Of a DNA stretch of 64,000 nucleotides, positions 1-64,000 are shown piece by piece. Each line of letters opens with the position of its first letter. Positions within the stretch are counted from its first letter, which is position 1. The notes beneath the pieces were generated by a model. It was given only the letters and a program-made list of their open reading frames with translations, did no database searches and was not told the DNA's origin. The stretch is from assembly GCF_900537085.1 (NCBI RefSeq), contig NZ_UNRE01000007.1:183654-247653 (forward strand). The letters are read 5' to 3'. A program made the position numbers and the translations under genes. The DNA comes from Agarivorans sp. Alg241-V36 (GTDB lineage: Bacteria > Pseudomonadota > Gammaproteobacteria > Enterobacterales > Celerinatantimonadaceae).

Positions 1-255
1 CTCGTCCAAGTTTAATGTCGTGCTCAAGGAGTTTAGGCTTTATCAACACGTAGAGCTTGCGTACACCCAATCGCGGCATATATTTACGCCAGTACTGTAC
101 CCAGTCTTTGATGACCGATAACGTCGCTCTACGGTTTTCCATTCGGGCGACCGCCTGATAAATAGATTGCCGTGAAATACCCGCCGCGCGACATGCAGCA
201 GCTAGGTTTATTTCGCTGTCGGTTTTCGCTTGCCAGATGTACCGGATAAGTACTT
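1..255 (-). CDS. IS3-family transposase OrfB, 5' part (rest beyond window)
   Basis: After a -1 shift at the slippery site the reading frame stays open to the window edge. It begins KVLIRYIWQAKTDSEINLAA and continues through CRAAGISRQSIY and RKYMPRLGVRKLYVLIKPKL. The last stretch resembles the region just before the DDE integrase core (HTH_21-like, P-x-x-G-x-R-x-L) of IS3 OrfB. The DDE catalytic residues are outside the window, so whether the element is active cannot be judged. No independent start codon with a good ribosome-binding site is evident, which favours synthesis as an OrfAB fusion. Confidence 0.75.
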
Positions 256-603
256 TTTTCTAAGGCCCGCTCCGTATTCATTGTCCATGATATCGACCAT
301 ACCATTGAGGATTTGGTTACGTAGCTTCTCTTCGGCTAACTCACGCTCAAGGCGCTTGATTGTTTCGGCTGGCGTTTCTTTTGAATTAGGCATAAGGGGA
401 TGCTGAAATGGTTTTGACCAATCAAGCCTACCATGTTTTCTGAGCCAAACCAGTACTGTTGAACGCCCCTGAATGCCAAATCGGGCTTGAGCTTGTTTGT
501 AAGTCATTTCGCCTTTTTCGACGCGCTCTACGACACCTAATTTAAAGGCTAAGGTGTAATCTCGTTGTGTGCGCTTAGGGCTTGAGTTAATGGGTGTTGT
601 CAT
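208..603 (-). CDS. IS3-family transposase OrfA (helix-turn-helix subunit)
   Basis: 131-residue protein. Residues about 12-60 form the HTH_Tnp_1-like DNA-binding domain (YTLAFKLGVVERVEKGEMTY followed by ARFGIQGRSTVLVWLRKHG). Residues about 78-110 (ETIKRLERELAEEKLRNQIL) are a leucine-rich helix of the kind that multimerises OrfA with OrfAB. It ends just past an in-frame A AAA AAG slippery heptamer, so this is the unshifted product, which in this family acts as a regulator or accessory of transposition. The ATG at 603 follows an AGGACTTCTTT stretch that serves as ribosome-binding site. Confidence 0.85.
   Translation of the reverse strand: MTTPINSSPKRTQRDYTLAFKLGVVERVEKGEMTYKQAQARFGIQGRSTVLVWLRKHGRLDWSKPFQHPLMPNSKETPAETIKRLERELAEEKLRNQILNGMVDIMDNEYGAGLRKKYLSGTSGKRKPTAK
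253..259 (-). promoter_or_regulatory. Programmed -1 ribosomal frameshift heptamer A AAA AAG
   Basis: On the minus strand OrfA codons read AGA AAA AAG, giving an in-frame A_AAA_AAG. This is the canonical slippery sequence of IS3-family elements. The -1 frame is open into OrfB from exactly this point, which supports use of the site. Confidence 0.8.
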
Positions 604-652
604 AAAGAAGTCCTCTTTATGTCAACCTATTTCCGGACGGGACAAAGTACTA

Positions 653-689
653 ATAAAAAGGCCGCTTCTAAAAGCGGCCTTTATTATTT
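653..689. terminator. Bidirectional rho-independent terminator
   Basis: Stem AAAGGCCGC / GCGGCCTTT with a short loop (TTCTAAAA), flanked by A- and T-rich tracts on both sides. It sits just downstream of the minus-strand gene ending at 718 and beside the IS end, so it most likely ends the SnoaL-like transcript. Confidence 0.8.
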
Positions 690-717
690 CAATTTCTAAT
701 GTGAGAACAAGCCCAAG

Positions 718-1464
718 CTAAAACTTCCCACCATTTACCCATTCTTTTTTCGGTGGCACGGGTTCTTGGTTAACCCAAATATGTCTAATTTGGTCCTCTT
801 TAATCTGGAAAAGGTCAAAGCGAGCGACTTCTTTACTGTTCTCTATAACTCGACTGTAAGCAACCACAAAATCACCTTGGCCGATAATCTTAAATACATG
901 GTCATAGCCACCAATATAGCTATTCAGTGGACCTACATCAGAGGCCGAGTAGACTTGTAACTCTTCGGTATTCAAGTACTTTGGCAGCTCTTCTTTTTGC
1001 CCTAACACCATCACATCACATAAAAAATCCCGAACTAGATTTTTGTTATCTTCCGTCTTCTCTATGTCTGTATGCTTTGTTGGACCGTCCAGCCGGCCAC
1101 CTTCTGAGGATGCTTGAGTTTCGAAGGCGGATATTACATCCCAATGTTCAATAATTTTATCTTCAACATCGGTATCGAATAAATCAGTGGTGACCCATTT
1201 GTTCTCACCATGATTAATATCCTGAAACGCTTGAACAAACACAAACTGGCCATCGACTATCGAGCGAATGATCTTGATGTCCCTAACGGGGCAGCGTTTG
1301 ACAAAAGGCTCAAAGAACTCAACAAACCCATCAACGCCATTGCGTACACCGGTACTATGCTGAGTATAACGCTGGCCGGTATACTTTGTGACTGCCTCAA
1401 GTGCGTTTCCATCACGAATACCTTCCATATATAAATTGGTCGCATTTGCTAGTTTTTTGCTCAT
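718..1464 (-). CDS. Tandem SnoaL/NTF2-like domain protein
   Basis: About 248 residues. The N-terminal half (about 1-115) has the polyketide-cyclase/SnoaL-like pattern: a helix (LANATNLYMEGIRDGN), YTGQRYTQHSTGVRNGVDGF, then strands FVFVQAFQDIN and a closing EHWDVISAF. This is the type often annotated as predicted SnoaL-like aldol condensation enzyme. The C-terminal half (about 130-248) repeats the topology more weakly (NKNLVRDFLCDVMVLGQ, YSASDVG, FVVAYSRVIEN, FDLFQIKEDQIRHIWV). So it is probably a fused pair of NTF2-like barrels. Substrate unknown. I place the start at the ATG at 1464 because AGG lies 8 nt upstream; a GTG two codons earlier is poorly placed. It is a single gene ending at a strong terminator. 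Confidence 0.7.
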   Translation of the reverse strand: MSKKLANATNLYMEGIRDGNALEAVTKYTGQRYTQHSTGVRNGVDGFVEFFEPFVKRCPVRDIKIIRSIVDGQFVFVQAFQDINHGENKWVTTDLFDTDVEDKIIEHWDVISAFETQASSEGGRLDGPTKHTDIEKTEDNKNLVRDFLCDVMVLGQKEELPKYLNTEELQVYSASDVGPLNSYIGGYDHVFKIIGQGDFVVAYSRVIENSKEVARFDLFQIKEDQIRHIWVNQEPVPPKKEWVNGGKF

Positions 1465-1760
1465 AACCACTACCTAAAAAACACCCAAGTAATTAATGAT
1501 AGTTGAGTACATCTTTTTGTTGGTAATTTCTAAGTTTCTGTAGCCAAAACTTAGCAGGCAAGCACTGAGTTTAGCCAGAACAATCGCGCTGATTTATTTG
1601 GCATCAGCTTACTATTGTATCAGAGAGGACATTTCTAACGGTAAGATGCAACGATGGCCAGCCCAACTAAAAGAAAAGCCTACAGATTTTAGTAAACCAA
1701 TTAATGCAACGAAATAGGTATGCTCTTCCTTTTGCATACCTATTTAAAGCGCTAAATCAC
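1465..1760. other. Intergenic region without a recognisable gene
   Basis: No convincing coding frame. It contains an 8-bp inverted repeat, CTAAGTTT/AAACTTAG (1530-1537 and 1547-1554), that could be an operator for the minus-strand gene, and the hairpin listed next. Confidence 0.5.
1712..1745 (-). terminator. Stem-loop downstream of the M60 protease gene
   Basis: Perfect 12-bp inverted repeat AAATAGGTATGC / GCATACCTATTT around a 10-nt loop, 16 nt beyond the protease stop codon. The stem ends in T-rich sequence but lacks a long U tract, so termination may be partial. Confidence 0.55.
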
Positions 1761-4700
1761 CTACTGGTCAAAGCGTAAAACAGACTGCTCAAGAGTTTCA
1801 CAGTAGCTAACGTTATCCTCAGACCAATGAAACTCCTGTGGCAATATCGGATAAGAATGACTTTGTATCTGTTCAATTGCTCGGGCCGATAGCTTTAAGC
1901 CCAGCATAGAGAACCAGTCACGGTAATCGAACTGTGTTGCACTTCCTAACGCAATAAGTAGTTTGTCATTCCTAAGCATATACTTGGCCGATTCTCGAGT
2001 GTAATTACTCATGCCAAGTGATTGCTTACCTTCCTGCCATGCCTCATCAGATATAATCGCCTGCTGGAAAGCATTCTCAAAGATATGTAAGCGAGGAATA
2101 ACGTGCCAGCCATTCTCTACAGCTCCAACACTTTGTGCCGACATCAAAGCACTAATGATCATCGTACTATTTCTTTTCGACGTATTATCGTGGGTATCCG
2201 CCATATATGCATAAGGGTCATTACTTAAACGACTGTCTTTAAGCTGTTGAACTATTTCAGTGAATACCGCAGTTTGACACTGGTGGGCAAAACCAGTGTC
2301 TTTAAAATATTCCGACTTAGGATAATAAGAATAAAAGTTAGTTGCTCCATGACCAACTGGGTACTCGCTCAACTGGAACATAGGGCTTTGCATGTTATGA
2401 CCTAGTTCATGCAAGTCACCATGACTAAGTGGCGAAAAAGCCCAATTAGCGTCGTATGGATTGCCTGAACAGCCGCCACTACCCGGTACACAAGCAGAAA
2501 TATCTGCGTTCATATGTTGAATTTCATCTAATTCACGGCGCTCAAAGCTAGAGTGCTCCACATAAGCTGCCATTTCTAATTCGTTACCTATATATGGCCC
2601 TTTTATGCCCGCAAGTTGCTGAGGCAGGTCTACCGTATATCGCTCAATATAAGGCGCTACTTCTGATCCATAAGTCCACAGTTCAGACTCCATTGTTTCA
2701 TGCATTTTCTCCAGAGTACTGTGGATTTCAAAGCGTGGTGTCAGTAGCTCAGCCCAATCAAAGTGACCAGCCTCCAGCGCTTTTGCAAAAGCGATATCAT
2801 CTTGTGGTCCAGTCCAAACAGGATGTTGTGCTACATTTTTGAACAGCAACTCAACATTTGCGTCTTTCTCACTTGTACCGGCCCCCATGTGGATAGGCCC
2901 GCCAATCGGGGAGGTCACGTAGATGGTTTCACCTTGCTTGATGTTGATAGCATGTGACGTCACCATATCCGGTCTATGATAGCCCTGTCGCTCAAACTCA
3001 TACACAGCGCCTTCACGAATACTATTTATAATGATAGTCACCGTACCTTCATTGTTGTCTTCTCTGGACACCTCAAAGGTTTGACCTGGAACGGCATAAA
3101 CCTTAGCTGAGCGGAAAGGCGGTTTTACCACCAAGGAGACGTGCTTATCGTTCAGAGGAATATGAGAAAAGTCGGTGCGGCTAAATGAGCCCAGATCCGC
3201 ATACACGGGGTTGTTCTGTCTCACACTTAACACACTGTAATCACTGTATAGCGCCTGTAAAAATGCCTGTCTAGATGTATCAATCACATCCATAGGAAAG
3301 GTCACATCTTGTCGGTATCGATCACCCAATAGTACTAATAAAGACAAAATACGATCGTCACTAGAGCTAAAGATGTCGATAGCGTTGTTATCATAGACGG
3401 CTAATTCATCGCGAATGTCGAACACGATATCCCTAAATTCGGTGTAATAACTATCGTTGCCGACACAAGGTTTATAATACCAGCCTTGCTCACAGTCTCT
3501 GAGTTCAAAGCTAAAGCTATCTTGCTTTATTGCTTCAATAAACAGCGCGACTTTCGACATAAACGTGTTATCGAGCATATCACTGTAATGATCCCAGTTT
3601 GCAGCATCGTTCGCATGCCAATTACCACTGCTACCATTTGGTAAGCCTAAGCCTGACATATTTAAATATTTTAACGTCTCGTTGATGTATACACTTGTAT
3701 TCCACTTTTGGGCATTGATGAACATTTTATTAAATGGCGTGGTTGCGGCCATAATCGTCTCAACGTCAGCAACGGACTCCCCTTCGCCAGCGGTGATCAC
3801 CAGATCGATATCACCTGTTAAACATGCGTCAATCGCTTGCGCATCATTACAAATATCGACATCCCAGTGTGGATAGTGTTGCTCAATCCAGCTAAGGGTA
3901 TGGTTCTTGGCGCTTTTATTTGTGAGCACCAAACGAACCACGGCGGCTTGATCTAATTGCTCAACATCGCGCCCCATCAACCACGCGATCACCTGTTTTG
4001 TCGATAAGTCATAGGCAGACATCTCATCTTGCACTTGAGCAAAAAGTAAATTACCGAAAGCGACATGTCGAACAGACCCTTGCTCATTGGCTATGGCGAA
4101 ATGCAGCCCTTTTTGACCAACAACTAATGGATATTGTTCTTCATTAAATTTTTCGACATCAAAGTAGCTCGATTGGCTATTACCCGGTGCGAAATTGATC
4201 GGCTCATCGCCATAGATCTCAAACAAAAATTGTGCATATTTGTTGTTGATTAAGCCTATATCATTAATGATGAACTGCTCTAAATCAGCAGATTCAAGGT
4301 TGAGTAATGAAGGGTCGCCAGTCAATAATGCCGCCTCGATTAATTCTTCTGGAGTGACTGGGTTATTTGGGATTAATGGGCTTTTATCTACATCATCTGG
4401 AATACGATCGTTGTCATCATCATCATCCGCATTATTGCCGATTCCATCACCGTCTGTATCTATCCATTCTGTTGGATCTAATGGAAAGGTATCTTCTTCG
4501 TCGACTATGCCATCATTGTCATCATCATTATCTGCATTATTACCTATGCCATCCCCATCAGTATCAAGCCATTCAGCTGGGTTTAGTGGTAGTTGATCTA
4601 TAGTGTCAGTTACACCATCCCCGTCCGAGTCAGGATCAAAGAGCATCGTCCAACGTTGTGTGGCCGTCTCCCAGTTCCCATACATAGCAATGCTCGCCCC

Positions 4701-7145
4701 CTTGTTTTCAACCAGTACTACGTTGTTCCCAGCAACAAGATAAATGTTTTGAGTTAGCTCATCATATGACCAAATTTGCGTATTGCTATCAGTACATCGG
4801 TTCAAACGCAGTTCTCCCCACCAAGCAGTGAGAGAGCTATCAAGACAGTAACTTGGGTCTATTGTGGGCTGTATTTGACCGGCTTTTGTCCACTGCCAAA
4901 TGGCTCCTGCCTGAGCACAATCAATTGAAAACAAGTTTTGGTGGTAGATAGATTCATTAACATCAAAACTCATACACTTATTTGATGAATGATTCTGTAG
5001 CTTGATTGCTTTATAAGCCAAAACAGGATCATCAATATTAAAGTCAGGATCACTGTTATCCCCTATACCGTCACCATCGCTATCAGAGGACTCGGTAGGG
5101 TCTAGCGGGAAGGCATCTTCATCATCAATAACACCGTCGTTGTCGTCATCGGTATCGGCATTGTTACCAATACCATCAAGATCAGTATCGAGAGATTCTG
5201 CTGGGTCTAAAGGGAAGGCATCTTCATCATCAATCACGCCATCGTTATCATCATCGGTATCGGTATTGTTACCAATACCATCGAGATCGGTATCGAGAGA
5301 TTCCGCCGAATCCAATGGGAAGGCATCTTCGCTATCAATCACACCATCGTTATCGTCATCGCTATCGGCATTGTTACCAATACCATCGAGATCGGTATCG
5401 AGAGATTCCGCTGGGTCTAACGGGAAGGCATCTTCGCTATCAATCACACCATCGTTATCGTCATCGCTATCGGCATTATTACCAATACCATCAAGATCGG
5501 TATCGAGAGATTCCTCTGGGTTTAGTGGAAAGGCATCGTCGCTATCTATAACCCCATCATTATCGTCATCTCTATCGGCGTTGTTACCAATACCGTCGAA
5601 ATCAGTATCTACTGATTCGGTAGGATCAAACGGGAAGGCATCTTCTTTATCTGTGACACCATCATTATCATCATCGGCATCGGTGTTATCACCAGTTCCG
5701 TCTTGATCGGCATCGCGTGACTCAGTTGGGTCTAGCGGGAAAGCATCTTCGCCATCAAGAACACCGTCGTTGTCGTCATCGGTATCGGCGTTATTACCAA
5801 TACCATCGAGATCGGTATCTACTGATTCGGTAGGATCAAATGGGAAAGCATCTTCACCATCAATCACACCGTCATTATCATCATCAGGATCGGCGTTGTT
5901 ACCAATACCATCAAGATCGGTATCGAGAGACTCCGCTGGGTCTAACGGGAAGGCATCCTCACCATCAATCACGCCATCGTTATCATCATCGCTATCGGCA
6001 TTATTGCCAATACCATCTAGGTCGTTATCTACTGATTCGGTAGGATCAAATGGGAAGGCATCTTCGGTATCTATGACGCCATCATTGTCGTCATCGATAT
6101 CATCAAGGTCTGGTATACCGTCATTATCGTTATCTGGTAATGAGCGAGCGAGATCTAAGCTTACACTTCTAAAGCTAATAGCGCCGTCAGATCCGGTACT
6201 ACCATTACCAAAAACTAGCTCTTGTTTTGAAGTGGCATCACCAGCCCAAGAGTCAATGATCTCTCCTTCAAAAACAAAATCAGCAAATCCAGTCGCAGCA
6301 TTATAGTTAATTTCAAAATTGTGGAAATTAGCATCACCGTTAACGGAGACTAAAGTATGTGTATTGCCCCCTACAAGTTCAACAACAAGTTCACCGCTGT
6401 CGCTCAGCTTCAATCTTGGTAAGAAGCGACGACCATTATTCGCTAAATAGGCCACGTTGTGGCTTCCAGAATTAACTTGAGCAGTGAACTTTAGAGAATA
6501 ACCATCTTTTGCTTGTTGAGCATATTCGTCAGAGAGTTGCTTTTTTGCTTGAGCACGACCACCAACTCCGGAAAACATGGAGTCACTAGAATTTGCAGTA
6601 ATCGAGGCTTGTTTATTAAAGTCCGAGATAAATCCCTGCTCAGCGAGTGAATTGATGCTAGCGACAAAATTGGCGGCATTAAGAGTATTAGGTTGAATAC
6701 GCAGCGCATCGATCATGAAGTATTTACTTTCTAAAGTGACAATTCTTGCGGTGTGTTTTCCAGCAGGATAGCCACTAAGCTTATATACCTCAGATTGGAA
6801 GTGTTTATGGTCATTGGTTAGCTTTAAAACACCAACATAAACGTCATCAACAAATACATGAGCATTGCTTCTTATAGGGCTCATCTCTGAATAAATGGTG
6901 ACCGTATCTTGACCATCAAACTCAAAGGCCAGAGACTCATCTTTAAACTCTGTTCGAGTTGTATCGCCATTCACATTACCCCATGGTCGCCCAACATCAG
7001 ACCACCAGCGACTAGAGTAATTTAGAATAGGGTCATTATCGTTAATGGTATATGGCAATTCAGGGGTAGACGCTAAAGCTGTTTGAGAAGCGAGGAATAC
7101 AATGCTCCCCAAAGCTCTAATAGCTTTGCTTTGTGTTTTTTTCAT
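1761..7145 (-). CDS. Secreted M60/ImpA-type metalloprotease with TSP type-3 repeats and a ricin-like domain
   Basis: 1794 residues, predicted secreted. A signal peptide (1-26, KKTQSKAIRALGSIVFLAS then ALAS) leads to a carbohydrate-binding-like domain (about 40-155). A LamG/ConA-like region follows (about 155-335), then about ten Asp-rich thrombospondin type-3 repeats (336-703). A QxW-type ricin-like domain (706-836) and further TSP3 repeats (841-919) come next, then the catalytic part. Zinc motif HELGH is at 1579-1583, with a candidate third ligand Glu at 1594 (HExxH-x10-E). The domain order resembles ImpA/M60 proteases that cut mucin-type O-glycoproteins; that specificity is known for the family, not shown here. 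TSP3 repeats bind calcium, so activity or rigidity in seawater may need Ca2+. It is a single-gene unit and no dedicated secretion genes are adjacent. Confidence 0.85.
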   Translation of the reverse strand: MKKTQSKAIRALGSIVFLASQTALASTPELPYTINDNDPILNYSSRWWSDVGRPWGNVNGDTTRTEFKDESLAFEFDGQDTVTIYSEMSPIRSNAHVFVDDVYVGVLKLTNDHKHFQSEVYKLSGYPAGKHTARIVTLESKYFMIDALRIQPNTLNAANFVASINSLAEQGFISDFNKQASITANSSDSMFSGVGGRAQAKKQLSDEYAQQAKDGYSLKFTAQVNSGSHNVAYLANNGRRFLPRLKLSDSGELVVELVGGNTHTLVSVNGDANFHNFEINYNAATGFADFVFEGEIIDSWAGDATSKQELVFGNGSTGSDGAISFRSVSLDLARSLPDNDNDGIPDLDDIDDDNDGVIDTEDAFPFDPTESVDNDLDGIGNNADSDDDNDGVIDGEDAFPLDPAESLDTDLDGIGNNADPDDDNDGVIDGEDAFPFDPTESVDTDLDGIGNNADTDDDNDGVLDGEDAFPLDPTESRDADQDGTGDNTDADDDNDGVTDKEDAFPFDPTESVDTDFDGIGNNADRDDDNDGVIDSDDAFPLNPEESLDTDLDGIGNNADSDDDNDGVIDSEDAFPLDPAESLDTDLDGIGNNADSDDDNDGVIDSEDAFPLDSAESLDTDLDGIGNNTDTDDDNDGVIDDEDAFPLDPAESLDTDLDGIGNNADTDDDNDGVIDDEDAFPLDPTESSDSDGDGIGDNSDPDFNIDDPVLAYKAIKLQNHSSNKCMSFDVNESIYHQNLFSIDCAQAGAIWQWTKAGQIQPTIDPSYCLDSSLTAWWGELRLNRCTDSNTQIWSYDELTQNIYLVAGNNVVLVENKGASIAMYGNWETATQRWTMLFDPDSDGDGVTDTIDQLPLNPAEWLDTDGDGIGNNADNDDDNDGIVDEEDTFPLDPTEWIDTDGDGIGNNADDDDDNDRIPDDVDKSPLIPNNPVTPEELIEAALLTGDPSLLNLESADLEQFIINDIGLINNKYAQFLFEIYGDEPINFAPGNSQSSYFDVEKFNEEQYPLVVGQKGLHFAIANEQGSVRHVAFGNLLFAQVQDEMSAYDLSTKQVIAWLMGRDVEQLDQAAVVRLVLTNKSAKNHTLSWIEQHYPHWDVDICNDAQAIDACLTGDIDLVITAGEGESVADVETIMAATTPFNKMFINAQKWNTSVYINETLKYLNMSGLGLPNGSSGNWHANDAANWDHYSDMLDNTFMSKVALFIEAIKQDSFSFELRDCEQGWYYKPCVGNDSYYTEFRDIVFDIRDELAVYDNNAIDIFSSSDDRILSLLVLLGDRYRQDVTFPMDVIDTSRQAFLQALYSDYSVLSVRQNNPVYADLGSFSRTDFSHIPLNDKHVSLVVKPPFRSAKVYAVPGQTFEVSREDNNEGTVTIIINSIREGAVYEFERQGYHRPDMVTSHAINIKQGETIYVTSPIGGPIHMGAGTSEKDANVELLFKNVAQHPVWTGPQDDIAFAKALEAGHFDWAELLTPRFEIHSTLEKMHETMESELWTYGSEVAPYIERYTVDLPQQLAGIKGPYIGNELEMAAYVEHSSFERRELDEIQHMNADISACVPGSGGCSGNPYDANWAFSPLSHGDLHELGHNMQSPMFQLSEYPVGHGATNFYSYYPKSEYFKDTGFAHQCQTAVFTEIVQQLKDSRLSNDPYAYMADTHDNTSKRNSTMIISALMSAQSVGAVENGWHVIPRLHIFENAFQQAIISDEAWQEGKQSLGMSNYTRESAKYMLRNDKLLIALGSATQFDYRDWFSMLGLKLSARAIEQIQSHSYPILPQEFHWSEDNVSYCETLEQSVLRFDQ
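5040..6140 (-). repeat. 105-bp tandem repeat encoding TSP type-3 (DxDxDG) motifs
   Basis: About ten copies of a 35-residue unit with the core DGIGNNAD-x-DDDNDGVID and DAFPLDPAES. The period is exactly 105 bp: the TTGTTACCAATACCATC block recurs at 5161 and 5266. Copies differ at scattered positions. Several copies in the low-coordinate half (encoding the C-terminal side of this block) are almost identical at DNA level, suggesting recent expansion or ongoing homogenisation. Two or three more divergent copies lie separately at about 4390-4625. Confidence 0.9.
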
Positions 7146-7520
7146 AAAATTATACTTATTTTATTTGTGGTTATTATGAACAGTGCTTGCTTATAAAGGT
7201 GGAATGATAAAGCTGAAAAGTAATACGCGAGATATTAAAATTCGCATATCATCTTATTTCCCTACCAAAGTCGAACTAAAAATCTACCTTATGTTATTTT
7301 TTCAGCTGATTCGATTAAATCGGTGCTTCATTCAGGCAAGATGAGATATTTTTGTAGGCTTGTGAAAAAGCAAAACACCCCGCAATACTCGGTAAAATTC
7401 AAATTAAATCTGTGGAAAAAACCTTATCAGCAGAGGAAATTAAATCTAATAGAGGGTGGAGCAAAACTAAACAGCCCTAATAGTCTTTCTGAAATCAAAA
7501 AGAGTGCATAACTGCAAATC

Positions 7521-7544
7521 AAAATAAAATAAAATAAAATAAAA
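7521..7544 (+). repeat. AAAAT pentanucleotide microsatellite
   Basis: About five consecutive AAAAT units in the intergenic region. Such a tract can vary by slippage. It lies several hundred bases from any start codon, so a regulatory role is doubtful. Confidence 0.7.
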
Positions 7545-7736
7545 CAAGGTAATCATTGAAAATGATTTACTAAAGAAAGTGCTCGTAGATTCAAACAGTC
7601 TTTGCAACAGTTTTACAAAAATACGGATTTGTATGGGCATTAATGATCAAACGAGCAAAGTGTATTAAAATAATCATAAAAGCGACTACTCAGTTGAACG
7701 GTCTCTCTTGTTAAGTGGTCTATCCGCATCAGACAT

Positions 7737-7776
7737 AAAAAACCTCCTGCCAAGACAACTTAACAGGAGGTAAAAA
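7737..7776 (-). terminator. Rho-independent terminator of glmS
   Basis: Stem CCTCCTG / CAGGAGG with a 14-nt loop. On the minus strand it is followed by a run of six T. It lies 54 nt past the glmS stop codon. Confidence 0.75.
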
Positions 7777-7829
7777 GTACGATCAAACTTTATTGACCGC
7801 CGACAATAAAACAACTTAAGCCATTGATT

Positions 7830-9662
7830 TCATTCAACAGTTACCGATTTTGCCAAGTTTCTTGGCTGGTCTACGTCGGTGCCTTTGATTAGCGCTACGT
7901 GGTAAGACAATAGCTGCATAGGCAGGGTGTAAACAATCGGCGCAATTAGCTCGTCTACATGTGGAACATTAATCACGCGCATGGTTTCGTCACTTTCAAA
8001 CTTGGCGTCTTTATCGGCGAATACATACAAAATGCCGCCACGGGCCCGTACTTCTTCCACGTTCGATTTAAGCTTTTCTAGCAATTCGTTGTTTGGCGCT
8101 ACCACAATGATTGGCATTTCGGCGTCAATCAAAGCTAGTGGGCCGTGCTTAAGTTCGCCAGCCGCGTAAGCTTCGGCGTGAATGTAAGAAATCTCTTTAA
8201 GCTTAAGCGCACCTTCCATGGCGATTGGGTATTGAGTACCGCGGCCAAGGAATAAGCTGTGATTCTTGTCGGCAAAGTCTTCTGCGAGTTCTTCAATGGC
8301 AGCATCTAGCGTTAGGGCTTGCTCAATTTTTGCTGGCAAGGCTTGTAATGCACCTACAATGCGCGCTTCCAAGTCTGCTGATACATCTTTATTACGGCCA
8401 ATCGCTGCAACCAACATCAACAAACCAGCTAGCTGAACCGTAAAGGCTTTAGTTGAAGCTACGCCAATTTCGGTGCCTGCTTTCATCAAGTAAGCCATGT
8501 CTGATTCGCGTACTAGTGATGAACCGTCAACGTTACAAATGGTTAAGCTAGAGGTATAACCTTGTTCTTTAGCTAAGCGTAAAGCCGCCAGCGTATCGGC
8601 GGTTTCACCACTTTGCGAAAGGGTAACCAACAAGCTGTTTTTAGGTGTAAATGACCGGCGGTAACGAAACTCTGAGGCAATTTCTACATTACATGGAATG
8701 CCTGCCAACTCTTCAAACCAATAACGGGCTACCATGCCAGAGTTATAAGAGGTACCACAGGCAATAATTTGCACGTGCTCAATGGTTGGTAGAATCTCTG
8801 CGGCTTTAGGACCAAAAGCACTGTCGAGTACTTTGCCTGCTTGCAAGCGGCCTTCTAAAGTACGTTGAATCGCAATTGGTTGCTCGTAGGTTTCTTTAAG
8901 CATGTAGTGGCGATATTGGCCTTTGTCGCCAGCATCGTGAGAAGCGGTAGATTCGCTAATTTCGCGCTCTACTGGCTCACCATTTTCATCAAAAATGCTA
9001 ACACCTTGGCGTGTTACTTCGGCTACGTCACCTTCTTCTAGGAAGGCAAAACGGCGAGTTACCGGCAGTAACGCAAGTTGGTCAGACGCAATGAAGTTTT
9101 CACCTACACCATAACCAATAACCAGCGGGCTACCAGAGCGAGCAACCACTAAACGGCTTGGGTCGCGTTTATCGGCAATCACCATGCCGTAGGCACCTTC
9201 TAACTCGGCCACTGCAGATTGCACTGCTTCAACCAAGCTTTGGTGATGCTTAATTTTATGTTCAACCAAGTGAACAATCACTTCGGTGTCGGTATCGGAT
9301 GCAAAGGTATAACCCTTAGCAATTAACTGCTCGCGAAGCTCTGCGTGGTTTTCAATGATGCCATTGTGCACAACGGCAATGGTTTCACATGAAACATGTG
9401 GGTGAGCGTTACGCTCGCTAGGCTCACCGTGAGTAGCCCAACGGGTGTGCGCGATGCCAGTACCGCCAAGTACCGGGTTACCTTCTAGGGCGTCGGCCAA
9501 CTCTTGCACTTTGCCTAGGCGACGTACGCGGCTTAATTCGCCATCGGCGGTGATGGTTGCTACACCCGATGAGTCGTAACCACGGTACTCTAAGCGACGT
9601 AGCCCTTCGACTAAAATATCCGCTACATCACGTTGAGCAACAGCTCCTACAATTCCACACAT
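7830..9662 (-). CDS. glmS: Glutamine--fructose-6-phosphate aminotransferase (isomerizing)
   Basis: 610 residues, the full family length. It makes glucosamine-6-phosphate from fructose-6-phosphate and glutamine, the entry step to UDP-GlcNAc for peptidoglycan and LPS; cytoplasmic. It starts MCGIVGA, so Cys2 is the N-terminal nucleophile of the glutaminase domain (about 1-240), with RWATHG and NGIIEN motifs. Two SIS domains follow (about 290-430 and 460-600) with CGTSYNSG and [11 protein letters not shown], ending in the conserved NLAKSVTVE, which holds the fructose-binding lysine. A good AAGGA site precedes the ATG. It lies 22 nt downstream of a DeoR-family gene in the same direction, so the two are probably co-transcribed and controlled from the operator near 10461-10502. 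Confidence 0.97.
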
Positions 9663-9684
9663 AGTTAATTCCTTGTCGATAAAG

Positions 9685-10449
9685 TTATTTTGCTATGACT
9701 ACATTCACGCCCTGAGCACGAATTTGCTCAGCCACGCTAGCGTCTAGCTGCTTGTCTGTAACCAAAGTTGAGATCTTCGACCATGCCAACTCTAGGTTAT
9801 GAATTTTTCTGCCAATTTTATTGGACTCGGCTAATACCACTACTTCGCGGGCAACCTCTGCCATCACTTGGCTTAAACCGACTAGTTCGTTAAAGGTAGT
9901 CGATCCACGTGCCACATCGATACCGTCTGCGCCAATAAACAATTGGTCGAAGTCGTAAGCACGTAATACTTGTTCTGCTACTTGACCCTGAAATGCTTCT
10001 GAATGCGTATCCCAGGTGCCACCGGTCATCAAAAGTGTTGGCTCGTTTTCTAGCTCGCGTAAAGCGCCAGCAATGCTTAGCGAATTAGTCATTACCACCA
10101 AACCTTCTTTCTCAGATAGCTCGGGCAGTAAGGCGGCAGTTGTGCTGCCACTGTCGATAATAATGCGATTATGATCGCGAATTAGCCCGGCAGCAGACTT
10201 GGCAATTGCTTGTTTTTGCTCAGACACTTGCTCGTCGTGCGGTTCGTTGATCAATTCCTTGGGAATAGGCACTGCGCCGCCGTAACGTCTTAGCAACAAG
10301 CCGTTAGCTTCTAGACTAGCTAAATCCTTTCGAATCGTAACTTCTGAGGTTTCAAAAGCGTGAGCAAGTTCATCAACCTTTACTTCACCGAGTTCGGCGA
10401 GGCGATCTAAGATAAGGCGACGGCGCTGCTGAGTGTTTCGTTTGATCAT
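9685..10449 (-). CDS. DeoR-family transcriptional regulator, probable regulator of glmS
   Basis: 254 residues. N-terminal DeoR helix-turn-helix (about 5-58: [20 protein letters not shown] then [19 protein letters not shown], followed by the family's RRYGGAV). The C-terminal DeoRC sugar-phosphate sensor domain (about 75-235) carries [15 protein letters not shown] and FIGADGID. The family senses phosphorylated sugars; linkage to glmS suggests glucosamine-6-phosphate or a related amino sugar phosphate, which is inference. Its promoter region holds a near-perfect palindrome, so autoregulation of the regulator-glmS operon is likely. Confidence 0.85.
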
Positions 10450-10460
10450 AATGCCATTAG

Positions 10461-10502
10461 ATAAGTTTCGAATCGAAACTTATTATAGTTAAGCGAAACT
10501 TA
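10461..10502. promoter_or_regulatory. Palindromic operator plus an extra half-site upstream of the deoR-family gene
   Basis: Perfect 11-bp arms (ATAAGTTTCGA at 10461-10471 and its complement at 10473-10483) flank one central base. A further half-site (GCGAAACTTA, from 10493) repeats the right arm (TCGAAACTTA, from 10473) 20 bp away, on the same helix face. It lies in the 77-nt gap just upstream of the DeoR-family start at 10449, the expected place for its own operator. Confidence 0.75.
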
Positions 10503-10526
10503 AGATCAAGCCGAGTTGTTAAAAAA

Positions 10527-11387
10527 TTAGTCTTCGCTTTGTTTAGCGGGTGGAGCAAACAACAATCGCCAGCGCTGAGCAATGCTCAAGCCCGGTGCAC
10601 AAGCCTGTTTAAACATACTTTGCCACTCGCTAAAAGTAACCACCAAGGGGTTAAAACTGTTCACAGGCTGAGTAATGCCGTAATCCACTGTTTCGACTTC
10701 CGGTTCGAAACTGCCAAACCAGCGATCCCAAATAATCAGTACGCCAGCGTAGTTTTTATCAATATATTGAGGATTGCGCCCATGGTGCACGCGATGGTGG
10801 GAAGGGGTGTTAAAAATCCATTCCAGTAGGCCCAGCTTTTTAATTGCTTGAGTATGCACAAAAAACTGCAAGCCCAAGTTAAGCAGTACAACAAACACGA
10901 CCCAGTGCGGCGCAAATCCTATAATTACCAGCGGTAACCAAAATAGCCACATGCCCGCTAAGGGGTACATTAAGCTTTGTCGAAATGCGGTGCTAAAGTT
11001 CATGTTCTCTGAGCTATGGTGAACCACATGAGCAGCCCACATCCAGCACACTCTATGACTGGCGCGGTGAAACCAGTAATAGCAAAAGTCTTGGGCAATA
11101 AACAAAGCAATAAAACTGACTAAACCTATGTTTATCTCAAACAAGCGCCAGCCAAACAGGCTTAAGTAAATTTGGCTAACCAGCAAGCCCATTAAAATAT
11201 CACTGAGCTGATGCATGCCTGCTAAGGCAAAATTGCATAGGAGTTCTTTGGCCTGATACTGGGCAGAACGAGGCAGTTTTTGGCGCACATTTCCCCAATA
11301 CCATTCTAGCCCCATGCATAACAAAAACAGCGGCGCTAAGGCCATCAGTAAATATTCGGGATGAGTAATGAGTATGGCAAAATCCAT
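10527..11387 (-). CDS. Sterol desaturase / fatty acid hydroxylase superfamily membrane protein
   Basis: About 286 residues with four or five hydrophobic segments. It has the superfamily's di-iron histidine clusters: HRASHR, HVVHHSSENMN, then HHRVHHGRNP and the typical end NYAGVLIIWDRWFGSFEPE. These integral membrane enzymes hydroxylate or desaturate lipids; the actual substrate cannot be told from sequence. The ATG at 11387 has AAGGA 6 nt upstream, whereas the ATG at 11393 sits directly against it, so I prefer the shorter form. It lies 18 nt downstream of the DUF2804 gene, probably one operon. Confidence 0.85.
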   Translation of the reverse strand: MDFAILITHPEYLLMALAPLFLLCMGLEWYWGNVRQKLPRSAQYQAKELLCNFALAGMHQLSDILMGLLVSQIYLSLFGWRLFEINIGLVSFIALFIAQDFCYYWFHRASHRVCWMWAAHVVHHSSENMNFSTAFRQSLMYPLAGMWLFWLPLVIIGFAPHWVVFVVLLNLGLQFFVHTQAIKKLGLLEWIFNTPSHHRVHHGRNPQYIDKNYAGVLIIWDRWFGSFEPEVETVDYGITQPVNSFNPLVVTFSEWQSMFKQACAPGLSIAQRWRLLFAPPAKQSED

Positions 11388-11405
11388 TTGCATTCCTTAG
11401 CTTAG

Positions 11406-12449
11406 CTACCAGCGAGCAAAGTGGTCTTCAGTTAAACCGAGTACCTGATCTAGCTGGTGCGTTTGACCAAGTTCATCAATTAAACTGCCGCTAAAATGTC
11501 CGATATATTGGCGAAAGTTGCTCTTAAGCAGCAGCAAATTGAGCCGTTCTTGGCGACTATTTAGTGGGGTAAACCGCAGATTGACCCGACCGTCATCTGA
11601 GTAGATATGCCAAACTTGAGGCTGGCCGCTACGTTGATTTGCCAAGCTGCGCTTAAAGATGAAATGCACTGGACCAAGCAATTGCTTGTGATCGTTAATC
11701 CATAGGGTATTTTCGTTACAACCGGTTTCGTTAACGCCAGCGGCTAGGTTTAAGCCAATGGTGGTCTGATTTAGGCGAGCTGACAGGCTAGCCCAACGCC
11801 AGCAGGTTTCTCGGCGCATATAACCGGCAGAGAAGTCGTAGCCGCCAAGGGCTGAGTTAAGGTTTTGCGCCTTACCGTTAACCTGTAAGTGCCCAGCCAC
11901 CGGCAAGGCATTGTGTTTTTGGGTATAGGTCCAACCGGAATATCCTGTAGGGCTGCACATGGCCATGCACTGTTGCTGGTTGGCCGGTGCCAATTGTAAA
12001 TCGGCTTCTAAAAAAGGCGTATTGGCAATGAGCTGCCATTGCCCTTCGGAAATATGCAATTGCAGCGAGTGCTTACCTTTTATAAAGGCTAAGCTGTTAA
12101 CCGGGCTTGGCTGAGTGCCGTAGCCCACGCCACAGGGTTTTAGCCAAGTACACTCTTGCAAGCTTTGGCTAGCAATATGGTAGGCATAACAAAAACCGCT
12201 GCCAAGGTAGCGAATATCCGCCAGAGCAAAGCCCAAAATATAGTCATCGCTCCTTATGCTGACAAACTGAAACTGCTTATAGTGAAAATGCTTGGCCCAG
12301 GCCGAGGCAGGCTTGTCCATGGTATTGGTATAAACAAAATGCGCTAAGCCCAAGTGGCTAACCGGGCCACTAAAATGACCAAAGCTGAGTTCGCCGTTAG
12401 TGGCCACCAAACTGCTAGGCGCTGGTTTTAATGTTTGGGAGCTGCGCAT
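11406..12449 (-). CDS. DUF2804 family protein
   Basis: 347 residues, soluble-looking, no signal peptide. It shows the pattern of the DUF2804 family: an N-terminal ELSFGHF segment, mid-region SGWTYTQKHNALPVAGHLQV, then GGYDFSAGYMRRETCWRWAS and a conserved N-E-T-G-C-NEN-LWI block. The function of the family is not established. Co-orientation with the fatty acid hydroxylase-superfamily gene 18 nt downstream suggests a shared lipid-related role (inference). The ATG has AAGGA and GAGGG just upstream. Confidence 0.75.
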   Translation of the reverse strand: MRSSQTLKPAPSSLVATNGELSFGHFSGPVSHLGLAHFVYTNTMDKPASAWAKHFHYKQFQFVSIRSDDYILGFALADIRYLGSGFCYAYHIASQSLQECTWLKPCGVGYGTQPSPVNSLAFIKGKHSLQLHISEGQWQLIANTPFLEADLQLAPANQQQCMAMCSPTGYSGWTYTQKHNALPVAGHLQVNGKAQNLNSALGGYDFSAGYMRRETCWRWASLSARLNQTTIGLNLAAGVNETGCNENTLWINDHKQLLGPVHFIFKRSLANQRSGQPQVWHIYSDDGRVNLRFTPLNSRQERLNLLLLKSNFRQYIGHFSGSLIDELGQTHQLDQVLGLTEDHFARW

Positions 12450-12689
12450 CCCTCAATCCTTTTAGCTACATTTTATTAACATTCACTAGCTAAGCAGAGT
12501 TTGAGTAAATATTCTAAAAAGATGTTTTTGCTTTGTGAGCCATCCTGCAAGAAATCGGCTGCACAAAGCCAAGCCGCATAATAAATCGCTAAATAAGAGC
12601 ACCTATCTAGAATTTATATTCAAGATAGACACAAAACAAAGACCAAAAACCCACAATAATGTGACAATGAAAACATTTTCAACCATTAA

Positions 12690-12705
12690 TGTGACGCAGA
12701 TCACC
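12690..12705. promoter_or_regulatory. CRP-like site 1 upstream of the MFS transporter
   Basis: TGTGA-N6-TCACC matches nine of ten bases of the consensus TGTGA-N6-TCACA. It lies 118 nt before the transporter start. Confidence 0.55.
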
Positions 12706-12712
12706 GAAATTT

Positions 12713-12728
12713 TGTGGATTAAATCACC
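12713..12728. promoter_or_regulatory. CRP-like site 2 upstream of the MFS transporter
   Basis: TGTGG-N6-TCACC matches eight of ten consensus bases, 23 bp from the first site. It is weaker than site 1. Confidence 0.4.
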
Positions 12729-12807
12729 TTTTGTGTTCACAATCTCGGCAACTTTCAAACCATCTGGTTAGACCAGATAAACACTCCTTTCTCCATCAGG
12801 TAAGTTC

Positions 12808-14166
12808 ATGAATACAAACAAACCAAAACTGCACTTTTGGCAAATCTGGAACATGAGTTTCGGTTTCCTAGGGATTCAATTTGGCTTCGGTTTACAAAAT
12901 GCCAACGTAAGCCGAATCTTTGAAACCCTAGGCGCTAGCATCGATCAAATCCCAATTTTGTGGCTAGCTGCGCCAGTAACTGGATTACTTATTCAGCCGA
13001 TTATTGGCTACATGAGTGACAGAACATGGAATGGTTTAGGTCGTCGTCGCCCCTACTTTTTAGCGGGCGCGATCATGTCTTCTCTAGCATTAATCATTAT
13101 GCCTAACTCGCCTTATCTTTGGATGGCAGCAGGCATGTTGTGGATACTAGATGCCTCGATTAACGTTTCAATGGAACCATTTCGCGCGCTAGTTGCTGAT
13201 AATCTTCCGTCAGAACAGCGTACTCAAGGCTTTGCAGTGCAAACCTTCTTTATTGGTGTAGGTTCGGTAATTGCGTCTGCTATGCCGTATGTGCTGGCAA
13301 ACTGGTTCGGCATTGCCAACACCGCACCTGAAGGTGTTATTCCGCCGTCGGTTAAAATCTCATTTTATGCTGGTGCCGTGGTATTTTTTGGCGCTGTTTT
13401 ATGGACAGTACTAAAAACTAAAGAATACAGCCCAGAAGAAATGGAGCGCTTTGAGGGTGCAGAGCCAGAACAGGACCAAGAAACAAGCGAAGGTTTTGCA
13501 GAAGTGTGGGCCGATGTGAAGAAAATGCCTACAACCATGCGCCAATTAGCGGTTGTACAGTTCTTCTCTTGGTTTGCCTTATTTGCCATGTGGATTTATA
13601 CCACCTCTGCGGTAACCAGCAGCGTGTACGGCGCAACCGATACGTCTTCAGCTTTATATAACGAAGGTGCCGATTGGGTAGGTTTATGTTTTGCTATGTA
13701 TAACGGTGTTAGTGCTCTAGCCGCGTTTGCCTTGCCATGGTTAGCCGCACGTAGCAGCCGTAAAGTTGTACACGCACTGTGCTTAACCCTAGGTGGAGTG
13801 AGCCTTGCAGGTATGTACTTCATTAATGACCCAAAAATGTTAATGCTTAACATGGTAGGTATTGGTTTCGCTTGGGCGAGTATTTTATGTATGCCTTACG
13901 CCATTTTAGCTGGATCTTTGCCAAGCAAAAAAATGGGCTTCTTCATGGGTGTATTTAACTTCTTCATTGTTATTCCACAAATTTTAGCGGCCGGTATCCT
14001 AGGTTACTTCACCCGCGAATTCTTTGGTGGTGACTCAATGATGGCTTTAGTATTGGGCGGCGCTTCTATGGTAATTGCCGCACTGGTTACACTAACCGTA
14101 ACCGACCGTGACGACCCACAGTTAGCCAACCAAGACGCTGAGTTAACGCAAACGCAAACCGCATAA
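12808..14166 (+). CDS. MFS sugar transporter (GPH/SLC45-like)
   Basis: 452 residues with about 12 membrane segments. It begins HFWQIWNMSFGFLGIQFGFG, with the MFS A-loop as GYMSDRTWNGLGRRRPY, features of the sugar:cation symporters annotated as SLC45 or MalT-like (maltose, sucrose or related oligosaccharides) in marine gammaproteobacteria. The substrate is not determined. There is no adjacent glycosidase or LacI regulator, so it is not in an obvious utilisation locus. Two CRP-like sites upstream suggest catabolite control. An AGGTAAG site precedes the ATG, and a strong terminator follows. Confidence 0.85.
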   Translation: MNTNKPKLHFWQIWNMSFGFLGIQFGFGLQNANVSRIFETLGASIDQIPILWLAAPVTGLLIQPIIGYMSDRTWNGLGRRRPYFLAGAIMSSLALIIMPNSPYLWMAAGMLWILDASINVSMEPFRALVADNLPSEQRTQGFAVQTFFIGVGSVIASAMPYVLANWFGIANTAPEGVIPPSVKISFYAGAVVFFGAVLWTVLKTKEYSPEEMERFEGAEPEQDQETSEGFAEVWADVKKMPTTMRQLAVVQFFSWFALFAMWIYTTSAVTSSVYGATDTSSALYNEGADWVGLCFAMYNGVSALAAFALPWLAARSSRKVVHALCLTLGGVSLAGMYFINDPKMLMLNMVGIGFAWASILCMPYAILAGSLPSKKMGFFMGVFNFFIVIPQILAAGILGYFTREFFGGDSMMALVLGGASMVIAALVTLTVTDRDDPQLANQDAELTQTQTA

Positions 14167-14181
14167 ATTAGTGGCAGATCT

Positions 14182-14213
14182 AAAAAAGGGTGAGCTAAGG
14201 CTCGCCTTTTTTA
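14182..14213 (+). terminator. Rho-independent terminator of the MFS transporter
   Basis: Stem GGTGAGC / GCTCGCC (one G-T pair) with a TAAG loop, flanked by six A and six T, 16 nt past the stop codon. Confidence 0.85.
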
Positions 14214-14295
14214 TTGGGAAAACTCAGCCAAAATAGATCTAAAAGTAGCGCTGTTACGTTATATAAGGTGAACCCTTAATCAAGGAGCGAGCATC

Positions 14296-14490
14296 ATGAA
14301 CCACCATGTTTTCAAAGTAGGTATGCGCTGTATTTACGACAACGGCGAAGCCCTCGTTGACACCTTAGACGACAAAAACAATGTAGCGCTAGTTCGCGAC
14401 CAACATACCGGTAATCTACATACCCGCGCCTACAATGACCTCTATCCCGATGATGACCAGTTTCACAGCGAAAGCGATACTTACTACTAA
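14296..14490 (+). CDS. Small hypothetical protein (64 aa)
   Basis: 64 residues, acidic C-terminus (YPDDDQFHSESDTYY). The first 45 residues (VGMRCIYDNGEALVDTLDD then NVALVRDQHTG) look like a small beta-barrel, but I do not recognise a family. It is supported as a real gene by an AAGGAG site 10 nt before the ATG and by its own downstream terminator. Probably cytoplasmic. Confidence 0.65.
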   Translation: MNHHVFKVGMRCIYDNGEALVDTLDDKNNVALVRDQHTGNLHTRAYNDLYPDDDQFHSESDTYY

Positions 14491-14511
14491 GCCAGTAAGT
14501 AAAAACAAAAC

Positions 14512-14536
14512 AGCGCCCAACAAGGCGCTTTTTTTT
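14512..14536 (+). terminator. Rho-independent terminator
   Basis: GCGCC-CAACAA-GGCGC stem-loop followed by eight T, just after the small hypothetical gene. Confidence 0.85.
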
Positions 14537-14613
14537 GATAATAAGCGCAGACTAAACATAGTAAACAACGGTATATTGCTGGAATAACTAAATTTTTTTG
14601 AGTGTTCCGCAAA

Positions 14614-15009
14614 ATGATGCAACCAAGTGCTTATCCCATCGTAGACAATCTACTATTTTCTGAGATTCGCCCCAGCACCATTCACGGCGATGGTTTATTT
14701 GCCACCAACAGCATTAATGCCAATAGCATATTGGGAATTCTCGACGGACAGTTAGTACCGTGGGATGAGCAATTTTCCACAGCATTTGAATGGAATGCGA
14801 TAAGCGAAAGCCAATTGCTTATTCGCCCTTTGCGCACTAAATACAGCTACATAAACCATAGCCGTACACCTAATTTACAACTTGAATACCACCCTCTGCG
14901 AGTCACCGCCCTTAAGGATATTAAAGCTGGCGAGGAGCTCACCCTAGACTATCGTAAAGAACCTTTACCGAAAACTTACCAACAAGGCCACGGTAGCGGC
15001 TATTTGTAG
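14614..15009 (+). CDS. SET-domain protein
   Basis: About 131 residues, essentially a bare SET domain. The N-terminal part is SEIRPSTIHGDGLFAT (the family's G-x-G-x-F/Y-A turn); NHSRTPN and GEELTLDY match the paired NHxxxPN and GEEL-x-x-DY motifs that form the S-adenosylmethionine and lysine pseudoknot. Such small bacterial SET proteins are presumed lysine methyltransferases with unknown targets. I prefer the ATG at 14614 or 14617 over an upstream GTG; no strong ribosome-binding site decides it. It ends 32 nt before the next gene, so the two may be co-transcribed. Confidence 0.8.
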   Translation: MMQPSAYPIVDNLLFSEIRPSTIHGDGLFATNSINANSILGILDGQLVPWDEQFSTAFEWNAISESQLLIRPLRTKYSYINHSRTPNLQLEYHPLRVTALKDIKAGEELTLDYRKEPLPKTYQQGHGSGYL

Positions 15010-15041
15010 TACCTTCATTTTACAAGGATAAGTAGTAGCGT

Positions 15042-16541
15042 ATGCGCGACCACATCGACTTTTATTGTTATCAACCCCTGCTTATACATGATGAGCATTG
15101 GATCAACTTCCTATCTAAAATCAATCGAGTAGCTCGTAAAAACCAAGGGGCCAGTACCCTGCGTTCAAGCAACTGGTCAAGCATGAGTGAGCACCTTACT
15201 CAACAAGGCATTAGCAATAACGACCATTGGCTAAGTAGCTATACCAAAGAAACTCAAGGGCAATTTCTCGACTTGCTGGTTTGTAACCTCAGCCAACAAC
15301 AAAACATTAATTTGCTACAAAAAGATCTAGTGACTTACCACCAAGATCAATCGGAAGTATTTCAATACTACAACCTAGATCCCGACCATAGCTCAATGAA
15401 GTTGATGTTAGTAAACCGCAGTGTATTTATGTTGGTATTTCACATTCGCTTACAACGAAAAGCTGATAAAACGCCACCAGCAGAGCTACTTAAATCAGTC
15501 CCCTTTGCCCTACGTGCAATGGTGGAAGACCAGCGGAATGGCAGTTGGAACCAGCATGCCAGAGAAACAGCCATACGAAATACTCAAATGGCCGTTGCAA
15601 AGCTAACAGGGCAGTCTTCCAAACTGGCGAGTGTAAGTATTAAACCGCATACCGGCCATGTATTGGTTGATTTTGGCAGTGAAGTAAACGAAAGCGAAAA
15701 AGCGGTGGTAAAGCAAATCCACGAGCAGGAAGAGATTAACTTCAACATCGCTTCTGAGATTGACCTAATTAACGACCACCCAGGCTCATTTGCCCATTTC
15801 GGTTGGAGTTATTCCACGGTTTACGGATTGCCAAAAGAAAAATCCACCATGTGTTTACCCTTTATGCTGTATCTGCAAGCTTGCTGGTTCTTGGCGGGCT
15901 TTTTTAAAGAGTATCTATTGGACTCGATGATTAAGCTGTCTGATGACCTAAGTAGCAACGAGTTAAAGAAACAGTCTCGCCAGTTTGATTCCTTAGTAAT
16001 GGCACATGAGATTTCACTGATCAAACACTCTCAATACAAAGGTGCGCTAAAACCATGGCAGTTTGATGCCTTTGAATGGGTGGAAAGATACTGGCAATTA
16101 GGCGAAACCTTTGAGCAGCTAAAAAGCTCAATGGCCACCAATAAAGAATTTGTTGAGCGCAAAATATCTTACAATATTCAAAACATTGAACAGCGCCAAT
16201 CCTTCATTCTATTTGTGATAACGCTGATTCAGATGCTCACTATTGTAAGCTTCTTTAAAGACTATTTTGACCTGTTGGATTCAACCAACTTGCCCAATAA
16301 GTTTTCCTTTGTAGAAAACGAAACCTTCGACGTGTTTAACCTATATCTACCGCTGTTTTTAGTCGGCATTAACCTCTGTTTTATTACCTATATTTATCGT
16401 CGTTTATTAGCAGAAAAATGGCGGGAGTTTCGCGAAGCATTCCAACCAAAACGCTTAATAGCTTGGTTCAAAACAAAGGGAAATAAAACCCGGCAACAGC
16501 AAGAAGCATCAAGGTTTAATCAGTTAGAAAACGACGCGTAA
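15042..16541 (+). CDS. Unknown membrane protein with a C-terminal two-helix membrane anchor
   Basis: 499 residues; family not recognised. A long soluble N-terminal part (1-265) is followed by a hydrophobic stretch (about 269-290), a helical region ending in NKEFVERKISYNIQNIEQRQ, then two clear membrane segments (about 386-407 and 430-452) and a basic tail. The coiled helix leading into a C-terminal hairpin recalls CorA-type topology, but I see no GMN motif, so I do not call it a transporter. It lies 32 nt after the SET gene in the same direction. Confidence 0.6.
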   Translation: MRDHIDFYCYQPLLIHDEHWINFLSKINRVARKNQGASTLRSSNWSSMSEHLTQQGISNNDHWLSSYTKETQGQFLDLLVCNLSQQQNINLLQKDLVTYHQDQSEVFQYYNLDPDHSSMKLMLVNRSVFMLVFHIRLQRKADKTPPAELLKSVPFALRAMVEDQRNGSWNQHARETAIRNTQMAVAKLTGQSSKLASVSIKPHTGHVLVDFGSEVNESEKAVVKQIHEQEEINFNIASEIDLINDHPGSFAHFGWSYSTVYGLPKEKSTMCLPFMLYLQACWFLAGFFKEYLLDSMIKLSDDLSSNELKKQSRQFDSLVMAHEISLIKHSQYKGALKPWQFDAFEWVERYWQLGETFEQLKSSMATNKEFVERKISYNIQNIEQRQSFILFVITLIQMLTIVSFFKDYFDLLDSTNLPNKFSFVENETFDVFNLYLPLFLVGINLCFITYIYRRLLAEKWREFREAFQPKRLIAWFKTKGNKTRQQQEASRFNQLENDA

Positions 16542-16551
16542 ATACTAAAAA

Positions 16552-16573
16552 GCCAGGCTTATCCGAGTCTGGC
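16552..16573 (+). terminator. Weak stem-loop after the unknown membrane protein
   Basis: 8-bp stem GCCAGGCT / AGTCTGGC with one G-T pair and a 6-nt loop, 11 nt past the stop. No U tract follows, so it is at best a weak terminator. Confidence 0.4.
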
Positions 16574-16710
16574 CCGCCTTCAAGAAAAGCCTTTCAAGCA
16601 TTACGACCAATTAATTAACCAGTAAAAATATTATAAAAACAAGAAAACCCTTTCAGTCACACCACTAATAATATTCATATAAATTAACCCAAATGAGTGA
16701 CGAACACCTA

Positions 16711-16740
16711 TTGATCCAAATATAAATAAAGAAATATCAT
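16711..16740 (+). promoter_or_regulatory. Candidate sigma-70 promoter of the peptide operon
   Basis: TTGATC (16711-16716) and TATCAT (16735-16740) with an 18-nt spacer, in a very AT-rich leader about 65 nt before the precursor gene. This is a match by eye only; other AT-rich hexamers in 16600-16800 could serve. Confidence 0.35.
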
Positions 16741-16806
16741 CCCTTCGCATTTTAATGCAAAAGCCCTATTAATTTAGGAAACAAATATTTGGATTAGGAA
16801 AATCTA

Positions 16807-17040
16807 ATGGACTTAAATAAGGAACAAGAATTTCTATTGAATGGAATTCAAGAGCTAACAGAAGATGAAATGATTTCAATTGCTGGTGGCTACGGAGAGC
16901 CTACAACGCCAGGGACAGGTACTGGTGTTGACGATACTGTATATGAAGACGTGTGGGTTTCAAATCCTTACGGTCCTGGTGGCTCTTGGGTGTCCCGCCC
17001 AGTTAACAATGGCGGTGGCGGCACTAGCTATGGTGGCTAA
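16807..17040 (+). CDS. Double-glycine-leader precursor peptide (RiPP/bacteriocin-like)
   Basis: 77 residues. Residues 1-28 form a leader ending ELTEDEMISIAGG; counted back from the cut it has Leu-12, Glu-8, Met-7, Ile-4, Gly-2 and Gly-1, the pattern recognised by C39 peptidases. The 49-residue core (29-77) starts YGEPTTPGTGTG and ends GGGGTSYGG. It is acidic, has 13 Gly, no Cys and no Lys, and holds two WVS-x-P units (VWVSNP and SWVSRP). The absence of Cys excludes lanthionine, sactipeptide and S-linked glycocin chemistry; Ser/Thr O-glycosylation, C-mannosyl-like Trp sugar, or Trp crosslinking by the radical SAM enzyme remain possible. An AGGA site sits 7-8 nt before the ATG. It is the first gene of a tight operon with an exporter carrying a C39 peptidase. 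Confidence 0.85.
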   Translation: MDLNKEQEFLLNGIQELTEDEMISIAGGYGEPTTPGTGTGVDDTVYEDVWVSNPYGPGGSWVSRPVNNGGGGTSYGG

Positions 17041-17055
17041 GCCTTAGCACTAGCT

Positions 17056-17084
17056 AAACTCGGCTAGCCTAACTAGCCGAGTTT
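17056..17084 (+). terminator. Intercistronic stem-loop after the precursor gene (attenuator/stabiliser)
   Basis: Perfect 12-bp stem (AAACTCGGCTAG and its complement) with a CCTAA loop, followed only by a mixed AT tract. It lies between the precursor gene and the first glycosyltransferase. This position and moderate strength fit partial termination or 3'-end protection, which would raise precursor levels over enzyme levels. Confidence 0.7.
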
Positions 17085-17104
17085 ACAAATTTTGTTTATT
17101 GAAT

Positions 17105-19339
17105 ATGGATTTTACTATGCCTCGCCTTTTATACATTTGGGAATACGGTTCTGACTTGGGCCACATTAACAGCTTTCTACCTATAGCAAAAAAACTCTGT
17201 GAGCTAAATTGGGAGCTCATATTTGCCATTCCTGAACACGTAGCAGGCATTGCAGCAGCTAAAATTGAAATACAGCGCTTAGGGGCTCAATGCATTTCCA
17301 CGCCTGGCTCTTCGATAATAGGTTCAGACAGTTTAAAGAGCAGTTGTCATGTTGATATGTTACGCCAATTGACAGGCTTAAGAGATGAGCAGGAGTTTGG
17401 TTTCTACCTCGATTCATGGCTTAGTACCCTTAAAAGAGAAAAACCAGACTTAGTATTATGTGATTACTCAATTATTGGTTTGATTGCCGCAAATAGCTTA
17501 AGTATTCCTTCCGTTTTGCTAGATCAAGGTTGGTTTGTACCTGATTTGAATGCTACTCAAGCAAAACAGCCATTTCATAAACTTCTTTCAGGTGCTGCTT
17601 CTGTTGAAAATCATATAGACGACCCTGATATTGTTCAGAAAGAAAATGAACTACTAGATATAATGAATCGCCAATTAAGTGCCCGTAACCTTACTAACTT
17701 AAAGCATTTTATTGACATTTATCGTTGCGACGAACTTATTCTTAATAATTTCCCAGAGCTTTCATCTTTAGAACATCAAAAAGTAAATAATTTCATTGGA
17801 AGTTTTAAACAAGAAAGCCATAATTCCTCAGTTGAATGGCCCAATCCAGAACTATCTAAACCCAATATATTTGTTTACTTAAAAAGAAATACACCAGTAC
17901 TAGAATACGTTCTATCTAGCTTAGCCAGCAATGAAAGTTACAACGTTATTGCCTATATTCCAGGGGTAAACCCAGCATTTATTAAACGTTATCAACGAGA
18001 CCATATGGTGTTTAGCAATAAGGCTGTTAACCTACCTGAGCTGCTAGATACGACAAATTTAGTAATATCAAATGCGGGGGTAGGTTTAATTAATCAAAGT
18101 TTATTGGCAGGCATACCAATGATTATGCTACCACAGTGGACAGAACAACAATTTAATGCGAAACGTGTTCAGCAACTATATGCCGGTGAAGTGATAACTT
18201 ACTACTATTCCGAAAAAGAAGTTGCCGCCACCATTGAACGAGTTCTTGGCAATCAAATCTATTTAGCTAAAGCACGAGAGTTTAAATTAAATCATAAACC
18301 CGCTGAAATTACCGAAGTTGTAAGCAAAATAACTTCTCTCGTACCAAGCACCCTAGAAAATAGTAGAGAGTCACTAAATGCCAGCAACCACTTCGTTAGC
18401 CTGAGTGAACTAGATTGGTTTTACTTAATTGACACGGATATTGCAGCCGATGAAACTTGGCAACAAATTCAACAATTTGTACCTCACGCTAAAGCTATCT
18501 TCTATAAAGACTTTTGGTCAGGTATAGACAACGCTGCTAAACAAGCATCAACAGAACGCTTCATCACCATTAAACAGGGATGTAAGCTCGACCCATATTT
18601 GTTTATTGCAGAAGCGGAGTATCCTACAGGCCAACAACATGCTCACTGGTATTGGAACAAGCTAGATAAGTTTACAGGTCTAGTATTTGGCTCGTCTGAT
18701 GTTACCTGTTGGAATACGCGAGCAGCAAAGGCACAAACGTTTGCTAATCTCGGTTACTCGAACAACCCTGTAGAGATGCATACCTTTCTGCGTCGCCCTG
18801 AGTTTAGCCCCTTCGCTAAAGTGCTGAGCCAATCTAGCCAAGTTAGCAATGCAGAAGCTGCTTTTTATCAAGGCTATAGAACAACATTAAAAATGATAGA
18901 TGCCTTTTCTGGAGATATCGCTCGAATCATTCAATACCCCTCGTCAATGTTAGTGAGAAGACTATTTATTCACATGTCAGCTGAATATAGCAGTCAAAAC
19001 CCAGCCTATTACGCAATAGGAGCCAGGTTGGCTTTTGTTAATCAGTTCATACGGTTTAAGAAAGGTTTTGACTTGATCACTCCTGCAACAACCGAACAGT
19101 TTATTAGCGACGCTTTAGAGTATGCCAAGCTAAAACTCGACTCGCCGTTACAGTTAAATCAAGAACAATTGATTGAGCTTTCTACATATCTAGGTGACAA
19201 AATACGCGCCGCACATCAGCGTCCACCTCTTTTAGATATGGATCAAGACTCTGCAAGCAATTTTAAGAAAACTCTAATGGCTAATCGAGCAGATGATCAT
19301 CACTTGTTTAGCCCGTCATCAATAACTGCGGCTTTATAA
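17105..19339 (+). CDS. Two-domain glycosyltransferase A (GT1-like plus GT-A-like)
   Basis: About 744 residues. Domain 1 (about 5-410) looks like a GT-B UDP-glycosyltransferase: N-terminal LLYIWEYGSDLGHINSFLPI, and a nucleotide-sugar side ISNAGVGLINQSLLAGIPMI then PQWTEQQFNAKRV. Domain 2 (from about 435) matches the C-terminal half of the paralogue at 24615, a GT-A-like domain. Here the acidic motif is lost: VDAD of the paralogue aligns with IKQG (K490 to G492 from this ATG). Domain 2 may therefore be inactive or act in binding. The ATG at 17105 or 17117 and an upstream TTG are all possible starts; none has a strong Shine-Dalgarno. The stop overlaps the next start by one base (TAATG), implying translational coupling. 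Likely role: sugar transfer to the exported peptide (inference). Confidence 0.75.
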   Translation: MDFTMPRLLYIWEYGSDLGHINSFLPIAKKLCELNWELIFAIPEHVAGIAAAKIEIQRLGAQCISTPGSSIIGSDSLKSSCHVDMLRQLTGLRDEQEFGFYLDSWLSTLKREKPDLVLCDYSIIGLIAANSLSIPSVLLDQGWFVPDLNATQAKQPFHKLLSGAASVENHIDDPDIVQKENELLDIMNRQLSARNLTNLKHFIDIYRCDELILNNFPELSSLEHQKVNNFIGSFKQESHNSSVEWPNPELSKPNIFVYLKRNTPVLEYVLSSLASNESYNVIAYIPGVNPAFIKRYQRDHMVFSNKAVNLPELLDTTNLVISNAGVGLINQSLLAGIPMIMLPQWTEQQFNAKRVQQLYAGEVITYYYSEKEVAATIERVLGNQIYLAKAREFKLNHKPAEITEVVSKITSLVPSTLENSRESLNASNHFVSLSELDWFYLIDTDIAADETWQQIQQFVPHAKAIFYKDFWSGIDNAAKQASTERFITIKQGCKLDPYLFIAEAEYPTGQQHAHWYWNKLDKFTGLVFGSSDVTCWNTRAAKAQTFANLGYSNNPVEMHTFLRRPEFSPFAKVLSQSSQVSNAEAAFYQGYRTTLKMIDAFSGDIARIIQYPSSMLVRRLFIHMSAEYSSQNPAYYAIGARLAFVNQFIRFKKGFDLITPATTEQFISDALEYAKLKLDSPLQLNQEQLIELSTYLGDKIRAAHQRPPLLDMDQDSASNFKKTLMANRADDHHLFSPSSITAAL

Positions 19340-20580
19340 TGGCGGACGAAAAGTCTAAAGAAAACGGGTTATTAGCCAGTTCAGAGTCACTTGGTGAGCC
19401 TTTAGAAATAACGCCTTTAGGCTCCAAAGCGGCCATTTGGCTAATGTGCGCGATTGCTGTCACAGTCATTATCCTAATGTTCAATGCTGATTTTAAGCGA
19501 AAAGTAACATTAGTTGGAATGGTCAACTCTGTGGCTGGACAGTTTAATGTCTATCCGCTTAAAAGTGGTTATGTCACCCAGTCTTGGGTGACAGAGCAAA
19601 TGGAAGTAGCCAAAGGGCAACGCTTATTCGAAGTTACTGCTGAGGTGCACACCAAAAGTGGAGATTCAATTGCAGAATTGAAGAACAAGATACTAACCAG
19701 TATTGAAAGCCTAAAACTGGAAATAAGCCGCTCCACAGAAATATACAACAGCGAATTTAGAGAGCTAAACCAGCTTGCTGTTTTTCTCGAAAACCAACAG
19801 CAAGAGTTAGATAACCAGCTTCAGTTGCAGCAAGACGTAGCCAACATGTTACTGGGCTTAGTTAAAGGCCAACGAGAGCTAGTCGACAAAAAGTTCATAA
19901 GTGCCAGCCAAATGCAAACCAAGGAGCAAGAATATGCTCGCGCACTTACCGACTTATCCGAGCTCAAATATAGCAAAATAGCGATGCTAAAAGAGCGTCG
20001 TAGCGTGGCTGAAAACCTTTCATCCATTACCCTCAAACATGAAAATGACATAGCGCGTATTGAACGGGAGATATCAAGTTATCAACAAAAACTATTTGAG
20101 CTTGAAATTCAAAACGAAAAAATTGTTATTGCTCCTGAAAATGGCGTCATTACTGCACTGTCAATAAACGCAGGAGAAAGCGTGCAATCAGACACATTGG
20201 CAATGGTAATCATTCCCTTAAATGTGAAATGGCATGTTGAGGTCTACGCCACTAGTACCGACGTAGGTTTTATTAGAGCAGGAAACCCAGCCAAGCTTCG
20301 TTACGCCGCTTATCCATATCAACGTTTTGGTCTATATGGCGGTTCAGTCAAGCATGTTTCTAAAGCCGCTATAAAAGGCTCTTCAATCGACTCCAGACTC
20401 CCTGCATCAGAATACTTTTATAAAGTAACCGTTGAGCTAGATGAGCAATGTATTTTGGCTTACGGAAAGTGCGAACCCCTACAAGCGGGTATGGGTGTAA
20501 CGGCCAGTATAGAAACCGAGCGTAGAACTCTAATTGAATGGGCGCTAGATCCACTTTACACCATCAAAGGGAAGCTTTAA
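19339..20580 (+). CDS. HlyD/CvaA-type membrane fusion (periplasmic adaptor) protein
   Basis: 413 residues. A short cytoplasmic tail, one membrane segment (about 31-49) and a periplasmic part. Lipoyl-like halves (YPLKSGYVTQSWVTEQMEVAKGQ, written in two parts as YPLKSGYVTQ and EQMEVAKGQ; and APENGVITALSINAGESV) flank a long coiled coil (about 115-265), followed by a beta-barrel (VEVYATSTDVGFIRAGNPA). It would link the inner-membrane ABC exporter to a TolC-like outer-membrane channel, which is not encoded here. It sits directly between glycosyltransferase A (1-nt overlap) and the exporter (6-nt gap), as in colicin V-type systems. Confidence 0.9.
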   Translation: MADEKSKENGLLASSESLGEPLEITPLGSKAAIWLMCAIAVTVIILMFNADFKRKVTLVGMVNSVAGQFNVYPLKSGYVTQSWVTEQMEVAKGQRLFEVTAEVHTKSGDSIAELKNKILTSIESLKLEISRSTEIYNSEFRELNQLAVFLENQQQELDNQLQLQQDVANMLLGLVKGQRELVDKKFISASQMQTKEQEYARALTDLSELKYSKIAMLKERRSVAENLSSITLKHENDIARIEREISSYQQKLFELEIQNEKIVIAPENGVITALSINAGESVQSDTLAMVIIPLNVKWHVEVYATSTDVGFIRAGNPAKLRYAAYPYQRFGLYGGSVKHVSKAAIKGSSIDSRLPASEYFYKVTVELDEQCILAYGKCEPLQAGMGVTASIETERRTLIEWALDPLYTIKGKL

Positions 20581-20586
20581 GCCACA

Positions 20587-22659
20587 ATGAATATATCTAG
20601 TTTATCCAATTCTAAGCTTCCAGTTGTACGCCAAACTACCATGTCGGAATGCGGCTTAGCGTGTCTTGCAATGATCGCAGGCTATCACGGTAAAGATATT
20701 GACCTTTATACTATTAGATCTCGATTTGCCACTTCGTTACGAGGAATGAACTTTGTTGATTTACGTAACGTGGCGGACAAACTTGGCTTTGCATCACGCG
20801 GTGTCAGAGTTGACTTACAAAGCCTTCACAAACTTCAAAAGCCCTGCATTCTTCACTGGAAAAACATGCATTTCGTGGTGCTTAAAAAGGTTCATCGCAA
20901 GTACATCATTATTCACGACCCCTCCTCTGGGGTAGTAAAAGTACCAATGAAGGAAGTAGAAGAAAGCTTTCAAGGTTATGCCATGGAGCTTTCTTCTACG
21001 GTAGAGTTTGAGAAGGGGAAAGAGCGCGACAAGCCTTCGATGTTCTTACTGTTTAAAGGCATGGTGGACGTAAAACAAGGGCTTGTTTATATCTTCCTCA
21101 TCTCCTTAGCCTTAGAGCTTTTTGTTAACTTATTACCCTTGTATACCCAATGGGTTATCGATGATGTTGTCACAACTGCTGATTACGATTTACTCACTAT
21201 CCTGTTTATTGGCTATATTTTTGTCATCTTATTTCAAGCAGCAATTGGAGTACTTCGCTCTTGGGTAATGCTTCGATTTGGCATAATAATCAATGCCAAT
21301 ATCCAAACTCGGGTATTTACTCACTTACTTAAGCTACCTTGCTCATTCTTCGAGCAAAGATACATCGGTGACGTGGTTTCTCGATATCACTCTCTAAACG
21401 CTGTTCAAGGGGCTTTAACCACCAGCTTTGTGTCTTCAGTACTCGATGGAATCATGTGTATTTTTGTTGGCACTATCATTTTCATCTATAGCAAAATGCT
21501 CGCGTCTATTGCGCTTGGGTTTGTCGTTCTATACGGCATTATTCGCTGGTTACGCTACTTACCTTTTAAAACTGCAGTGCGAGAACAACTCGTCGCAAGA
21601 GCTCTACTAGACAGCCACTTTCTAGAAACCATCCGCGGTGTTCGCGGAATCAAACTGTTTAATAAACAAGGCGTGCGCCGTGACCAATGGTATAGAAACC
21701 TATACGACACCTATAACAAAGACGTAGATATAGCAATTTTGAACCTAAAATATGGGCAGATAGGTGCCATCATTTCAGGTTTTGAGAGAGGTTTAGTTAT
21801 TTATTTAGGCGCTCAACTGGTGATTGAAGGCTCAATGACTGTGGGCTTTTTATTAGCATTTTTGGCCTATAAAGATCAGTTTGTTGGCCGGATGAACGGA
21901 CTGATCGAGAAAGCTGTAGCACTTGGTATGGTGCAGCTTGAGGTGGAACGCCTTTGGGACATCATGGGAACAGCTCCTGAAGAAGAGCCCCAGCTACCCT
22001 ACATAGGTGAAAACGACATTACTCCCAACATTGAACTTAAAGACGTTAGCTTTCGCTATTCCGATTACGAACCTTACATAATCAACAGCTTTAACCAAAG
22101 AATATTAGCTGGGGAACATGTTGTTATTGTTGGTCCTTCTGGGTCAGGGAAAAGTACTATCGCCAAATTGATTTCAGGCGTACAGCAACCTGGAGAGGGG
22201 GAAATTCTGATTGGTGGAGTGCCTTTAACAAACTTAGGTTCAGAGGCTAGGAAACTGATTAGCTGTGTAATGCAAGATGATGAGCTGTATTCAGGAACCT
22301 TGCTAGAAAACATCTCCTTTTTTGATTCCGAACCAGATATGGATCGCATTGAAGAATGCACCAAGCTAGCGGAAATGCATCAAGAAATAATTGCCATGAA
22401 GATGGGCTACAACTCCATTATTGGTGATATGGGTTCAGCACTTTCTGGGGGACAAAAGCAACGTATTTTGTTAGCCAGAGCCATGTACGCTCAACCTAAA
22501 ATATTAGTCTTGGATGAATCTACAAGCGCCCTAGATGTCGAGCTAGAAAAACGTATCAATGAAAACATCAAACGTTTAGATATCACCAGAATCACTATCG
22601 CACACCGGCCCCAAACCATTGCTGCCGCAGACAGAAAAATAGAAATCTCAGCCAATTAA
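20587..22659 (+). CDS. ABC exporter with N-terminal C39 peptidase domain
   Basis: 690 residues; processes and exports double-glycine-leader peptides through the inner membrane. The C39 domain (about 10-135) keeps its catalytic set: Gln16 (oxyanion), Cys22 in SECGLACLAM, His95 in NMHFVVL and Asp111 in HDPSSG. A six-helix transmembrane domain spans about 155-440. The ATPase domain has Walker A GPSGSGKST (about 516), signature LSGGQ (about 619), Walker B ILVLDEST and the switch histidine (TIAHRP). This supports cleavage of the upstream precursor after its Gly-Gly. The nearest functional analogue is CvaB-type export. The stop is 14 nt before the next gene. Confidence 0.95.
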   Translation: MNISSLSNSKLPVVRQTTMSECGLACLAMIAGYHGKDIDLYTIRSRFATSLRGMNFVDLRNVADKLGFASRGVRVDLQSLHKLQKPCILHWKNMHFVVLKKVHRKYIIIHDPSSGVVKVPMKEVEESFQGYAMELSSTVEFEKGKERDKPSMFLLFKGMVDVKQGLVYIFLISLALELFVNLLPLYTQWVIDDVVTTADYDLLTILFIGYIFVILFQAAIGVLRSWVMLRFGIIINANIQTRVFTHLLKLPCSFFEQRYIGDVVSRYHSLNAVQGALTTSFVSSVLDGIMCIFVGTIIFIYSKMLASIALGFVVLYGIIRWLRYLPFKTAVREQLVARALLDSHFLETIRGVRGIKLFNKQGVRRDQWYRNLYDTYNKDVDIAILNLKYGQIGAIISGFERGLVIYLGAQLVIEGSMTVGFLLAFLAYKDQFVGRMNGLIEKAVALGMVQLEVERLWDIMGTAPEEEPQLPYIGENDITPNIELKDVSFRYSDYEPYIINSFNQRILAGEHVVIVGPSGSGKSTIAKLISGVQQPGEGEILIGGVPLTNLGSEARKLISCVMQDDELYSGTLLENISFFDSEPDMDRIEECTKLAEMHQEIIAMKMGYNSIIGDMGSALSGGQKQRILLARAMYAQPKILVLDESTSALDVELEKRINENIKRLDITRITIAHRPQTIAAADRKIEISAN

Positions 22660-22673
22660 TAGGAAGGAACCTT

Positions 22674-23363
22674 ATGTCAGTATGCGCTGTTTTATTGAGC
22701 TACAAACGTCCACAAAACATGGACAAGATCATTCGCAGAATTTTAGATTCAAAATACATAGACAAAATTGTACTAAGTAACAATAACCCTGAGGTATGCA
22801 TCGAAGAATGGTTAAACTTGGATGACTATGAAGTAGAAATCATCAATCAACCTATTCCTACGTTGTACACCATGCGTTGGCAAGTTGCCTCTGAGCAACA
22901 ACATGATTTCTTTTTCTGCCCAGATGATGATTTATATTTAACCGGTTCGCAAATCGACCAGTTAATTGAGGAGCTATTCGCCAACCCTTCTGTTCCTCAT
23001 GGAGTGGTGGGCCAACTTAAGTGCTATCGAAATGGCCAACCATTTCTAGACTCAGATGTTGGACGAGTAAATTGTGAAATCGACATTCTAAATAGAACGT
23101 ACTTTTTCACTAAACAACAAGTTTTACGCACTCTAGAGTTAGCCAAAGAACTAGGCTACGAAGATATAAACTCCACCAGATTTATGGATGATGTGCTACT
23201 GAGCTTTTCAGGAGATAGCCGTCCAATCATCCACCACGTAGGAGACCTCGATAGCTGTGAAACTTCCGTGCAAAAAGGTGTGGCTACTTGGCGGGAAGAT
23301 AACTTCATAGATACCCGTGTTGAAGGCTACATGAAACTTCAGGCAATCACTGGCAGAAACTAA
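22674..23363 (+). CDS. EXT/GT64-like glycosyltransferase
   Basis: 229 residues. It starts CAVLLSYKRPQNMDKIIRRI, then IDKIVLSNNNPE and a DDD motif (D84-D86 in CPDDDLYL), typical of the GT-A fold with a metal-binding DxD. The C-terminal part RFMDDVLLSF and DLDSCETSVQKG resembles the GT64 (exostosin-like) end. It would add a sugar from a nucleotide donor; the acceptor is unknown, plausibly the peptide or a sugar already on it. A GGAAGGA site precedes the ATG. No membrane segment, so cytoplasmic. It lies within the operon, between the exporter and the radical SAM gene. Confidence 0.7.
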   Translation: MSVCAVLLSYKRPQNMDKIIRRILDSKYIDKIVLSNNNPEVCIEEWLNLDDYEVEIINQPIPTLYTMRWQVASEQQHDFFFCPDDDLYLTGSQIDQLIEELFANPSVPHGVVGQLKCYRNGQPFLDSDVGRVNCEIDILNRTYFFTKQQVLRTLELAKELGYEDINSTRFMDDVLLSFSGDSRPIIHHVGDLDSCETSVQKGVATWREDNFIDTRVEGYMKLQAITGRN

Positions 23364-23380
23364 ACATTAAGGAAATCAAA

Positions 23381-24610
23381 GTGGCTTCTAATTGTATTTG
23401 CCCGCTCCCGTGGAATCATGCTTACGTAGAAATGAACGGTGATGTAAAACTCTGCTGTGTAGCGCAACCGGCCCTGAAGGAGCGTAACCTAATAGATACC
23501 CCAGTGAGCGAATTTGTTGATTCTCGCTATATGGCACACATTAGAAAACAAATGCTAATGGGAATGTGGCCCGTAGAGTGTGGTGGCTGCAAAAAAGCTG
23601 AGCTCTTGGGCTTAGAGTCTCACCGGACAGGTATCATCAATAGAGATCCTCAAAGCTATCAGCAACTTACCAAAGATCCTAGTGAAGACAAGGTTAAACT
23701 GAGCAGCCTAGATTTACGAATTTCTAACGAATGCAATTTTAAATGCCGCTCTTGCTCAGTAAGCTTCTCTAACGCTTGGCGAGATGACTTTCAAGCTATC
23801 TACCCTAATAACATTAGCGTTGAAGATTTAACGAAAAATCGCGCTATTCAAGGTATTGAAGGTAACACTTCATTTTGGGATCAACTTGATGAACGTCAAC
23901 TTGGCGACATAAAGGAGTGGCATTTTGCTGGGGGAGAAGCTCTCTTATCTGATAAGCACTATCAATTACTAGAAAAGCTAATATCGATAAAAGCCTTTGA
24001 TAGCAAAATAACTTACACCACAAACTTCAGTATTATTCAATATAAGCACTGGAACATTCTTGAAATGCTCAAGCCATTCCATAATGTAGTTTTTCATCTC
24101 AGCTTAGACGGTGCTGGGGAAAAAGGAGAGTACATAAGAAAAGGGCTAAATTGGAAGCGCTGGTTAAAGAACTTACGCTTATTACGAAAAAGCCTCCCTA
24201 AGGCTAAGCTAGATATTCATTTTGTTGTATCAATACTCAACATTTTGGATCTTCAATGGCATATCCAACAGATAGAAGATGTGAATGAGTTTCGAGATCC
24301 CGCAACCAAGCAACTCAATGTTGGATTTACATGCTTAGATAGGCCTTCACACCTGAGCATTCAAGTTCTTTCTCCTGAGTTAAAGAAAAAAGCGAAACAG
24401 CGTTTAGTGGCTATCTCAGAGCATCAAGCCACAGCTAAAAACATCCGTGAGGCAATGGTCGGAATTATAAACTTCTTAGACCAAAAAGACCTTCATCAGC
24501 AGCAGTTTAGAGAATTTTTACGCACCACTACTATTCTAGACCAACGCCGTAAAGAAGATTACAGACGCCTATTCCCCGAACTGGCTGAAATGGAATTAAC
24601 CAAGGTTTAA
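23381..24610 (+). CDS. Radical SAM protein with N-terminal twitch/SPASM-like Cys cluster
   Basis: 409 residues. The radical SAM core carries C118-x3-C122-x2-C125 (CNFKCRSC), which binds the SAM-cleaving [4Fe-4S] cluster, followed by HFAGGEALL (GGE motif). Unusually, a second Cys set lies before the core: Cys7, Cys25/26, and Cys67-x2-Cys70 (with PLPWNHAYVEMNGDVKLCC), matching the N-terminal twitch type of radical SAM proteins and probably holding an auxiliary cluster. The chemistry is not predictable; within this operon it could act on the peptide or on a sugar. Start is GTG at 23381 with AAGGAAAT 4-11 nt upstream. It lies 4 nt before glycosyltransferase B. Confidence 0.85.
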   Translation: MASNCICPLPWNHAYVEMNGDVKLCCVAQPALKERNLIDTPVSEFVDSRYMAHIRKQMLMGMWPVECGGCKKAELLGLESHRTGIINRDPQSYQQLTKDPSEDKVKLSSLDLRISNECNFKCRSCSVSFSNAWRDDFQAIYPNNISVEDLTKNRAIQGIEGNTSFWDQLDERQLGDIKEWHFAGGEALLSDKHYQLLEKLISIKAFDSKITYTTNFSIIQYKHWNILEMLKPFHNVVFHLSLDGAGEKGEYIRKGLNWKRWLKNLRLLRKSLPKAKLDIHFVVSILNILDLQWHIQQIEDVNEFRDPATKQLNVGFTCLDRPSHLSIQVLSPELKKKAKQRLVAISEHQATAKNIREAMVGIINFLDQKDLHQQQFREFLRTTTILDQRRKEDYRRLFPELAEMELTKV

Positions 24611-24614
24611 TCAC

Positions 24615-26864
24615 ATGATGCAAAGTGCAAAAATAATATGGGAATACGGAACGGGGATAGGCCAAATCAACACCCTGATACCAGTCGCCCAAAACCTCAA
24701 AAATAGAGGATGGAAAGTTGAGTTCATCGTTCCGTCAATTAAGGCATATATCAAAGATATTGAAAAGCTACTCGACACAAACCGTCTCAATTACAGCAGG
24801 TGTCCAGGCTCTCCTACTTTAGTAAAGAACATACAGGGAAATAGCCATGCTTCATCACTATTAGGTTTAAGCGGCTTACAAGACTGTAGCGCTTTTACTT
24901 TTACCCTTCGGTCATGGCTAAGTGTATTGGATGAAGATAAACCCAGCTTAGTAATTACCTCCTCCTCTATTGGCGGATTAATGGCAGCAAAACTACTCGC
25001 CATTCCAACTGTAAATATAGAGCATGGGTTCTTTAGTCCTGAGAGCTCAGGCAACTTACCGCATTTTTTGGAACAACTTCCCAATCATAAACGCACGTCG
25101 GTTAATCATGAAACAGAAGTCAAAGCTGAGAAAAAGCTACTCAATATAATAAACAATGCTCTGCTCAAACTAGCAGCCAAGCCAGTCGATTGCCTGCAAC
25201 AAGTATTCGAAGCCAACAAAACCTTATGGCTAAACTACCGACAACTAAACCCTATTAAACATCTTCACCAATCGGACTTTTTGGGTAAACCATTAACAAG
25301 CAATGGTGGAATAAAGGCCCAGTGGCCCAACTCAAACAACCGCCAAATAAAGGTGTTTGTTTACTTATACGCAAACACACCTAGAGCAAACCAAATTCTT
25401 GAGGCATTAGTGGCTGACCCTTCGTTAAATGCTTTGGTGCATATGCTTGGCCTTAGCCGCAACTACGCACAGCATTTTACTCGAGAACACATATCTATCA
25501 GCCACGTTCCTTTCGATATTGAAGATGTGCTAAACCAGGCTGATATAGTTATTTGCCATGGCGGGAGCAATTTGGTGGCAGAATCAATGTTAAAAGGTAA
25601 GCCCTTGCTGCTAGAACCAACAAATTTTCTGCAACTTCTGAATACACATCGGGCAGTAGAGCAAGGCGCAGCTCTGCAACTGCCAGAAACTCTCAATATG
25701 AACCTTATTCAAAGTTATGTAAAAAAAGTAGCTAAGAGTGAATTCCACCAAGTTCAAGCGAGACAATTTAGCTGTAAACACCAAGCCTTAGATATAGATG
25801 AAATCGTAGACCAAATTGAAACGATACCAATGAGTAGTCAACCCCCTCATTGGATTGAAAAACTTGAGTTACAGCGGCCAGCTAAACTGGCCCATTTTGC
25901 TGATTATGATGTGGTATTTCTCTCTTATGATGAGCCTAATGCCGATACTAATTGGGAACAGCTTAAAAAAATCGTTCCAAAGGCAAAACGAGTACACGGT
26001 GTAAAAGGGTTTGATGCTGCGCACAAAGCAGCCGGACAAGCCGCAGAAACGGAGCGTTTTATTCTTGTTGATGCTGACAACCAAATTGATCCCGACTTTC
26101 TAAAAATTAGCATTCATGTTCCTGCTCATTTAGAACACTCAGTATGGCAATGGTGTAGCATTAATCATGTCACTGGTCTTGTTTATGCCTTTGGTGGTGT
26201 GAAAATTTGGACCAAAGAAGTTATCGAAGAAATGCGAACCCACGAAAATTGTGAAGATAATAGTAATCCTTTAGCAATTGATTTCTGGAATCAACCTTCC
26301 TACCAAGTTTTCCATAGTGTTCACTCGATCAATTATACCAACGGTTCACCGTTTCAAGCTTTTCGTTCTGGATTTAGAGAAACAGTTAAGTTAGGTAGGT
26401 TAAATGGAAACATAAAAACTCTAGAGCAATTACAAAGACAGGCCAATAACCCAGAAATACGCCGTATGGCAGTATGGATGTCAGCGGGTGCCGATATCGA
26501 AAATGGCTACTGGTCATTACTTGGAGCGAGGGCAGGCTTTCTATCCTATTTTAGCGATGAATTTTCTTTCAAAATCATCAACGAATACCAACTTGTTGCT
26601 GACGTATGGCAAAGCATTATTAGCGATATGTTGACTGACGAGGAGCTAAAGAAAACAAACAATGGCAAAAACCAATGTGTAATAGATAAGCCAGCACTGC
26701 GAGTGAAAGTTCAGGAAATGGGCGACAAGATACGCTCTATGATATCTCAGCCTCCTGTAATAGATATGTCAGCAACAGACTCCATTAAATTCAAGCAAGC
26801 AATGAAAAATAACATCAAACCAACAGAGCTATTCACACCTGTATTTTCTTCTAGAGAACTTTAA
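24615..26864 (+). CDS. Two-domain glycosyltransferase B (GT1-like plus intact GT-A-like)
   Basis: 749 residues, a full-length paralogue of glycosyltransferase A (both begin IWEYG-x-x-x-G-x-IN and share GDKIR and QPP/RPP near the C-terminus). Domain 1 keeps a donor-site HGG (ICHGGSNLVAESMLKGKPLL). Domain 2 (from about 425) reads DVVFLSYDEPNADTNWEQL, RVHGVKGFDAAHKAAG and ERFILVDADNQIDPDF. D486 and D488 form a DxD-like metal site. I recall this second domain type from phage and bacterial glycosyltransferases, without a named function. So it could transfer two sugars or make a disaccharide. It is the last gene of the operon, ended by a strong terminator. MMQS gives two adjacent possible ATG starts. 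Confidence 0.75.
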   Translation: MMQSAKIIWEYGTGIGQINTLIPVAQNLKNRGWKVEFIVPSIKAYIKDIEKLLDTNRLNYSRCPGSPTLVKNIQGNSHASSLLGLSGLQDCSAFTFTLRSWLSVLDEDKPSLVITSSSIGGLMAAKLLAIPTVNIEHGFFSPESSGNLPHFLEQLPNHKRTSVNHETEVKAEKKLLNIINNALLKLAAKPVDCLQQVFEANKTLWLNYRQLNPIKHLHQSDFLGKPLTSNGGIKAQWPNSNNRQIKVFVYLYANTPRANQILEALVADPSLNALVHMLGLSRNYAQHFTREHISISHVPFDIEDVLNQADIVICHGGSNLVAESMLKGKPLLLEPTNFLQLLNTHRAVEQGAALQLPETLNMNLIQSYVKKVAKSEFHQVQARQFSCKHQALDIDEIVDQIETIPMSSQPPHWIEKLELQRPAKLAHFADYDVVFLSYDEPNADTNWEQLKKIVPKAKRVHGVKGFDAAHKAAGQAAETERFILVDADNQIDPDFLKISIHVPAHLEHSVWQWCSINHVTGLVYAFGGVKIWTKEVIEEMRTHENCEDNSNPLAIDFWNQPSYQVFHSVHSINYTNGSPFQAFRSGFRETVKLGRLNGNIKTLEQLQRQANNPEIRRMAVWMSAGADIENGYWSLLGARAGFLSYFSDEFSFKIINEYQLVADVWQSIISDMLTDEELKKTNNGKNQCVIDKPALRVKVQEMGDKIRSMISQPPVIDMSATDSIKFKQAMKNNIKPTELFTPVFSSREL

Positions 26865-26895
26865 TTGGACACCAATAAATCCAAAAACATACTTT

Positions 26896-26920
26896 AAGCC
26901 GAGCTTAGCTCGGCTTTTTT
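26896..26920. terminator. Strong terminator closing the peptide operon
   Basis: Perfect 9-bp stem AAGCCGAGC / GCTCGGCTT with a TTA loop and a T run. It lies 31 nt after the glycosyltransferase B stop and 13 nt from the end of the convergent DUF1456 gene, so it may serve both. Confidence 0.9.
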
Positions 26921-26933
26921 CTTTGATAAAGGC

Positions 26934-27431
26934 TTATTCTTCATCCCACTCAAAGTCGGGTGCTTCGTCTGGGTTGGCGCGATATTTAAGCTGCATGCCA
27001 TGCAAGAAGTTACGCATGATTTGATCTTTACATACACGGTAATGCTTATGATCTGGCTTGCGGAAAAAAGCACTTAGCTCATGCTTGCTCAATTGAAAAC
27101 CGGTTAGGCCCAATACCTCTAACATGTCTTCTGCTTTGAGGTTTAACGCAATTTTTAGCTTCATCAAAATAAGGTTATTGTTTAGGCGCTTTTCTGGCTC
27201 AGGCTGCGGGCCTTCACGTTTGCCGCGTTTTTCGTTGATTAAGCCGTTAAGAAAAATCGCTAGGGTTCTATCGTTAAGATTGCGATAAGCAGCGTCATCA
27301 TCTTTCTTCAACCAATCGCTCACTTCGGCACGGCTCACTGTTAGTTCAGCTTGCGCAAAAATGGCAATCATCTTGTTGTCGTTAAAGTTAAAGCAATAGC
27401 GAAGACGACGAAGAATATCGTTATTAGTCAT
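26934..27431 (-). CDS. DUF1456 family protein (YehS-like)
   Basis: 165 residues, soluble. Two copies of the DUF1456 helical unit: NNDILRRLRYCFNFNDNKM (about 3-70) and NNNLILMKLKIALNLKAEDM (about 84-150), each followed by an S-x-x-E-x-S-x-F/W-type motif (SRAEVSDWL and SKHELSAFF). E. coli YehS has the same layout. The function of the family is unknown. Confidence 0.85.
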   Translation of the reverse strand: MTNNDILRRLRYCFNFNDNKMIAIFAQAELTVSRAEVSDWLKKDDDAAYRNLNDRTLAIFLNGLINEKRGKREGPQPEPEKRLNNNLILMKLKIALNLKAEDMLEVLGLTGFQLSKHELSAFFRKPDHKHYRVCKDQIMRNFLHGMQLKYRANPDEAPDFEWDEE

Positions 27432-27568
27432 GGATTAGTCCCAAGTAAAATAAAACCCACAGCCAAGAGGCTGAAAAACCAGCAGGATTCTACGCTATCC
27501 AGCACCAAGTAGATAGCGCCCTAGCCGCTTATTTATTGAGCGTAGTCAAAGGAGAAAGCTTAAGCGAA

Positions 27569-28573
27569 CTATTCAACAAAGCTGGCTTTGTTCGCCATTT
27601 TTCTAGGTAGGGTCAAGTGATGGCGCTCTAACTGGCTGCGGCTAAATAAGTAGCGGCCTTTTTCGGCGGTTATGGGGCCGAGGGTGTGCGGTTCTACATC
27701 GGTGGTTAGTATGCTGTGGGCGAGTTCACCGGCAATGCGCCCTTGCTCGAAGCCAAATAATACTAAGCCGCCGATGGTTTTATTTTTGCCCACCGCAAAG
27801 TCCCAAAACCCAAAGGGGGGAACAGGCGTATGCTGCGACGACCATTCGATCACCTCGCTAGCCTCAACATACTTATTTTTACTGTCTCTTAGTGTGTGGT
27901 AAAGGCCAAACGCAATGGCATCATACCCTTGTTCTTTCGCACTACTTACCGCTTGCTGCCAATCATCCCAACGACTAATTAGCCGCAAATCGAGCTTAAC
28001 GCCAGACACCGATAGCTGAGATTCGCCCCCAAATTCTTCCTGTAGAACCGTTTTAGCCGTGGTGCCGTCGTCAAACAAAATCAACATACGGTTAAGCCCC
28101 TCAGGAAACATTGGCTTAATGCTTGAGATTGAACGCTTGATTAAGGGCCGCTCTAATACGCCAGTAATATTGTGACGCTGATGAACGTGGTAACGACGAG
28201 GATTATTGTTAATGCCTAAATACACCACCGGCAGCGGTGTTTTGGCAAACCGCGAGCCAAGATACTTAAGTGCATTATCGTCACCCAGTATCACCAGGTC
28301 GGGTTTCACATCTAGGTAGCGCTGCCAAGCTAGTTCACCGCGACTGCGATGGCGGGAAACGGGTATCCGTTTTGTGTCCATTTCAAAGTAAGTGAGTTGA
28401 TAGTTCTCGCCAAGTACCGACTCTAGGCCTTCGATATAGCTTTTATCCCATGAGTATTCTTGGTGATAGCTTTCTATCACCAAAATCTTTTGCTTGGATA
28501 GTCCCTCAAGGGGCATAAACAGCAATAAAAACCCACAGAGTAATCGAGCTAAAACATTCACTAACCATCTCAT
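27569..28573 (-). CDS. Periplasmic ABC-type substrate-binding-like protein
   Basis: 334 residues with an N-terminal signal peptide (LLCGFLLLFMPLEGLS then KQKILVIESYHQEYSWDKSY). The fold resembles the ABC_sub_bind family: KPDLVILGDDNALKYLG, PVVYLGINNNPR and GLVLFGFEQGRIAGELA. No permease or ATPase is adjacent, so it is an orphan. Such proteins also feed sensor kinases and diguanylate cyclases (inference). The ligand is unknown. Single gene, with gaps of about 70-135 nt on each side. Confidence 0.7.
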   Translation of the reverse strand: MRWLVNVLARLLCGFLLLFMPLEGLSKQKILVIESYHQEYSWDKSYIEGLESVLGENYQLTYFEMDTKRIPVSRHRSRGELAWQRYLDVKPDLVILGDDNALKYLGSRFAKTPLPVVYLGINNNPRRYHVHQRHNITGVLERPLIKRSISSIKPMFPEGLNRMLILFDDGTTAKTVLQEEFGGESQLSVSGVKLDLRLISRWDDWQQAVSSAKEQGYDAIAFGLYHTLRDSKNKYVEASEVIEWSSQHTPVPPFGFWDFAVGKNKTIGGLVLFGFEQGRIAGELAHSILTTDVEPHTLGPITAEKGRYLFSRSQLERHHLTLPRKMANKASFVE

Positions 28574-28644
28574 TTTTAAGCGCTTAGGCTAAGTATAGTC
28601 AATGCCACATTAAGGCACTGACTATTCACTAAATCTTGCTTAGC

Positions 28645-29616
28645 TTAGCCGCGAAGGTGAGGTTTATCTAAGTGTAAAATCGGCCCTACAGGTACTACAC
28701 CAGTGGGATTGACGGTGCTGTGGCTCTCATAATAGTGACGCTTAATATGATCGAAATGAATAGTTTCTGCCACGCCATCGATTTGATAAAGCTCACGCAT
28801 GTAGGCATCTAGGTTGGGGTAGTCGACAATCCGTTTCAAATTACATTTAAAGTGGCCAACATACACCGCATCAAAGCGGATCAAGGTGGTAAACAAGCGC
28901 CAGTCTGCTTCGGTCAGTGTGTCGCCCAATAGGTAGCGTTTTTCGCTTAGGAGCAGTTCTAGGTAGTCCAAGTTTACAAACAATGGATGCAGGGCTTCTT
29001 CGTAGGCTTCTTGATTAGTAGCAAAACCCGCCTTATACACACCATTGTTTACGTTGTTGTAAACGCGCTGATTAATCACATCAATGTCTTCGCGCAATGC
29101 TTCCGGGTAGTAATCACCAGGCTTAGCGCCAAGTTGGTCAAAAGCAGAATTAAACATACGAATAATGTCGGCCGACTCATTCGAAACAATAGTCTGTTGT
29201 TGCTTGTCCCACAAAATCGGCACAGTCACTCGACCAGAGTAGTTAGGATCGGCAGCGGTGTAGACTTGATGCAAATACTCAGCGCTATTGATGGGATCGC
29301 TCACCACGCCTTCGCCGGGAGCGAAGGTCCAGCCATGTTCGCCCATAAACCAATGCACCACCGAATAATCAATCATCTCTTCCAAGCCTTTTAGCTTGCG
29401 AAATATCATTGTGCGGTTCGCCCAAGGGCAGGCGTGAGAGACATAAAGATGATAACGCCCTGCTTCGGCTTTAAACCCAGCTTTACCGCTGGGCCCAGCG
29501 CTACCGTCTGCTGTTACCCAGTTGCGAAACTGCGATTCGCTGCGCACAAAGCGACCTTTACTTTGTTTGGTGTCGTACCACTTGTCTTGCCACTTCCCAT
29601 CGACTAACAGTCCCAT
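28645..29616 (-). CDS. Glutathionyl-hydroquinone reductase (YqjG/ECM4-type glutathione transferase)
   Basis: 323 residues from the ATG at 29616, which has AGGAG 7 nt upstream; a longer frame to 29655 would overlap the pirin gene and lacks a site. N-terminal thioredoxin-fold domain with catalytic Cys63 in SHACPWANR, the xi-class CPWA motif, then ERPL-equivalent helices and a C-terminal helical domain (LTEADWRLFTTLIRFDAVYVG). The enzyme reduces glutathionyl-hydroquinones to hydroquinones in the cytoplasm. It is third in a minus-strand DoxX-pirin-reductase operon, a plausible quinone or oxidative stress unit. Confidence 0.93.
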   Translation of the reverse strand: MGLLVDGKWQDKWYDTKQSKGRFVRSESQFRNWVTADGSAGPSGKAGFKAEAGRYHLYVSHACPWANRTMIFRKLKGLEEMIDYSVVHWFMGEHGWTFAPGEGVVSDPINSAEYLHQVYTAADPNYSGRVTVPILWDKQQQTIVSNESADIIRMFNSAFDQLGAKPGDYYPEALREDIDVINQRVYNNVNNGVYKAGFATNQEAYEEALHPLFVNLDYLELLLSEKRYLLGDTLTEADWRLFTTLIRFDAVYVGHFKCNLKRIVDYPNLDAYMRELYQIDGVAETIHFDHIKRHYYESHSTVNPTGVVPVGPILHLDKPHLRG

Positions 29617-29626
29617 GGTATTACTC

Positions 29627-30466
29627 CTAAAATTTGTTATTTTGAAAATCTTCAAATGCTTGTAGTACTTGCTCGCGAGTGTTCATCACAAATGGGCCGC
29701 CCCAAGCAATAGGTTCCTTAAGCGGCTCTCCGGTCACCACTAGCACTCGGCTAGCGTGCTGACTTTGCAACACCAGTTGTTTACCTTCGCTAAGTACACC
29801 CAAGTGATAGGCAGCAATGGCCTGCGGGTTACCAGCAACCGTCACTTCGCCTTCAATCACGTAAACAAAGCCGTGATGGTGAGCGGGTAAGTCGAGGCTT
29901 AGCTTTGCCCCTGCCACCAAACTAATATCAAAAAAACTGGCGGCAGTGTGGCTAGTTTGCACTGCGCCAACGGTCCCGTTAGGCAGCTCTCCGGCAACCA
30001 CTCTTATTACGTTGCCTTGCTCATCTTGGCTCAGTGGTATTTGCTCGGCGCTCAGCTCTTGATAATCTGACGCTGACATTTTGTGCTCTGCAGCTAAGTT
30101 AACCCATAGTTGAAAACCCTTAAGCAGGCCGTCTTGTTGCTCGGGCATTTCTGAGTGAATCACTCCACGTCCAGCATTCATCCATTGCACGCCACCGGCT
30201 TCAATCACACTTTCGTGGCCAGCATTATCTTTATGGCGCATTCGGCCATTAAGAATATAGGTGACCGTTTGAAAACCGCGATGCGGATGCTCTGGAAAAC
30301 CCGCTAAGTAATCATCGGGTTTGTCTGACTCAAAGCAATCTAACATCAAAAAAGGGTCTAAGTGGCGCAGCTGGTTATTGCCCAGCATGCGGGTAAGTTT
30401 TACGCCAGCGCCGTCACTGGTGGCCTGACCGGCCACCACTTGTTGTAGTTGTTTTAAGCTAGTCAT
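29627..30466 (-). CDS. Pirin family protein (cupin; YhhW-like)
   Basis: 279 residues, bicupin. The N-terminal cupin keeps the metal ligands His60, His62 (EHPHRGF), His104 and Glu106 (GVIHSEMP), as in pirin and the E. coli quercetin 2,3-dioxygenase YhhW. The C-terminal cupin (about 180-270) ends in GEPLKEPIAWGGPFVMNT. Redox sensing or quercetinase-type activity is known for relatives; the substrate here is unknown. It ends 10 nt before the reductase gene and follows DoxX by 8 nt, so it is co-transcribed with both. Confidence 0.93.
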   Translation of the reverse strand: MTSLKQLQQVVAGQATSDGAGVKLTRMLGNNQLRHLDPFLMLDCFESDKPDDYLAGFPEHPHRGFQTVTYILNGRMRHKDNAGHESVIEAGGVQWMNAGRGVIHSEMPEQQDGLLKGFQLWVNLAAEHKMSASDYQELSAEQIPLSQDEQGNVIRVVAGELPNGTVGAVQTSHTAASFFDISLVAGAKLSLDLPAHHHGFVYVIEGEVTVAGNPQAIAAYHLGVLSEGKQLVLQSQHASRVLVVTGEPLKEPIAWGGPFVMNTREQVLQAFEDFQNNKF

Positions 30467-30474
30467 CTCTAGTC

Positions 30475-30861
30475 CTATGCGCTGCGTTTATCCAGCGAGT
30501 ATGCACCGCCACCATGAGCGACTAATAATAAGAATCCACCGGCAATGGCTATGTTTTTCATCAACATAATCATTTGCATTTGATCGCCTGGGTTAAAGTG
30601 GAATAACAGACCCGACAGCAGACTAAAACCGGCTAATAGAAATGCCACAGGGCGAGTCTTCCAGCCCACTAAAATCGCCAAACCACCGAGCAGTTCTAAG
30701 GCAATCACCAAGGGTAATAGCGCACCCGGAACGCCCATGGCTTCCATATAACCCTGAGTTCCGGCGTAGCCAGCAATTTTTCCGTAACCAGAGAGGATAA
30801 AAATCAGCGCTAAAAATACTCGTGCAGTTGGTTGGCTTAGTTGTTGTAGTAAATTCATCAT
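30475..30861 (-). CDS. DoxX family membrane protein
   Basis: About 129 residues with four membrane helices (ARVFLALIFILSGYGKIAG; LLPLVIALELLGGLAIL; PVAFLLAGFSLLSGLLF; KNIAIAGGFLLLVAHG), matching the DoxX/YphA type. I prefer the ATG at 30861 or 30858 because GGAG sits 5-8 nt before it; the longer form to 30894 would place that site inside the gene. Relatives are linked to redox or thiosulfate metabolism, but function here is inferred only from the operon with pirin and the glutathionyl reductase. The LysR gene is divergent. Confidence 0.85.
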   Translation of the reverse strand: MMNLLQQLSQPTARVFLALIFILSGYGKIAGYAGTQGYMEAMGVPGALLPLVIALELLGGLAILVGWKTRPVAFLLAGFSLLSGLLFHFNPGDQMQMIMLMKNIAIAGGFLLLVAHGGGAYSLDKRSA

Positions 30862-31003
30862 TGTGTTCTCCATTTCATTTTGGCTTAAGGCCATTTGCTT
30901 AAGAACAGATTAATGTTGTTATGAAGAACGATAAACCGTGCACTTGGCAAATCATTGTTCCTATAATGGCAACAATAGTCGCTAGCGAACATGGAATACG
31001 GTG

Positions 31004-31942
31004 ATGGGACAGCTGGAAGAGATGCAAATTTTTGTGCGGGTGGTTGAGGCAGGCAGTATTAGCCGAGCCGCTGAGCAACTCGGGGTGGCTAAATCGGTGG
31101 TGAGTCGGCGTTTAAGTGCCTTGGAAAAGCGCCTAGGCAGCAACCTAATGCAGCGCACCACGCGTCGCCTTAGCTTAAGTGATGCAGGTCAGCAGTTTTA
31201 TCAACGCAGCCTCGGCATAATCGACGAAGTTGATCAGCTTAACCAAGACGCCAGTTGCCAAGAACAAACCTTAACTGGCAGCTTACATATTGCGGTGCCC
31301 TTATCCTTTGGCCAGGCACACTTAAGCAGCGCTTTTGCTGCCTTTATGCAACTGCACCCACAACTTAAACTTAAAGTAAGCCTAGCCGACAGCCAACATG
31401 ATTTAGTGGCAGAAGGCATAGACTTAGCGCTGCGCATTGCCGAGCTAAAAGACTCTAGCCTTAAAGCCAAAAAAATTACCCCGATCAACTTTGCTTTAGT
31501 GGCATCACCGGGCTATCTCGACAAACACGGTCGCCCCACCAAGCCTGAGCAACTAAGCCAACATCAAGTACTACATTACAGCTTACGTGGTAGTGCTAGT
31601 TGGCAACTAAGTGACAATAAAGGGCGCGTTCATCAAGTAGCCTACCAACCACATATTAGCGCCAACAACGGTGATTTTTTGCAAGACTTAGCGATTGCCG
31701 GACATGGCATTGCCCATACGCCTAGTTTTATAGCCTGGCAGGCCATTGCCAAAGGAGAGCTAGAAATAGTGCTACCAGAGTATAGTTTGCCAGCATTGCA
31801 CGCTTGGGCGGTTTATCCCAATACCCGCTACTTGCCACACCGCAGCCGAGTAATGATAGATTTTTTAGCCCAGCGTTTCGGTTTAAACCCTTATTGGGAT
31901 CAAGCCTTAAGCCAGCACTTAAATACTAAGCCAACAAATTAA
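31004..31942 (+). CDS. LysR-family transcriptional regulator
   Basis: 312 residues. Winged HTH (about 3-62: MQIFVRVVEAGSISRAAEQL then KSVVSRRLSALEKRLG and QRTTRRLSLSDAG) and a periplasmic-binding-type effector domain (about 90-295). It is divergent from the DoxX-pirin-reductase operon, the classic layout for a LysR regulator controlling the opposite gene set, probably in response to a quinone or electrophile (inference). The ATG at 31004 has GGAA about 7 nt upstream; a GTG one codon earlier is less likely. The 142-nt divergent gap has a TATAAT at about 30962-30967 on the plus strand. Confidence 0.92.
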   Translation: MGQLEEMQIFVRVVEAGSISRAAEQLGVAKSVVSRRLSALEKRLGSNLMQRTTRRLSLSDAGQQFYQRSLGIIDEVDQLNQDASCQEQTLTGSLHIAVPLSFGQAHLSSAFAAFMQLHPQLKLKVSLADSQHDLVAEGIDLALRIAELKDSSLKAKKITPINFALVASPGYLDKHGRPTKPEQLSQHQVLHYSLRGSASWQLSDNKGRVHQVAYQPHISANNGDFLQDLAIAGHGIAHTPSFIAWQAIAKGELEIVLPEYSLPALHAWAVYPNTRYLPHRSRVMIDFLAQRFGLNPYWDQALSQHLNTKPTN

Positions 31943-32133
31943 TTAGTATTTAATTGTAAGCAGCCAACAGTAATCACTTATTGGTCAAAAAGCGCTGTAT
32001 TCTCTGGGCTTTTTATGATTACCTTGCTGCTAAATAAAAGGTCCCTAACAAATTGTATAGGTGACCCATAAGCTTTGCAGCGTAACGATATATTCGCGTT
32101 TTAGATTCGTTTTTAACTGGTAAGGAAAGTGTT

Positions 32134-33069
32134 ATGCCTATGGTTTTTGATTATCTACTCACCGTACAAGTTGCGCTGTTAATTTTTGCAGTATTTGTAC
32201 TTAAATCTTCGATTAAATTTGTGCCACAAAACTCAGCTTGGGTAGTTGAGCGATTTGGTAAATACCAATCAACCAAAGAAGCGGGTATTAATTTTTTAAT
32301 CCCCATTGTTGACCAAGTATCGGCTCGCCGTTCACTAAAAGAACAGGCCTTTGATGTACCAAGCCAAGCGGCAATTACTAAAGACAACATCTCCTTATCA
32401 GTAGATGGCGTATTGTACTTCCGTGTATTAGACCCATACAAAGCCACCTACGGCGTAGAAGACTACGTATTTGCGGTAACTCAGTTGGCGCAAACCACCA
32501 TGCGTTCTGAAATTGGTAAAATTGAATTGGATAAAACCTTTGAAGAACGTGATGCGCTTAATGCCAAAATTGTTACTCAAATTAACGAAGCATCGGCCTC
32601 TTGGGGCGTAGCTGTATTGCGTTATGAGATTAAAGATATTACTCCTCCAGCATCGATTATGGATTCCATGGAATCGCAAATGCGTGCCGAGCGTGAACGT
32701 CGCGCTAAAATCCTAGAGTCTGAGGGTGAAAAAGCTGCGGCCATCAACATTGCTGAAGGTGAAAAACAAGCCCGCGTATTACAAGCTGAAGCCGAAAAAC
32801 GCGAGCAAGTACTTAGCGCAGAAGGTGAAGCAGAAGCGATTATTGCAGTTGCCGATGCACAAGCAAAAGCCTTAACCACAGTGGGTCAATCGGCTGCTAC
32901 GCCAGAAGGTCAAAAAGCGGTTCAGCTGGATCTTGCGACTAAAGCAATTGAAGCTAAACACGCCATTGCTAAAGAGTCGAGTGTGGTATTGCTGCCCGAC
33001 AGCAGCACCGAAGCGGGCTCATTAGTGGCTCAAGCTACCACCATTCTTAATGCGTTAAATAAGGGCTAA
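32134..33069 (+). CDS. qmcA: SPFH/Band 7 (stomatin-like) membrane protein
   Basis: 311 residues. One N-terminal membrane segment (about 8-26), then the SPFH domain (VPQNSAWVVERFGKYQSTKE, about 30-200) and a long charged Ala/Glu coiled coil (about 190-260, AEGEKQARVLQAEAEKREQV). It closely follows the E. coli QmcA/YbbK pattern, which forms membrane microdomain assemblies. It is followed 4 nt later by an NfeD-like partner, the conserved stomatin-NfeD pair. AAGGAAAG precedes the ATG. Confidence 0.92.
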   Translation: MPMVFDYLLTVQVALLIFAVFVLKSSIKFVPQNSAWVVERFGKYQSTKEAGINFLIPIVDQVSARRSLKEQAFDVPSQAAITKDNISLSVDGVLYFRVLDPYKATYGVEDYVFAVTQLAQTTMRSEIGKIELDKTFEERDALNAKIVTQINEASASWGVAVLRYEIKDITPPASIMDSMESQMRAERERRAKILESEGEKAAAINIAEGEKQARVLQAEAEKREQVLSAEGEAEAIIAVADAQAKALTTVGQSAATPEGQKAVQLDLATKAIEAKHAIAKESSVVLLPDSSTEAGSLVAQATTILNALNKG

Positions 33070-33073
33070 TACC

Positions 33074-33544
33074 ATGGCGGAACTGTTTGCCAACCACATT
33101 CCACAGTTAATGATTGCCCTAGGCATCATCTTGCTTACCTTTGAAGTGGTGATCATCGGTTTTGCCACTTTCATCTTGTTTTTTATTGGCTTGTCCTTAG
33201 TCATTACTGGCTCATTGGTGTGGCTAAATGTGCTACCCGAAACCTGGAATAGCATTTTGTTAGCTAACGCCATCGTCAGTAGTTTACTCGCCGGCGTATT
33301 GTGGAAACCGATGCGCAAGCTGCAAAACAGCTCAGACAATAAACAAGTAAGCAGTGACTTTGATGGCCATCGCTTTTTCTGTGAACAAGACATCGATAAG
33401 CGTGGTTTAAGCAGCTATAAGTATTCTGGCATTAGCTGGACACTAAAAAGCGAGCAAACCATTACTGCTGGTAGCGAAGTAACGGTGATACGCGCCGAAG
33501 TAGGCACCTTTTGGGTGGAAGCCGTAGAACCAAGCAATAGCTAA
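33074..33544 (+). CDS. NfeD-like membrane protein (YbbJ-type)
   Basis: 156 residues. Two or three hydrophobic helices (about 11-75: LMIALGIILLTFEVVIIGFA then FFIGLSLVITGSLVW) and a C-terminal OB-fold domain (KQVSSDFDGHRFF and GSEVTVIRAEVGTFWVEAVE). It is the short NfeD form that partners stomatin-like proteins; the genes are 4 nt apart and surely form one operon. Role: quality control or scaffolding of membrane proteins (known for the pair in general, inferred here). Confidence 0.9.
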   Translation: MAELFANHIPQLMIALGIILLTFEVVIIGFATFILFFIGLSLVITGSLVWLNVLPETWNSILLANAIVSSLLAGVLWKPMRKLQNSSDNKQVSSDFDGHRFFCEQDIDKRGLSSYKYSGISWTLKSEQTITAGSEVTVIRAEVGTFWVEAVEPSNS

Positions 33545-33557
33545 AATAGTTGTTTCA

Positions 33558-33589
33558 CAAGCCAGCGCTCTGCTGGCTTGTTGATTTTT
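33558..33589 (+). terminator. Terminator of the qmcA-nfeD operon
   Basis: 9-bp stem CAAGCCAGC / GCTGGCTTG with a 5-nt loop and then TTGATTTTT, 13 nt past the stop codon. Confidence 0.8.
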
Positions 33590-33592
33590 CTA

Positions 33593-33755
33593 ATGCCAAT
33601 CACACTGAGTCAGTGATCAGAAATAACGCAGGAAAAATACTCGAGAATAAGGCAGGATTTTCAATAAGTAGTTATTCTACAATCAAAAATCACAACGCAG
33701 TTATCGAGTATTTTAACCAGATAGAATAAGCACTTACTTAGTTCGATTGGTATAA
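33593..33755. repeat. MITE-like palindromic intergenic repeat
   Basis: About 163 bp with imperfect terminal inverted repeats: ATGCCAATCACACTGAGTCA at the left and, read on the other strand, ATACCAATCGAACTAAGTAA at the right (about 20 of the first 27 bases match). Inside, AAAATACTCGA (left arm) mirrors TCGAGTATTTT (right arm), and GATTTT/AAAATC flank the centre, so the whole unit could fold into one long hairpin. It has no coding frame. Similar ATACCAATC-ended repeats are, from memory, common between genes of Vibrio, Shewanella and relatives. Confidence 0.65.
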
Positions 33756-33821
33756 CAATGCAAAGCCCTACAGATTGTGCTTAACTAGCTGTAGTTTATT
33801 TCTTCGCTTAGGTTTCTCATC

Positions 33822-34316
33822 ATGCGGCAAGCACTTATTAACACCTTTATTCTATCTGCCAGTTTATGGCTGATAGCCTGTAGCAGCATGGTCCCCAACG
33901 ACCCACCTAAAGTAAACTTAGTATCGGTAGTGCCTACAGCGGGTGACAGCATGACACCGAGCTTTGATATTAACCTGCGAGTAGTTAACCCCAATAAACA
34001 AGCGCTCAGCTTAGCTGGAGCGGTTTATACCTTGTCACTGAACGGCCATGAAATAGTTACTGGTGCCACCAGCGACTTACCCGAAGTGCCCGGCTATGGC
34101 GAAGCCAATTTCACGCTGCCCGCCCAAGCCAACTTAATTGCCACCTTCCGCCTATTAAGCTCTTTTGTGGCCTTAAAAAGCCCGGAACTAGATTATAAAG
34201 TAGATGTAAAACTGGACATCGGAAGCTTGTGGCCAGCGGTAAACCTGACTGAGAAAGGCACGTTTAAGCTAGAAGATCTTGGCCAACAGATAAGCTCAAG
34301 CGTTCAGTCTCTCTAA
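33822..34316 (+). CDS. LEA type-2 (WHy-like) lipoprotein
   Basis: 164 residues. A lipoprotein signal peptide with lipobox LIAC (Cys about residue 20) predicts membrane anchoring in the cell envelope. The mature part (about 25-150) has the LEA-2/WHy beta-sandwich pattern: PSFDINLRVVNPNKQALSLA (NPN motif), then GAVYTLSLNGHEIVTGAT, LPAQANLIATFRLLSS and a closing GTFKLEDLG. Members are linked to stress or desiccation tolerance in general; here the role is unknown. Single gene with its own leader after the palindromic repeat. Confidence 0.82.
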   Translation: MRQALINTFILSASLWLIACSSMVPNDPPKVNLVSVVPTAGDSMTPSFDINLRVVNPNKQALSLAGAVYTLSLNGHEIVTGATSDLPEVPGYGEANFTLPAQANLIATFRLLSSFVALKSPELDYKVDVKLDIGSLWPAVNLTEKGTFKLEDLGQQISSSVQSL

Positions 34317-34345
34317 AACAGGCGCTGATAGCGATATTAAAAGCT

Positions 34346-34633
34346 TTAGCTCCAACGCTCTGTCACTTTAATTAAGTGATAACCAAACTGAGTTTTTACT
34401 GGCCCTAATACCTCATTAAGCGGGCCAGAAAACACGGCTTTATCAAAGCTTTTTACCATATCGCCTTTAGCAAACTCACCTAAATCACCTCCTTGCTTGG
34501 CAGAAGGGCAAGACGAATAACGAGATGCCATCGCCTCAAAACTTGAACCTTTGTTAAGCTTCTCTAGTATTTCTAAAGCTTTCTTTTCTGAACTCACGAT
34601 AATGTGTTGTGCTCGCGCTTGTGCTTTTGCCAT
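34346..34633 (-). CDS. ppiC: Peptidyl-prolyl cis-trans isomerase, parvulin type
   Basis: 95 residues, a single parvulin domain, matching the 93-residue E. coli PpiC. The signature elements are present: ARAQHIIVSS, GGDLGEFAKGDMVKSFDKAV and QFGYHLIKV. It lacks a signal peptide, so it acts in the cytoplasm. Single gene, convergent with the LEA lipoprotein gene. Confidence 0.95.
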   Translation of the reverse strand: MAKAQARAQHIIVSSEKKALEILEKLNKGSSFEAMASRYSSCPSAKQGGDLGEFAKGDMVKSFDKAVFSGPLNEVLGPVKTQFGYHLIKVTERWS

Positions 34634-34818
34634 TGCTGCCTCTCGAGTTTTTGCCTGTTATACACCTAGCATCAAACCAACCAAAGCCTTTGCTTAAAAT
34701 AAGCAAAAAAACATAAGACAAAAGTAAAGATGCCCAAATAGCTCACATTTATTTGTCACCAAGCGAGCTACTATTTGAACAAGAAACAAAAGTATTTACT
34801 CACCTTTCATAGGCATAA

Positions 34819-36120
34819 ATGAAACAAAACTCGCTCCCTTGGGCATGGCTGCGCAATTTTCTGTTAGTCCTTACCGTGCTAGTGCTGGTAGCTGCCCAAT
34901 GGATACCAGCCAAGCGCCTACAGATCTTTCCAAACGAAAATATGCTGGTGGATTTGTACTCAGACAAAGGTCAAGGTGGCAACTCCAGTGCATACTGGCT
35001 CACCAGCAACCAAAAATTTGTATGTCATATAGAAAGCAGCCATTTGCCGGCCAAGTATTGTGGAATCAGCATCAAATTCCATAAACCAAGCGAAGCTAGC
35101 ACATCAGACAAATACTCTTCCCTAGAAAACCTCGACTTAAGTGGCTATAAACAGTTGGTTGTGGACGCAGAGTTCGAAGGGCCTTCTAGCGAACTACGCT
35201 TTTTTATGCGCAGCACAGAAGCGATCAGTGGCCACGATTTATCTGATGCAAAATTTATGTTCACCTATTTTGAGCAGCAAGAACTGGCAGAGCAACAAGC
35301 CAGAGCTCAGTTTAACCAGTTCTCAATTCCCGCTTGGTGGCTAAACAGTTATTACCAATCACGAGATGACTTCACCTTAGATTTTTCGAAGATTAAAGAA
35401 ATCGCCTTTGATATCCCTTCAACCTCGCCCGATGGCGAATACACCATAACCCTCAATAAAGTTGAGGCAGAAGGAAAATGGGTCAGCAATGAAACCCTTT
35501 ACGCCACTATCATCGCTGTCTGGCTAAGCTATTTTGCAGCCGAGTTGCTGCGTTATGTTTTGCACCAAAAGAGAAGCTTAACCCAGTCTATTCATACTCT
35601 TGAGCAAGACGTTGACGAACTCAAACACAGCGCCAGTAACGACCAACTTACGGGAGTGCTTAATCGCCGAGGTTTATTAGAAGCACTGGAAAAGAAACCG
35701 ATCGCCAGTAATAACTACTACTTATTTGTTTTTGATATCGACCACTTCAAACACATTAACGACAGTTATGGCCACAATAACGGTGATGCAGTGCTGCGTT
35801 TTTTCTCTCGCCAATTAAGCTCGGTAATTCGCAGCCAAGATTTATTTGCCCGCTGGGGTGGTGAAGAGTTTATTTTACTCTCTGAGCAGCAGCATGAAGT
35901 AGATGCTTATAATTTTGCCGAGCGTTTGCGTAAACTGATTCACCAACAAGACTTCTTGCTGTCATTTGAGGGCAATCAACAACACATTAAGTTGAGTATG
36001 AGCATCGGCTTAACCCTAGTTGATAAAGATGAAGCTTTTAACACCGCCTTTAACCGAGCCGACAGTGCACTTTATCAAGCCAAAGGCAGCGGCCGAAACC
36101 GCACCCAGTTAGCCAGCTAA
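34819..36120 (+). CDS. Membrane-anchored diguanylate cyclase (GGDEF)
   Basis: 433 residues. Membrane segment about 13-30, a periplasmic sensor region about 31-225 (family not recognised), a second membrane segment about 228-247, a short coiled linker, then the GGDEF domain (about 270-430). Active-site GGEEF is in [10 protein letters not shown]; an I-site RxxD (RSQD) lies five residues before it, so c-di-GMP feedback inhibition is expected. It would make c-di-GMP from GTP in response to a periplasmic signal. The stop overlaps the end of the convergent ung gene by 4 nt. Confidence 0.92.
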
Positions 36121-36773
36121 ATTTGCCAATTTATAGCTGTTTTCCCCTGCTGTTCGAGTAGTTGGTTGGCCTGCGAAAAATGCCCACAGCCGAAAAAACC
36201 TCGATGAGCTGACAGCGGTGAGGGATGAACACTCTGCAAAACAAGGTGTTTGCTTTTATCTATAACTTGTCCTTTCTTTTGAGCATGCGCACCCCACAAC
36301 AAAAATACCACGCCACTGCAGTGCTGGCTGATGTAAGCAATCACTGCATCGCTAAAGGTTTCCCAACCATATTTGGCATGAGAATGCGCCTTCGCTTGCT
36401 CAACGGTTAGCACGGTGTTCAGCAGCAATACGCCCTGCTTAGCCCAAGCACTTAAATTACCATGCTCTGGAATCTTAAAACCTTCGATGTCGGTAGCTAT
36501 CTCTTTATAGATATTGCGCAGTGAAGGGGGAATTTTTACGCCCTCAGGCACACTAAAACTTAAACCATGGGCTTGACCAGCACCGTGGTAGGGATCTTGT
36601 CCAAGAATCACCACTTTAACTTGCTCCAATGGGCAGCTGTCAAAGGCAGCAAATACCTCAGACTCAGGCGGGTAAATCACCTTGGATGCGGCGCGCTGAG
36701 CGGCTACCTTGTCGATTAAACGCGGGTAGTAATCAAGCTGCTGCTGTTCAGCAAACAGGCTTTGCCAATTCAT
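36117..36773 (-). CDS. ung: Uracil-DNA glycosylase (family 1)
   Basis: 218 residues from the ATG at 36773, the usual family length. It removes uracil from DNA, starting base excision repair. Motif GQDPYHG holds the catalytic Asp60, LLNTVLTV is the uracil-binding block, and [13 protein letters not shown] the DNA-intercalation motif with the catalytic His. A nine-codon longer form with a GTG start exists but has no better ribosome-binding site. Its end overlaps the diguanylate cyclase gene tail by 4 nt on the other strand. Confidence 0.97.
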
Positions 36774-36843
36774 CACAATATCAAACCTAATAACGGGCAC
36801 AGTAGCCCGCTATTATAGCCACAACGTGACGATTTGGAGTTGG

Positions 36844-37623
36844 CTAATATTGTTCGGGCACAAAGCTTTGTTCGTTAATCGGTACCCGCACATAATCTTT
36901 CTTGTCAATATCTGGCAAAATGATTTCTTCATGCTCAATATCTTGATAATCAATCTGCGATAAGAAGTGGCTAATGCAATTAAGTCGCGCCGCCTTTTTG
37001 TTATCGGAATTCACCACCCACCAAGGCGAATGCTTAGTATCGGTATAAGCAAACATTTCATCTTTAGCTTGTGAATAAGCCACCCAACGAGAGCGTGATT
37101 CTAAGTCCATTGGGCTAAACTTCCAGCGCTTAAGCGGGTTATTGATGCGTTCTAAAAAGCGTTTTTCTTGCTCTTCATCAGACACAGAAAACCAATATTT
37201 AATCAAAATAGTGCCAGAGCGGATCAGCATTTTTTCAAACTCAGGGCAGGCGCGTAGAAAATCTTGATGCTGTTCATCACTACAAAAACCCATCACTTTT
37301 TCTACTCCCGCTCGGTTGTACCAAGAGCGGTCAAATAAGACAATCTCTCCGGCCGCAGGCAAATGTGCCACATAGCGCTGAAAGTACCACTGAGTTTTTT
37401 CACGCTCGTTAGGGGCGGGTAGAGCCGCAATTCGACATACCCGTGGGTTAAGCTTTTCGGCAATACGTTTAATGACCCCACCTTTACCGGCAGCATCGCG
37501 CCCTTCAAATATCACCACCACCTTAAGGCCTTTAGCGACTACCCATTGCTGCAATTTTACTAACTCGGTTTGCAATTCTTCTAAGCGTTTTTCATAGGCT
37601 TTCTTATCAATTTTACCTGCCAT
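36844..37623 (-). CDS. ppk2: Polyphosphate kinase 2 family protein
   Basis: 259 residues from the ATG at 37623, with AAGGTGAG 7 nt upstream; an earlier frame to 37656 lacks a site. Single-domain PPK2 with Walker A FEGRDAAGKGG (about 39-49), the lid region (NPRVCRIAALPAPNERE) and Walker B FDRSWYNRAGVE. PPK2 uses polyphosphate to phosphorylate nucleotides, mostly GDP or ADP. The subclass cannot be fixed by eye. Single gene. Confidence 0.93.
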   Translation of the reverse strand: MAGKIDKKAYEKRLEELQTELVKLQQWVVAKGLKVVVIFEGRDAAGKGGVIKRIAEKLNPRVCRIAALPAPNEREKTQWYFQRYVAHLPAAGEIVLFDRSWYNRAGVEKVMGFCSDEQHQDFLRACPEFEKMLIRSGTILIKYWFSVSDEEQEKRFLERINNPLKRWKFSPMDLESRSRWVAYSQAKDEMFAYTDTKHSPWWVVNSDNKKAARLNCISHFLSQIDYQDIEHEEIILPDIDKKDYVRVPINEQSFVPEQY

Positions 37624-37877
37624 AAACGAACTCACCTTTAATGTTGATAAACACACTTGAGCAGCGTGCTAATTGAAAACAAAAACGAATCAATACAATG
37701 AGTTAAATGTAGCAGTAAAACCCAAAGTTGCCATAAAACGGTAGCCTTGAACTGCAAACTTGAGCAAAAACAACAAGATTTACTAAACTACAGGTGTAAA
37801 TTCCAAGCGCTGACTCTTTAAAAAAAACCACAAAATGGTAACCTTAGGCGCCTTTATACATTCGCTTAGAATTCAAC

Positions 37878-38504
37878 ATGGCAATCACCGGCACTTTATA
37901 CATAGTTTCAGCGCCCAGCGGCGCCGGCAAATCCAGCATGATTAATGCGTACCTTTCACGCCATCGTGCCTATCCTGCTCAAGTATCGGTTTCTCACACT
38001 ACCCGAGCATCACGCCCCGGTGAAATAGACGGTAACCATTATCACTTTGTTGACCATGATGAATTTAAAAGGCTAATCAGCGAACAGGCTTTTTTTGAAT
38101 ATGCCGAAGTATTTGGCAACTTTTACGGCACCTCTCGCCACACGATCGAAAAAACCCTTGCCGATGGCATTGATGTATTTTTAGATATTGATTGGCAAGG
38201 CGCTCGCCAGGTAAAACAAATGATGCCTGAAGCGGTATCGGTATTTATTTTACCGCCAAGTCGCGAAGAATTAGAAAACCGTTTGCACATGCGTGGTCAA
38301 GATAGCCCCGATGTTATTAAGAAACGCATGGACGAAGCAGAAAGTGAAATGTCTCATTATAATGAGTACGACTACCTAATCATTAACAGTAATTTTGACG
38401 AAGCCTTAAGTGAGCTCACTGCCATTATTACCGGACAAAGATTACAAACCCGCCAGCAAGCGGCTAAACATCGCGGCTTGTTAGATGAACTTTTATCGAA
38501 ATAA
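37878..38504 (+). CDS. gmk: Guanylate kinase
   Basis: 208 residues. P-loop [10 protein letters not shown] (about 12-21), GMP-binding [20 protein letters not shown] and the [14 protein letters not shown] segment. It phosphorylates GMP to GDP in the cytoplasm. The ATG has no strong ribosome-binding site. It heads the gmk-rpoZ-spoT-trmH series, in the same order as in E. coli. Confidence 0.97.
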
Positions 38505-38577
38505 TCACGCTAAGTCCTAGTAAATCTTGATAAGATCGGCTAGGATCTTGCGTCATTTTTAGTCAACGGAGCTGTGC

Positions 38578-38853
38578 ATGGCACGAGTAACAGTAGAAGA
38601 TGCAGTAGAACAAGTCGGCAATCGCTTTGATCTTGTCCTTATCGCCGCACGTCGCGCGCGTCAGATCGCAGTAGAAGGCAAAGACCCTCTAGTTGAAGTA
38701 GATAACGACAAACCAACCGTTATCGCTTTGCGTGAAATTGAAGAAGGTTTGATCACCACCGAAACAATGGATGCTCAAGACCGTCAGGAACGTCAGGAAC
38801 GTGAAGCCGCCGAATTGGCAGCCGTTGCCGCTATCGCCGATAAACGCATCTAA
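38578..38853 (+). CDS. rpoZ: RNA polymerase omega subunit
   Basis: 91 residues, the E. coli length. Conserved start [20 protein letters not shown] and [14 protein letters not shown]-x-V, the segment that clamps the beta-prime subunit and contributes to ppGpp binding. CGGAG lies before the ATG. It sits 73 nt after gmk and 105 nt before spoT, in line with a role in the stringent response. Confidence 0.97.
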
Positions 38854-38872
38854 TTCGTCCCCGTCTATAAAA

Positions 38873-38902
38873 TTACCGTGCTGGGTTTACTCTGCACGGT
38901 AA
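38873..38902 (+). other. Stem-loop between rpoZ and spoT
   Basis: Perfect 9-bp inverted repeat TTACCGTGC / GCACGGTAA with a 12-nt loop. No U tract follows on the plus strand, so it is more likely an mRNA processing or stability element than a full terminator. Confidence 0.55.
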
Positions 38903-38958
38903 AACTCCCATAATTCAATCATATCTATTTCTGCGCTCCTCCGCTGATGAGGTAATGT

Positions 38959-41073
38959 TTGTATTTATTCGAAAGCCTGCGTGAAGTCGCCTCTAGCTAC
39001 CTAAGTGAAGAACACGTAAACCTATTACGTGATGCCTATATTTTGGGCAAAGACGCCCATGAGGGACAATTCCGTTCAAGCGGTGAGCCTTATATCACTC
39101 ACCCTTTAGCTGTGGCCCGTATCCTTGGCGAACTAAAGCTTGATAATCAAACACTTGTGGCGGCTGTTCTGCACGACACAATTGAAGATACCCCAGTAAC
39201 TTACGAGCAGCTTCAAGAGCAGTTTGGCAGCGAAATAGCCGATTTAGTCGAAGGCGTGAGTAAACTTGATAAAATTAAGTTTCGCGACAAAAAAGAAGCG
39301 CAGGTAGAAAACTTTCGTAAAATGATGATGGCGATGGTGCAAGATATTCGCGTTATCCTCATCAAACTGGCTGACCGCACTCACAATATGCGCACGCTAG
39401 GCTCTTTACGCCCCGATAAACGCCGCCGCATTGCTCGCGAAACCCTAGAAATTTATGCGCCAATCGCCAACCGCTTGGGTATTCACAGCATTAAAAACGA
39501 ATTGGAAGAGCTGGGCTTTGAAGCCTTGTACCCAATGCGTTACCGAGTACTCAAAGAATCGGTAAAAAATGCCCGTGGTAACCGCACTGAACTGATCAAC
39601 GGTATACACCAAGAGCTGCAGGGACGTATTGAAGAAGCGGGTATTGAGGCCTCGGTAACCGGCCGCGAAAAGAATCTCTATAGCATCTACAAAAAGATGG
39701 TGAACAAAGAGCTGCAATTCCATGAAGTAATGGATATTTATGCCTTCCGCATCATTGTAGACAGCCTCGATACTTGTTACCGAGTATTAGGCTTAAGCCA
39801 CAGCTTGTACAAGCCACGTCCCGGCCGATTTAAAGACTATGTCGCCATTCCTAAGGCTAACGGTTACCAAAGCCTACATACCTCCTTAGTGGGCCCACAT
39901 GGCGTGCCTGTGGAAGTACAAATTCGTACTGAACACATGGATCAAATGGCCGACAAAGGTGTAGCCGCACATTGGTCTTATAAACAGGCTGGCGAAAGCC
40001 CAGGCACCACCGCACAAATTCGCGCTCAGCGCTGGATGCAAAGCTTGTTAGAGCTACAACAAAGCGCCGGCTCTTCCTTCGAATTTATCGAAAACGTAAA
40101 AACCGATCTTTTCCCAGACGAAATTTATGTATTTACCCCTGAAGGTAAAATTATTGAGTTGCCCACTGGTGCCACCCCGGTAGACTTTGCCTACGCGGTG
40201 CATACCGATGTAGGCCATGCCTGTGTAGGCGCGCGGGTTAACCGCCATCCCTTCCCGCTAAGTAAAGCGCTAAGCAATGGTAAAACCGTAGAAATTATTA
40301 CCGCGCCAGGGGCTCGCCCCAACGCCGCATGGCTAAACTTTGTGGTGACCGGTAAGGCTCGCGGCAAAATTCGCCAGCTACTTAAAAACCAGCGCCGCGA
40401 AGAATCAGTTAACCTTGGCCGCCGCTTGCTTAATCATGCCTTGGGCAGCGTTAAGTTAGACGAAATTAAGCCAGAGTCACTAGAACAGGTGCTTAAAGAT
40501 CTAAAAGCCGACTCACTCAACGATTTACTCGCTGAAATTGGCTTGGGCAATGCCATGAGCATCGTAGTGGCACGCCGCTTATTAGGTAATACCGACGAAC
40601 TAAGCAATCTCGAAGGCAAAGGCAAGATTGCTATTCAAGGCGCCGAAGGCTTGTTGCTCACTTACGCTAACTGTTGTCGCCCATTACCTGGTGACCCAGT
40701 AGTTGCCCACATAAGCCAAGGTAAAGGCTTGGTGGTGCACATGGAAGCCTGTAAGAACATTAGCGGCTATCAAAAAGAGCCTGATCGCTACATCAATGTT
40801 GATTGGTCTAAAGATGCTGCCGAAGTAGCTGAATACAAAACTGAAATGCGCATTGATATGGTTAACCACCAAGGCATACTTGCTAGCCTAACCAGTGTGG
40901 TAGCCTCCACCGGCGCTAACATTGTGAATATTGTTACCGAAGAAAAAGAAGGTCGGGTATACACCGTTGACCTACTGGTAACCACTCATAGCCGTATTCA
41001 TCTTGCCGATATCATGCGAAAAATTCGCGTAATGCCAGAAGTATTACGTGTCGTTCGCTTACGCAATAAATAA
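38959..41073 (+). CDS. spoT: Bifunctional (p)ppGpp synthetase/hydrolase SpoT
   Basis: 704 residues. HD hydrolase domain (His72-Asp73 in LHDTIEDT), RelA/SpoT synthetase domain (about 230-345, with FRIIVDSLDTCYRVLG and FKDYVAIPKANGYQSLH), TGS (about 385-450, DEIYVFTPEGKIIELPTGAT), then helical and ACT domains. It sets alarmone levels, mainly hydrolysis. The start is TTG at 38959, with GAGG 6 nt upstream; the ATG at 38955 is out of frame. The start MYLFESL equals the E. coli SpoT N-terminus, which from memory also uses TTG. Confidence 0.97.
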   Translation: MYLFESLREVASSYLSEEHVNLLRDAYILGKDAHEGQFRSSGEPYITHPLAVARILGELKLDNQTLVAAVLHDTIEDTPVTYEQLQEQFGSEIADLVEGVSKLDKIKFRDKKEAQVENFRKMMMAMVQDIRVILIKLADRTHNMRTLGSLRPDKRRRIARETLEIYAPIANRLGIHSIKNELEELGFEALYPMRYRVLKESVKNARGNRTELINGIHQELQGRIEEAGIEASVTGREKNLYSIYKKMVNKELQFHEVMDIYAFRIIVDSLDTCYRVLGLSHSLYKPRPGRFKDYVAIPKANGYQSLHTSLVGPHGVPVEVQIRTEHMDQMADKGVAAHWSYKQAGESPGTTAQIRAQRWMQSLLELQQSAGSSFEFIENVKTDLFPDEIYVFTPEGKIIELPTGATPVDFAYAVHTDVGHACVGARVNRHPFPLSKALSNGKTVEIITAPGARPNAAWLNFVVTGKARGKIRQLLKNQRREESVNLGRRLLNHALGSVKLDEIKPESLEQVLKDLKADSLNDLLAEIGLGNAMSIVVARRLLGNTDELSNLEGKGKIAIQGAEGLLLTYANCCRPLPGDPVVAHISQGKGLVVHMEACKNISGYQKEPDRYINVDWSKDAAEVAEYKTEMRIDMVNHQGILASLTSVVASTGANIVNIVTEEKEGRVYTVDLLVTTHSRIHLADIMRKIRVMPEVLRVVRLRNK

Positions 41074-41083
41074 CGAGAAAACC

Positions 41084-41797
41084 ATGACTCCTGAACGCTA
41101 TCAACGCATTCGTGCAATGTTAGATGCTCGCCAAACCGACCTCACCGTGTGCATGGAAAATGTACACAAACCACATAACTTGTCGGCCATTGTGCGTACT
41201 TGTGATGCCGTAGGTGTAGACCACGTGCATGCAGTATGGGAAAACTACCAAGATGAAATCCGTCGCGGCACCGCCACTGGCAGCCAAAACTGGGTAAAAG
41301 TACATAATCACGAGAACATTGATGACGCAGTAGCGGCAATGCGTAATAGCGGCATGCAAATTCTTGCGACTAACTTGTCTGATAGCGCAGTAGATTTTCG
41401 TGAAATAGACTATACCAAACCCACAGCTATTTTGATGGGACAAGAAAAGTACGGGATCTCCGACCAAGCTCTTTCTTTGGCCGACCAAGACATCATTATT
41501 CCTATGGTGGGCATGGTGCAATCACTAAATGTATCGGTAGCTAGCGCACTAATTTTGTATGAAGCACAACGCCAACGCGAAATCGCCGGCATGTACCAAG
41601 CGCCAAGCATGGTTGATAAAACAGAGCAAAATCGCATTTTGTTTGAAGGTGGTCACCCAATTTTTGCTGAAGCCTGCAGGCGCAAAGGTTTGCCCATTCC
41701 TCAAGTAGATGATGAAGGGCAAATTGTGGCAAGCGATGAGTGGTGGGCCAAAATGCAGATGAACAAAGATGCTTGGGACAAGCTAGATCAGGAATAA
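41084..41797 (+). CDS. trmH: tRNA (guanosine-18-2'-O)-methyltransferase
   Basis: 237 residues from the ATG at 41084, 10 nt after the spoT stop; a longer frame from 41048 would overlap spoT and is not needed. SpoU-class knotted methyltransferase: motif 1 NLSAIVRTCDAVGV, motif 2 PTAILMGQEKYGIS and motif 3 IIPMVGMVQSLNVSVASALI, which form the SAM-binding trefoil knot. It methylates ribose of G18 in tRNA. In E. coli recG follows; here a chemoreceptor gene does. Confidence 0.95.
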   Translation: MTPERYQRIRAMLDARQTDLTVCMENVHKPHNLSAIVRTCDAVGVDHVHAVWENYQDEIRRGTATGSQNWVKVHNHENIDDAVAAMRNSGMQILATNLSDSAVDFREIDYTKPTAILMGQEKYGISDQALSLADQDIIIPMVGMVQSLNVSVASALILYEAQRQREIAGMYQAPSMVDKTEQNRILFEGGHPIFAEACRRKGLPIPQVDDEGQIVASDEWWAKMQMNKDAWDKLDQE

Positions 41798-41884
41798 ATG
41801 ACAAAAATAGAGCAATTGCTTTAATTTTGAGTTTTTTCCTCCAAGATATTTGATCTTAATTAAGCTCAAAACCTCATTCTTAAC

Positions 41885-41926
41885 TGAACATAGTTTTACC
41901 CCATCTTAAAAATAAAACTATGTTCA
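41885..41926 (+). promoter_or_regulatory. Perfect inverted repeat enclosing the chemoreceptor start codon
   Basis: TGAACATAGTTTTA (41885-41898) is exactly complementary to TAAAACTATGTTCA (41913-41926), with a 14-nt loop. The ATG at 41920 lies within the right arm. No Shine-Dalgarno is seen between the arms. In mRNA this would bury the start codon in a 14-bp stem. Confidence 0.7.
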
Positions 41927-43539
41927 ACAAAATCAAAATTCCGCAACTCTTTCTGTTAAGTTCGCTACTGGTGTTAATCGTGGTGTGCATTCAGGCTTGG
42001 AACAATACCCAGCAAATCAAAGAGACTTTGTACCAAGGTTATCAAACCCAATTGGCTGCCAACCTGGATCTAGCCACTAGTTTAGTTAAGCACTACCAAC
42101 AACAAGAACAAACCCTGGGCAGTGAACAAGCCCAACAACAAGCGCTAGCGGCTTTAGCTGAACTGCGTTATCAAGGTAACGAATACTTTTGGGTAAACGA
42201 TTTAAACCTTAAGTTGCTAATGCACCCCATCCGCCCTAGCAGTATTGGTAAAGATATGAGCCAGGTGCGTGACGCAAAAGGCTTGGCGCATTGGCAAGCC
42301 ATGCGCGATACCGTAAATCAGCAGGGCGAAGGTGCTGTGCAATATCACTTTTTGCATCCACAAACCCAAGTAATGCATGCCAAACTGTCTTACGTTAAAA
42401 AGGTTGAAGGCTGGAATTGGATAATTGGAACTGGCGTTTACATCGACCAAATAGATAGCCAACTTAACAGTATCTATTTCTACACATTGCTGCGTTTGGC
42501 TTTAGCCTTCGGTTTATTTGGCCTAGTAACTTGGCTAATTAGTCGCAGTTTGGCTAGCCAAATGCAAGAACTTGATAGCGCCATTAAAGGCTTAGCCAAA
42601 GGTAACTACCAACAGACAATTAAAGTAAGTGGCCACAATGAGTTTTCTAATATTGGCCAGCAACTTGAAAGCCTGCGCCTGCAAACTCAAGGCTTACTGC
42701 AAGACGTAAAACATTCGAGTGATAACCTACTCGATGCCAATGAAGAGCTCGCATCAGCCACTGATGCCACTCACGGCAATACTCAAAGGCAGTTTTCTGA
42801 AATTGACCAAATTGCTTCTGCGATGACCGAAATGAACAGCACTGTAGAAGAAGTGGCCAACAATAGCGCAGAGACTGCCAAGGTTTCTAAGCAAGCCTTA
42901 GAGCTAGCTGGTGCAAGCCTGCAGCAACAGCTCAACACAGTTAAAAGCTTGAGCGCCCTGTCGGCGCAAATGGCTTCAGCAAAACCAGCTGTGGCCGAAT
43001 TGCGCGATTGCAGCCAAAACATCGGTTCGGTGGTTGACGTAATTAACTCGATTTCTGAACAAACTAACTTACTGGCGTTAAATGCTGCTATTGAGGCCGC
43101 CCGAGCAGGGGAACAAGGTCGAGGCTTTGCCGTGGTGGCCGACGAAGTGCGCAGCCTAGCTTCGCGCACCCAGCAGTCTACCGAAGAGATAATGCAAACC
43201 ATCGAGCAACTTCAACAAGTATCGGTCACTGTAGAAACAGAAATTGTTAGTACCACCGAAGGTTTAGCACTGCAGGCTGAGCAAGCGCAGCAAAACATTC
43301 AACAAATTGAAAGCATTGAAAATATGGTGAACAATTTGGAGCAGCGTAACCAGCAAACAGCGGTAGCCACCGAGCAACAACGCTTAGCCAGTGATGAGAT
43401 TAACCAAAATGTACTCACTCTACGTGATGGCAGCGAAGCAAACGCAGGCGCAGCAGAGCAAGGAAAACAAGTACATAGCCACTTGTCTGGTGTAGCAGAG
43501 GCTTTGAGCATTCACCTCAAAAACCTCCGCTTTAATTAA
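41920..43539 (+). CDS. Methyl-accepting chemotaxis protein with single-Cache sensor
   Basis: 539 residues. Membrane segment about 7-24, periplasmic single-Cache domain (about 35-185; [20 protein letters not shown] and [15 protein letters not shown]), second membrane segment about 188-210, HAMP-like linker, and a cytoplasmic signalling domain with the hairpin-tip signature [20 protein letters not shown] and [20 protein letters not shown]. sCache domains often bind small carboxylates; the ligand here is unknown. The N-terminus MFNKIKI starts inside an inverted repeat. No good ribosome-binding site was found. Confidence 0.92.
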
Positions 43540-43544
43540 GCTAG

Positions 43545-43802
43545 CTATTCAGCCAGAGCAGGGGATTCCTCTCTGGCTTTAGCAAACTTAAACTCATAAT
43601 CATCGGCAAAGGGTGAGTTGAAGCCCCATTCAAGCGATTCACCCACTTGTTTATCCACCCATATGATTGGGGTAACCAAAAAGCGCGGCGCTTCAAAACG
43701 AATACCGTTTTCTTCTGCCTTGTAAAGTGAACTGTTGGTTTCACACCTTACGGTTACCATCACCATAACGATGATAAATAACCACTTCCAAAAACCGTCC
43801 AT
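43545..43802 (-). CDS. Small hypothetical membrane/exported protein (85 aa)
   Basis: 85 residues. A hydrophobic N-terminal segment (LFIIVMVMVTVRC, about 8-20) is followed by a polar region (APRFLVTPIIWVDKQVGESL). It could be a membrane anchor or a lipoprotein-like signal, but VTVRC is a poor lipobox. AGGAAAAACT precedes the ATG, supporting a real gene. I do not recognise a family. It is convergent with the chemoreceptor and 37 nt after the HIT gene. Confidence 0.6.
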   Translation of the reverse strand: MDGFWKWLFIIVMVMVTVRCETNSSLYKAEENGIRFEAPRFLVTPIIWVDKQVGESLEWGFNSPFADDYEFKFAKAREESPALAE

Positions 43803-43839
43803 AGTTTTTCCTACTGTAAATTTGCGACTAAATTACCGA

Positions 43840-44274
43840 TTAATATTCAACTACATGTTGCCAATAAGGCTGTAAAGCCTGTTGTAGCTGAGCTATTTGT
43901 TGTTGTTTTTGTTGTTCACTATAGGGCTTGGCAGCTAACTTGCCCCAAATAGGCTGCGGCCATAAAGCATCATCATGAAAACGCACAATGTGATGCACAT
44001 GCAGCTGTGGCACCATATTACCAATGGCAGCTAGGTTTAGCTTATCGCCTTTATAAAGCGCCATTACCGCTTCGCTTAAGCGTTTAGATTCTCGCCAAAA
44101 CTGCGCTTGTTGGCAACTATCCAATTGATATATATCACCAATATCATTTTGCATTGGCACCAACACCAACCAAGGAAACTGGCTATCGTTAATCAGCAAT
44201 ACTCGTGATAACTCAAAGTCTCCCAGCCAAATGCCATCCTTTTTAAGTTGTGGATGTAAGTTAAATTCACTCAT
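43840..44274 (-). CDS. HIT domain protein
   Basis: 144 residues. It has the proteobacterial HIT layout: FPWLVLVPMQNDIGDIYQLD, then NMVPQLHVHHIVRFHDDALWP. The core reads HVHH-I-V, so the His at the third position of the HxHxH triad is displaced by one relative to the consensus. The family hydrolyses or transfers nucleotidyl groups; the substrate is unknown. The small hypothetical gene follows and may share its transcript. Confidence 0.85.
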   Translation of the reverse strand: MSEFNLHPQLKKDGIWLGDFELSRVLLINDSQFPWLVLVPMQNDIGDIYQLDSCQQAQFWRESKRLSEAVMALYKGDKLNLAAIGNMVPQLHVHHIVRFHDDALWPQPIWGKLAAKPYSEQQKQQQIAQLQQALQPYWQHVVEY

Positions 44275-44443
44275 TGTATTGTTCCTTGCGGTGATAATTT
44301 GGCAGCTCGGTGACAGACACTATACAGTGGTCAGCGTTTCGCTTATCAAAAAAAGTGCTAGAATGGCGCCAACCATAATTTAAGCTGATTTAAATCTCAA
44401 TAACTACCAGCCTTTGGCTGTTTAAAGAGCTATATCGACCACT

Positions 44444-45340
44444 ATGTTACGTTTTTTTCCAGCACCCTTGTTAATGATTCTTTCTGCCAGTTTAGCCATT
44501 TTGAATACCGCCATGGTGGGCTCTTTAATCATTGTTTGTGGAATCATTAAGCTGTTGTTACCTAAAGGTCTTTATCCTTGGGTAGGCAAATTAACCAACT
44601 TTTTAATGTGGTGCTGGAGCGAAATGAATCGCGCCATATTTAGGCTGGTTAACAACACCGAGTTTGTGATTGAAGATAAGAGTCAACTCAGCAAGAAAAG
44701 CTGGTACTTGATGATTTGTAATCATCAAAGCTGGGCCGACATAGTACTACTGTGTATGTTGTTTGGCTCGCGTATTCCCATGCCGAAATTTTTCCTAAAG
44801 CAGCAGCTATTGTACGTGCCTTTTGTTGGCTTAGCCTGTTGGGCTTTAGACATGCCTTTTATGCGCCGATACTCGCGCCAATACTTGCTCAAGCATCCAG
44901 AGAAACGCGGAAAAGACTTAGAATCTACCAAGCGCTCTTGTGAGAAGTTTAAAAGCAACCCCACCACCGTCATCAATTTTGTAGAAGGCACCCGCTTCAC
45001 TCAACAGAAGCAGCAACAATCTCACTCAAACTATCAATACCTATTACCCCCAAAGGCGCTAGGTATTGCTTACACCCTCTCAGCGCTGGGTGAGCAGTTT
45101 GACCAGATTATTGATGTTACTTTGGCTTATCCAGGCACCACCGAAGCGCTGCCGCCTTTTAAAGCCTTATTATCTGGAAAGCTCGATAAAGTGGTGGTGA
45201 AAATCGATACCATAGCGATTAACCAAGACTTACGCGGCGACTATCTGCAAGACAAACAATTTAAGCGCCACTTTAAGCTTTGGCTCGATGGCACTTGGCA
45301 AAATAAAGATCAATATCTACAAAGCGTTCTAAAAGACTAA
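44444..45340 (+). CDS. PlsC-type acyltransferase (YihG-like)
   Basis: 298 residues. N-terminal membrane segments (about 7-40), then the acyltransferase domain: NHQSWAD is the HX4D catalytic motif (about residue 92) and FVEGTRFT the EGTR motif binding phosphate. It also has LPPKALGIAYTLSAL. This composition fits the 1-acylglycerol-3-phosphate acyltransferase-like YihG group, acting on membrane phospholipid. Single gene; a 169-nt leader precedes it. Confidence 0.9.
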   Translation: MLRFFPAPLLMILSASLAILNTAMVGSLIIVCGIIKLLLPKGLYPWVGKLTNFLMWCWSEMNRAIFRLVNNTEFVIEDKSQLSKKSWYLMICNHQSWADIVLLCMLFGSRIPMPKFFLKQQLLYVPFVGLACWALDMPFMRRYSRQYLLKHPEKRGKDLESTKRSCEKFKSNPTTVINFVEGTRFTQQKQQQSHSNYQYLLPPKALGIAYTLSALGEQFDQIIDVTLAYPGTTEALPPFKALLSGKLDKVVVKIDTIAINQDLRGDYLQDKQFKRHFKLWLDGTWQNKDQYLQSVLKD

Positions 45341-45421
45341 CTCTGTTCACAATATCCAAGGCCAGATCCTGACAGCCTGATTTTACTGCTATTTTTATAG
45401 GAGCAAAAATGATGGAGAGAT

Positions 45422-47104
45422 GTGTTGCGGGGATCGCTTTGGATACTTTATTGGCTAGCAGGCTGCTGCTGGGCGGAAGATTTTAGCCCTTGGCTAGAAG
45501 AATTTCAGCCGTCTAACCTAAGCCAACAGCAGCAAATAGAAGAGCTAAATTGGTTCAAGCGAGCCGCACAACCCTATCAAGGCATGACCATTCGCGCTAT
45601 TTCAGAGCGAATTAATACCCACTGGTACGAAGCCACAGTTATAGCGCCGCTATTTTACCAACTCACCGGCATCAAAGTTATCCATGAAATCAGCGGCGAA
45701 GATGACGTAGTAAAAAAGCTGCAAAGCCAAATGGAGCTAGGCACAAATTACTACGATATTTATGTCAGCGACAGTGACTTAATCGGTGGCCATTTTCGCT
45801 CTCGCAAGATCGTCAATTTAAGCCAGTTTATGCAACACCAAGCTAAAGATGTCACCTTGCCTACTCTCGATATTCAAGACTTTATTGGCCTGGCCTTTAC
45901 CACCGACCCTTACGGCGATTTGTTGCAACTCCCTGACCAGCAATTCGCCAACTTATATTGGTATCGTCAAGACTGGTTTGAACGCCCAGAGCTGAAACAG
46001 CAATTTGAGGCCATTTACGGCTATCCTTTAGCAGTGCCAGTTAACTGGTCGGCCTACGAAGACATTGCCGAGTTCTTTACCGAACACGTAAAAGAAATAG
46101 ATGGCCAAAAAGTCTATGGACATATGGATTATGGCAAGCGCGACCCGTCACTCGGTTGGCGAATATCTGATGCTTGGCTGTCTATGGCAGGCATGGGCGA
46201 TGTAGGTTTGCCCAATGGCGTACCGGTAGACGAATGGGGCATTCGCCGCCACGGCTGCCGACCCGTTGGCGCAAGTATGAGGCGGGGCGGCGCTCTGGAC
46301 TCTCCTGCGGCGATCTACGCCATTCAAAAGTATGTTGATTGGCTAAAGCGCTATGCCCCTCCAGAGGCGCAAAAAATGACCTTTAGCCAAGCAGGTGCCG
46401 AAATAGCTAAAGGCCACATCGCCCAACAGATTTTTTGGTATACCGCCTTTATCGCCGATTTAAGCCAGCCTGATTTAGCAGTTACCGATGAAAACGGCTT
46501 ACCCTTATGGCGAGTGGCTCCGTCACCACGCGGCGCTTACTGGCAGCCTGGCATGAAATCTGGTTATCAAGATGTGGGCGCTTGGACCCTGGTAAAGTCT
46601 ACGCCTTTAAAACGTCAACAAGCCGCTTGGCTATATGCCCAATTCAATGTGGCTAAAACCGTATCATTGCGCAAAACCATGGTAGGTTTAACGCCGATTC
46701 GCCAAAGTGATGTGATGTCACCAGCTTTTAGCCAGCGCTCACAAGAGCTGGGTGGCTTGGTAGAGTTCTATCAAAGCAATGCGCGCAATGAATGGACCCC
46801 CACTGGGCTAAATGTGCCCAACTATCCGGCCTTGTCGTCTTTATGGTGGCAATACATCGGTCGCGCCAGCGATCATGGTGAGGCAGTACCACAAATTATG
46901 CAGGAACTGGCACAAAGCATGGACTTAGCCCTAGCTAAAATTGGTAAAGAAAGCCCCGGCCCTTGTAGTCCTAAACTGATTTCTGCCCAGCAAGCTGATC
47001 TATGGCTGGCTCATCCAGGTTCACCCAAGCCAAAACTAGAAAATGAAAAACCACCCGGAAAAACCTTAAACTACAATGAGTTGCTTAAACAATGGCAGCC
47101 TTAA
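45422..47104 (+). CDS. Extracellular solute-binding protein, family 1-like (orphan)
   Basis: 560 residues with an N-terminal signal peptide (LWILYWLAGCCWA then EDFSP). The pattern QGMTIRAISERINTHWY, GHMDYGKRDPSLGWRISDAW, CRPVGASMRRGGALDSPAAI and GHIAQQIFWYTAF is that of large (about 570-residue) sugar/glycerol-type ABC binding proteins. No permease or ATPase lies nearby. The start is uncertain: GTG at 45422 is the first usable codon in frame; the ATGs at 45409 and 45412 are in another frame. The last 13 nt overlap the next gene, so the two are translationally coupled. Confidence 0.8.
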   Translation: MLRGSLWILYWLAGCCWAEDFSPWLEEFQPSNLSQQQQIEELNWFKRAAQPYQGMTIRAISERINTHWYEATVIAPLFYQLTGIKVIHEISGEDDVVKKLQSQMELGTNYYDIYVSDSDLIGGHFRSRKIVNLSQFMQHQAKDVTLPTLDIQDFIGLAFTTDPYGDLLQLPDQQFANLYWYRQDWFERPELKQQFEAIYGYPLAVPVNWSAYEDIAEFFTEHVKEIDGQKVYGHMDYGKRDPSLGWRISDAWLSMAGMGDVGLPNGVPVDEWGIRRHGCRPVGASMRRGGALDSPAAIYAIQKYVDWLKRYAPPEAQKMTFSQAGAEIAKGHIAQQIFWYTAFIADLSQPDLAVTDENGLPLWRVAPSPRGAYWQPGMKSGYQDVGAWTLVKSTPLKRQQAAWLYAQFNVAKTVSLRKTMVGLTPIRQSDVMSPAFSQRSQELGGLVEFYQSNARNEWTPTGLNVPNYPALSSLWWQYIGRASDHGEAVPQIMQELAQSMDLALAKIGKESPGPCSPKLISAQQADLWLAHPGSPKPKLENEKPPGKTLNYNELLKQWQP

Positions 47105-47832
47105 AAGCCAGTTGGCTAAGTGCCAGCCTAGCATTAAGCTTGCCAGTGCAAGGCCTTGAGCTCGTGTTTAATACCTATATCGACCCGCCTTATGTCGTCC
47201 AAGAACAAAGGGGGCTGGCGGGAGTTAATATTGAGATTTATGAACTACTCAAACAACATAGTCGCTTAAACATAAGCACCCGATTATTACCTTTAAAACG
47301 GGCCTACTTGATGGCTTTGGAATCTCCGAATAATTGTGTTTTTGCCATCGAACGTAGCCAAGCCAGAGAGAGCTCTTTTATTTGGATTAGCCCAATGTAT
47401 ATCAGTCGTTTTGCGGTTTACCAGCCTCAACAAAGCATTACGCCGTTGAGCAGCATTGCAGATCTCAAACAACTAAAAATAGGCAGTTACTTAGGTAGTG
47501 GTATTGGCGAGTATTTAGAAACTCTGGGAGTAGAGGTTGATTTGGCTAAAACCAATCTTAACAGCGCTAAAAAACTGCAACGCCAACGCACGCAAGCTTG
47601 GGCCAGTGATATCTTGTCCTCGGCGTATGTGCACTACCATTACTCCTTGGGCATTCAAAAACAAGGCTTCCCATTTTATAGCTCGTTGCGCGCTATTGCC
47701 TGCAATAAAAACACTGATGCAGGCGCCTTACAAACCCTGCAAACAAGCCTTAATCAGCTACAAAAAAGTGGCAAAATCAACGAGATATTAGCCACTTACG
47801 AGCAGCAATATCAGGTTGATTTAGGCTTGTAA
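47092..47832 (+). CDS. Periplasmic amino-acid-type (SBP_bac_3) binding protein
   Basis: 246 residues. Signal peptide (ASWLSASLALSLPVQG) followed by a family-3 fold: ELVFNTYIDPPYVVQEQRGL, GVNIEIYELLKQH, a switch region LKIGSYLGSGIGEYLE and a C-terminal LNQLQKSGKINEILATYEQQ. Such single-gene forms often sense amino acids or serve as sensor inputs. It overlaps the preceding binding protein by 13 nt, an unusual pairing of two binding-protein families without a transporter. It ends at a bidirectional terminator shared with dsbA. Confidence 0.8.
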   Translation: MAALKASWLSASLALSLPVQGLELVFNTYIDPPYVVQEQRGLAGVNIEIYELLKQHSRLNISTRLLPLKRAYLMALESPNNCVFAIERSQARESSFIWISPMYISRFAVYQPQQSITPLSSIADLKQLKIGSYLGSGIGEYLETLGVEVDLAKTNLNSAKKLQRQRTQAWASDILSSAYVHYHYSLGIQKQGFPFYSSLRAIACNKNTDAGALQTLQTSLNQLQKSGKINEILATYEQQYQVDLGL

Positions 47833-47853
47833 AAATTAGGTTTGTAAAAACAA

Positions 47854-47878
47854 AAAAAGCAGCCCTAGGCTGCTTTTT
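47854..47878. terminator. Bidirectional terminator between the binding-protein pair and dsbA
   Basis: Perfect stem AAAAAGCAGCC / GGCTGCTTTTT with a CTA loop, in a convergent gap of 61 nt. A and T tracts lie on the appropriate sides for both strands. Confidence 0.9.
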
Positions 47879-47893
47879 AAAGAGTATAAGAGA

Positions 47894-48502
47894 CTAGCCC
47901 TTTAAGTTAACCAAGTAGTTAACTAACTCGTTTAATTCTTCAATTGATTTTACCGAACCAGTGTTAACTTGGTATTTACCGTTAACCACTAAGGCAGGCA
48001 CACCACGAATCTTGTAGTTCATGGTGTTCTTTTCCATTTGCGAAACCATGCCGTTCACAACAAAGCTATTGGCTGCGCTATCAAATTTCTTACCGTCTAC
48101 ACCGTTGGCAACAAAGATGCTGCGAATATCGTCACGGCTAGTGAAGTTTTGACGTTTGTTATGGATAGAGTCAAAGATGGCATTGCTAATAGCAGGCTCT
48201 ACTTCTAGCATCTCTGCTGCAGCAAAAGCGCGAACCATTTCTTCACCCATTTGGCCGCCAATAAAGCTTACGTGGTTCTTTTTGAACGCTACGCCTTCTG
48301 GTAGGGATTTTTTAATACCCTCTGCTACTGGTTCAAACTTAAAACAGTGCGGGCAGTAGTACGAGAAAAACTCGATAACTTCTGGTTTAGCGGTAGCAGT
48401 TTGCTTAATCACATCGTAGTGGGTGCCTTCTTTAAAGTCAGCCGCTATTGCCATTGGCAAAGTAAGCATTGCCATTAAACCAATCAGTAGTTTCTTCATC
48501 AC
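47894..48502 (-). CDS. dsbA: Thiol:disulfide interchange protein DsbA
   Basis: 202 residues. Signal peptide (KKLLIGLMAMLTLPMAIA), then the periplasmic thioredoxin fold with active site C50-P-H-C53 (YYCPHCFKF) and cis-Pro loop RGVPALV. It introduces disulfide bonds into exported proteins. In E. coli srkA (yihE) lies just before dsbA; here the acyl-CoA synthetase and CYTH genes lie between them. A gap of about 97 nt separates it from the upstream synthetase stop. Confidence 0.96.
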   Translation of the reverse strand: MMKKLLIGLMAMLTLPMAIAADFKEGTHYDVIKQTATAKPEVIEFFSYYCPHCFKFEPVAEGIKKSLPEGVAFKKNHVSFIGGQMGEEMVRAFAAAEMLEVEPAISNAIFDSIHNKRQNFTSRDDIRSIFVANGVDGKKFDSAANSFVVNGMVSQMEKNTMNYKIRGVPALVVNGKYQVNTGSVKSIEELNELVNYLVNLKG

Positions 48503-48599
48503 TCGGTATTTCCTTCCAGTGAACTTTATAAAAAACCGAGCATAATGATTAGCATCAGCTCGGTCAATCGTTGACTATGTTGTTGACACAAATTTACGT

Positions 48600-50255
48600 T
48601 TACCAAGATCCCATTTCAAACATTACAGTGGCGTTAGCATCTTGATGAATTAACACCGAATAATGTTGTTCAATTTGGTTTCGTCTAATTTTTAGAGTTG
48701 GGGTAAGCAAGGCGTTATCAACGTTCCAATCCTCGTTTACCACCACCACGTGTGACAACTTCGCATGGCTTTCTAATGGCTCATTCACCTTTTTAAGGGT
48801 GCGATTTAAGCTAGCTTCAATTTGCGCTTGCGAGTGCTGTTTCATTTCAGCCGCTAACACCACCAAAGCACAAGGCTGCGTGAGGGCGCTGCCCACCACA
48901 CATACCTGCTCAACCATCGAATTTTCAGCCAAGCTCTGTTCAATAGGAACGGGGGCTACATATTTTCCTTTCGCCGTTTTAAAACTTTCTTTTAATCGGC
49001 CAATAATTTTTACGTAACCTTCCGAGTCTATCTCGCCTTTATCACCGGTGTGCAGCCAACCATCAACAATCGACTCTTCAGTAAGCTCGGCGTGCTTGTA
49101 ATAGCCTTGCATCATGCCATCACCCTTGGCAAGAATTTCTCCTTGCTCAGAGATTTTTATCTCTACACCGGGACCAGCTTTGCCAATAGTGCCAATTTTA
49201 TCCGCTCTAAAAGGAACATTTAAAGTGCCATAGGCCAAGTTTTCGGTCATGCCCCAAGCTTCCGAAATATTCAGCCCAAGGCTTTGGTACCAACGTAGCA
49301 GTGAAGGCGCTACTGGCGCACTGCCGCAACCAAGTATCCTTGCTTTATTTAAGCCCAGTGCCTTTTTAATCTTGCGTTTAATTAAGCCAGAAACCAGCGG
49401 TATAGATAGCAACAGTTTGAGTTTCTTCGGTGGCAGTTTTTCAAATACCCCTTGTTGGAAGCGAGCCCACAAGCGCGGCACAGAAATAAACAAGGTAGGT
49501 TGCACACTGCGCAAGTTATCGGGGAAGGTATCTAAGGATTCTACAAACGAGACGCTAAACTGGCCACTAAAGATACTGGTACCTTGAATGTAAACCCGCT
49601 CGGTAATATGCGCCAGAGGCAGGTAAGACATAACTCGATCTTCGCTGCTCGCCTCTAGCACATCAATGAGCTTTTCACAGGCATAGCGGTAAGCAGCAAA
49701 ACTCACCTCGGCGCCTTTAGGGTCACCGGTACTGCCCGAGGTATAAATGATGGTCATGATATCTTGGGCATCCCACAGGTGATTTTTCTCAATCACTGGC
49801 ATATCTTTCAGCCAATCGCTCCATTGAATGTGGCAAGGCATTGTGGGATAGGGCATGGCCACGGTTTTTAAGCCAATAGGCACCGCCGAGGCTTGTTTGC
49901 CCCACTCGTCCAACTTACCGACAAACAATAGCTTAGCTTCACTGTGCTGGAGCACAAAAGAAATAGTATCGACGCTAGCGGTGGAATAAATAGGAATGCT
50001 TACACAGCCAGCCATCATAATGGCTAGATCAGCAATGAACCATTCAGCACTATTTTTGGCTAAAATGGCCACCTTGTCACCAGGCTCTAGGCCTTGTGAT
50101 ACCAAGCCTTGAGCAATTTGGCCAGCTTCTCGCGCCACCACTGCCCAAGTTTTCTCATGATATACGCCATCGATAGGTTGACGTAGATAAACGCGCTGCG
50201 GATCCTGCTTTTGCCAATGCATAAGTGCATCAACGGGGGTGACAAAGTTTGTCAT
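48600..50255 (-). CDS. Long-chain acyl-CoA synthetase-like AMP-dependent ligase
   Basis: 551 residues. The adenylation signature IIYTSGSTGDPKG (about 168-180) binds ATP; further motifs are EAWGMTE (about 335), GWLHTGDKGEIDSEGYVKII and GRLKESFKTAKGKYVAP with the catalytic lysine region. It activates a fatty acid with ATP to an acyl-AMP and then CoA thioester, probably at the inner face of the membrane. Chain-length preference cannot be told. It lies on the same strand as dsbA. Confidence 0.92.
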   Translation of the reverse strand: MTNFVTPVDALMHWQKQDPQRVYLRQPIDGVYHEKTWAVVAREAGQIAQGLVSQGLEPGDKVAILAKNSAEWFIADLAIMMAGCVSIPIYSTASVDTISFVLQHSEAKLLFVGKLDEWGKQASAVPIGLKTVAMPYPTMPCHIQWSDWLKDMPVIEKNHLWDAQDIMTIIYTSGSTGDPKGAEVSFAAYRYACEKLIDVLEASSEDRVMSYLPLAHITERVYIQGTSIFSGQFSVSFVESLDTFPDNLRSVQPTLFISVPRLWARFQQGVFEKLPPKKLKLLLSIPLVSGLIKRKIKKALGLNKARILGCGSAPVAPSLLRWYQSLGLNISEAWGMTENLAYGTLNVPFRADKIGTIGKAGPGVEIKISEQGEILAKGDGMMQGYYKHAELTEESIVDGWLHTGDKGEIDSEGYVKIIGRLKESFKTAKGKYVAPVPIEQSLAENSMVEQVCVVGSALTQPCALVVLAAEMKQHSQAQIEASLNRTLKKVNEPLESHAKLSHVVVVNEDWNVDNALLTPTLKIRRNQIEQHYSVLIHQDANATVMFEMGSW

Positions 50256-50368
50256 TCACAACCTCGTTACAAGTTATTCACCTTTTATATCAATCCTATA
50301 CGGCTAGCCGCAGGATGCCAGTACAAATCGAGAATAAGCCTAAGTATTGTGAACAAACACCCTGTTTA

Positions 50369-50839
50369 TCACCAGTTTTTGAAAGGCTTTTGACTCAGTT
50401 GAGAATTATAGTATTCAGCTTGCCCAGTAACTTCTTGACCAAGCCAGTCTGGCTGTTCAAAGTATTCTTGCTCGCTACTGAGCTCTACTTCGGCCACCAC
50501 TAAACCTTGGTTATCGCCCGCAAATACATCCACCTCAAAAACATGTTTAGCCATCGGCACCAGGTAGCGCACTTTATCAATCGCCCCCGGCTCACATAGG
50601 CTTAGCAATTGTTCGGCATCAGCGAGGGCAATTTCTTTTTCCCATTCATAACGGCTTAAGCCTGACTGATTACTTTTACCTTTGATGGTAAGAAAGCCTT
50701 GCTCTCCACGAATTCTAACTCTCACGGTGCGTTGTTTATCGCTATTGAGGTAAGCCTGCACAATGCGAGTTTGTTCGCTAGCTTGGCCAATAAAGGCATC
50801 GCTGCTCACTAAGAATTTACGTTCTATCTCTACACTCAT
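50369..50839 (-). CDS. CYTH domain protein
   Basis: 156 residues. EIERKFLV at the N-terminus is the defining ExExK motif, followed by RTVRVRIRGEQGFLTIKGKS and VFEVDVFAGDNQGLVVAEVE, the basic and acidic strands lining the triphosphate tunnel. Bacterial single-domain CYTH proteins are often inorganic triphosphatases or thiamine-triphosphatase-like. It lies 13 nt after srkA in the same direction. Confidence 0.93.
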   Translation of the reverse strand: MSVEIERKFLVSSDAFIGQASEQTRIVQAYLNSDKQRTVRVRIRGEQGFLTIKGKSNQSGLSRYEWEKEIALADAEQLLSLCEPGAIDKVRYLVPMAKHVFEVDVFAGDNQGLVVAEVELSSEQEYFEQPDWLGQEVTGQAEYYNSQLSQKPFKNW

Positions 50840-50852
50840 AACATAGGCTCCA

Positions 50853-51824
50853 TTAATAGGCTGGCGTTAATGACAGTGGCGGCTGTTGCAGCGCCGATAA
50901 CTGCTCTTTGAGTGCCAAGATCTGGTCTTCCCAGTAGCGTTGCGAGTTAAACCAAGGAAAAGCACGTTGAAAGGCAGCATCTTGCCAGCGCCTAGCCAAC
51001 CAGCCCATGTAGTGAATCATACGCATTGCACGCAGCGGTTCTATCAAAGCCAGCTCGCTGTTATCAAACTCACAAAAAGCTTCATAGCCTTCTAACAGCA
51101 CTTCAAGCTGCAAGCGTCGCTCGTTGTCATCACCAGCCAACATCATCCATAGATCCTGCACCGCAGGGCCATTGCGCGCGTCATCTAAGTCCACCAGCAT
51201 CGGGCCATCTCGCCACAAAATGTTGCTGGGGTGGCAATCACCATGCAAACGAATAATGCTTTTAGGTTGATAAGCCGCTTTAGCCGCATCGGCCACCTGC
51301 TCGGCAATGGTAAAAAACGGCAGGCTTAAACCCTCGGGCAGCCAGTCACGTAAAAAGTCTAAAGGCTGGTCGAGCATTTCTTCGGTGTTTATCGAACGGC
51401 GATGCTCAAATAAGGTCGTGCCCACTTTTTGGTGCATACGCCCCAGGTATTGGCCAACACGCTCTATTTGGTCAAGGTTATCCACCTCAAAACCACGCCC
51501 ACCCACGCTGGGGAAAATGGTAAACAGCCAGCCCTGATACTCAAACAAAGTGTTACCGTCTCGCACTATTGGCGCAACAATCGGCACATCAACCTCAGCC
51601 ATGGATAGGCTAAACTGGTGTTCCTCTAATATTTGCGCTTGGCTCCAACGCTCGGGGCGATAAAACTTCACCACGTAGCGCAAGCCATCTTCAGCTTTAA
51701 ACTGATACACCCGGTTTTCATAAGAATTTAAAGCGAGTAAACCGCTGCTTGGGTAGATACCCTGCGATTCAATAGCATCGAGGATGAGATCGGGATGCAA
51801 TTCAGCAAATAGAAAGGCGCTCAT
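50853..51824 (-). CDS. srkA: Stress response kinase A (YihE/RdoA-like)
   Basis: 323 residues, close to E. coli SrkA. Aminoglycoside-phosphotransferase-like kinase fold: N-lobe NRVYQFKAEDGLRYVVKFYR with the ATP-binding Lys, catalytic loop LHGDCHPSNILW and metal-binding MLVDLDDARNGPAVQDLW. It is known in E. coli as a Ser/Thr kinase that counters programmed cell death under stress. In E. coli it neighbours yihD and dsbA; here the same three genes occur within 6 kb, with insertions. Confidence 0.92.
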   Translation of the reverse strand: MSAFLFAELHPDLILDAIESQGIYPSSGLLALNSYENRVYQFKAEDGLRYVVKFYRPERWSQAQILEEHQFSLSMAEVDVPIVAPIVRDGNTLFEYQGWLFTIFPSVGGRGFEVDNLDQIERVGQYLGRMHQKVGTTLFEHRRSINTEEMLDQPLDFLRDWLPEGLSLPFFTIAEQVADAAKAAYQPKSIIRLHGDCHPSNILWRDGPMLVDLDDARNGPAVQDLWMMLAGDDNERRLQLEVLLEGYEAFCEFDNSELALIEPLRAMRMIHYMGWLARRWQDAAFQRAFPWFNSQRYWEDQILALKEQLSALQQPPLSLTPAY

Positions 51825-51883
51825 AGCAAAACTTCAACGAGAGATTATCGGCGCAGTGTAGCAGTAAAAGGGCTGACCAGCGA

Positions 51884-52285
51884 CTAAGTAGCTAGCAGTC
51901 TAAAAGCTTGCACCACTATGTAAATGCAACTGGCCCATGCCAAACCCATCACCAACGAGCGCAAGGTAGCTAAGCCATAAACATAAACTACCGGATGAAC
52001 TAGACGAGCGGCTAAAAACAATAAGGCAGGGATTTGAATAAGCTGGAAGTTAAGGCCAGCTAAATGGGCAAGCAACAAGGTGCCAGCAAATAGAATGATA
52101 GCTTCCCAGGCATTTTGCTGAGCCGCATAAATGCGTTGTCCAAAACTATCTAACTGGGCGGCTTGTTGGCGCGGGTTGTGATTATCAATCCGCCCCAACT
52201 GGCGCTTACGAACTACCGAACCCAGCGCTGCCAAGATGTAAGGCAGCGCCAGTAAGGTGGCTAAACAGGCCAAGACCAAGGTCAT
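51884..52285 (-). CDS. MAPEG family membrane protein
   Basis: 133 residues with four hydrophobic helices: LVLACLATLLALPYILAALG, AWEAIILFAGTLLLAHLAGL, LIQIPALLFLAARLVHPVVY (with the MAPEG R-x-x-H/Y-x-x-x-Y pattern) and LRSLVMGLAWASCIYIVVQA. The cytoplasmic loop (GRIDNHNPRQQA) matches the N-P-R of the family. MAPEG proteins include glutathione-dependent enzymes; the role here is unknown. It follows ccoG by 6 nt, probably one transcript. Confidence 0.88.
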   Translation of the reverse strand: MTLVLACLATLLALPYILAALGSVVRKRQLGRIDNHNPRQQAAQLDSFGQRIYAAQQNAWEAIILFAGTLLLAHLAGLNFQLIQIPALLFLAARLVHPVVYVYGLATLRSLVMGLAWASCIYIVVQAFRLLAT

Positions 52286-52291
52286 GCTAGC

Positions 52292-53704
52292 TTAGCCGCC
52301 ACTAATAAAGCGGCTAGCTTGAATAAACTGGTCGTCACCGCTTTCTAATACAAACTCTATATCAATGTTTGAGCGTTTAAACAGATAAGGGTCGCTGGCC
52401 AGAGTAATTGGCAAATTAAATACTTCACCGCCCTTAACCGTTACCGTTTGTTGGCCTATCCACTCTACCTCTTCAAAACCACGTACGCTTAAGTGGAACT
52501 CGCGCGCCTCAGAAGATTTATTAATCACTTTGAGGGTATAAGAGTTCTCCACCAAACCTTCCGAGTTTTCGGTATACAATGCTCCTCGGTCACGCAATAC
52601 GTCTAACTGCATCGGCTTAACGTTAAGCAAGGTGAAAATAAAGGCCACCAGCATGGCGCTTAAGACAAGGCCATAGCCAATTAACTTGGGTCGCAGAACA
52701 TCGGTTTTTTGCCCGGCTAGGTTGTGCTCGGTGGTGTAACGAATTAAGCCTTTAGGGTAATTCATTTTCTCCATGGTTTGGTCACAGGCATCAATACAGG
52801 CGCCACAGTTAATACACTCGTATTGCAAACCTTCGCGGATATCGATGCCCGCAGGGCACACCTGCACACACAAATCACAATCAACGCAGTCACCTAAACC
52901 TAAGGCTTTATGGTCTGAGTTACGCTTACGCGGTCCACGACTTTCGCCACGCTCGGTATCGTAGCCAACAATAAAGGTATCTTTATCAAACATGGCCGAC
53001 TGAAAACGCGCATAAGGGCACATATGAGTACATACAATAGTGCGCATCCAACCGGCGTTGGCATAGGTAGCCACGGTAAAGAAAATAATCGAGAAGTTAA
53101 CCGCACCGCTGGCGTTTAGGGTGAAAAAGTCCCACCACAGCTGCTTAACCGGAACAAAGTAGGCAGCAAACGACAAGGCAGTAAACACCGATACCGCTAT
53201 CCACGCACCGTGCTTAGCGGTTTTTCGCCAAATCTTGTTAAAGTCCCAGGACGATTTATCTAGCTTTTTACGCTTATTGGCGCTGCCTTCAATTTTTTCT
53301 TCAAACCAAATAAAAATGAAGGTCCACACCGTTTGTGGACATAAATACCCGCACCATACCCGGCCTAGAAAGGTGGTAATAAAAAACAAAGCAAAGGCAG
53401 CAATAATGAAGAACCAGGCTAGTAGCAATAAGTCTTGTGGCCACAGCGTTAAGCTAAAGAAGTGATATTGACGCGCGCCCATATCTAATAAAATCGCTTG
53501 GCGATCCCCATAGGGAATAAACGGCACAATCACAAACGCGGCAATAAAAAACCAGCCCATGTATTTACGCAAGCGTTGAAATACACCTTTTTGCTCACGC
53601 ACATAAATTTGTTCTTGGGGGTTGTAACGATCTACTGGCGCACGTTTTTTAGCCGCGCGAGGTTTGGGGCTGACGTCTTTAACGGGAATACGTTCACTCA
53701 TCAC
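52292..53704 (-). CDS. ccoG: Cytochrome c oxidase accessory protein CcoG (FixG/RdxA family)
   Basis: 470 residues. Five or so membrane helices, a conserved WCGYLCPQTVW loop, then two ferredoxin-type clusters: CVDCDLCVQVCPAGIDIREG and CINCGACIDACDQTMEKMNY. A C-terminal beta domain (about 365-470) follows. It is needed for copper delivery and assembly of cbb3-type oxidase in other species; no cco genes are in this window. It ends 6 nt before the MAPEG gene. The upstream yihD gene is ended by its own terminator. Confidence 0.95.
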   Translation of the reverse strand: MMSERIPVKDVSPKPRAAKKRAPVDRYNPQEQIYVREQKGVFQRLRKYMGWFFIAAFVIVPFIPYGDRQAILLDMGARQYHFFSLTLWPQDLLLLAWFFIIAAFALFFITTFLGRVWCGYLCPQTVWTFIFIWFEEKIEGSANKRKKLDKSSWDFNKIWRKTAKHGAWIAVSVFTALSFAAYFVPVKQLWWDFFTLNASGAVNFSIIFFTVATYANAGWMRTIVCTHMCPYARFQSAMFDKDTFIVGYDTERGESRGPRKRNSDHKALGLGDCVDCDLCVQVCPAGIDIREGLQYECINCGACIDACDQTMEKMNYPKGLIRYTTEHNLAGQKTDVLRPKLIGYGLVLSAMLVAFIFTLLNVKPMQLDVLRDRGALYTENSEGLVENSYTLKVINKSSEAREFHLSVRGFEEVEWIGQQTVTVKGGEVFNLPITLASDPYLFKRSNIDIEFVLESGDDQFIQASRFISGG

Positions 53705-53753
53705 TCAATCCTTATGAGGGGAGGCACTGATGTGACTAATGCCTTTGCTTAAG

Positions 53754-53781
53754 CAAAAAGGCAATTGCGGCTGCAATTGCC
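53754..53781 (-). terminator. Terminator after yihD
   Basis: Perfect 9-bp stem GGCAATTGC / GCAATTGCC with a 4-nt loop; on the minus strand five T follow. It separates yihD from ccoG. Confidence 0.8.
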
Positions 53782-53791
53782 ACTTAAGAAA

Positions 53792-54064
53792 TTAAACTTT
53801 TACGCCACGTGCTTTTAATAAGGCGGTTTTAAAATCATCCTCGCAATCTTTGGCAATGCCAGGAATCATGTCGTCTTTACCAATGCTTAGCATTTTAAGC
53901 TGGTAAATAAGCACGTCGTCGGTCAGTTCACTCATGGGTTTATCAAACCCTGCTTGGTCGGCTATTTGAGTGATAATTTCTACTAAGTTAAGCTCCGGTT
54001 GTTGTTTCCAAACCGGTGTGAGTAAATCGATTAATTCTTCAATACGATGCAACTGCATACTCAT
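53792..54064 (-). CDS. yihD: YihD family protein (DUF1040)
   Basis: 90 residues, matching E. coli YihD along its length: RIEELIDLLTPVWKQQPELN, LTDDVLIYQLKMLSIGKDD and DCEDDFKTALLKARGV. Small soluble protein of unknown molecular role. Its ATG overlaps the TAA of the upstream diguanylate cyclase by one base, and GGAGAAG just before it lies in that gene, so the two are translationally coupled. In E. coli yihD is next to srkA and dsbA, which are also nearby here. Confidence 0.92.
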   Translation of the reverse strand: MSMQLHRIEELIDLLTPVWKQQPELNLVEIITQIADQAGFDKPMSELTDDVLIYQLKMLSIGKDDMIPGIAKDCEDDFKTALLKARGVKV

Positions 54065-55263
54065 TATACTTCTCCACGGGCGGCCACTACAGCTTGGTTT
54101 CTACCTAACTGCTTGGCTCTATATAGTGCCTTGTCGGCTTTATCTACGATCTCTTTGGTGCTTTGCTGAGCCACTGGAATCAAACAAGAAATACCAATGC
54201 TCACGGTCACATACCCTGCTGCCGACGAGTACTCATGTCGTAGCTTAGCCTCAGCCATCAGTGTTCTAACTCTCGCGGCAACTTGCAATGCGCCTTTGGT
54301 ATCGGTGTTGGGCAATACCATTACAAACTCTTCGCCGCCATAACGGGCAACAATGTCGTCTTCACGCTGCAGGGCTTGGGTAAACAAACTCGCGACTTTG
54401 CTTAAGCATTGATCGCCAGCAACGTGACCGTAATGATCGTTATAAGGCTTGAAGAAATCAACATCGATCAGCAATAAACTTAAAGAAGTATTCGCCCTGC
54501 TACTTAAACGCCAATGTAAGGCCAGCGTTTGCTCAAATATAGCCCTATTATACAGGCCGGTAAGTGCATCGCGCTCACTTTGGTGGCGCATAAGGGCGTG
54601 GCTGTCGGCCAGCTCTAATGCCTTCACTTTATTAAGCGCGCCTTCGGAGAAGCTCGCTTTCACCAAATGTTCTGCCCGGCGCAACACTATGTTGAGTACA
54701 CCCCAGCTAAGTAACAATACCAAACAAGCCACCCATTCGGTGCGACTAGCGCCTATTACCGAGACCAACAAGGCCAACAACAGCGGAATACTAAAGCCGT
54801 TAAAACTGCGAATGCTTAATAAATTGGGCACCACAACTAAAGACAACAAAGCCCCCACCAGCATTACCAACAATAAGCGCTCTGATGTCGGAAGCTCAGG
54901 CATAAACAACAATATTCCCACAGCCCATAATACCCCGGAGCTGGTGGCTAAACTAAAATAACGGGTTAACTGCGGGGCCGGTACAAAGTCTTCGACCAGC
55001 TCGGTTTGAATTCGCGCAAAAAAATAAAATACGGTCGACAGCAGCAACATGCAGACCAACCATATCAAATGGATATTCGAAGAGAGGCTAGGGGTAAACA
55101 AGCACCACCAAATAAGGCTATACGCAGCGGTCATTAATGCCACCAAGCGACCATTACTTAGCAAATAACGGGCGTTTTCGGTGTTTACTTGTAACTGCAC
55201 ATTGCGCAAAAACAGATCCCTTGCTGGTGAGAGGCGAGTAATTTGTGGGCATTGTAGCAACAA
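54064..55263 (-). CDS. Multi-pass membrane diguanylate cyclase (GGDEF)
   Basis: 399 residues. About six hydrophobic segments (about 45-200: AYSLIWWCLFTP, LIWLVCMLLLSTVFYFFA, LLLVMLVGALLSLVVVPNLL and others) without a large periplasmic domain, then a GGDEF domain (about 230-395) with RYGGEEFVMVLP and an I-site (REDD) five residues earlier. It would produce c-di-GMP with feedback inhibition. No ATG occurs near the start; I accept a TTG at 55263 or 55260, so the N-terminus is uncertain. It is coupled to yihD and divergent from pgi. Confidence 0.88.
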   Translation of the reverse strand: MLLQCPQITRLSPARDLFLRNVQLQVNTENARYLLSNGRLVALMTAAYSLIWWCLFTPSLSSNIHLIWLVCMLLLSTVFYFFARIQTELVEDFVPAPQLTRYFSLATSSGVLWAVGILLFMPELPTSERLLLVMLVGALLSLVVVPNLLSIRSFNGFSIPLLLALLVSVIGASRTEWVACLVLLLSWGVLNIVLRRAEHLVKASFSEGALNKVKALELADSHALMRHQSERDALTGLYNRAIFEQTLALHWRLSSRANTSLSLLLIDVDFFKPYNDHYGHVAGDQCLSKVASLFTQALQREDDIVARYGGEEFVMVLPNTDTKGALQVAARVRTLMAEAKLRHEYSSAAGYVTVSIGISCLIPVAQQSTKEIVDKADKALYRAKQLGRNQAVVAARGEV

Positions 55264-55497
55264 GTGGAATAGCGAGAACAGAAAAACCCTTTGATAAAAG
55301 ATGGATAAATCGCAACATCGCGCGCAGTTTCACTACAAATTCATCAAACTTAACTAAAATAAGCTGCAAGCTTTTAAACAATATTGATCTGATTGCTTGC
55401 GTCCTTTTTCCCAGAAAGGGTAAAGTGCTACCCGCAAGTGCTGGTCAATAAACTTGCAACTCGGTCAACTAAGTAAAGCATCTAAGGAACAAGGTCA

Positions 55498-57150
55498 ATG
55501 CTGGACAATATCAATCCAACAACTACACAGGCTTGGAAAGCGTTACAAGCGCATTTTGAGGCACAAAAAGAGGTTAAACTTAGCGAGCTATTCGCCGCTG
55601 ACGCAGACCGTTTCAATCGCTTCTCGGTAGAGTTTAACGAGCAAATCTTACTGGATTACTCTAAAAACTTAATCACTGAAGAAACCATGCAGCAATTAGT
55701 TGCCCTAGCTAAAGAAACCAAGCTAGACAGCGCAATTAAAGCCATGTTCTCTGGTGAGAAAATCAACCAAACAGAAGGTCGCTCGGTACTCCACACCGCG
55801 CTACGTAATCGCAGCAATACACCAGTAATGGTAGACGGCGAAGACGTAATGCCTGCAGTTAATGCAGTACTAGAGAAAATGAAAGGCTTCTGTGAAAAAG
55901 TACATTCTGGCGAATGGAAAGGTTACACCGGTAAAGCCATTGAAAGCATTGTAAACATTGGTATTGGTGGTTCAGACCTAGGCCCAGTAATGATTACTGA
56001 AGCCTTAGGCGCATACAAAGTAGAGCACATTAACACCTACTTCGTATCTAACGTAGATGGCACTCACATTGCCGAAACCCTAAAACAAGTAGATCCAGAA
56101 ACTACTTTGTTCTTAGTGGCGTCTAAAACCTTCACTACTCAAGAAACCATGACCAACGCACACAGCGCACGTGACTGGTTCTTAGCAGCAGCGGGCGATC
56201 AAGCACACGTAGCTAAGCACTTTGCTGCTCTATCTACCAACGCTACATCAGTGGCTGAGTTTGGTATTGATACCGACAACATGTTTGAGTTTTGGGATTG
56301 GGTAGGCGGTCGTTACTCTTCTTGGTCAGCCATTGGTTTGTCGATTGCTCTAACTGTTGGCTACGACAACTTTATTGAGCTGTTAGATGGCGCACACGCT
56401 ATGGACAAGCACTTCGCAGAAGCCGAGCTAGAGCAAAACCTACCGGTTATTCTTGGTTTGCTTGGCATTTGGTACAACAACTTCTTTGGTGCAGAAAGCG
56501 TATCTATTTTACCTTACGACCAATACATGCACCGCTTTGCTGCTTACTTCCAGCAAGGTGACATGGAGTCTAACGGTAAAAATGTAGACCGTAACGGCAA
56601 TCCAGTTGATTACCAAACTGGCCCAATTATTTGGGGCGAGCCAGGTACCAACGGCCAACACGCCTTCTACCAACTTATTCACCAAGGCACTAAGCTGATC
56701 CCATGTGACTTTATTGCACCAGCAACTAGCCACAATCCACTGTCGGATCACCACGCTAAGCTAATGTCTAACTTCTTCGCTCAAACCGAAGCTCTAGCTT
56801 TTGGTAAGTCACGCGAAACCGTAGAAGCAGAATTAGTTGCTGCCGGTAAATCAGCAGAAGAAGTAGCAGAACTAGCGCCATTTAAAGTGTTCACCGGTAA
56901 CAAGCCTACCAACTCTATTTTGGTGAAGAAAATCACTCCGAGTTCATTGGGTGCCATGGTAGCCATGTACGAGCACAAGATTTTTGTACAAGGCATTATC
57001 TGGAACATCTTCAGCTTCGACCAATGGGGCGTAGAACTAGGTAAGCAGCTAGCTAACCAAATTTTACCAGAGCTAAAAGACAGCAGCGAAGTAAGCAGCC
57101 ACGACAGCTCAACCAATGGTTTAATTAATACCTTTAAAGCGTGGAGCTAA
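55498..57150 (+). CDS. pgi: Glucose-6-phosphate isomerase
   Basis: 550 residues, the bacterial length. It interconverts glucose-6-phosphate and fructose-6-phosphate in the cytoplasm. Motifs: [16 protein letters not shown] (about 160), [13 protein letters not shown] (about 210), [16 protein letters not shown], and the C-terminal signature [16 protein letters not shown] (about 505). AAGGA lies upstream of the ATG. A single gene ended by a bidirectional terminator shared with alr. Confidence 0.98.
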
Positions 57151-57180
57151 GCCTAAGGCTTAACACCTCGCTTTAAACGC

Positions 57181-57207
57181 AAAGAGCTGGCCTAGGCCAG
57201 CTCTTTT
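57181..57207. terminator. Bidirectional terminator between pgi and alr
   Basis: Almost perfect palindrome, AAAGAGCTGGCC / GGCCAGCTCTTT around a central TA, with A and T tracts at the ends. It lies between the convergent pgi and alr genes. Confidence 0.9.
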
Positions 57208-57231
57208 TATTTGCAACGAAGTATATTTTTA

Positions 57232-58344
57232 CTAGAGATAGCTACGCTGATTCATTAAACCTGCCATTAGATTTATTTCGGTATGTACGCTATCAAACTC
57301 ACCAGCCAATTCTTCGAGGCTGATGCTCTCGTCGCCTTGCTGACCCAGTAGCACTACTTCATCTCCCCAGGCAACGGGCTGTTTAAGCTGAGTGATATCT
57401 ATGGTGGTAATGTTTAGAGATACTCGGCCAATCACCGGACAACGTTGGCCATTTATCAATACTTGGCCTTTATTAAATAACGCTCGCGGATAGCCTTCGC
57501 CAAAACCCACCGGAATACTGGCAATGCGACTGTTACAGCGAGTGGTAAATTTACTGCCGTAACCAATAGATGTGCCAGCGGGAACCTCTCTTACTTCCAT
57601 AATACTGGTATGCATATCCATTACAGTTTGCAGCTCGGCGGGTTGCTCAAAACATTGGCTAGTTTGCGCGCCGTAACAAGCCGCGCCAATACGCACTAAA
57701 TCAGCACGCTGGTCTTTTAATCTTATGCTGGCTGCACTGTTGTGTGAATGGCATAAAACATCGGCGGGCAAATACTGACTTAGCTGCTGTTTTAAAAGAG
57801 AAAATTTAGCCAACTGGGCTTCGGTTTGCGCTAAGTCTTGGTCATCGGCACTGGCAAAGTGAGTCATTAGTCCCACGACTTTTAACCCTGCCAATTGGCA
57901 TACCTGTTTTATCGCTTCTTGCTGCTCAACAAAAAAGCCGCTTCTGCCCATGCCAGTATCTATTTTTATATGCACGGGAATAGGTCGCTGCCGGCGTAAC
58001 CCAAGCTGATGTAGATACTCAGCCACCTCAAAGGAGCCTACCTGTTCTTCAAGGTTTAGTAAGCTGGCGGATTCATCGTATTCTTGTTTAAGGGCACTGC
58101 GTAATCTAATTAATGGAATGTTGGGAAGTAACTGGCGCAGGGTGCGCGCTTCATCATTACTGCAAATACCGATGGCATCTGCACCGGCGGCAGCGGCGAC
58201 TGGAGCTAACTCGGCTAAACCGTGGCCATAAGCATCTGACTTCATCACCACACAGAGTTTGGCTGGAGAGACAGCCTGTTTCAAAAAGCGAATATTTTGC
58301 GCGAATCTTTCGGGGTATATATTTACGGCTACATGATTTTGCAA
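57232..58344 (-). CDS. alr: Alanine racemase
   Basis: About 370 residues. The PLP-lysine lies in VVMKSDAYGHG (K35), and the second catalytic base in SIGYGSKF (Tyr about 257); HIKIDTGMGRSGF and LVRIGAACYG are also typical. It makes D-Ala for peptidoglycan in the cytoplasm; no signal peptide, which argues against a periplasmic broad-specificity racemase. The first usable start is TTG at 58344 with no clear ribosome-binding site, and no in-frame ATG lies between it and K35, so the N-terminus is uncertain. Confidence 0.93.
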   Translation of the reverse strand: MQNHVAVNIYPERFAQNIRFLKQAVSPAKLCVVMKSDAYGHGLAELAPVAAAAGADAIGICSNDEARTLRQLLPNIPLIRLRSALKQEYDESASLLNLEEQVGSFEVAEYLHQLGLRRQRPIPVHIKIDTGMGRSGFFVEQQEAIKQVCQLAGLKVVGLMTHFASADDQDLAQTEAQLAKFSLLKQQLSQYLPADVLCHSHNSAASIRLKDQRADLVRIGAACYGAQTSQCFEQPAELQTVMDMHTSIMEVREVPAGTSIGYGSKFTTRCNSRIASIPVGFGEGYPRALFNKGQVLINGQRCPVIGRVSLNITTIDITQLKQPVAWGDEVVLLGQQGDESISLEELAGEFDSVHTEINLMAGLMNQRSYL

Positions 58345-58962
58345 ACTTTATGCGAACAAGAGCTTGGCTCTTACCTCTCCCTGTTTGGTTATGCACTACA
58401 GCGTTAAAAGGAGCGAGATGAATAAGGTTAAGCCCGACTCAAATCACAATAAAGCTTTCAACTCTAAATAAAGTCATTCCTTTGCTTAGGCATATAGTGA
58501 AGTTTCACGGTACAAATATCAAGCAAATTGAGAAAAAGCTTTATATTATGCTCCAATATATCTGGCCGCCACTTAAGCACCTTGTTAATAAAGTGTTATA
58601 GATAATTTGATTTATAAAAAAGCGATAAACATTACAACTCTAATCATTAATGGTGCCTAACTAAATATAGCAATACGCCCCTGCACTATGGCGTATTCAA
58701 AAAACCCAACCGGCAAAGCTGCGCTAGTTCAAAGAGACGAGAAAAATACCATTCACCTCAAAATAGCCGCTTAAGCTAAACATATGGTTTCCTTTAGATT
58801 TGCTATTATTTTGATATTCACAGCCTAAATATTTGTCGGCATGAAACTAAAGTAAAAATGGTAGTATTTTAGGGTTAGCCGCCCAAAGCACCCTAAGAGT
58901 ACTGTCTTATTGGTTGTTTTTGTTGCTACGTATGATACCGATATGGAGTCACAAGGAAGTAA
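58345..58962. other. Long intergenic region upstream of the hybrid kinase
   Basis: 618 nt, AT-rich. It holds a short plus-strand frame (58418-58471), an 8-bp hairpin AATACGCC / GGCGTATT (58672-58697), and a 7-bp inverted repeat TTAGGGT / ACCCTAA (58869-58896). No other gene is evident. It must include the kinase promoter and that of alr. Confidence 0.5.
58418..58471 (+). CDS. Possible 17-residue micro-ORF
   Basis: ATG with a very strong AAAGGAGCGAG site, then 17 codons (NKVKPDSNHNKAF and NSK) to TAA. Either a leader peptide, a remnant of a lost gene start, or chance. Composition is polar and uninformative. Confidence 0.25.
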   Translation: MNKVKPDSNHNKAFNSK

Positions 58963-61900
58963 ATGATGTACTCAGTTCACCTAAACAGACAGCCAAGCTC
59001 AGCCATTACGGCGCTTGCTTTTGTCTTTGTATTAATTTGCCTTGGTGCATCCTTGTCCTTGGCCCATGCTCAAGAAAACACTCTTGAATCCAGGGTGCCA
59101 ATGAGTGCAGCAGAGATCAAAAACACCACCATTGAGCTTAAATACTACGATGAAATACTAACGTCTTCGGTGCTGAGTTACGGTTTTTCTGGCGACCCCA
59201 AATGGCTAAAACGATATCAACAAAATGAACCAAAACTTGCCGCCCTCATCGAGCAACTGTTGAATAACCAAAGCCCAGAGGATCAAAATCTAGTTAAGTC
59301 CTTAGAAACTACCAACCTCAAACTGGTTTCATTAGAAAGCGACATGATAGCCGCCATTCAGTCAGATAATCGCGCTCTGGCACTCAGCATCATAAACGGG
59401 GATGAATACCACCAGTTAAAAAATCAGTACCTTAACGACCTACAAGTACTTAGTGACACCCTAAGTAAACGAACCAGCAACCGCGATAAAACTAATCTTG
59501 AAAACACTAAACTCACTGAGCAAGAAAAAAAGTGGGTAGCAGAAAACAAAGTCATTATTGGTATCGATAATTGGCCGCCTATGCTGTTTATGAAAGAAGA
59601 CGGCACCATAGGTGGCTTGGCCGGCGCTATAATAAACAAAATTGTGAACAATACCGGTTTGCAATTGGAGATTAAACAAGGCGATTGGACCAGCAACCTT
59701 GAAGCGTTTAAGCGCGGCGAAATAGACCTGCTACCCGACGCTTATTTTGAAGAAGAGCGCAAAGCCTATGGCCAATTTAGCACCCCGTTTTTCTTAGTAC
59801 GCGAGCTGTTCCATGTGAAACATAACAACCAGCATTTCGCCAGCAATAAGGACTTAGCCAACGCAACAATCGCCTTGCCACAAAGCTACACCAGCAAAAA
59901 AAAGCTGCTTCGACTTTATCCCAACATCACTTTGGTAGAAACCACCGATATTTATGACTCCATTGAACGGGTATTGTTGGGAGAAGTTGATGCACTAATA
60001 GACTCAGAATTAGCGATTCAACACGCCACCAGCCAGCTAAAGGACAAGGATCAATTAAGAGTAATTGACGAGGATGTCTTTGTGCCTACCTCGGTTCACC
60101 TTCTTAGTACCAAAAGCCAACCAATACTGGGCGATATTCTACAAAAAGGACTCGACTCCCTTAAGCTGCGCGACATCATGTTAACCAAGAGTGATTGGCT
60201 AAACACCGAAGCCGCAGAAATAAAGGAAAGCACTAGCAATACCGCGCCCAATTACCTTCGCTACCTACTCATAGGCTTAGCGGTTGCTATAGTATTTTTC
60301 ATTATTGTTAGTGTTATTAGCGCTCGCATTTTAAAAGTGAGTGACCAAGAATTATCCAAGCGTTTTAGCTCCAATAGTTTTAAACGAACCGTCTACCTTG
60401 CATTGGGTGTGTTGTCGGTAGCCTTAGTTATCATCATTGCTGCCGTTACCCGCTTCGCCGAGCAAAAAACCCATCAAGAAATGGCTTACAATTTACAAAC
60501 TTTATTAAACTCTACTCACCAACGACTGTCTTTCTGGGTAGGTTATGAATTAAACAACCTGCAGCAAGTGGGTCGCAATGAAGAGCTAGTCAGCTTAGTT
60601 GAGCAACTACTGGTTTTGCCCAGAGAAAAACAAGCCCTAATAGAAGCAACCACCCAATCGGAAATTCGTGAATTCTTTAGTGTTCGCGAAGGTGAGCCTG
60701 GCTCATTTGGCTTCTTTATTATTGCGCCAGACAAAATAAGCTTGTCTTCAAGTCGGGATACCAATATTGGCGATATTAACGTTATCCAGCAGCAACGCCC
60801 TGAGTTGCTAGCCAAAGTATTGCAAGGTGAAAGCGTATTTGTCCCTCCAATTCGTTCAGATGTTTTCTTAGGAACAGCCTCTAATAGCAGCATTAATGAT
60901 AAACCACCCACCATGTTTTTCGCCTCTCCGGTCATTGACAGCAACAACCAGGTTATTGCGATTATCACCAAACGGATTAACGTTAATGGGGTATTTTCAT
61001 CTATTTTGTCAGCCGGCTTTATCGGCCATAGTGGCGAAACCTATGCAATAGATAAACAAGGCTTATTACTGTCTAACGTACGCTTTGAGAGCCAGCTACG
61101 CGACATCGGCTTAATTGAACAAAACCAAGATGCCGCATTAAACCTAAGGATTGCAGCTCCCAAAGTTAATCTACTTAAAAAACCTATTCCCTCAACCCCC
61201 AAAGCTGACTGGCCGTTAACCACCATGGCGGAAGCCATCTCAAATCAAACATCAGGTTCTAATTTGCAGGGCTACAACGACTACCGAGGCGTAAAAGTAG
61301 TAGGCAGTTGGTTATGGGACGACAAGCTCAACATGGGTTTGGCTGCCGAAATGGATGTTGACGAATCTTTCGCCCTAGTTCGCATTTTTAACTACACCTC
61401 GTGGTCCATTCTGTTTATATCACTGGCACTACTCACTGGCTGCACTTTGTTTACCTTACAAGTAGGCAGAAGGGCTAACCGGGCGCTTTCTCGCTCGCGA
61501 ACAGAGTTGGAAAAAGAAGTTAAAGAAAGAACCAAAGATTTCAAATCAGCAAAACAAAGGGCTGAAAATGCCACTCTTTCCTTAGCCGACCAAATGAAAT
61601 TTCAGCAGCTACTGATGGATAGTGTGCCTATCCCTTTGTTTTATAAAGATGCAGAAGGACGATTTTTGGGCTTTAACCAAGCTTATGAAAAAACCTTTAA
61701 TGTGGTCGCTAAGGATTTAATAGGCCTCAAAGTAAGCGACTTAAGCTACTTAAGTGAAGAAGATCGCCAGATGTATCATGCCGAAGATACCGAGGTGATT
61801 GCGAGCCAAAAAACTGTTAAGCGAGAGATACAAATTCCCTTTGCCGATGGAGAACTTCACGACACGCTCTACTGGGTAACTGGCTTTAAAGACAGCAAGG

Positions 61901-64000
61901 ACCAGCCCGGTGGATTAGTGGGCAACTTTATTGATATTAGCAGTGAAAAAGAAAACGCCAGACAGCTAGAAATAGCCGTGCAAACCGCAGATGAGGCCAC
62001 TCGCGCTAAAAGTGACTTTTTGGCTAATATGAGCCATGAGATTCGCACCCCGATGAATGCGATTATTGGTATGAGTTACTTAGCTCAACAAACCGACTTA
62101 AACCGCAAACAATCTGACTACGTCACCAAAATTCAAAATTCAGCGGAATTACTACTGCGCATTATTAACGACATACTGGATTTTTCTAAGATAGAAGCTG
62201 GCAAGCTAGAGCTAGAAATTACACCGTTTAACTTAAACGATAGCTTCGACAGTCTAGTGCAAATGATTTCCGACAAAATGCAACAAAAAGGCCTAGAGCT
62301 GTTAATTGATATCGACCCCAGCTTACCTACCGAGCTAATGGGAGACTCTTTAAGGCTTGGCCAAGTACTGATTAACCTCACCAATAACGCCATGAAGTTT
62401 ACCGACGAAGGTGAAATCATTGTTAAGGCCAAAGTCCTAAAACAGCAACAGAAATCAATAAGCATTGAGTTCTCGGTAAAAGACAGCGGCATTGGCATGA
62501 CCCCCGAACAACAAAGCCGCCTGTTTAAATCATTTAGTCAGGCAGACGCTTCTACAACCCGAAAATATGGCGGTACCGGACTAGGTTTAACCATTAGTAA
62601 AACCTTAACCGAAATGATGGGCGGGGATATTTGGGTAGAAAGTAACTACGGAGAAGGCAGTACCTTCTTCTTTACCGCTAACTTTACCATTGCTGAAGCA
62701 GGAAAAGCGCCGCTCAAGGCCTCCTCCGAGAGTTTGCTCAACCTGCCAGTGCTTATCGTAGACGACAGCGTAGCTGCCCGTGAAATTCTATTTACCCTAT
62801 GTGAAAGCTTAGGGTTTGTCCCAGAATTAGCAGCATCTGGCAGTGAAGCCTTAGAAAAGATAAAACATGCAGACCAACAAAAGACGCCTTATCAGCTGAT
62901 TATTGCTGATTGGAAAATGCCCTTAATGAATGGCTTAGAACTGTGTTCGGCCATTCAACAAGATAGTGAGCTAAGCTCGCAACCTAAGCTGGTGATGGTT
63001 ACCGCCTATGATCGCGATGAAATGCTCAACAATGCGGGTGACCTAGTCTTAGACAGCGTAATCACTAAACCAGTAAGCGCCTCAACATTGCTTGATACAG
63101 TAATGGCAGTGATGGGCGATAAAACCACCAGCAAAATCCTTCCAAGTAAAGACAAACTAAGCACAGAAGAAGCTCAAGGCATTGTTGGGGCCCACGTACT
63201 GCTGGTTGAAGACAACGAAATAAACCAAGAAATCGCCTGCGAATTACTTGGCATGGCAGGCTTAAAAGTATCTACCGCAGTAAATGGTGAAGAAGCCGTT
63301 GAAAAAGCCTTAGCCAATGACTACCACGCCATCCTAATGGACATTCAAATGCCCATCATGGATGGCTACCAAGCCACTCGTAAGATTAGATTGGAGCCCA
63401 GCAAACAAGCTGTGCCCATTATAGCCATGACCGCAAACGCCATGGCCGGTGACCGTGAAAAATGCCTAGATGCGGGAATGAATGATCACATCCCTAAACC
63501 TATTAACCCGCAGGAAGTCTATCAAACACTGGCGAAATGGATTAAACCTACCGGATTAACAGCAATAAAGCCTAACAACAGTGCAGCAAAGGATGACAAG
63601 ACAAGCATTGTACTAGCAGACTTTGATGTTGAAAGTGCCCTTGAACGAATGGCCGGAAACCTCAAAGTTTACCGTAAAACCCTAGCCAAAGTAGTGGCTT
63701 CCCAAGCCGACACCATAACTCGAGTGACTCAAGCCATAGCTGACAATGATATCGGCGCTGCGATTATTGCCATTCATACAGTTAAAGGTGTTGCCGCCAA
63801 TATTGGCGCAATGTTTGTAGTGCCATCAGCCGAAGAAATAGAAACTGCACTAAACCAGCAACAAGCTGATGGGCAATGTAGTGTTAACAGCGAGCTGCAA
63901 TCGTTGTTGGATGAGTCTCAAGGCCAAATACAAAAAATGGTAAGCACTATTGAGCAGGCACTGCTAGATGCAGACAACGAACAGCCAGAGCAAGAGCTTG
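58963..64000 (+). CDS. Giant hybrid sensor histidine kinase (SBP3, Cache-like, PAS, HisKA, REC x2, HPt), 3' end beyond window
   Basis: At least 1679 residues, still open at the window end. Signal peptide (about 1-36), a helical region, SBP_bac_3 periplasmic domain (about 190-406), membrane helices about 431-453 and 476-499, a large Cache-like sensor region (about 500-805), a helix about 812-836, PAS (about 880-1000), HisKA with His1025 in [13 protein letters not shown], and an ATPase domain (about 1130-1245, DSGIGM and GTGLGL). REC1 (Asp1316 in IADWKMP), REC2 (Asp1460 in LMDIQMP) and HPt (His1605 in IHTVKG) follow. This is a BvgS/EvgS-like phosphorelay. AAGGAAG precedes the ATG at 58963. No response regulator is visible before the edge. 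Confidence 0.93.

Follow-up and report, generated by a model that had tools for sequence, protein, structure and literature searches.

The glycosylated ribosomal peptides known to date are mainly Gram-positive glycocins, and the locus described here, from Agarivorans sp. Alg241-V36, raises the question of whether a Gram-negative operon can make an exported glycopeptide of another kind. The window (the whole stretch of DNA that was analyzed, 64,000 nucleotides) contains, at 16807-26864, an operon of seven genes, all of which lie on the + strand in the order first read, as the first-pass annotation had claimed. The features are as follows:

16555..26895, + strand: inserted block, comprising the whole operon and its leader region; absent in sister genome G055 (blastn)
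16807..17040, + strand: precursor peptide, 77 aa; C39-type leader ending ...LTEDEMISIAGG, then a 49-aa core (YGEPTT...TSYGG)
17055..17085, + strand: hairpin, 13 bp, between the precursor and the rest of the operon; possible attenuator or RNA-processing site
17117..19339, + strand: GT1; GT-B active-site-type residues retained (His16, Asp116, Glu343), C-terminal GT-A-like domain degenerate
19339..20580, + strand: HlyD-type periplasmic adaptor (HlyD match 1.1e-9)
20587..22659, + strand: C39-peptidase ABC exporter; peptidase, membrane, and ATPase domains (PF03412, PF00664, PF00005)
22674..23363, + strand: GT64-like GT-A glycosyltransferase; CPDDD motif, 42% to its counterpart in the related locus L031
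23381..24610, + strand: N-twitch radical SAM enzyme; CxxxCxxC (C118, C122, C125) and four candidate auxiliary-cluster Cys (C7, C26, C67, C70)
24615..26864, + strand: GT2; GT-B without catalytic-type residues (Gln17, Ser116, Leu339), GT-A-like domain with intact DxD (D486/D488)
26896..26916, + strand: terminator hairpin at the end of the operon; also present at the empty site

The operon arrived as one unit and is co-inherited, because the sister genome G055 has the flanking genes back to back, with a clean absence of the 10.34 kb block, and the insert consists of the operon plus its leader region. In blastn, window positions 11215-16554 correspond to positions 1-5346 of L176 (91%) and positions 26896-27551 to 5342-5998 (95%). 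With the GT1 start set at ATG 17117, the successive gaps are 76, -1, 6, 14, 17, and 4 nt; after GT1 none exceeds 17 nt, and in this compact operon the genes for precursor and exporter are interspersed with those for the transferases. The range given earlier, from a 1-nt overlap to 64 nt, is right as to the overlap, whereas 64 nt is obtained only with the in-frame ATG 17105. The GT1 start is uncertain (TTG 17099, which is the listed start, ATG 17105, or ATG 17117). Pfam and NCBIfam scores bear out the family labels of the C39 exporter, HlyD, the N-twitch radical SAM enzyme, and the GT-B halves, and among the seven genes neither a leader-binding domain nor an immunity gene was recognized.

The precursor leader is of the C39 double-glycine type, with GG and the residues Leu (-12) and Met (-7). 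Most C39 transporter substrates are described, in the passages cited here, as having leaders of this type at positions -12 and -7, for which Leu, Val, Ile, and Met are named (PMC12139839). Of the 253 small ORFs in the window, the precursor alone matches a C39-type leader pattern, versus 14 of 14,936 such ORFs from 214 other loci; the pattern was designed from both leaders, those of the window and L031, which match by construction, and the informative part is the background rate alone. The core is rich in Gly, Thr, Ser, and Tyr and holds two WVS motifs (WVSNP and WVSRP). The first-pass statement that the core has no Cys and is not an S-glycocin is true of these 49 residues, and the related L031 core has four Cys. 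Because the core lacks Cys, the operon falls outside the glycocin class (S/O-glycosylated Cys/Ser, disulfide-bonded core); for the same reason, and because known peptide-maturase models of NCBIfam score far under their cut-offs against the radical SAM enzyme, it also falls outside the sactipeptides and ranthipeptides.

GT1 and GT2 share 27% identity, and the N-terminal halves of both match Glyco_tran_28_C of Pfam (34 and 34.5 bits versus a cut-off of 22; E 3.6e-8 and 2.5e-8). The C-terminal GT-A-like domain, which has a conserved DxD, gave 0 matches in Pfam, NCBIfam, and PHROG, and its model (pLDDT 87.9) has a best PDB match of E 4.4e-4 with a low TM-score, followed by TarP, RmlT, WrtF, and SunS. 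At 17 GT-A columns conserved at a level of at least 94% among 161 relatives (L031 left out), GT1 keeps 4, GT2 15, and the L031 enzyme 17 (p 0.0004). The departures of GT2 are N to T and G to A, and one of the GT1 losses is merely Glu to Asp. To judge from these residues, GT1 has clearly lost the GT-A site, its DxD being replaced by K..G; identity to the L031 enzyme in this domain is 127/314 for GT2 and 69/305 for GT1. GT1 and L031 retain the three GT-B residues (His, Asp, Glu), whose catalytic role we take over from GT1-type transferases, and GT2 has lost all three; among lone GT-B relatives, counted without the L031 enzyme, they are present in 14/15, 17/17, and 17/17, respectively. On these three residues, GT2 seems to have lost the GT-B site, and overall decay of its GT-B domain is not significant (conserved columns kept 12/21, versus 15/21 in GT1, which departs at the other 6; p 0.52). 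GT1 and GT2 had been rightly described as paralogous and alike in two-domain layout, but they are not interchangeable: in each, one domain seems to be dead, and the two look complementary, with one working domain each, a point that is new in the present analysis.

The third transferase resembles GT64 in a low-confidence model (pLDDT 55) whose best structural match is EXTL2/EXT GT64 (Foldseek E 2.0e-6). Its earlier label of GT64-like is backed by this fold match but not by Pfam PF09258, against which it scores 14.8 bits (E 0.018), below the curated cut-off of 21.3, and it is not filed as a family member. The exporter, with Pfam matches of 1.4e-36 (PF03412, C39 peptidase) and 2e-27 (ABC exporter part), places a C39 transporter within the operon and is the sole exporter in the block; to judge from the sequence, Cys22 and His95 are its candidate catalytic residues.

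An independent relative occurs in a Paraburkholderia metagenome bin (L031; SCRN01000013.1), which has in common with the window a double-glycine precursor, a GT64-like enzyme (42%), GT-B/GT-A transferase domains, and a C39 exporter. Its 126-aa precursor has ...LSFEEFCLVSGG before the cut, then YGGSPTG... and a Gly/Ser-rich tail; the leader has Leu at -12 and Phe at -7, which is hydrophobic yet outside the residues named in the cited part of PMC12139839. Whereas the window has a split GT pair, a radical SAM enzyme, and a Cys-free 49-aa core, L031 has one fused enzyme with GT-B and GT-A sites both intact and a 91-residue core with its four Cys. The L031 exporter gene is broken, matching the window exporter to residue 366 only, and extra genes encode an outer-membrane channel and a transglutaminase-like DUF3857 protein. 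In the L031 genome, which is a metagenome bin with no stated completeness, no enzyme of the N-twitch radical SAM family scored over the cut-off. Of the parts whose co-occurrence the first-pass annotation had proposed to seek across genomes, precursor and GT-B/GT-A domains recur in L031, together with the GT64-like enzyme and the exporter, and the radical SAM enzyme does not recur over the cut-off; the repeat of these parts supports a glycosylated, exported peptide. The full-length GT fusion was found only in the genomes of the window and L031 among those sampled (295 from the order, 369 from the class, 249 from the family of the L031 genome, and 378 from the phylum, in overlapping draws; the single scan of genome contigs relied on two short patterns, which relatives may escape), and 0/6 other genomes of the same genus had a relative of the GT-A domain.

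On balance, it appears fairly probable that the locus is a horizontally acquired glycopeptide operon in which GT1, through its GT-B site, and GT2, through its GT-A site, would each add a sugar to an exported peptide. In the order of steps predicted from the sequences, the leader of the 77-aa precursor would be recognized and the Gly/Thr/Ser/Tyr-rich core, as the putative acceptor, would receive at least two sugars, one from each of these sites. The pair may be a duplicated bifunctional transferase split over two proteins, perhaps acting as a heterodimer, and is read in this way because the Paraburkholderia relative keeps both activities in one fused enzyme. The GT64-like enzyme may add or extend a further sugar, tailoring of sugar or peptide by the radical SAM enzyme may be an added step, and the C39 exporter, HlyD, and a host outer-membrane channel would cleave after GG and release the glycopeptide.

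The part played by the radical SAM enzyme, which looks like an add-on to the operon, bears on two other readings. The enzyme belongs to N_Twi_rSAM (NF033640; 339.9 bits versus a cut-off of 170), and its cysteines are complete and conserved in 34/34 compared sequences, one of which is its own copy. Aromatic-x-x motifs are used by some radical SAM peptide cyclases, and with such cysteines and two WVS motifs in the core the enzyme could act on the peptide itself, for example by a cyclophane or ether link at these motifs, with sugars secondary; this is quite improbable, in that no PqqD-like or other leader-binding partner was recognized in the operon, the maturase models are far under their cut-offs, and the L031 genome has no family member over the cut-off. 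The viral relatives also speak against it: the radical SAM family occurs in 37/80 of the best-scoring viral loci found by the GT-A domain and the GT-A domain in 43/80 of those found by radical SAM (best-scoring loci, not a random sample), and C39-type leaders in contigs with both are at background numbers only. An exported, probably glycosylated peptide, as first proposed, is supported, here as the product of a co-inherited unit, and the proposed radical-made crosslink is not. The same counts favor modification of the sugar (epimerization, dehydration, or rearrangement), before or after transfer, which is possible, if somewhat doubtful: co-occurrence in viruses is no proof of a common substrate, as large phages carry many unrelated enzymes, and the only other family member among 303 class genomes (G309) adjoins a methyltransferase-like gene (by-eye reading), with no GT-A, GT-B, GT64-like, HlyD, or C39 relatives within the 18 kb fetched. 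Pelagiphages with radical SAM cassettes and glycosyltransferases are described in the cited part of PMC7029224. A defense role was rejected, since viperin-like matches of the radical SAM enzyme were only weak (1e-8, 0.001) and were read as a superfamily signal.

Many C39-exported peptides are unmodified, and the precursor could be a class II microcin-like peptide, unmodified or modified only by the radical SAM enzyme, whose exporter shares a transferred block with enzymes for a separate glycan, either surface or secreted. The examined single-enzyme homologues, including those of the radical SAM enzyme and the GT-A domain, mostly have no such precursor nearby and fit this reading; it is nonetheless rather unlikely, given the interleaved gene order, the absence of all parts as one block from G055, the repeat of the association in L031 alongside other extra genes, and the lack of any recognized lipid-carrier transferase, flippase, or polymerase among the seven genes (Pfam, NCBIfam). 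A polysaccharide locus as the main reading was rejected because no such genes were recognized, because 0/20 fetched loci of lone GT-B relatives (5.3 to 20 kb) had C39 ABC, HlyD, GT64-like, or radical SAM relatives, and because the genes beside these relatives are more often exported-looking (21/38 neighbors versus 45/159 other genes of the same loci; p 0.002, by a crude heuristic and with loci not all independent). The first-pass annotation had named as adverse to its model homologues that sit mostly in exopolysaccharide loci without a precursor; the precursor is indeed missing from most of those examined, but a polysaccharide setting is not obvious for them. The GT64-like enzyme has relatives in 2 other genomes of 369 in the class, embedded in larger ORFs that contain or adjoin methyltransferase-like sequence (by eye), and the other operon parts were absent in the stretches fetched; none was found in plasmid records and none was confirmed in viral contigs. 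Phage origin of the whole block was also rejected: among 50,697 phage records, none matched GT2 or the C-terminal domain by itself. GT2 alone as a query had no match in viral contigs, but relatives of the GT-A domain are found in 499 viral contigs (four-sequence alignment query); in the 80 of these that were retained, neither the GT-B half nor the GT64-like enzyme nor the C39 exporter had a match.

Class IIb siderophore microcins (E492 type) combine a GG leader, a C39 exporter, a glycosyltransferase partner, and a Gly/Ser-rich C-terminus, but no siderophore or MceIJ-type gene was recognized among the seven genes here. Glycocins (glycocin F, sublancin, thermoglycocin) likewise cluster the genes for a leader peptide, a glycosyltransferase, and a C39 exporter; as described in the cited passages, thermoglycocin has a core held by disulfide bonds, a single O-/S-GlcNAc transferase, and thioredoxin-like partners (PMC12139839), whereas the present operon encodes a Cys-free core, a HlyD adaptor, a radical SAM enzyme, and three transferase proteins of other kinds. 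Mined Bacteroidales regions with radical SAM, LanC, and peptide S-glycosyltransferase come near: clusters from the same mining have GG precursors and C39 transporters, and 2/9 clusters have glycosyltransferases (BGC3 and BGC9, the latter with a C39 transporter and the former without), but all belong to another phylum, and the cited passages mention no split GT-B/GT-A pair (PMC10352776). In view of this near case, the earlier claim that no such combination is described calls for caution; in the literature covered (titles, abstract openings, and selected passages), no report was recognized as combining these parts.

The product may represent a bacterial glycopeptide of a new kind. If so, a Gram-negative system with several transferases, in which a bifunctional enzyme was duplicated and its sites divided, would offer a compact, testable model for pseudo-enzyme paralogs that share work, and two families common in viral contigs, N-twitch radical SAM and the unnamed GT-A domain, would gain a cellular setting with a candidate substrate. 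The human EXT1-EXT2 heparan sulfate polymerase likewise consists of two GT-B/GT-A paralogs, one partner having a pseudo domain (34% identity, versus 27% here), but in the part of the source cited only one of its four domains is called inactive (PMC9675754), whereas here each paralog seems to have one dead domain. The likeness is convergent only; the C-terminal domain has weak structural matches, and EXT is absent from the 50 matches listed. Chondroitin synthase heterodimers are a further parallel, as described in the cited part of PMC12748766. It is quite improbable that GT1-GT2 would form a heterodimer like EXT1-EXT2, alternating two sugars on a ribosomal peptide, with tailoring by the GT64-like and radical SAM enzymes and release of a small proteoglycan-like peptide by the C39 exporter.

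A further observation concerns the hairpin downstream of the precursor gene: the region 17030-17110 folds at -26.2 kcal/mol (z -3.93), and equal stability was reached in 0/200 shuffles.

The operon consists of seven genes, all on the + strand (16807–26864), which bears out the co-directional arrangement proposed in the first-pass annotation. Their order is as follows:

16807–17040, + strand, 77-aa precursor peptide
17117–19339, + strand, GT1, with an N-terminal GT-B and a C-terminal GT-A-like domain
19339–20580, + strand, HlyD adaptor
20587–22659, + strand, C39-peptidase ABC exporter
22674–23363, + strand, GT64-like transferase
23381–24610, + strand, radical SAM enzyme (NCBI family N_Twi_rSAM; 339.9 bits, cut-off 170)
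24615–26864, + strand, GT2, a paralog of GT1 with the same two-domain layout

Gaps between neighbouring genes lie between −1 and 76 nt and vary with the start selected for GT1, the second gene; the 1-nt overlap noted earlier stands, and the 64-nt maximum becomes 76 nt when GT1 starts at 17117. A 13-bp hairpin (fold z −3.93) lies between the precursor and enzyme genes, and a terminator hairpin marks the operon end. Because predicted promoter sites are fewer than in shuffled sequence (16 vs. 23.7), no promoter is claimed.

The best-supported reading of these sequences is an exported peptide that would be glycosylated by GT1 via its GT-B site, by GT2 via its GT-A site, and by the GT64-like protein as a third glycosylating enzyme, with the radical SAM enzyme providing a tailoring step and the C39 machinery cleaving and exporting the peptide. 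The radical-made crosslink suggested at first pass finds no support in the present analysis. No immunity gene is recognised among the seven genes, and there is accordingly no preference for a toxin over a role in signalling or surface interaction.

The precursor leader ends in LTEDEMISIAGG. In C39 transporter substrates, positions −7 and −12 are mostly occupied by Leu, Val, Ile, or Met (PMC12139839); the precursor has Met and Leu at these positions, respectively. The corresponding residues are Phe and Leu in the precursor of L031, a locus from a Paraburkholderia metagenome bin (SCRN01000013.1). A leader pattern modelled on this rule, drawn up with both leaders already known and with Phe permitted, picks out 1 of the window's 253 small ORFs and 1 of 155 in L031, against 14 of 14,936 in 214 other loci (3/2010, 4/4377, 3/4538, and 4/4011). 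The 49-residue core contains 13 Gly, 6 Thr, 4 Ser, 4 Tyr, and 2 Trp and, as previously noted, no Cys.

GT1 and GT2 are 27% identical and differ in the residues retained in each domain. The GT-A domain was compared with 161 distinct relatives, L031 excluded, of which 131 are from viral contigs and many are akin to each other. Five residues are identical in all relatives (161/161): the two Asp of DxD, a Glu, a Lys, and another Glu further along; a Trp is identical in 151/151. All six are present in GT2 and L031 and none in GT1, where one change is only Glu to Asp. Among 17 columns conserved at ≥94%, GT1 keeps 4, GT2 15 (at the other two, T replaces N and A replaces G; p 0.0004 for GT1 vs. GT2), and L031 17. 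In this domain, GT2 is identical to L031 at 127/314 positions and GT1 at 69/305. In the GT-B domain, compared with 17 lone GT-B relatives, both GT1 and L031 retain the His of GxGH (14/15), an Asp (17/17), and a Glu (17/17), where GT2 has Gln, Ser, and Leu. His and Asp of GT1 are separated by 100 residues, a spacing like that of the catalytic dyad of GT1-family transferases. Across all 21 conserved GT-B columns, GT1 keeps 15 and GT2 12, which is not a significant difference (p 0.52). On these counts, apparent loss of the GT-A site in GT1 is well supported, and that of the GT-B site in GT2 moderately supported. The simplest reading is that a bifunctional enzyme was duplicated and then split. The human EXT1–EXT2 polymerase (PMC9675754) has the same layout with one pseudo domain, which is an analogy and not homology.

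L031, one of 35 loci recovered by scanning a collection of 84,980 species' genomes with the C-terminal GT domain, is a relative independent of the window operon. Its 126-aa precursor combines the leader ...LSFEEFCLVSGG, a core that begins with YG, as in the window, and a tail rich in Gly and Ser. Next come genes for an outer-membrane channel and a DUF3857/transglutaminase-like protein, then those for a GT64-like protein sharing 42% identity with that of the window, a 732-aa single enzyme holding both GT domains of GT1/GT2, and a C39 exporter. Similarity to the window exporter ends at residue 366, and the reading frame at 11985–12368 looks like part of an outer-membrane efflux protein, at 21.6 bits slightly below the cut-off of 22; the locus is therefore damaged or misassembled, by a deletion or an assembly join in the bin. 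No N-twitch radical SAM protein in the L031 genome exceeds the cut-off (best 39.5 bits).

In G055, a sister genome lacking the operon, the gene that precedes it (protein 98% identical) adjoins the DUF1456 gene that follows it in the window. Window positions 11215–16554 match 1–5346 of the corresponding G055 locus (91%) and 26896–27551 match 5342–5998 (95%); hence 16555–26895 (10.34 kb) is an insertion at a terminator common to both genomes. G+C content is 0.407 in the block, 0.439 in the left flank, and 0.453 in the right. The GT-A domain is found in none of six other same-genus genomes. Because the seven genes arrive as one unit with nothing else recognised, they likely work together. In four compared genomes (G124, G034, G109, G009), the sequence that blastn aligns up to about 14490–14514 lies no more than 40 nt from that aligning at the 26896 side, and therefore the operon and two preceding genes are absent; in a fifth (G163), the matches already stop at 14124, leaving a gap of about 370 nt. 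Just 5′ of the operon (14602–16541), one gene encodes a SET-domain protein and another a protein of 499 aa with no convincing family match. The latter occurs in only one of the six same-genus genomes, and thus this site varies stepwise.

Lone GT-B relatives occur in 25 genomes (1, 17, and 7 in three genome samples). The neighbourhood survey covered 20 loci (L190–L209), with the G309 locus taken separately and G304, G373, G544, G643, and five genomes found later left out. None of the 20 has relatives of HlyD, C39 ABC, GT64-like, or radical SAM proteins. Exported-looking genes, some very large, are often adjacent to the lone GT-B gene (21/38 vs. 45/159 for other genes; p 0.002, by a crude signal-peptide rule, with three very similar loci making the counts non-independent), which suggests a family of protein glycosyltransferases acting on secreted proteins. 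The radical SAM family is found in 2 of 303 genomes of the class sample, the window's and G309, where it adjoins a methyltransferase-like gene and other operon parts are absent from the 18 kb examined.

Viral contigs contain 499 relatives of the GT-A domain and at least 589 of the radical SAM family. Among the best 80 loci per query (L066–L145 and L210–L289), radical SAM genes occur in 37 of the GT-A loci and GT-A domains in 43 of the radical SAM loci, frequently as multiple copies, with means of 4.5 radical SAM matches per radical-SAM-found locus and 2.3 GT-A matches per GT-A-found locus; C39-type precursors show no excess over background in either set.

The GT-A domain is modelled with confidence (pLDDT 87.9), but its PDB matches are weak: HddC (E 4.4e-4), followed at TM-scores near 0.3 by TarP, RmlT, WrtF, and SunS, a glycocin enzyme. 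Among viral proteins, it matches uncharacterised members from Caudovirales best (E 1.3e-12 and 1.1e-11). For the GT64-like protein, the model is of low quality (pLDDT 55), yet EXTL2/EXT structures are still its top matches.

Other settings of these domains were also observed. In a Bdellovibrionales bin, a single island (L035, 2149–14601) combines two GT-A-domain genes, of which one was identified by eye, with three N-twitch radical SAM genes that exceed the cut-off. Rhodobacterales loci L025, L032, and L034 have three kinds of protein in common around the GT-A domain: one of 745–749 aa, with a weak GT-B resemblance in L025, one caspase-like, and one GT4-like; L033 likewise has a caspase-like reading frame (L032–L034 were read by eye), and the L025 set is close to type VI secretion genes. 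On Streptomyces plasmids (L026, L027), a glycosyltransferase gene overlaps by 4 nt a GT-A-domain gene annotated as hypothetical, with a peptide deformylase gene nearby.
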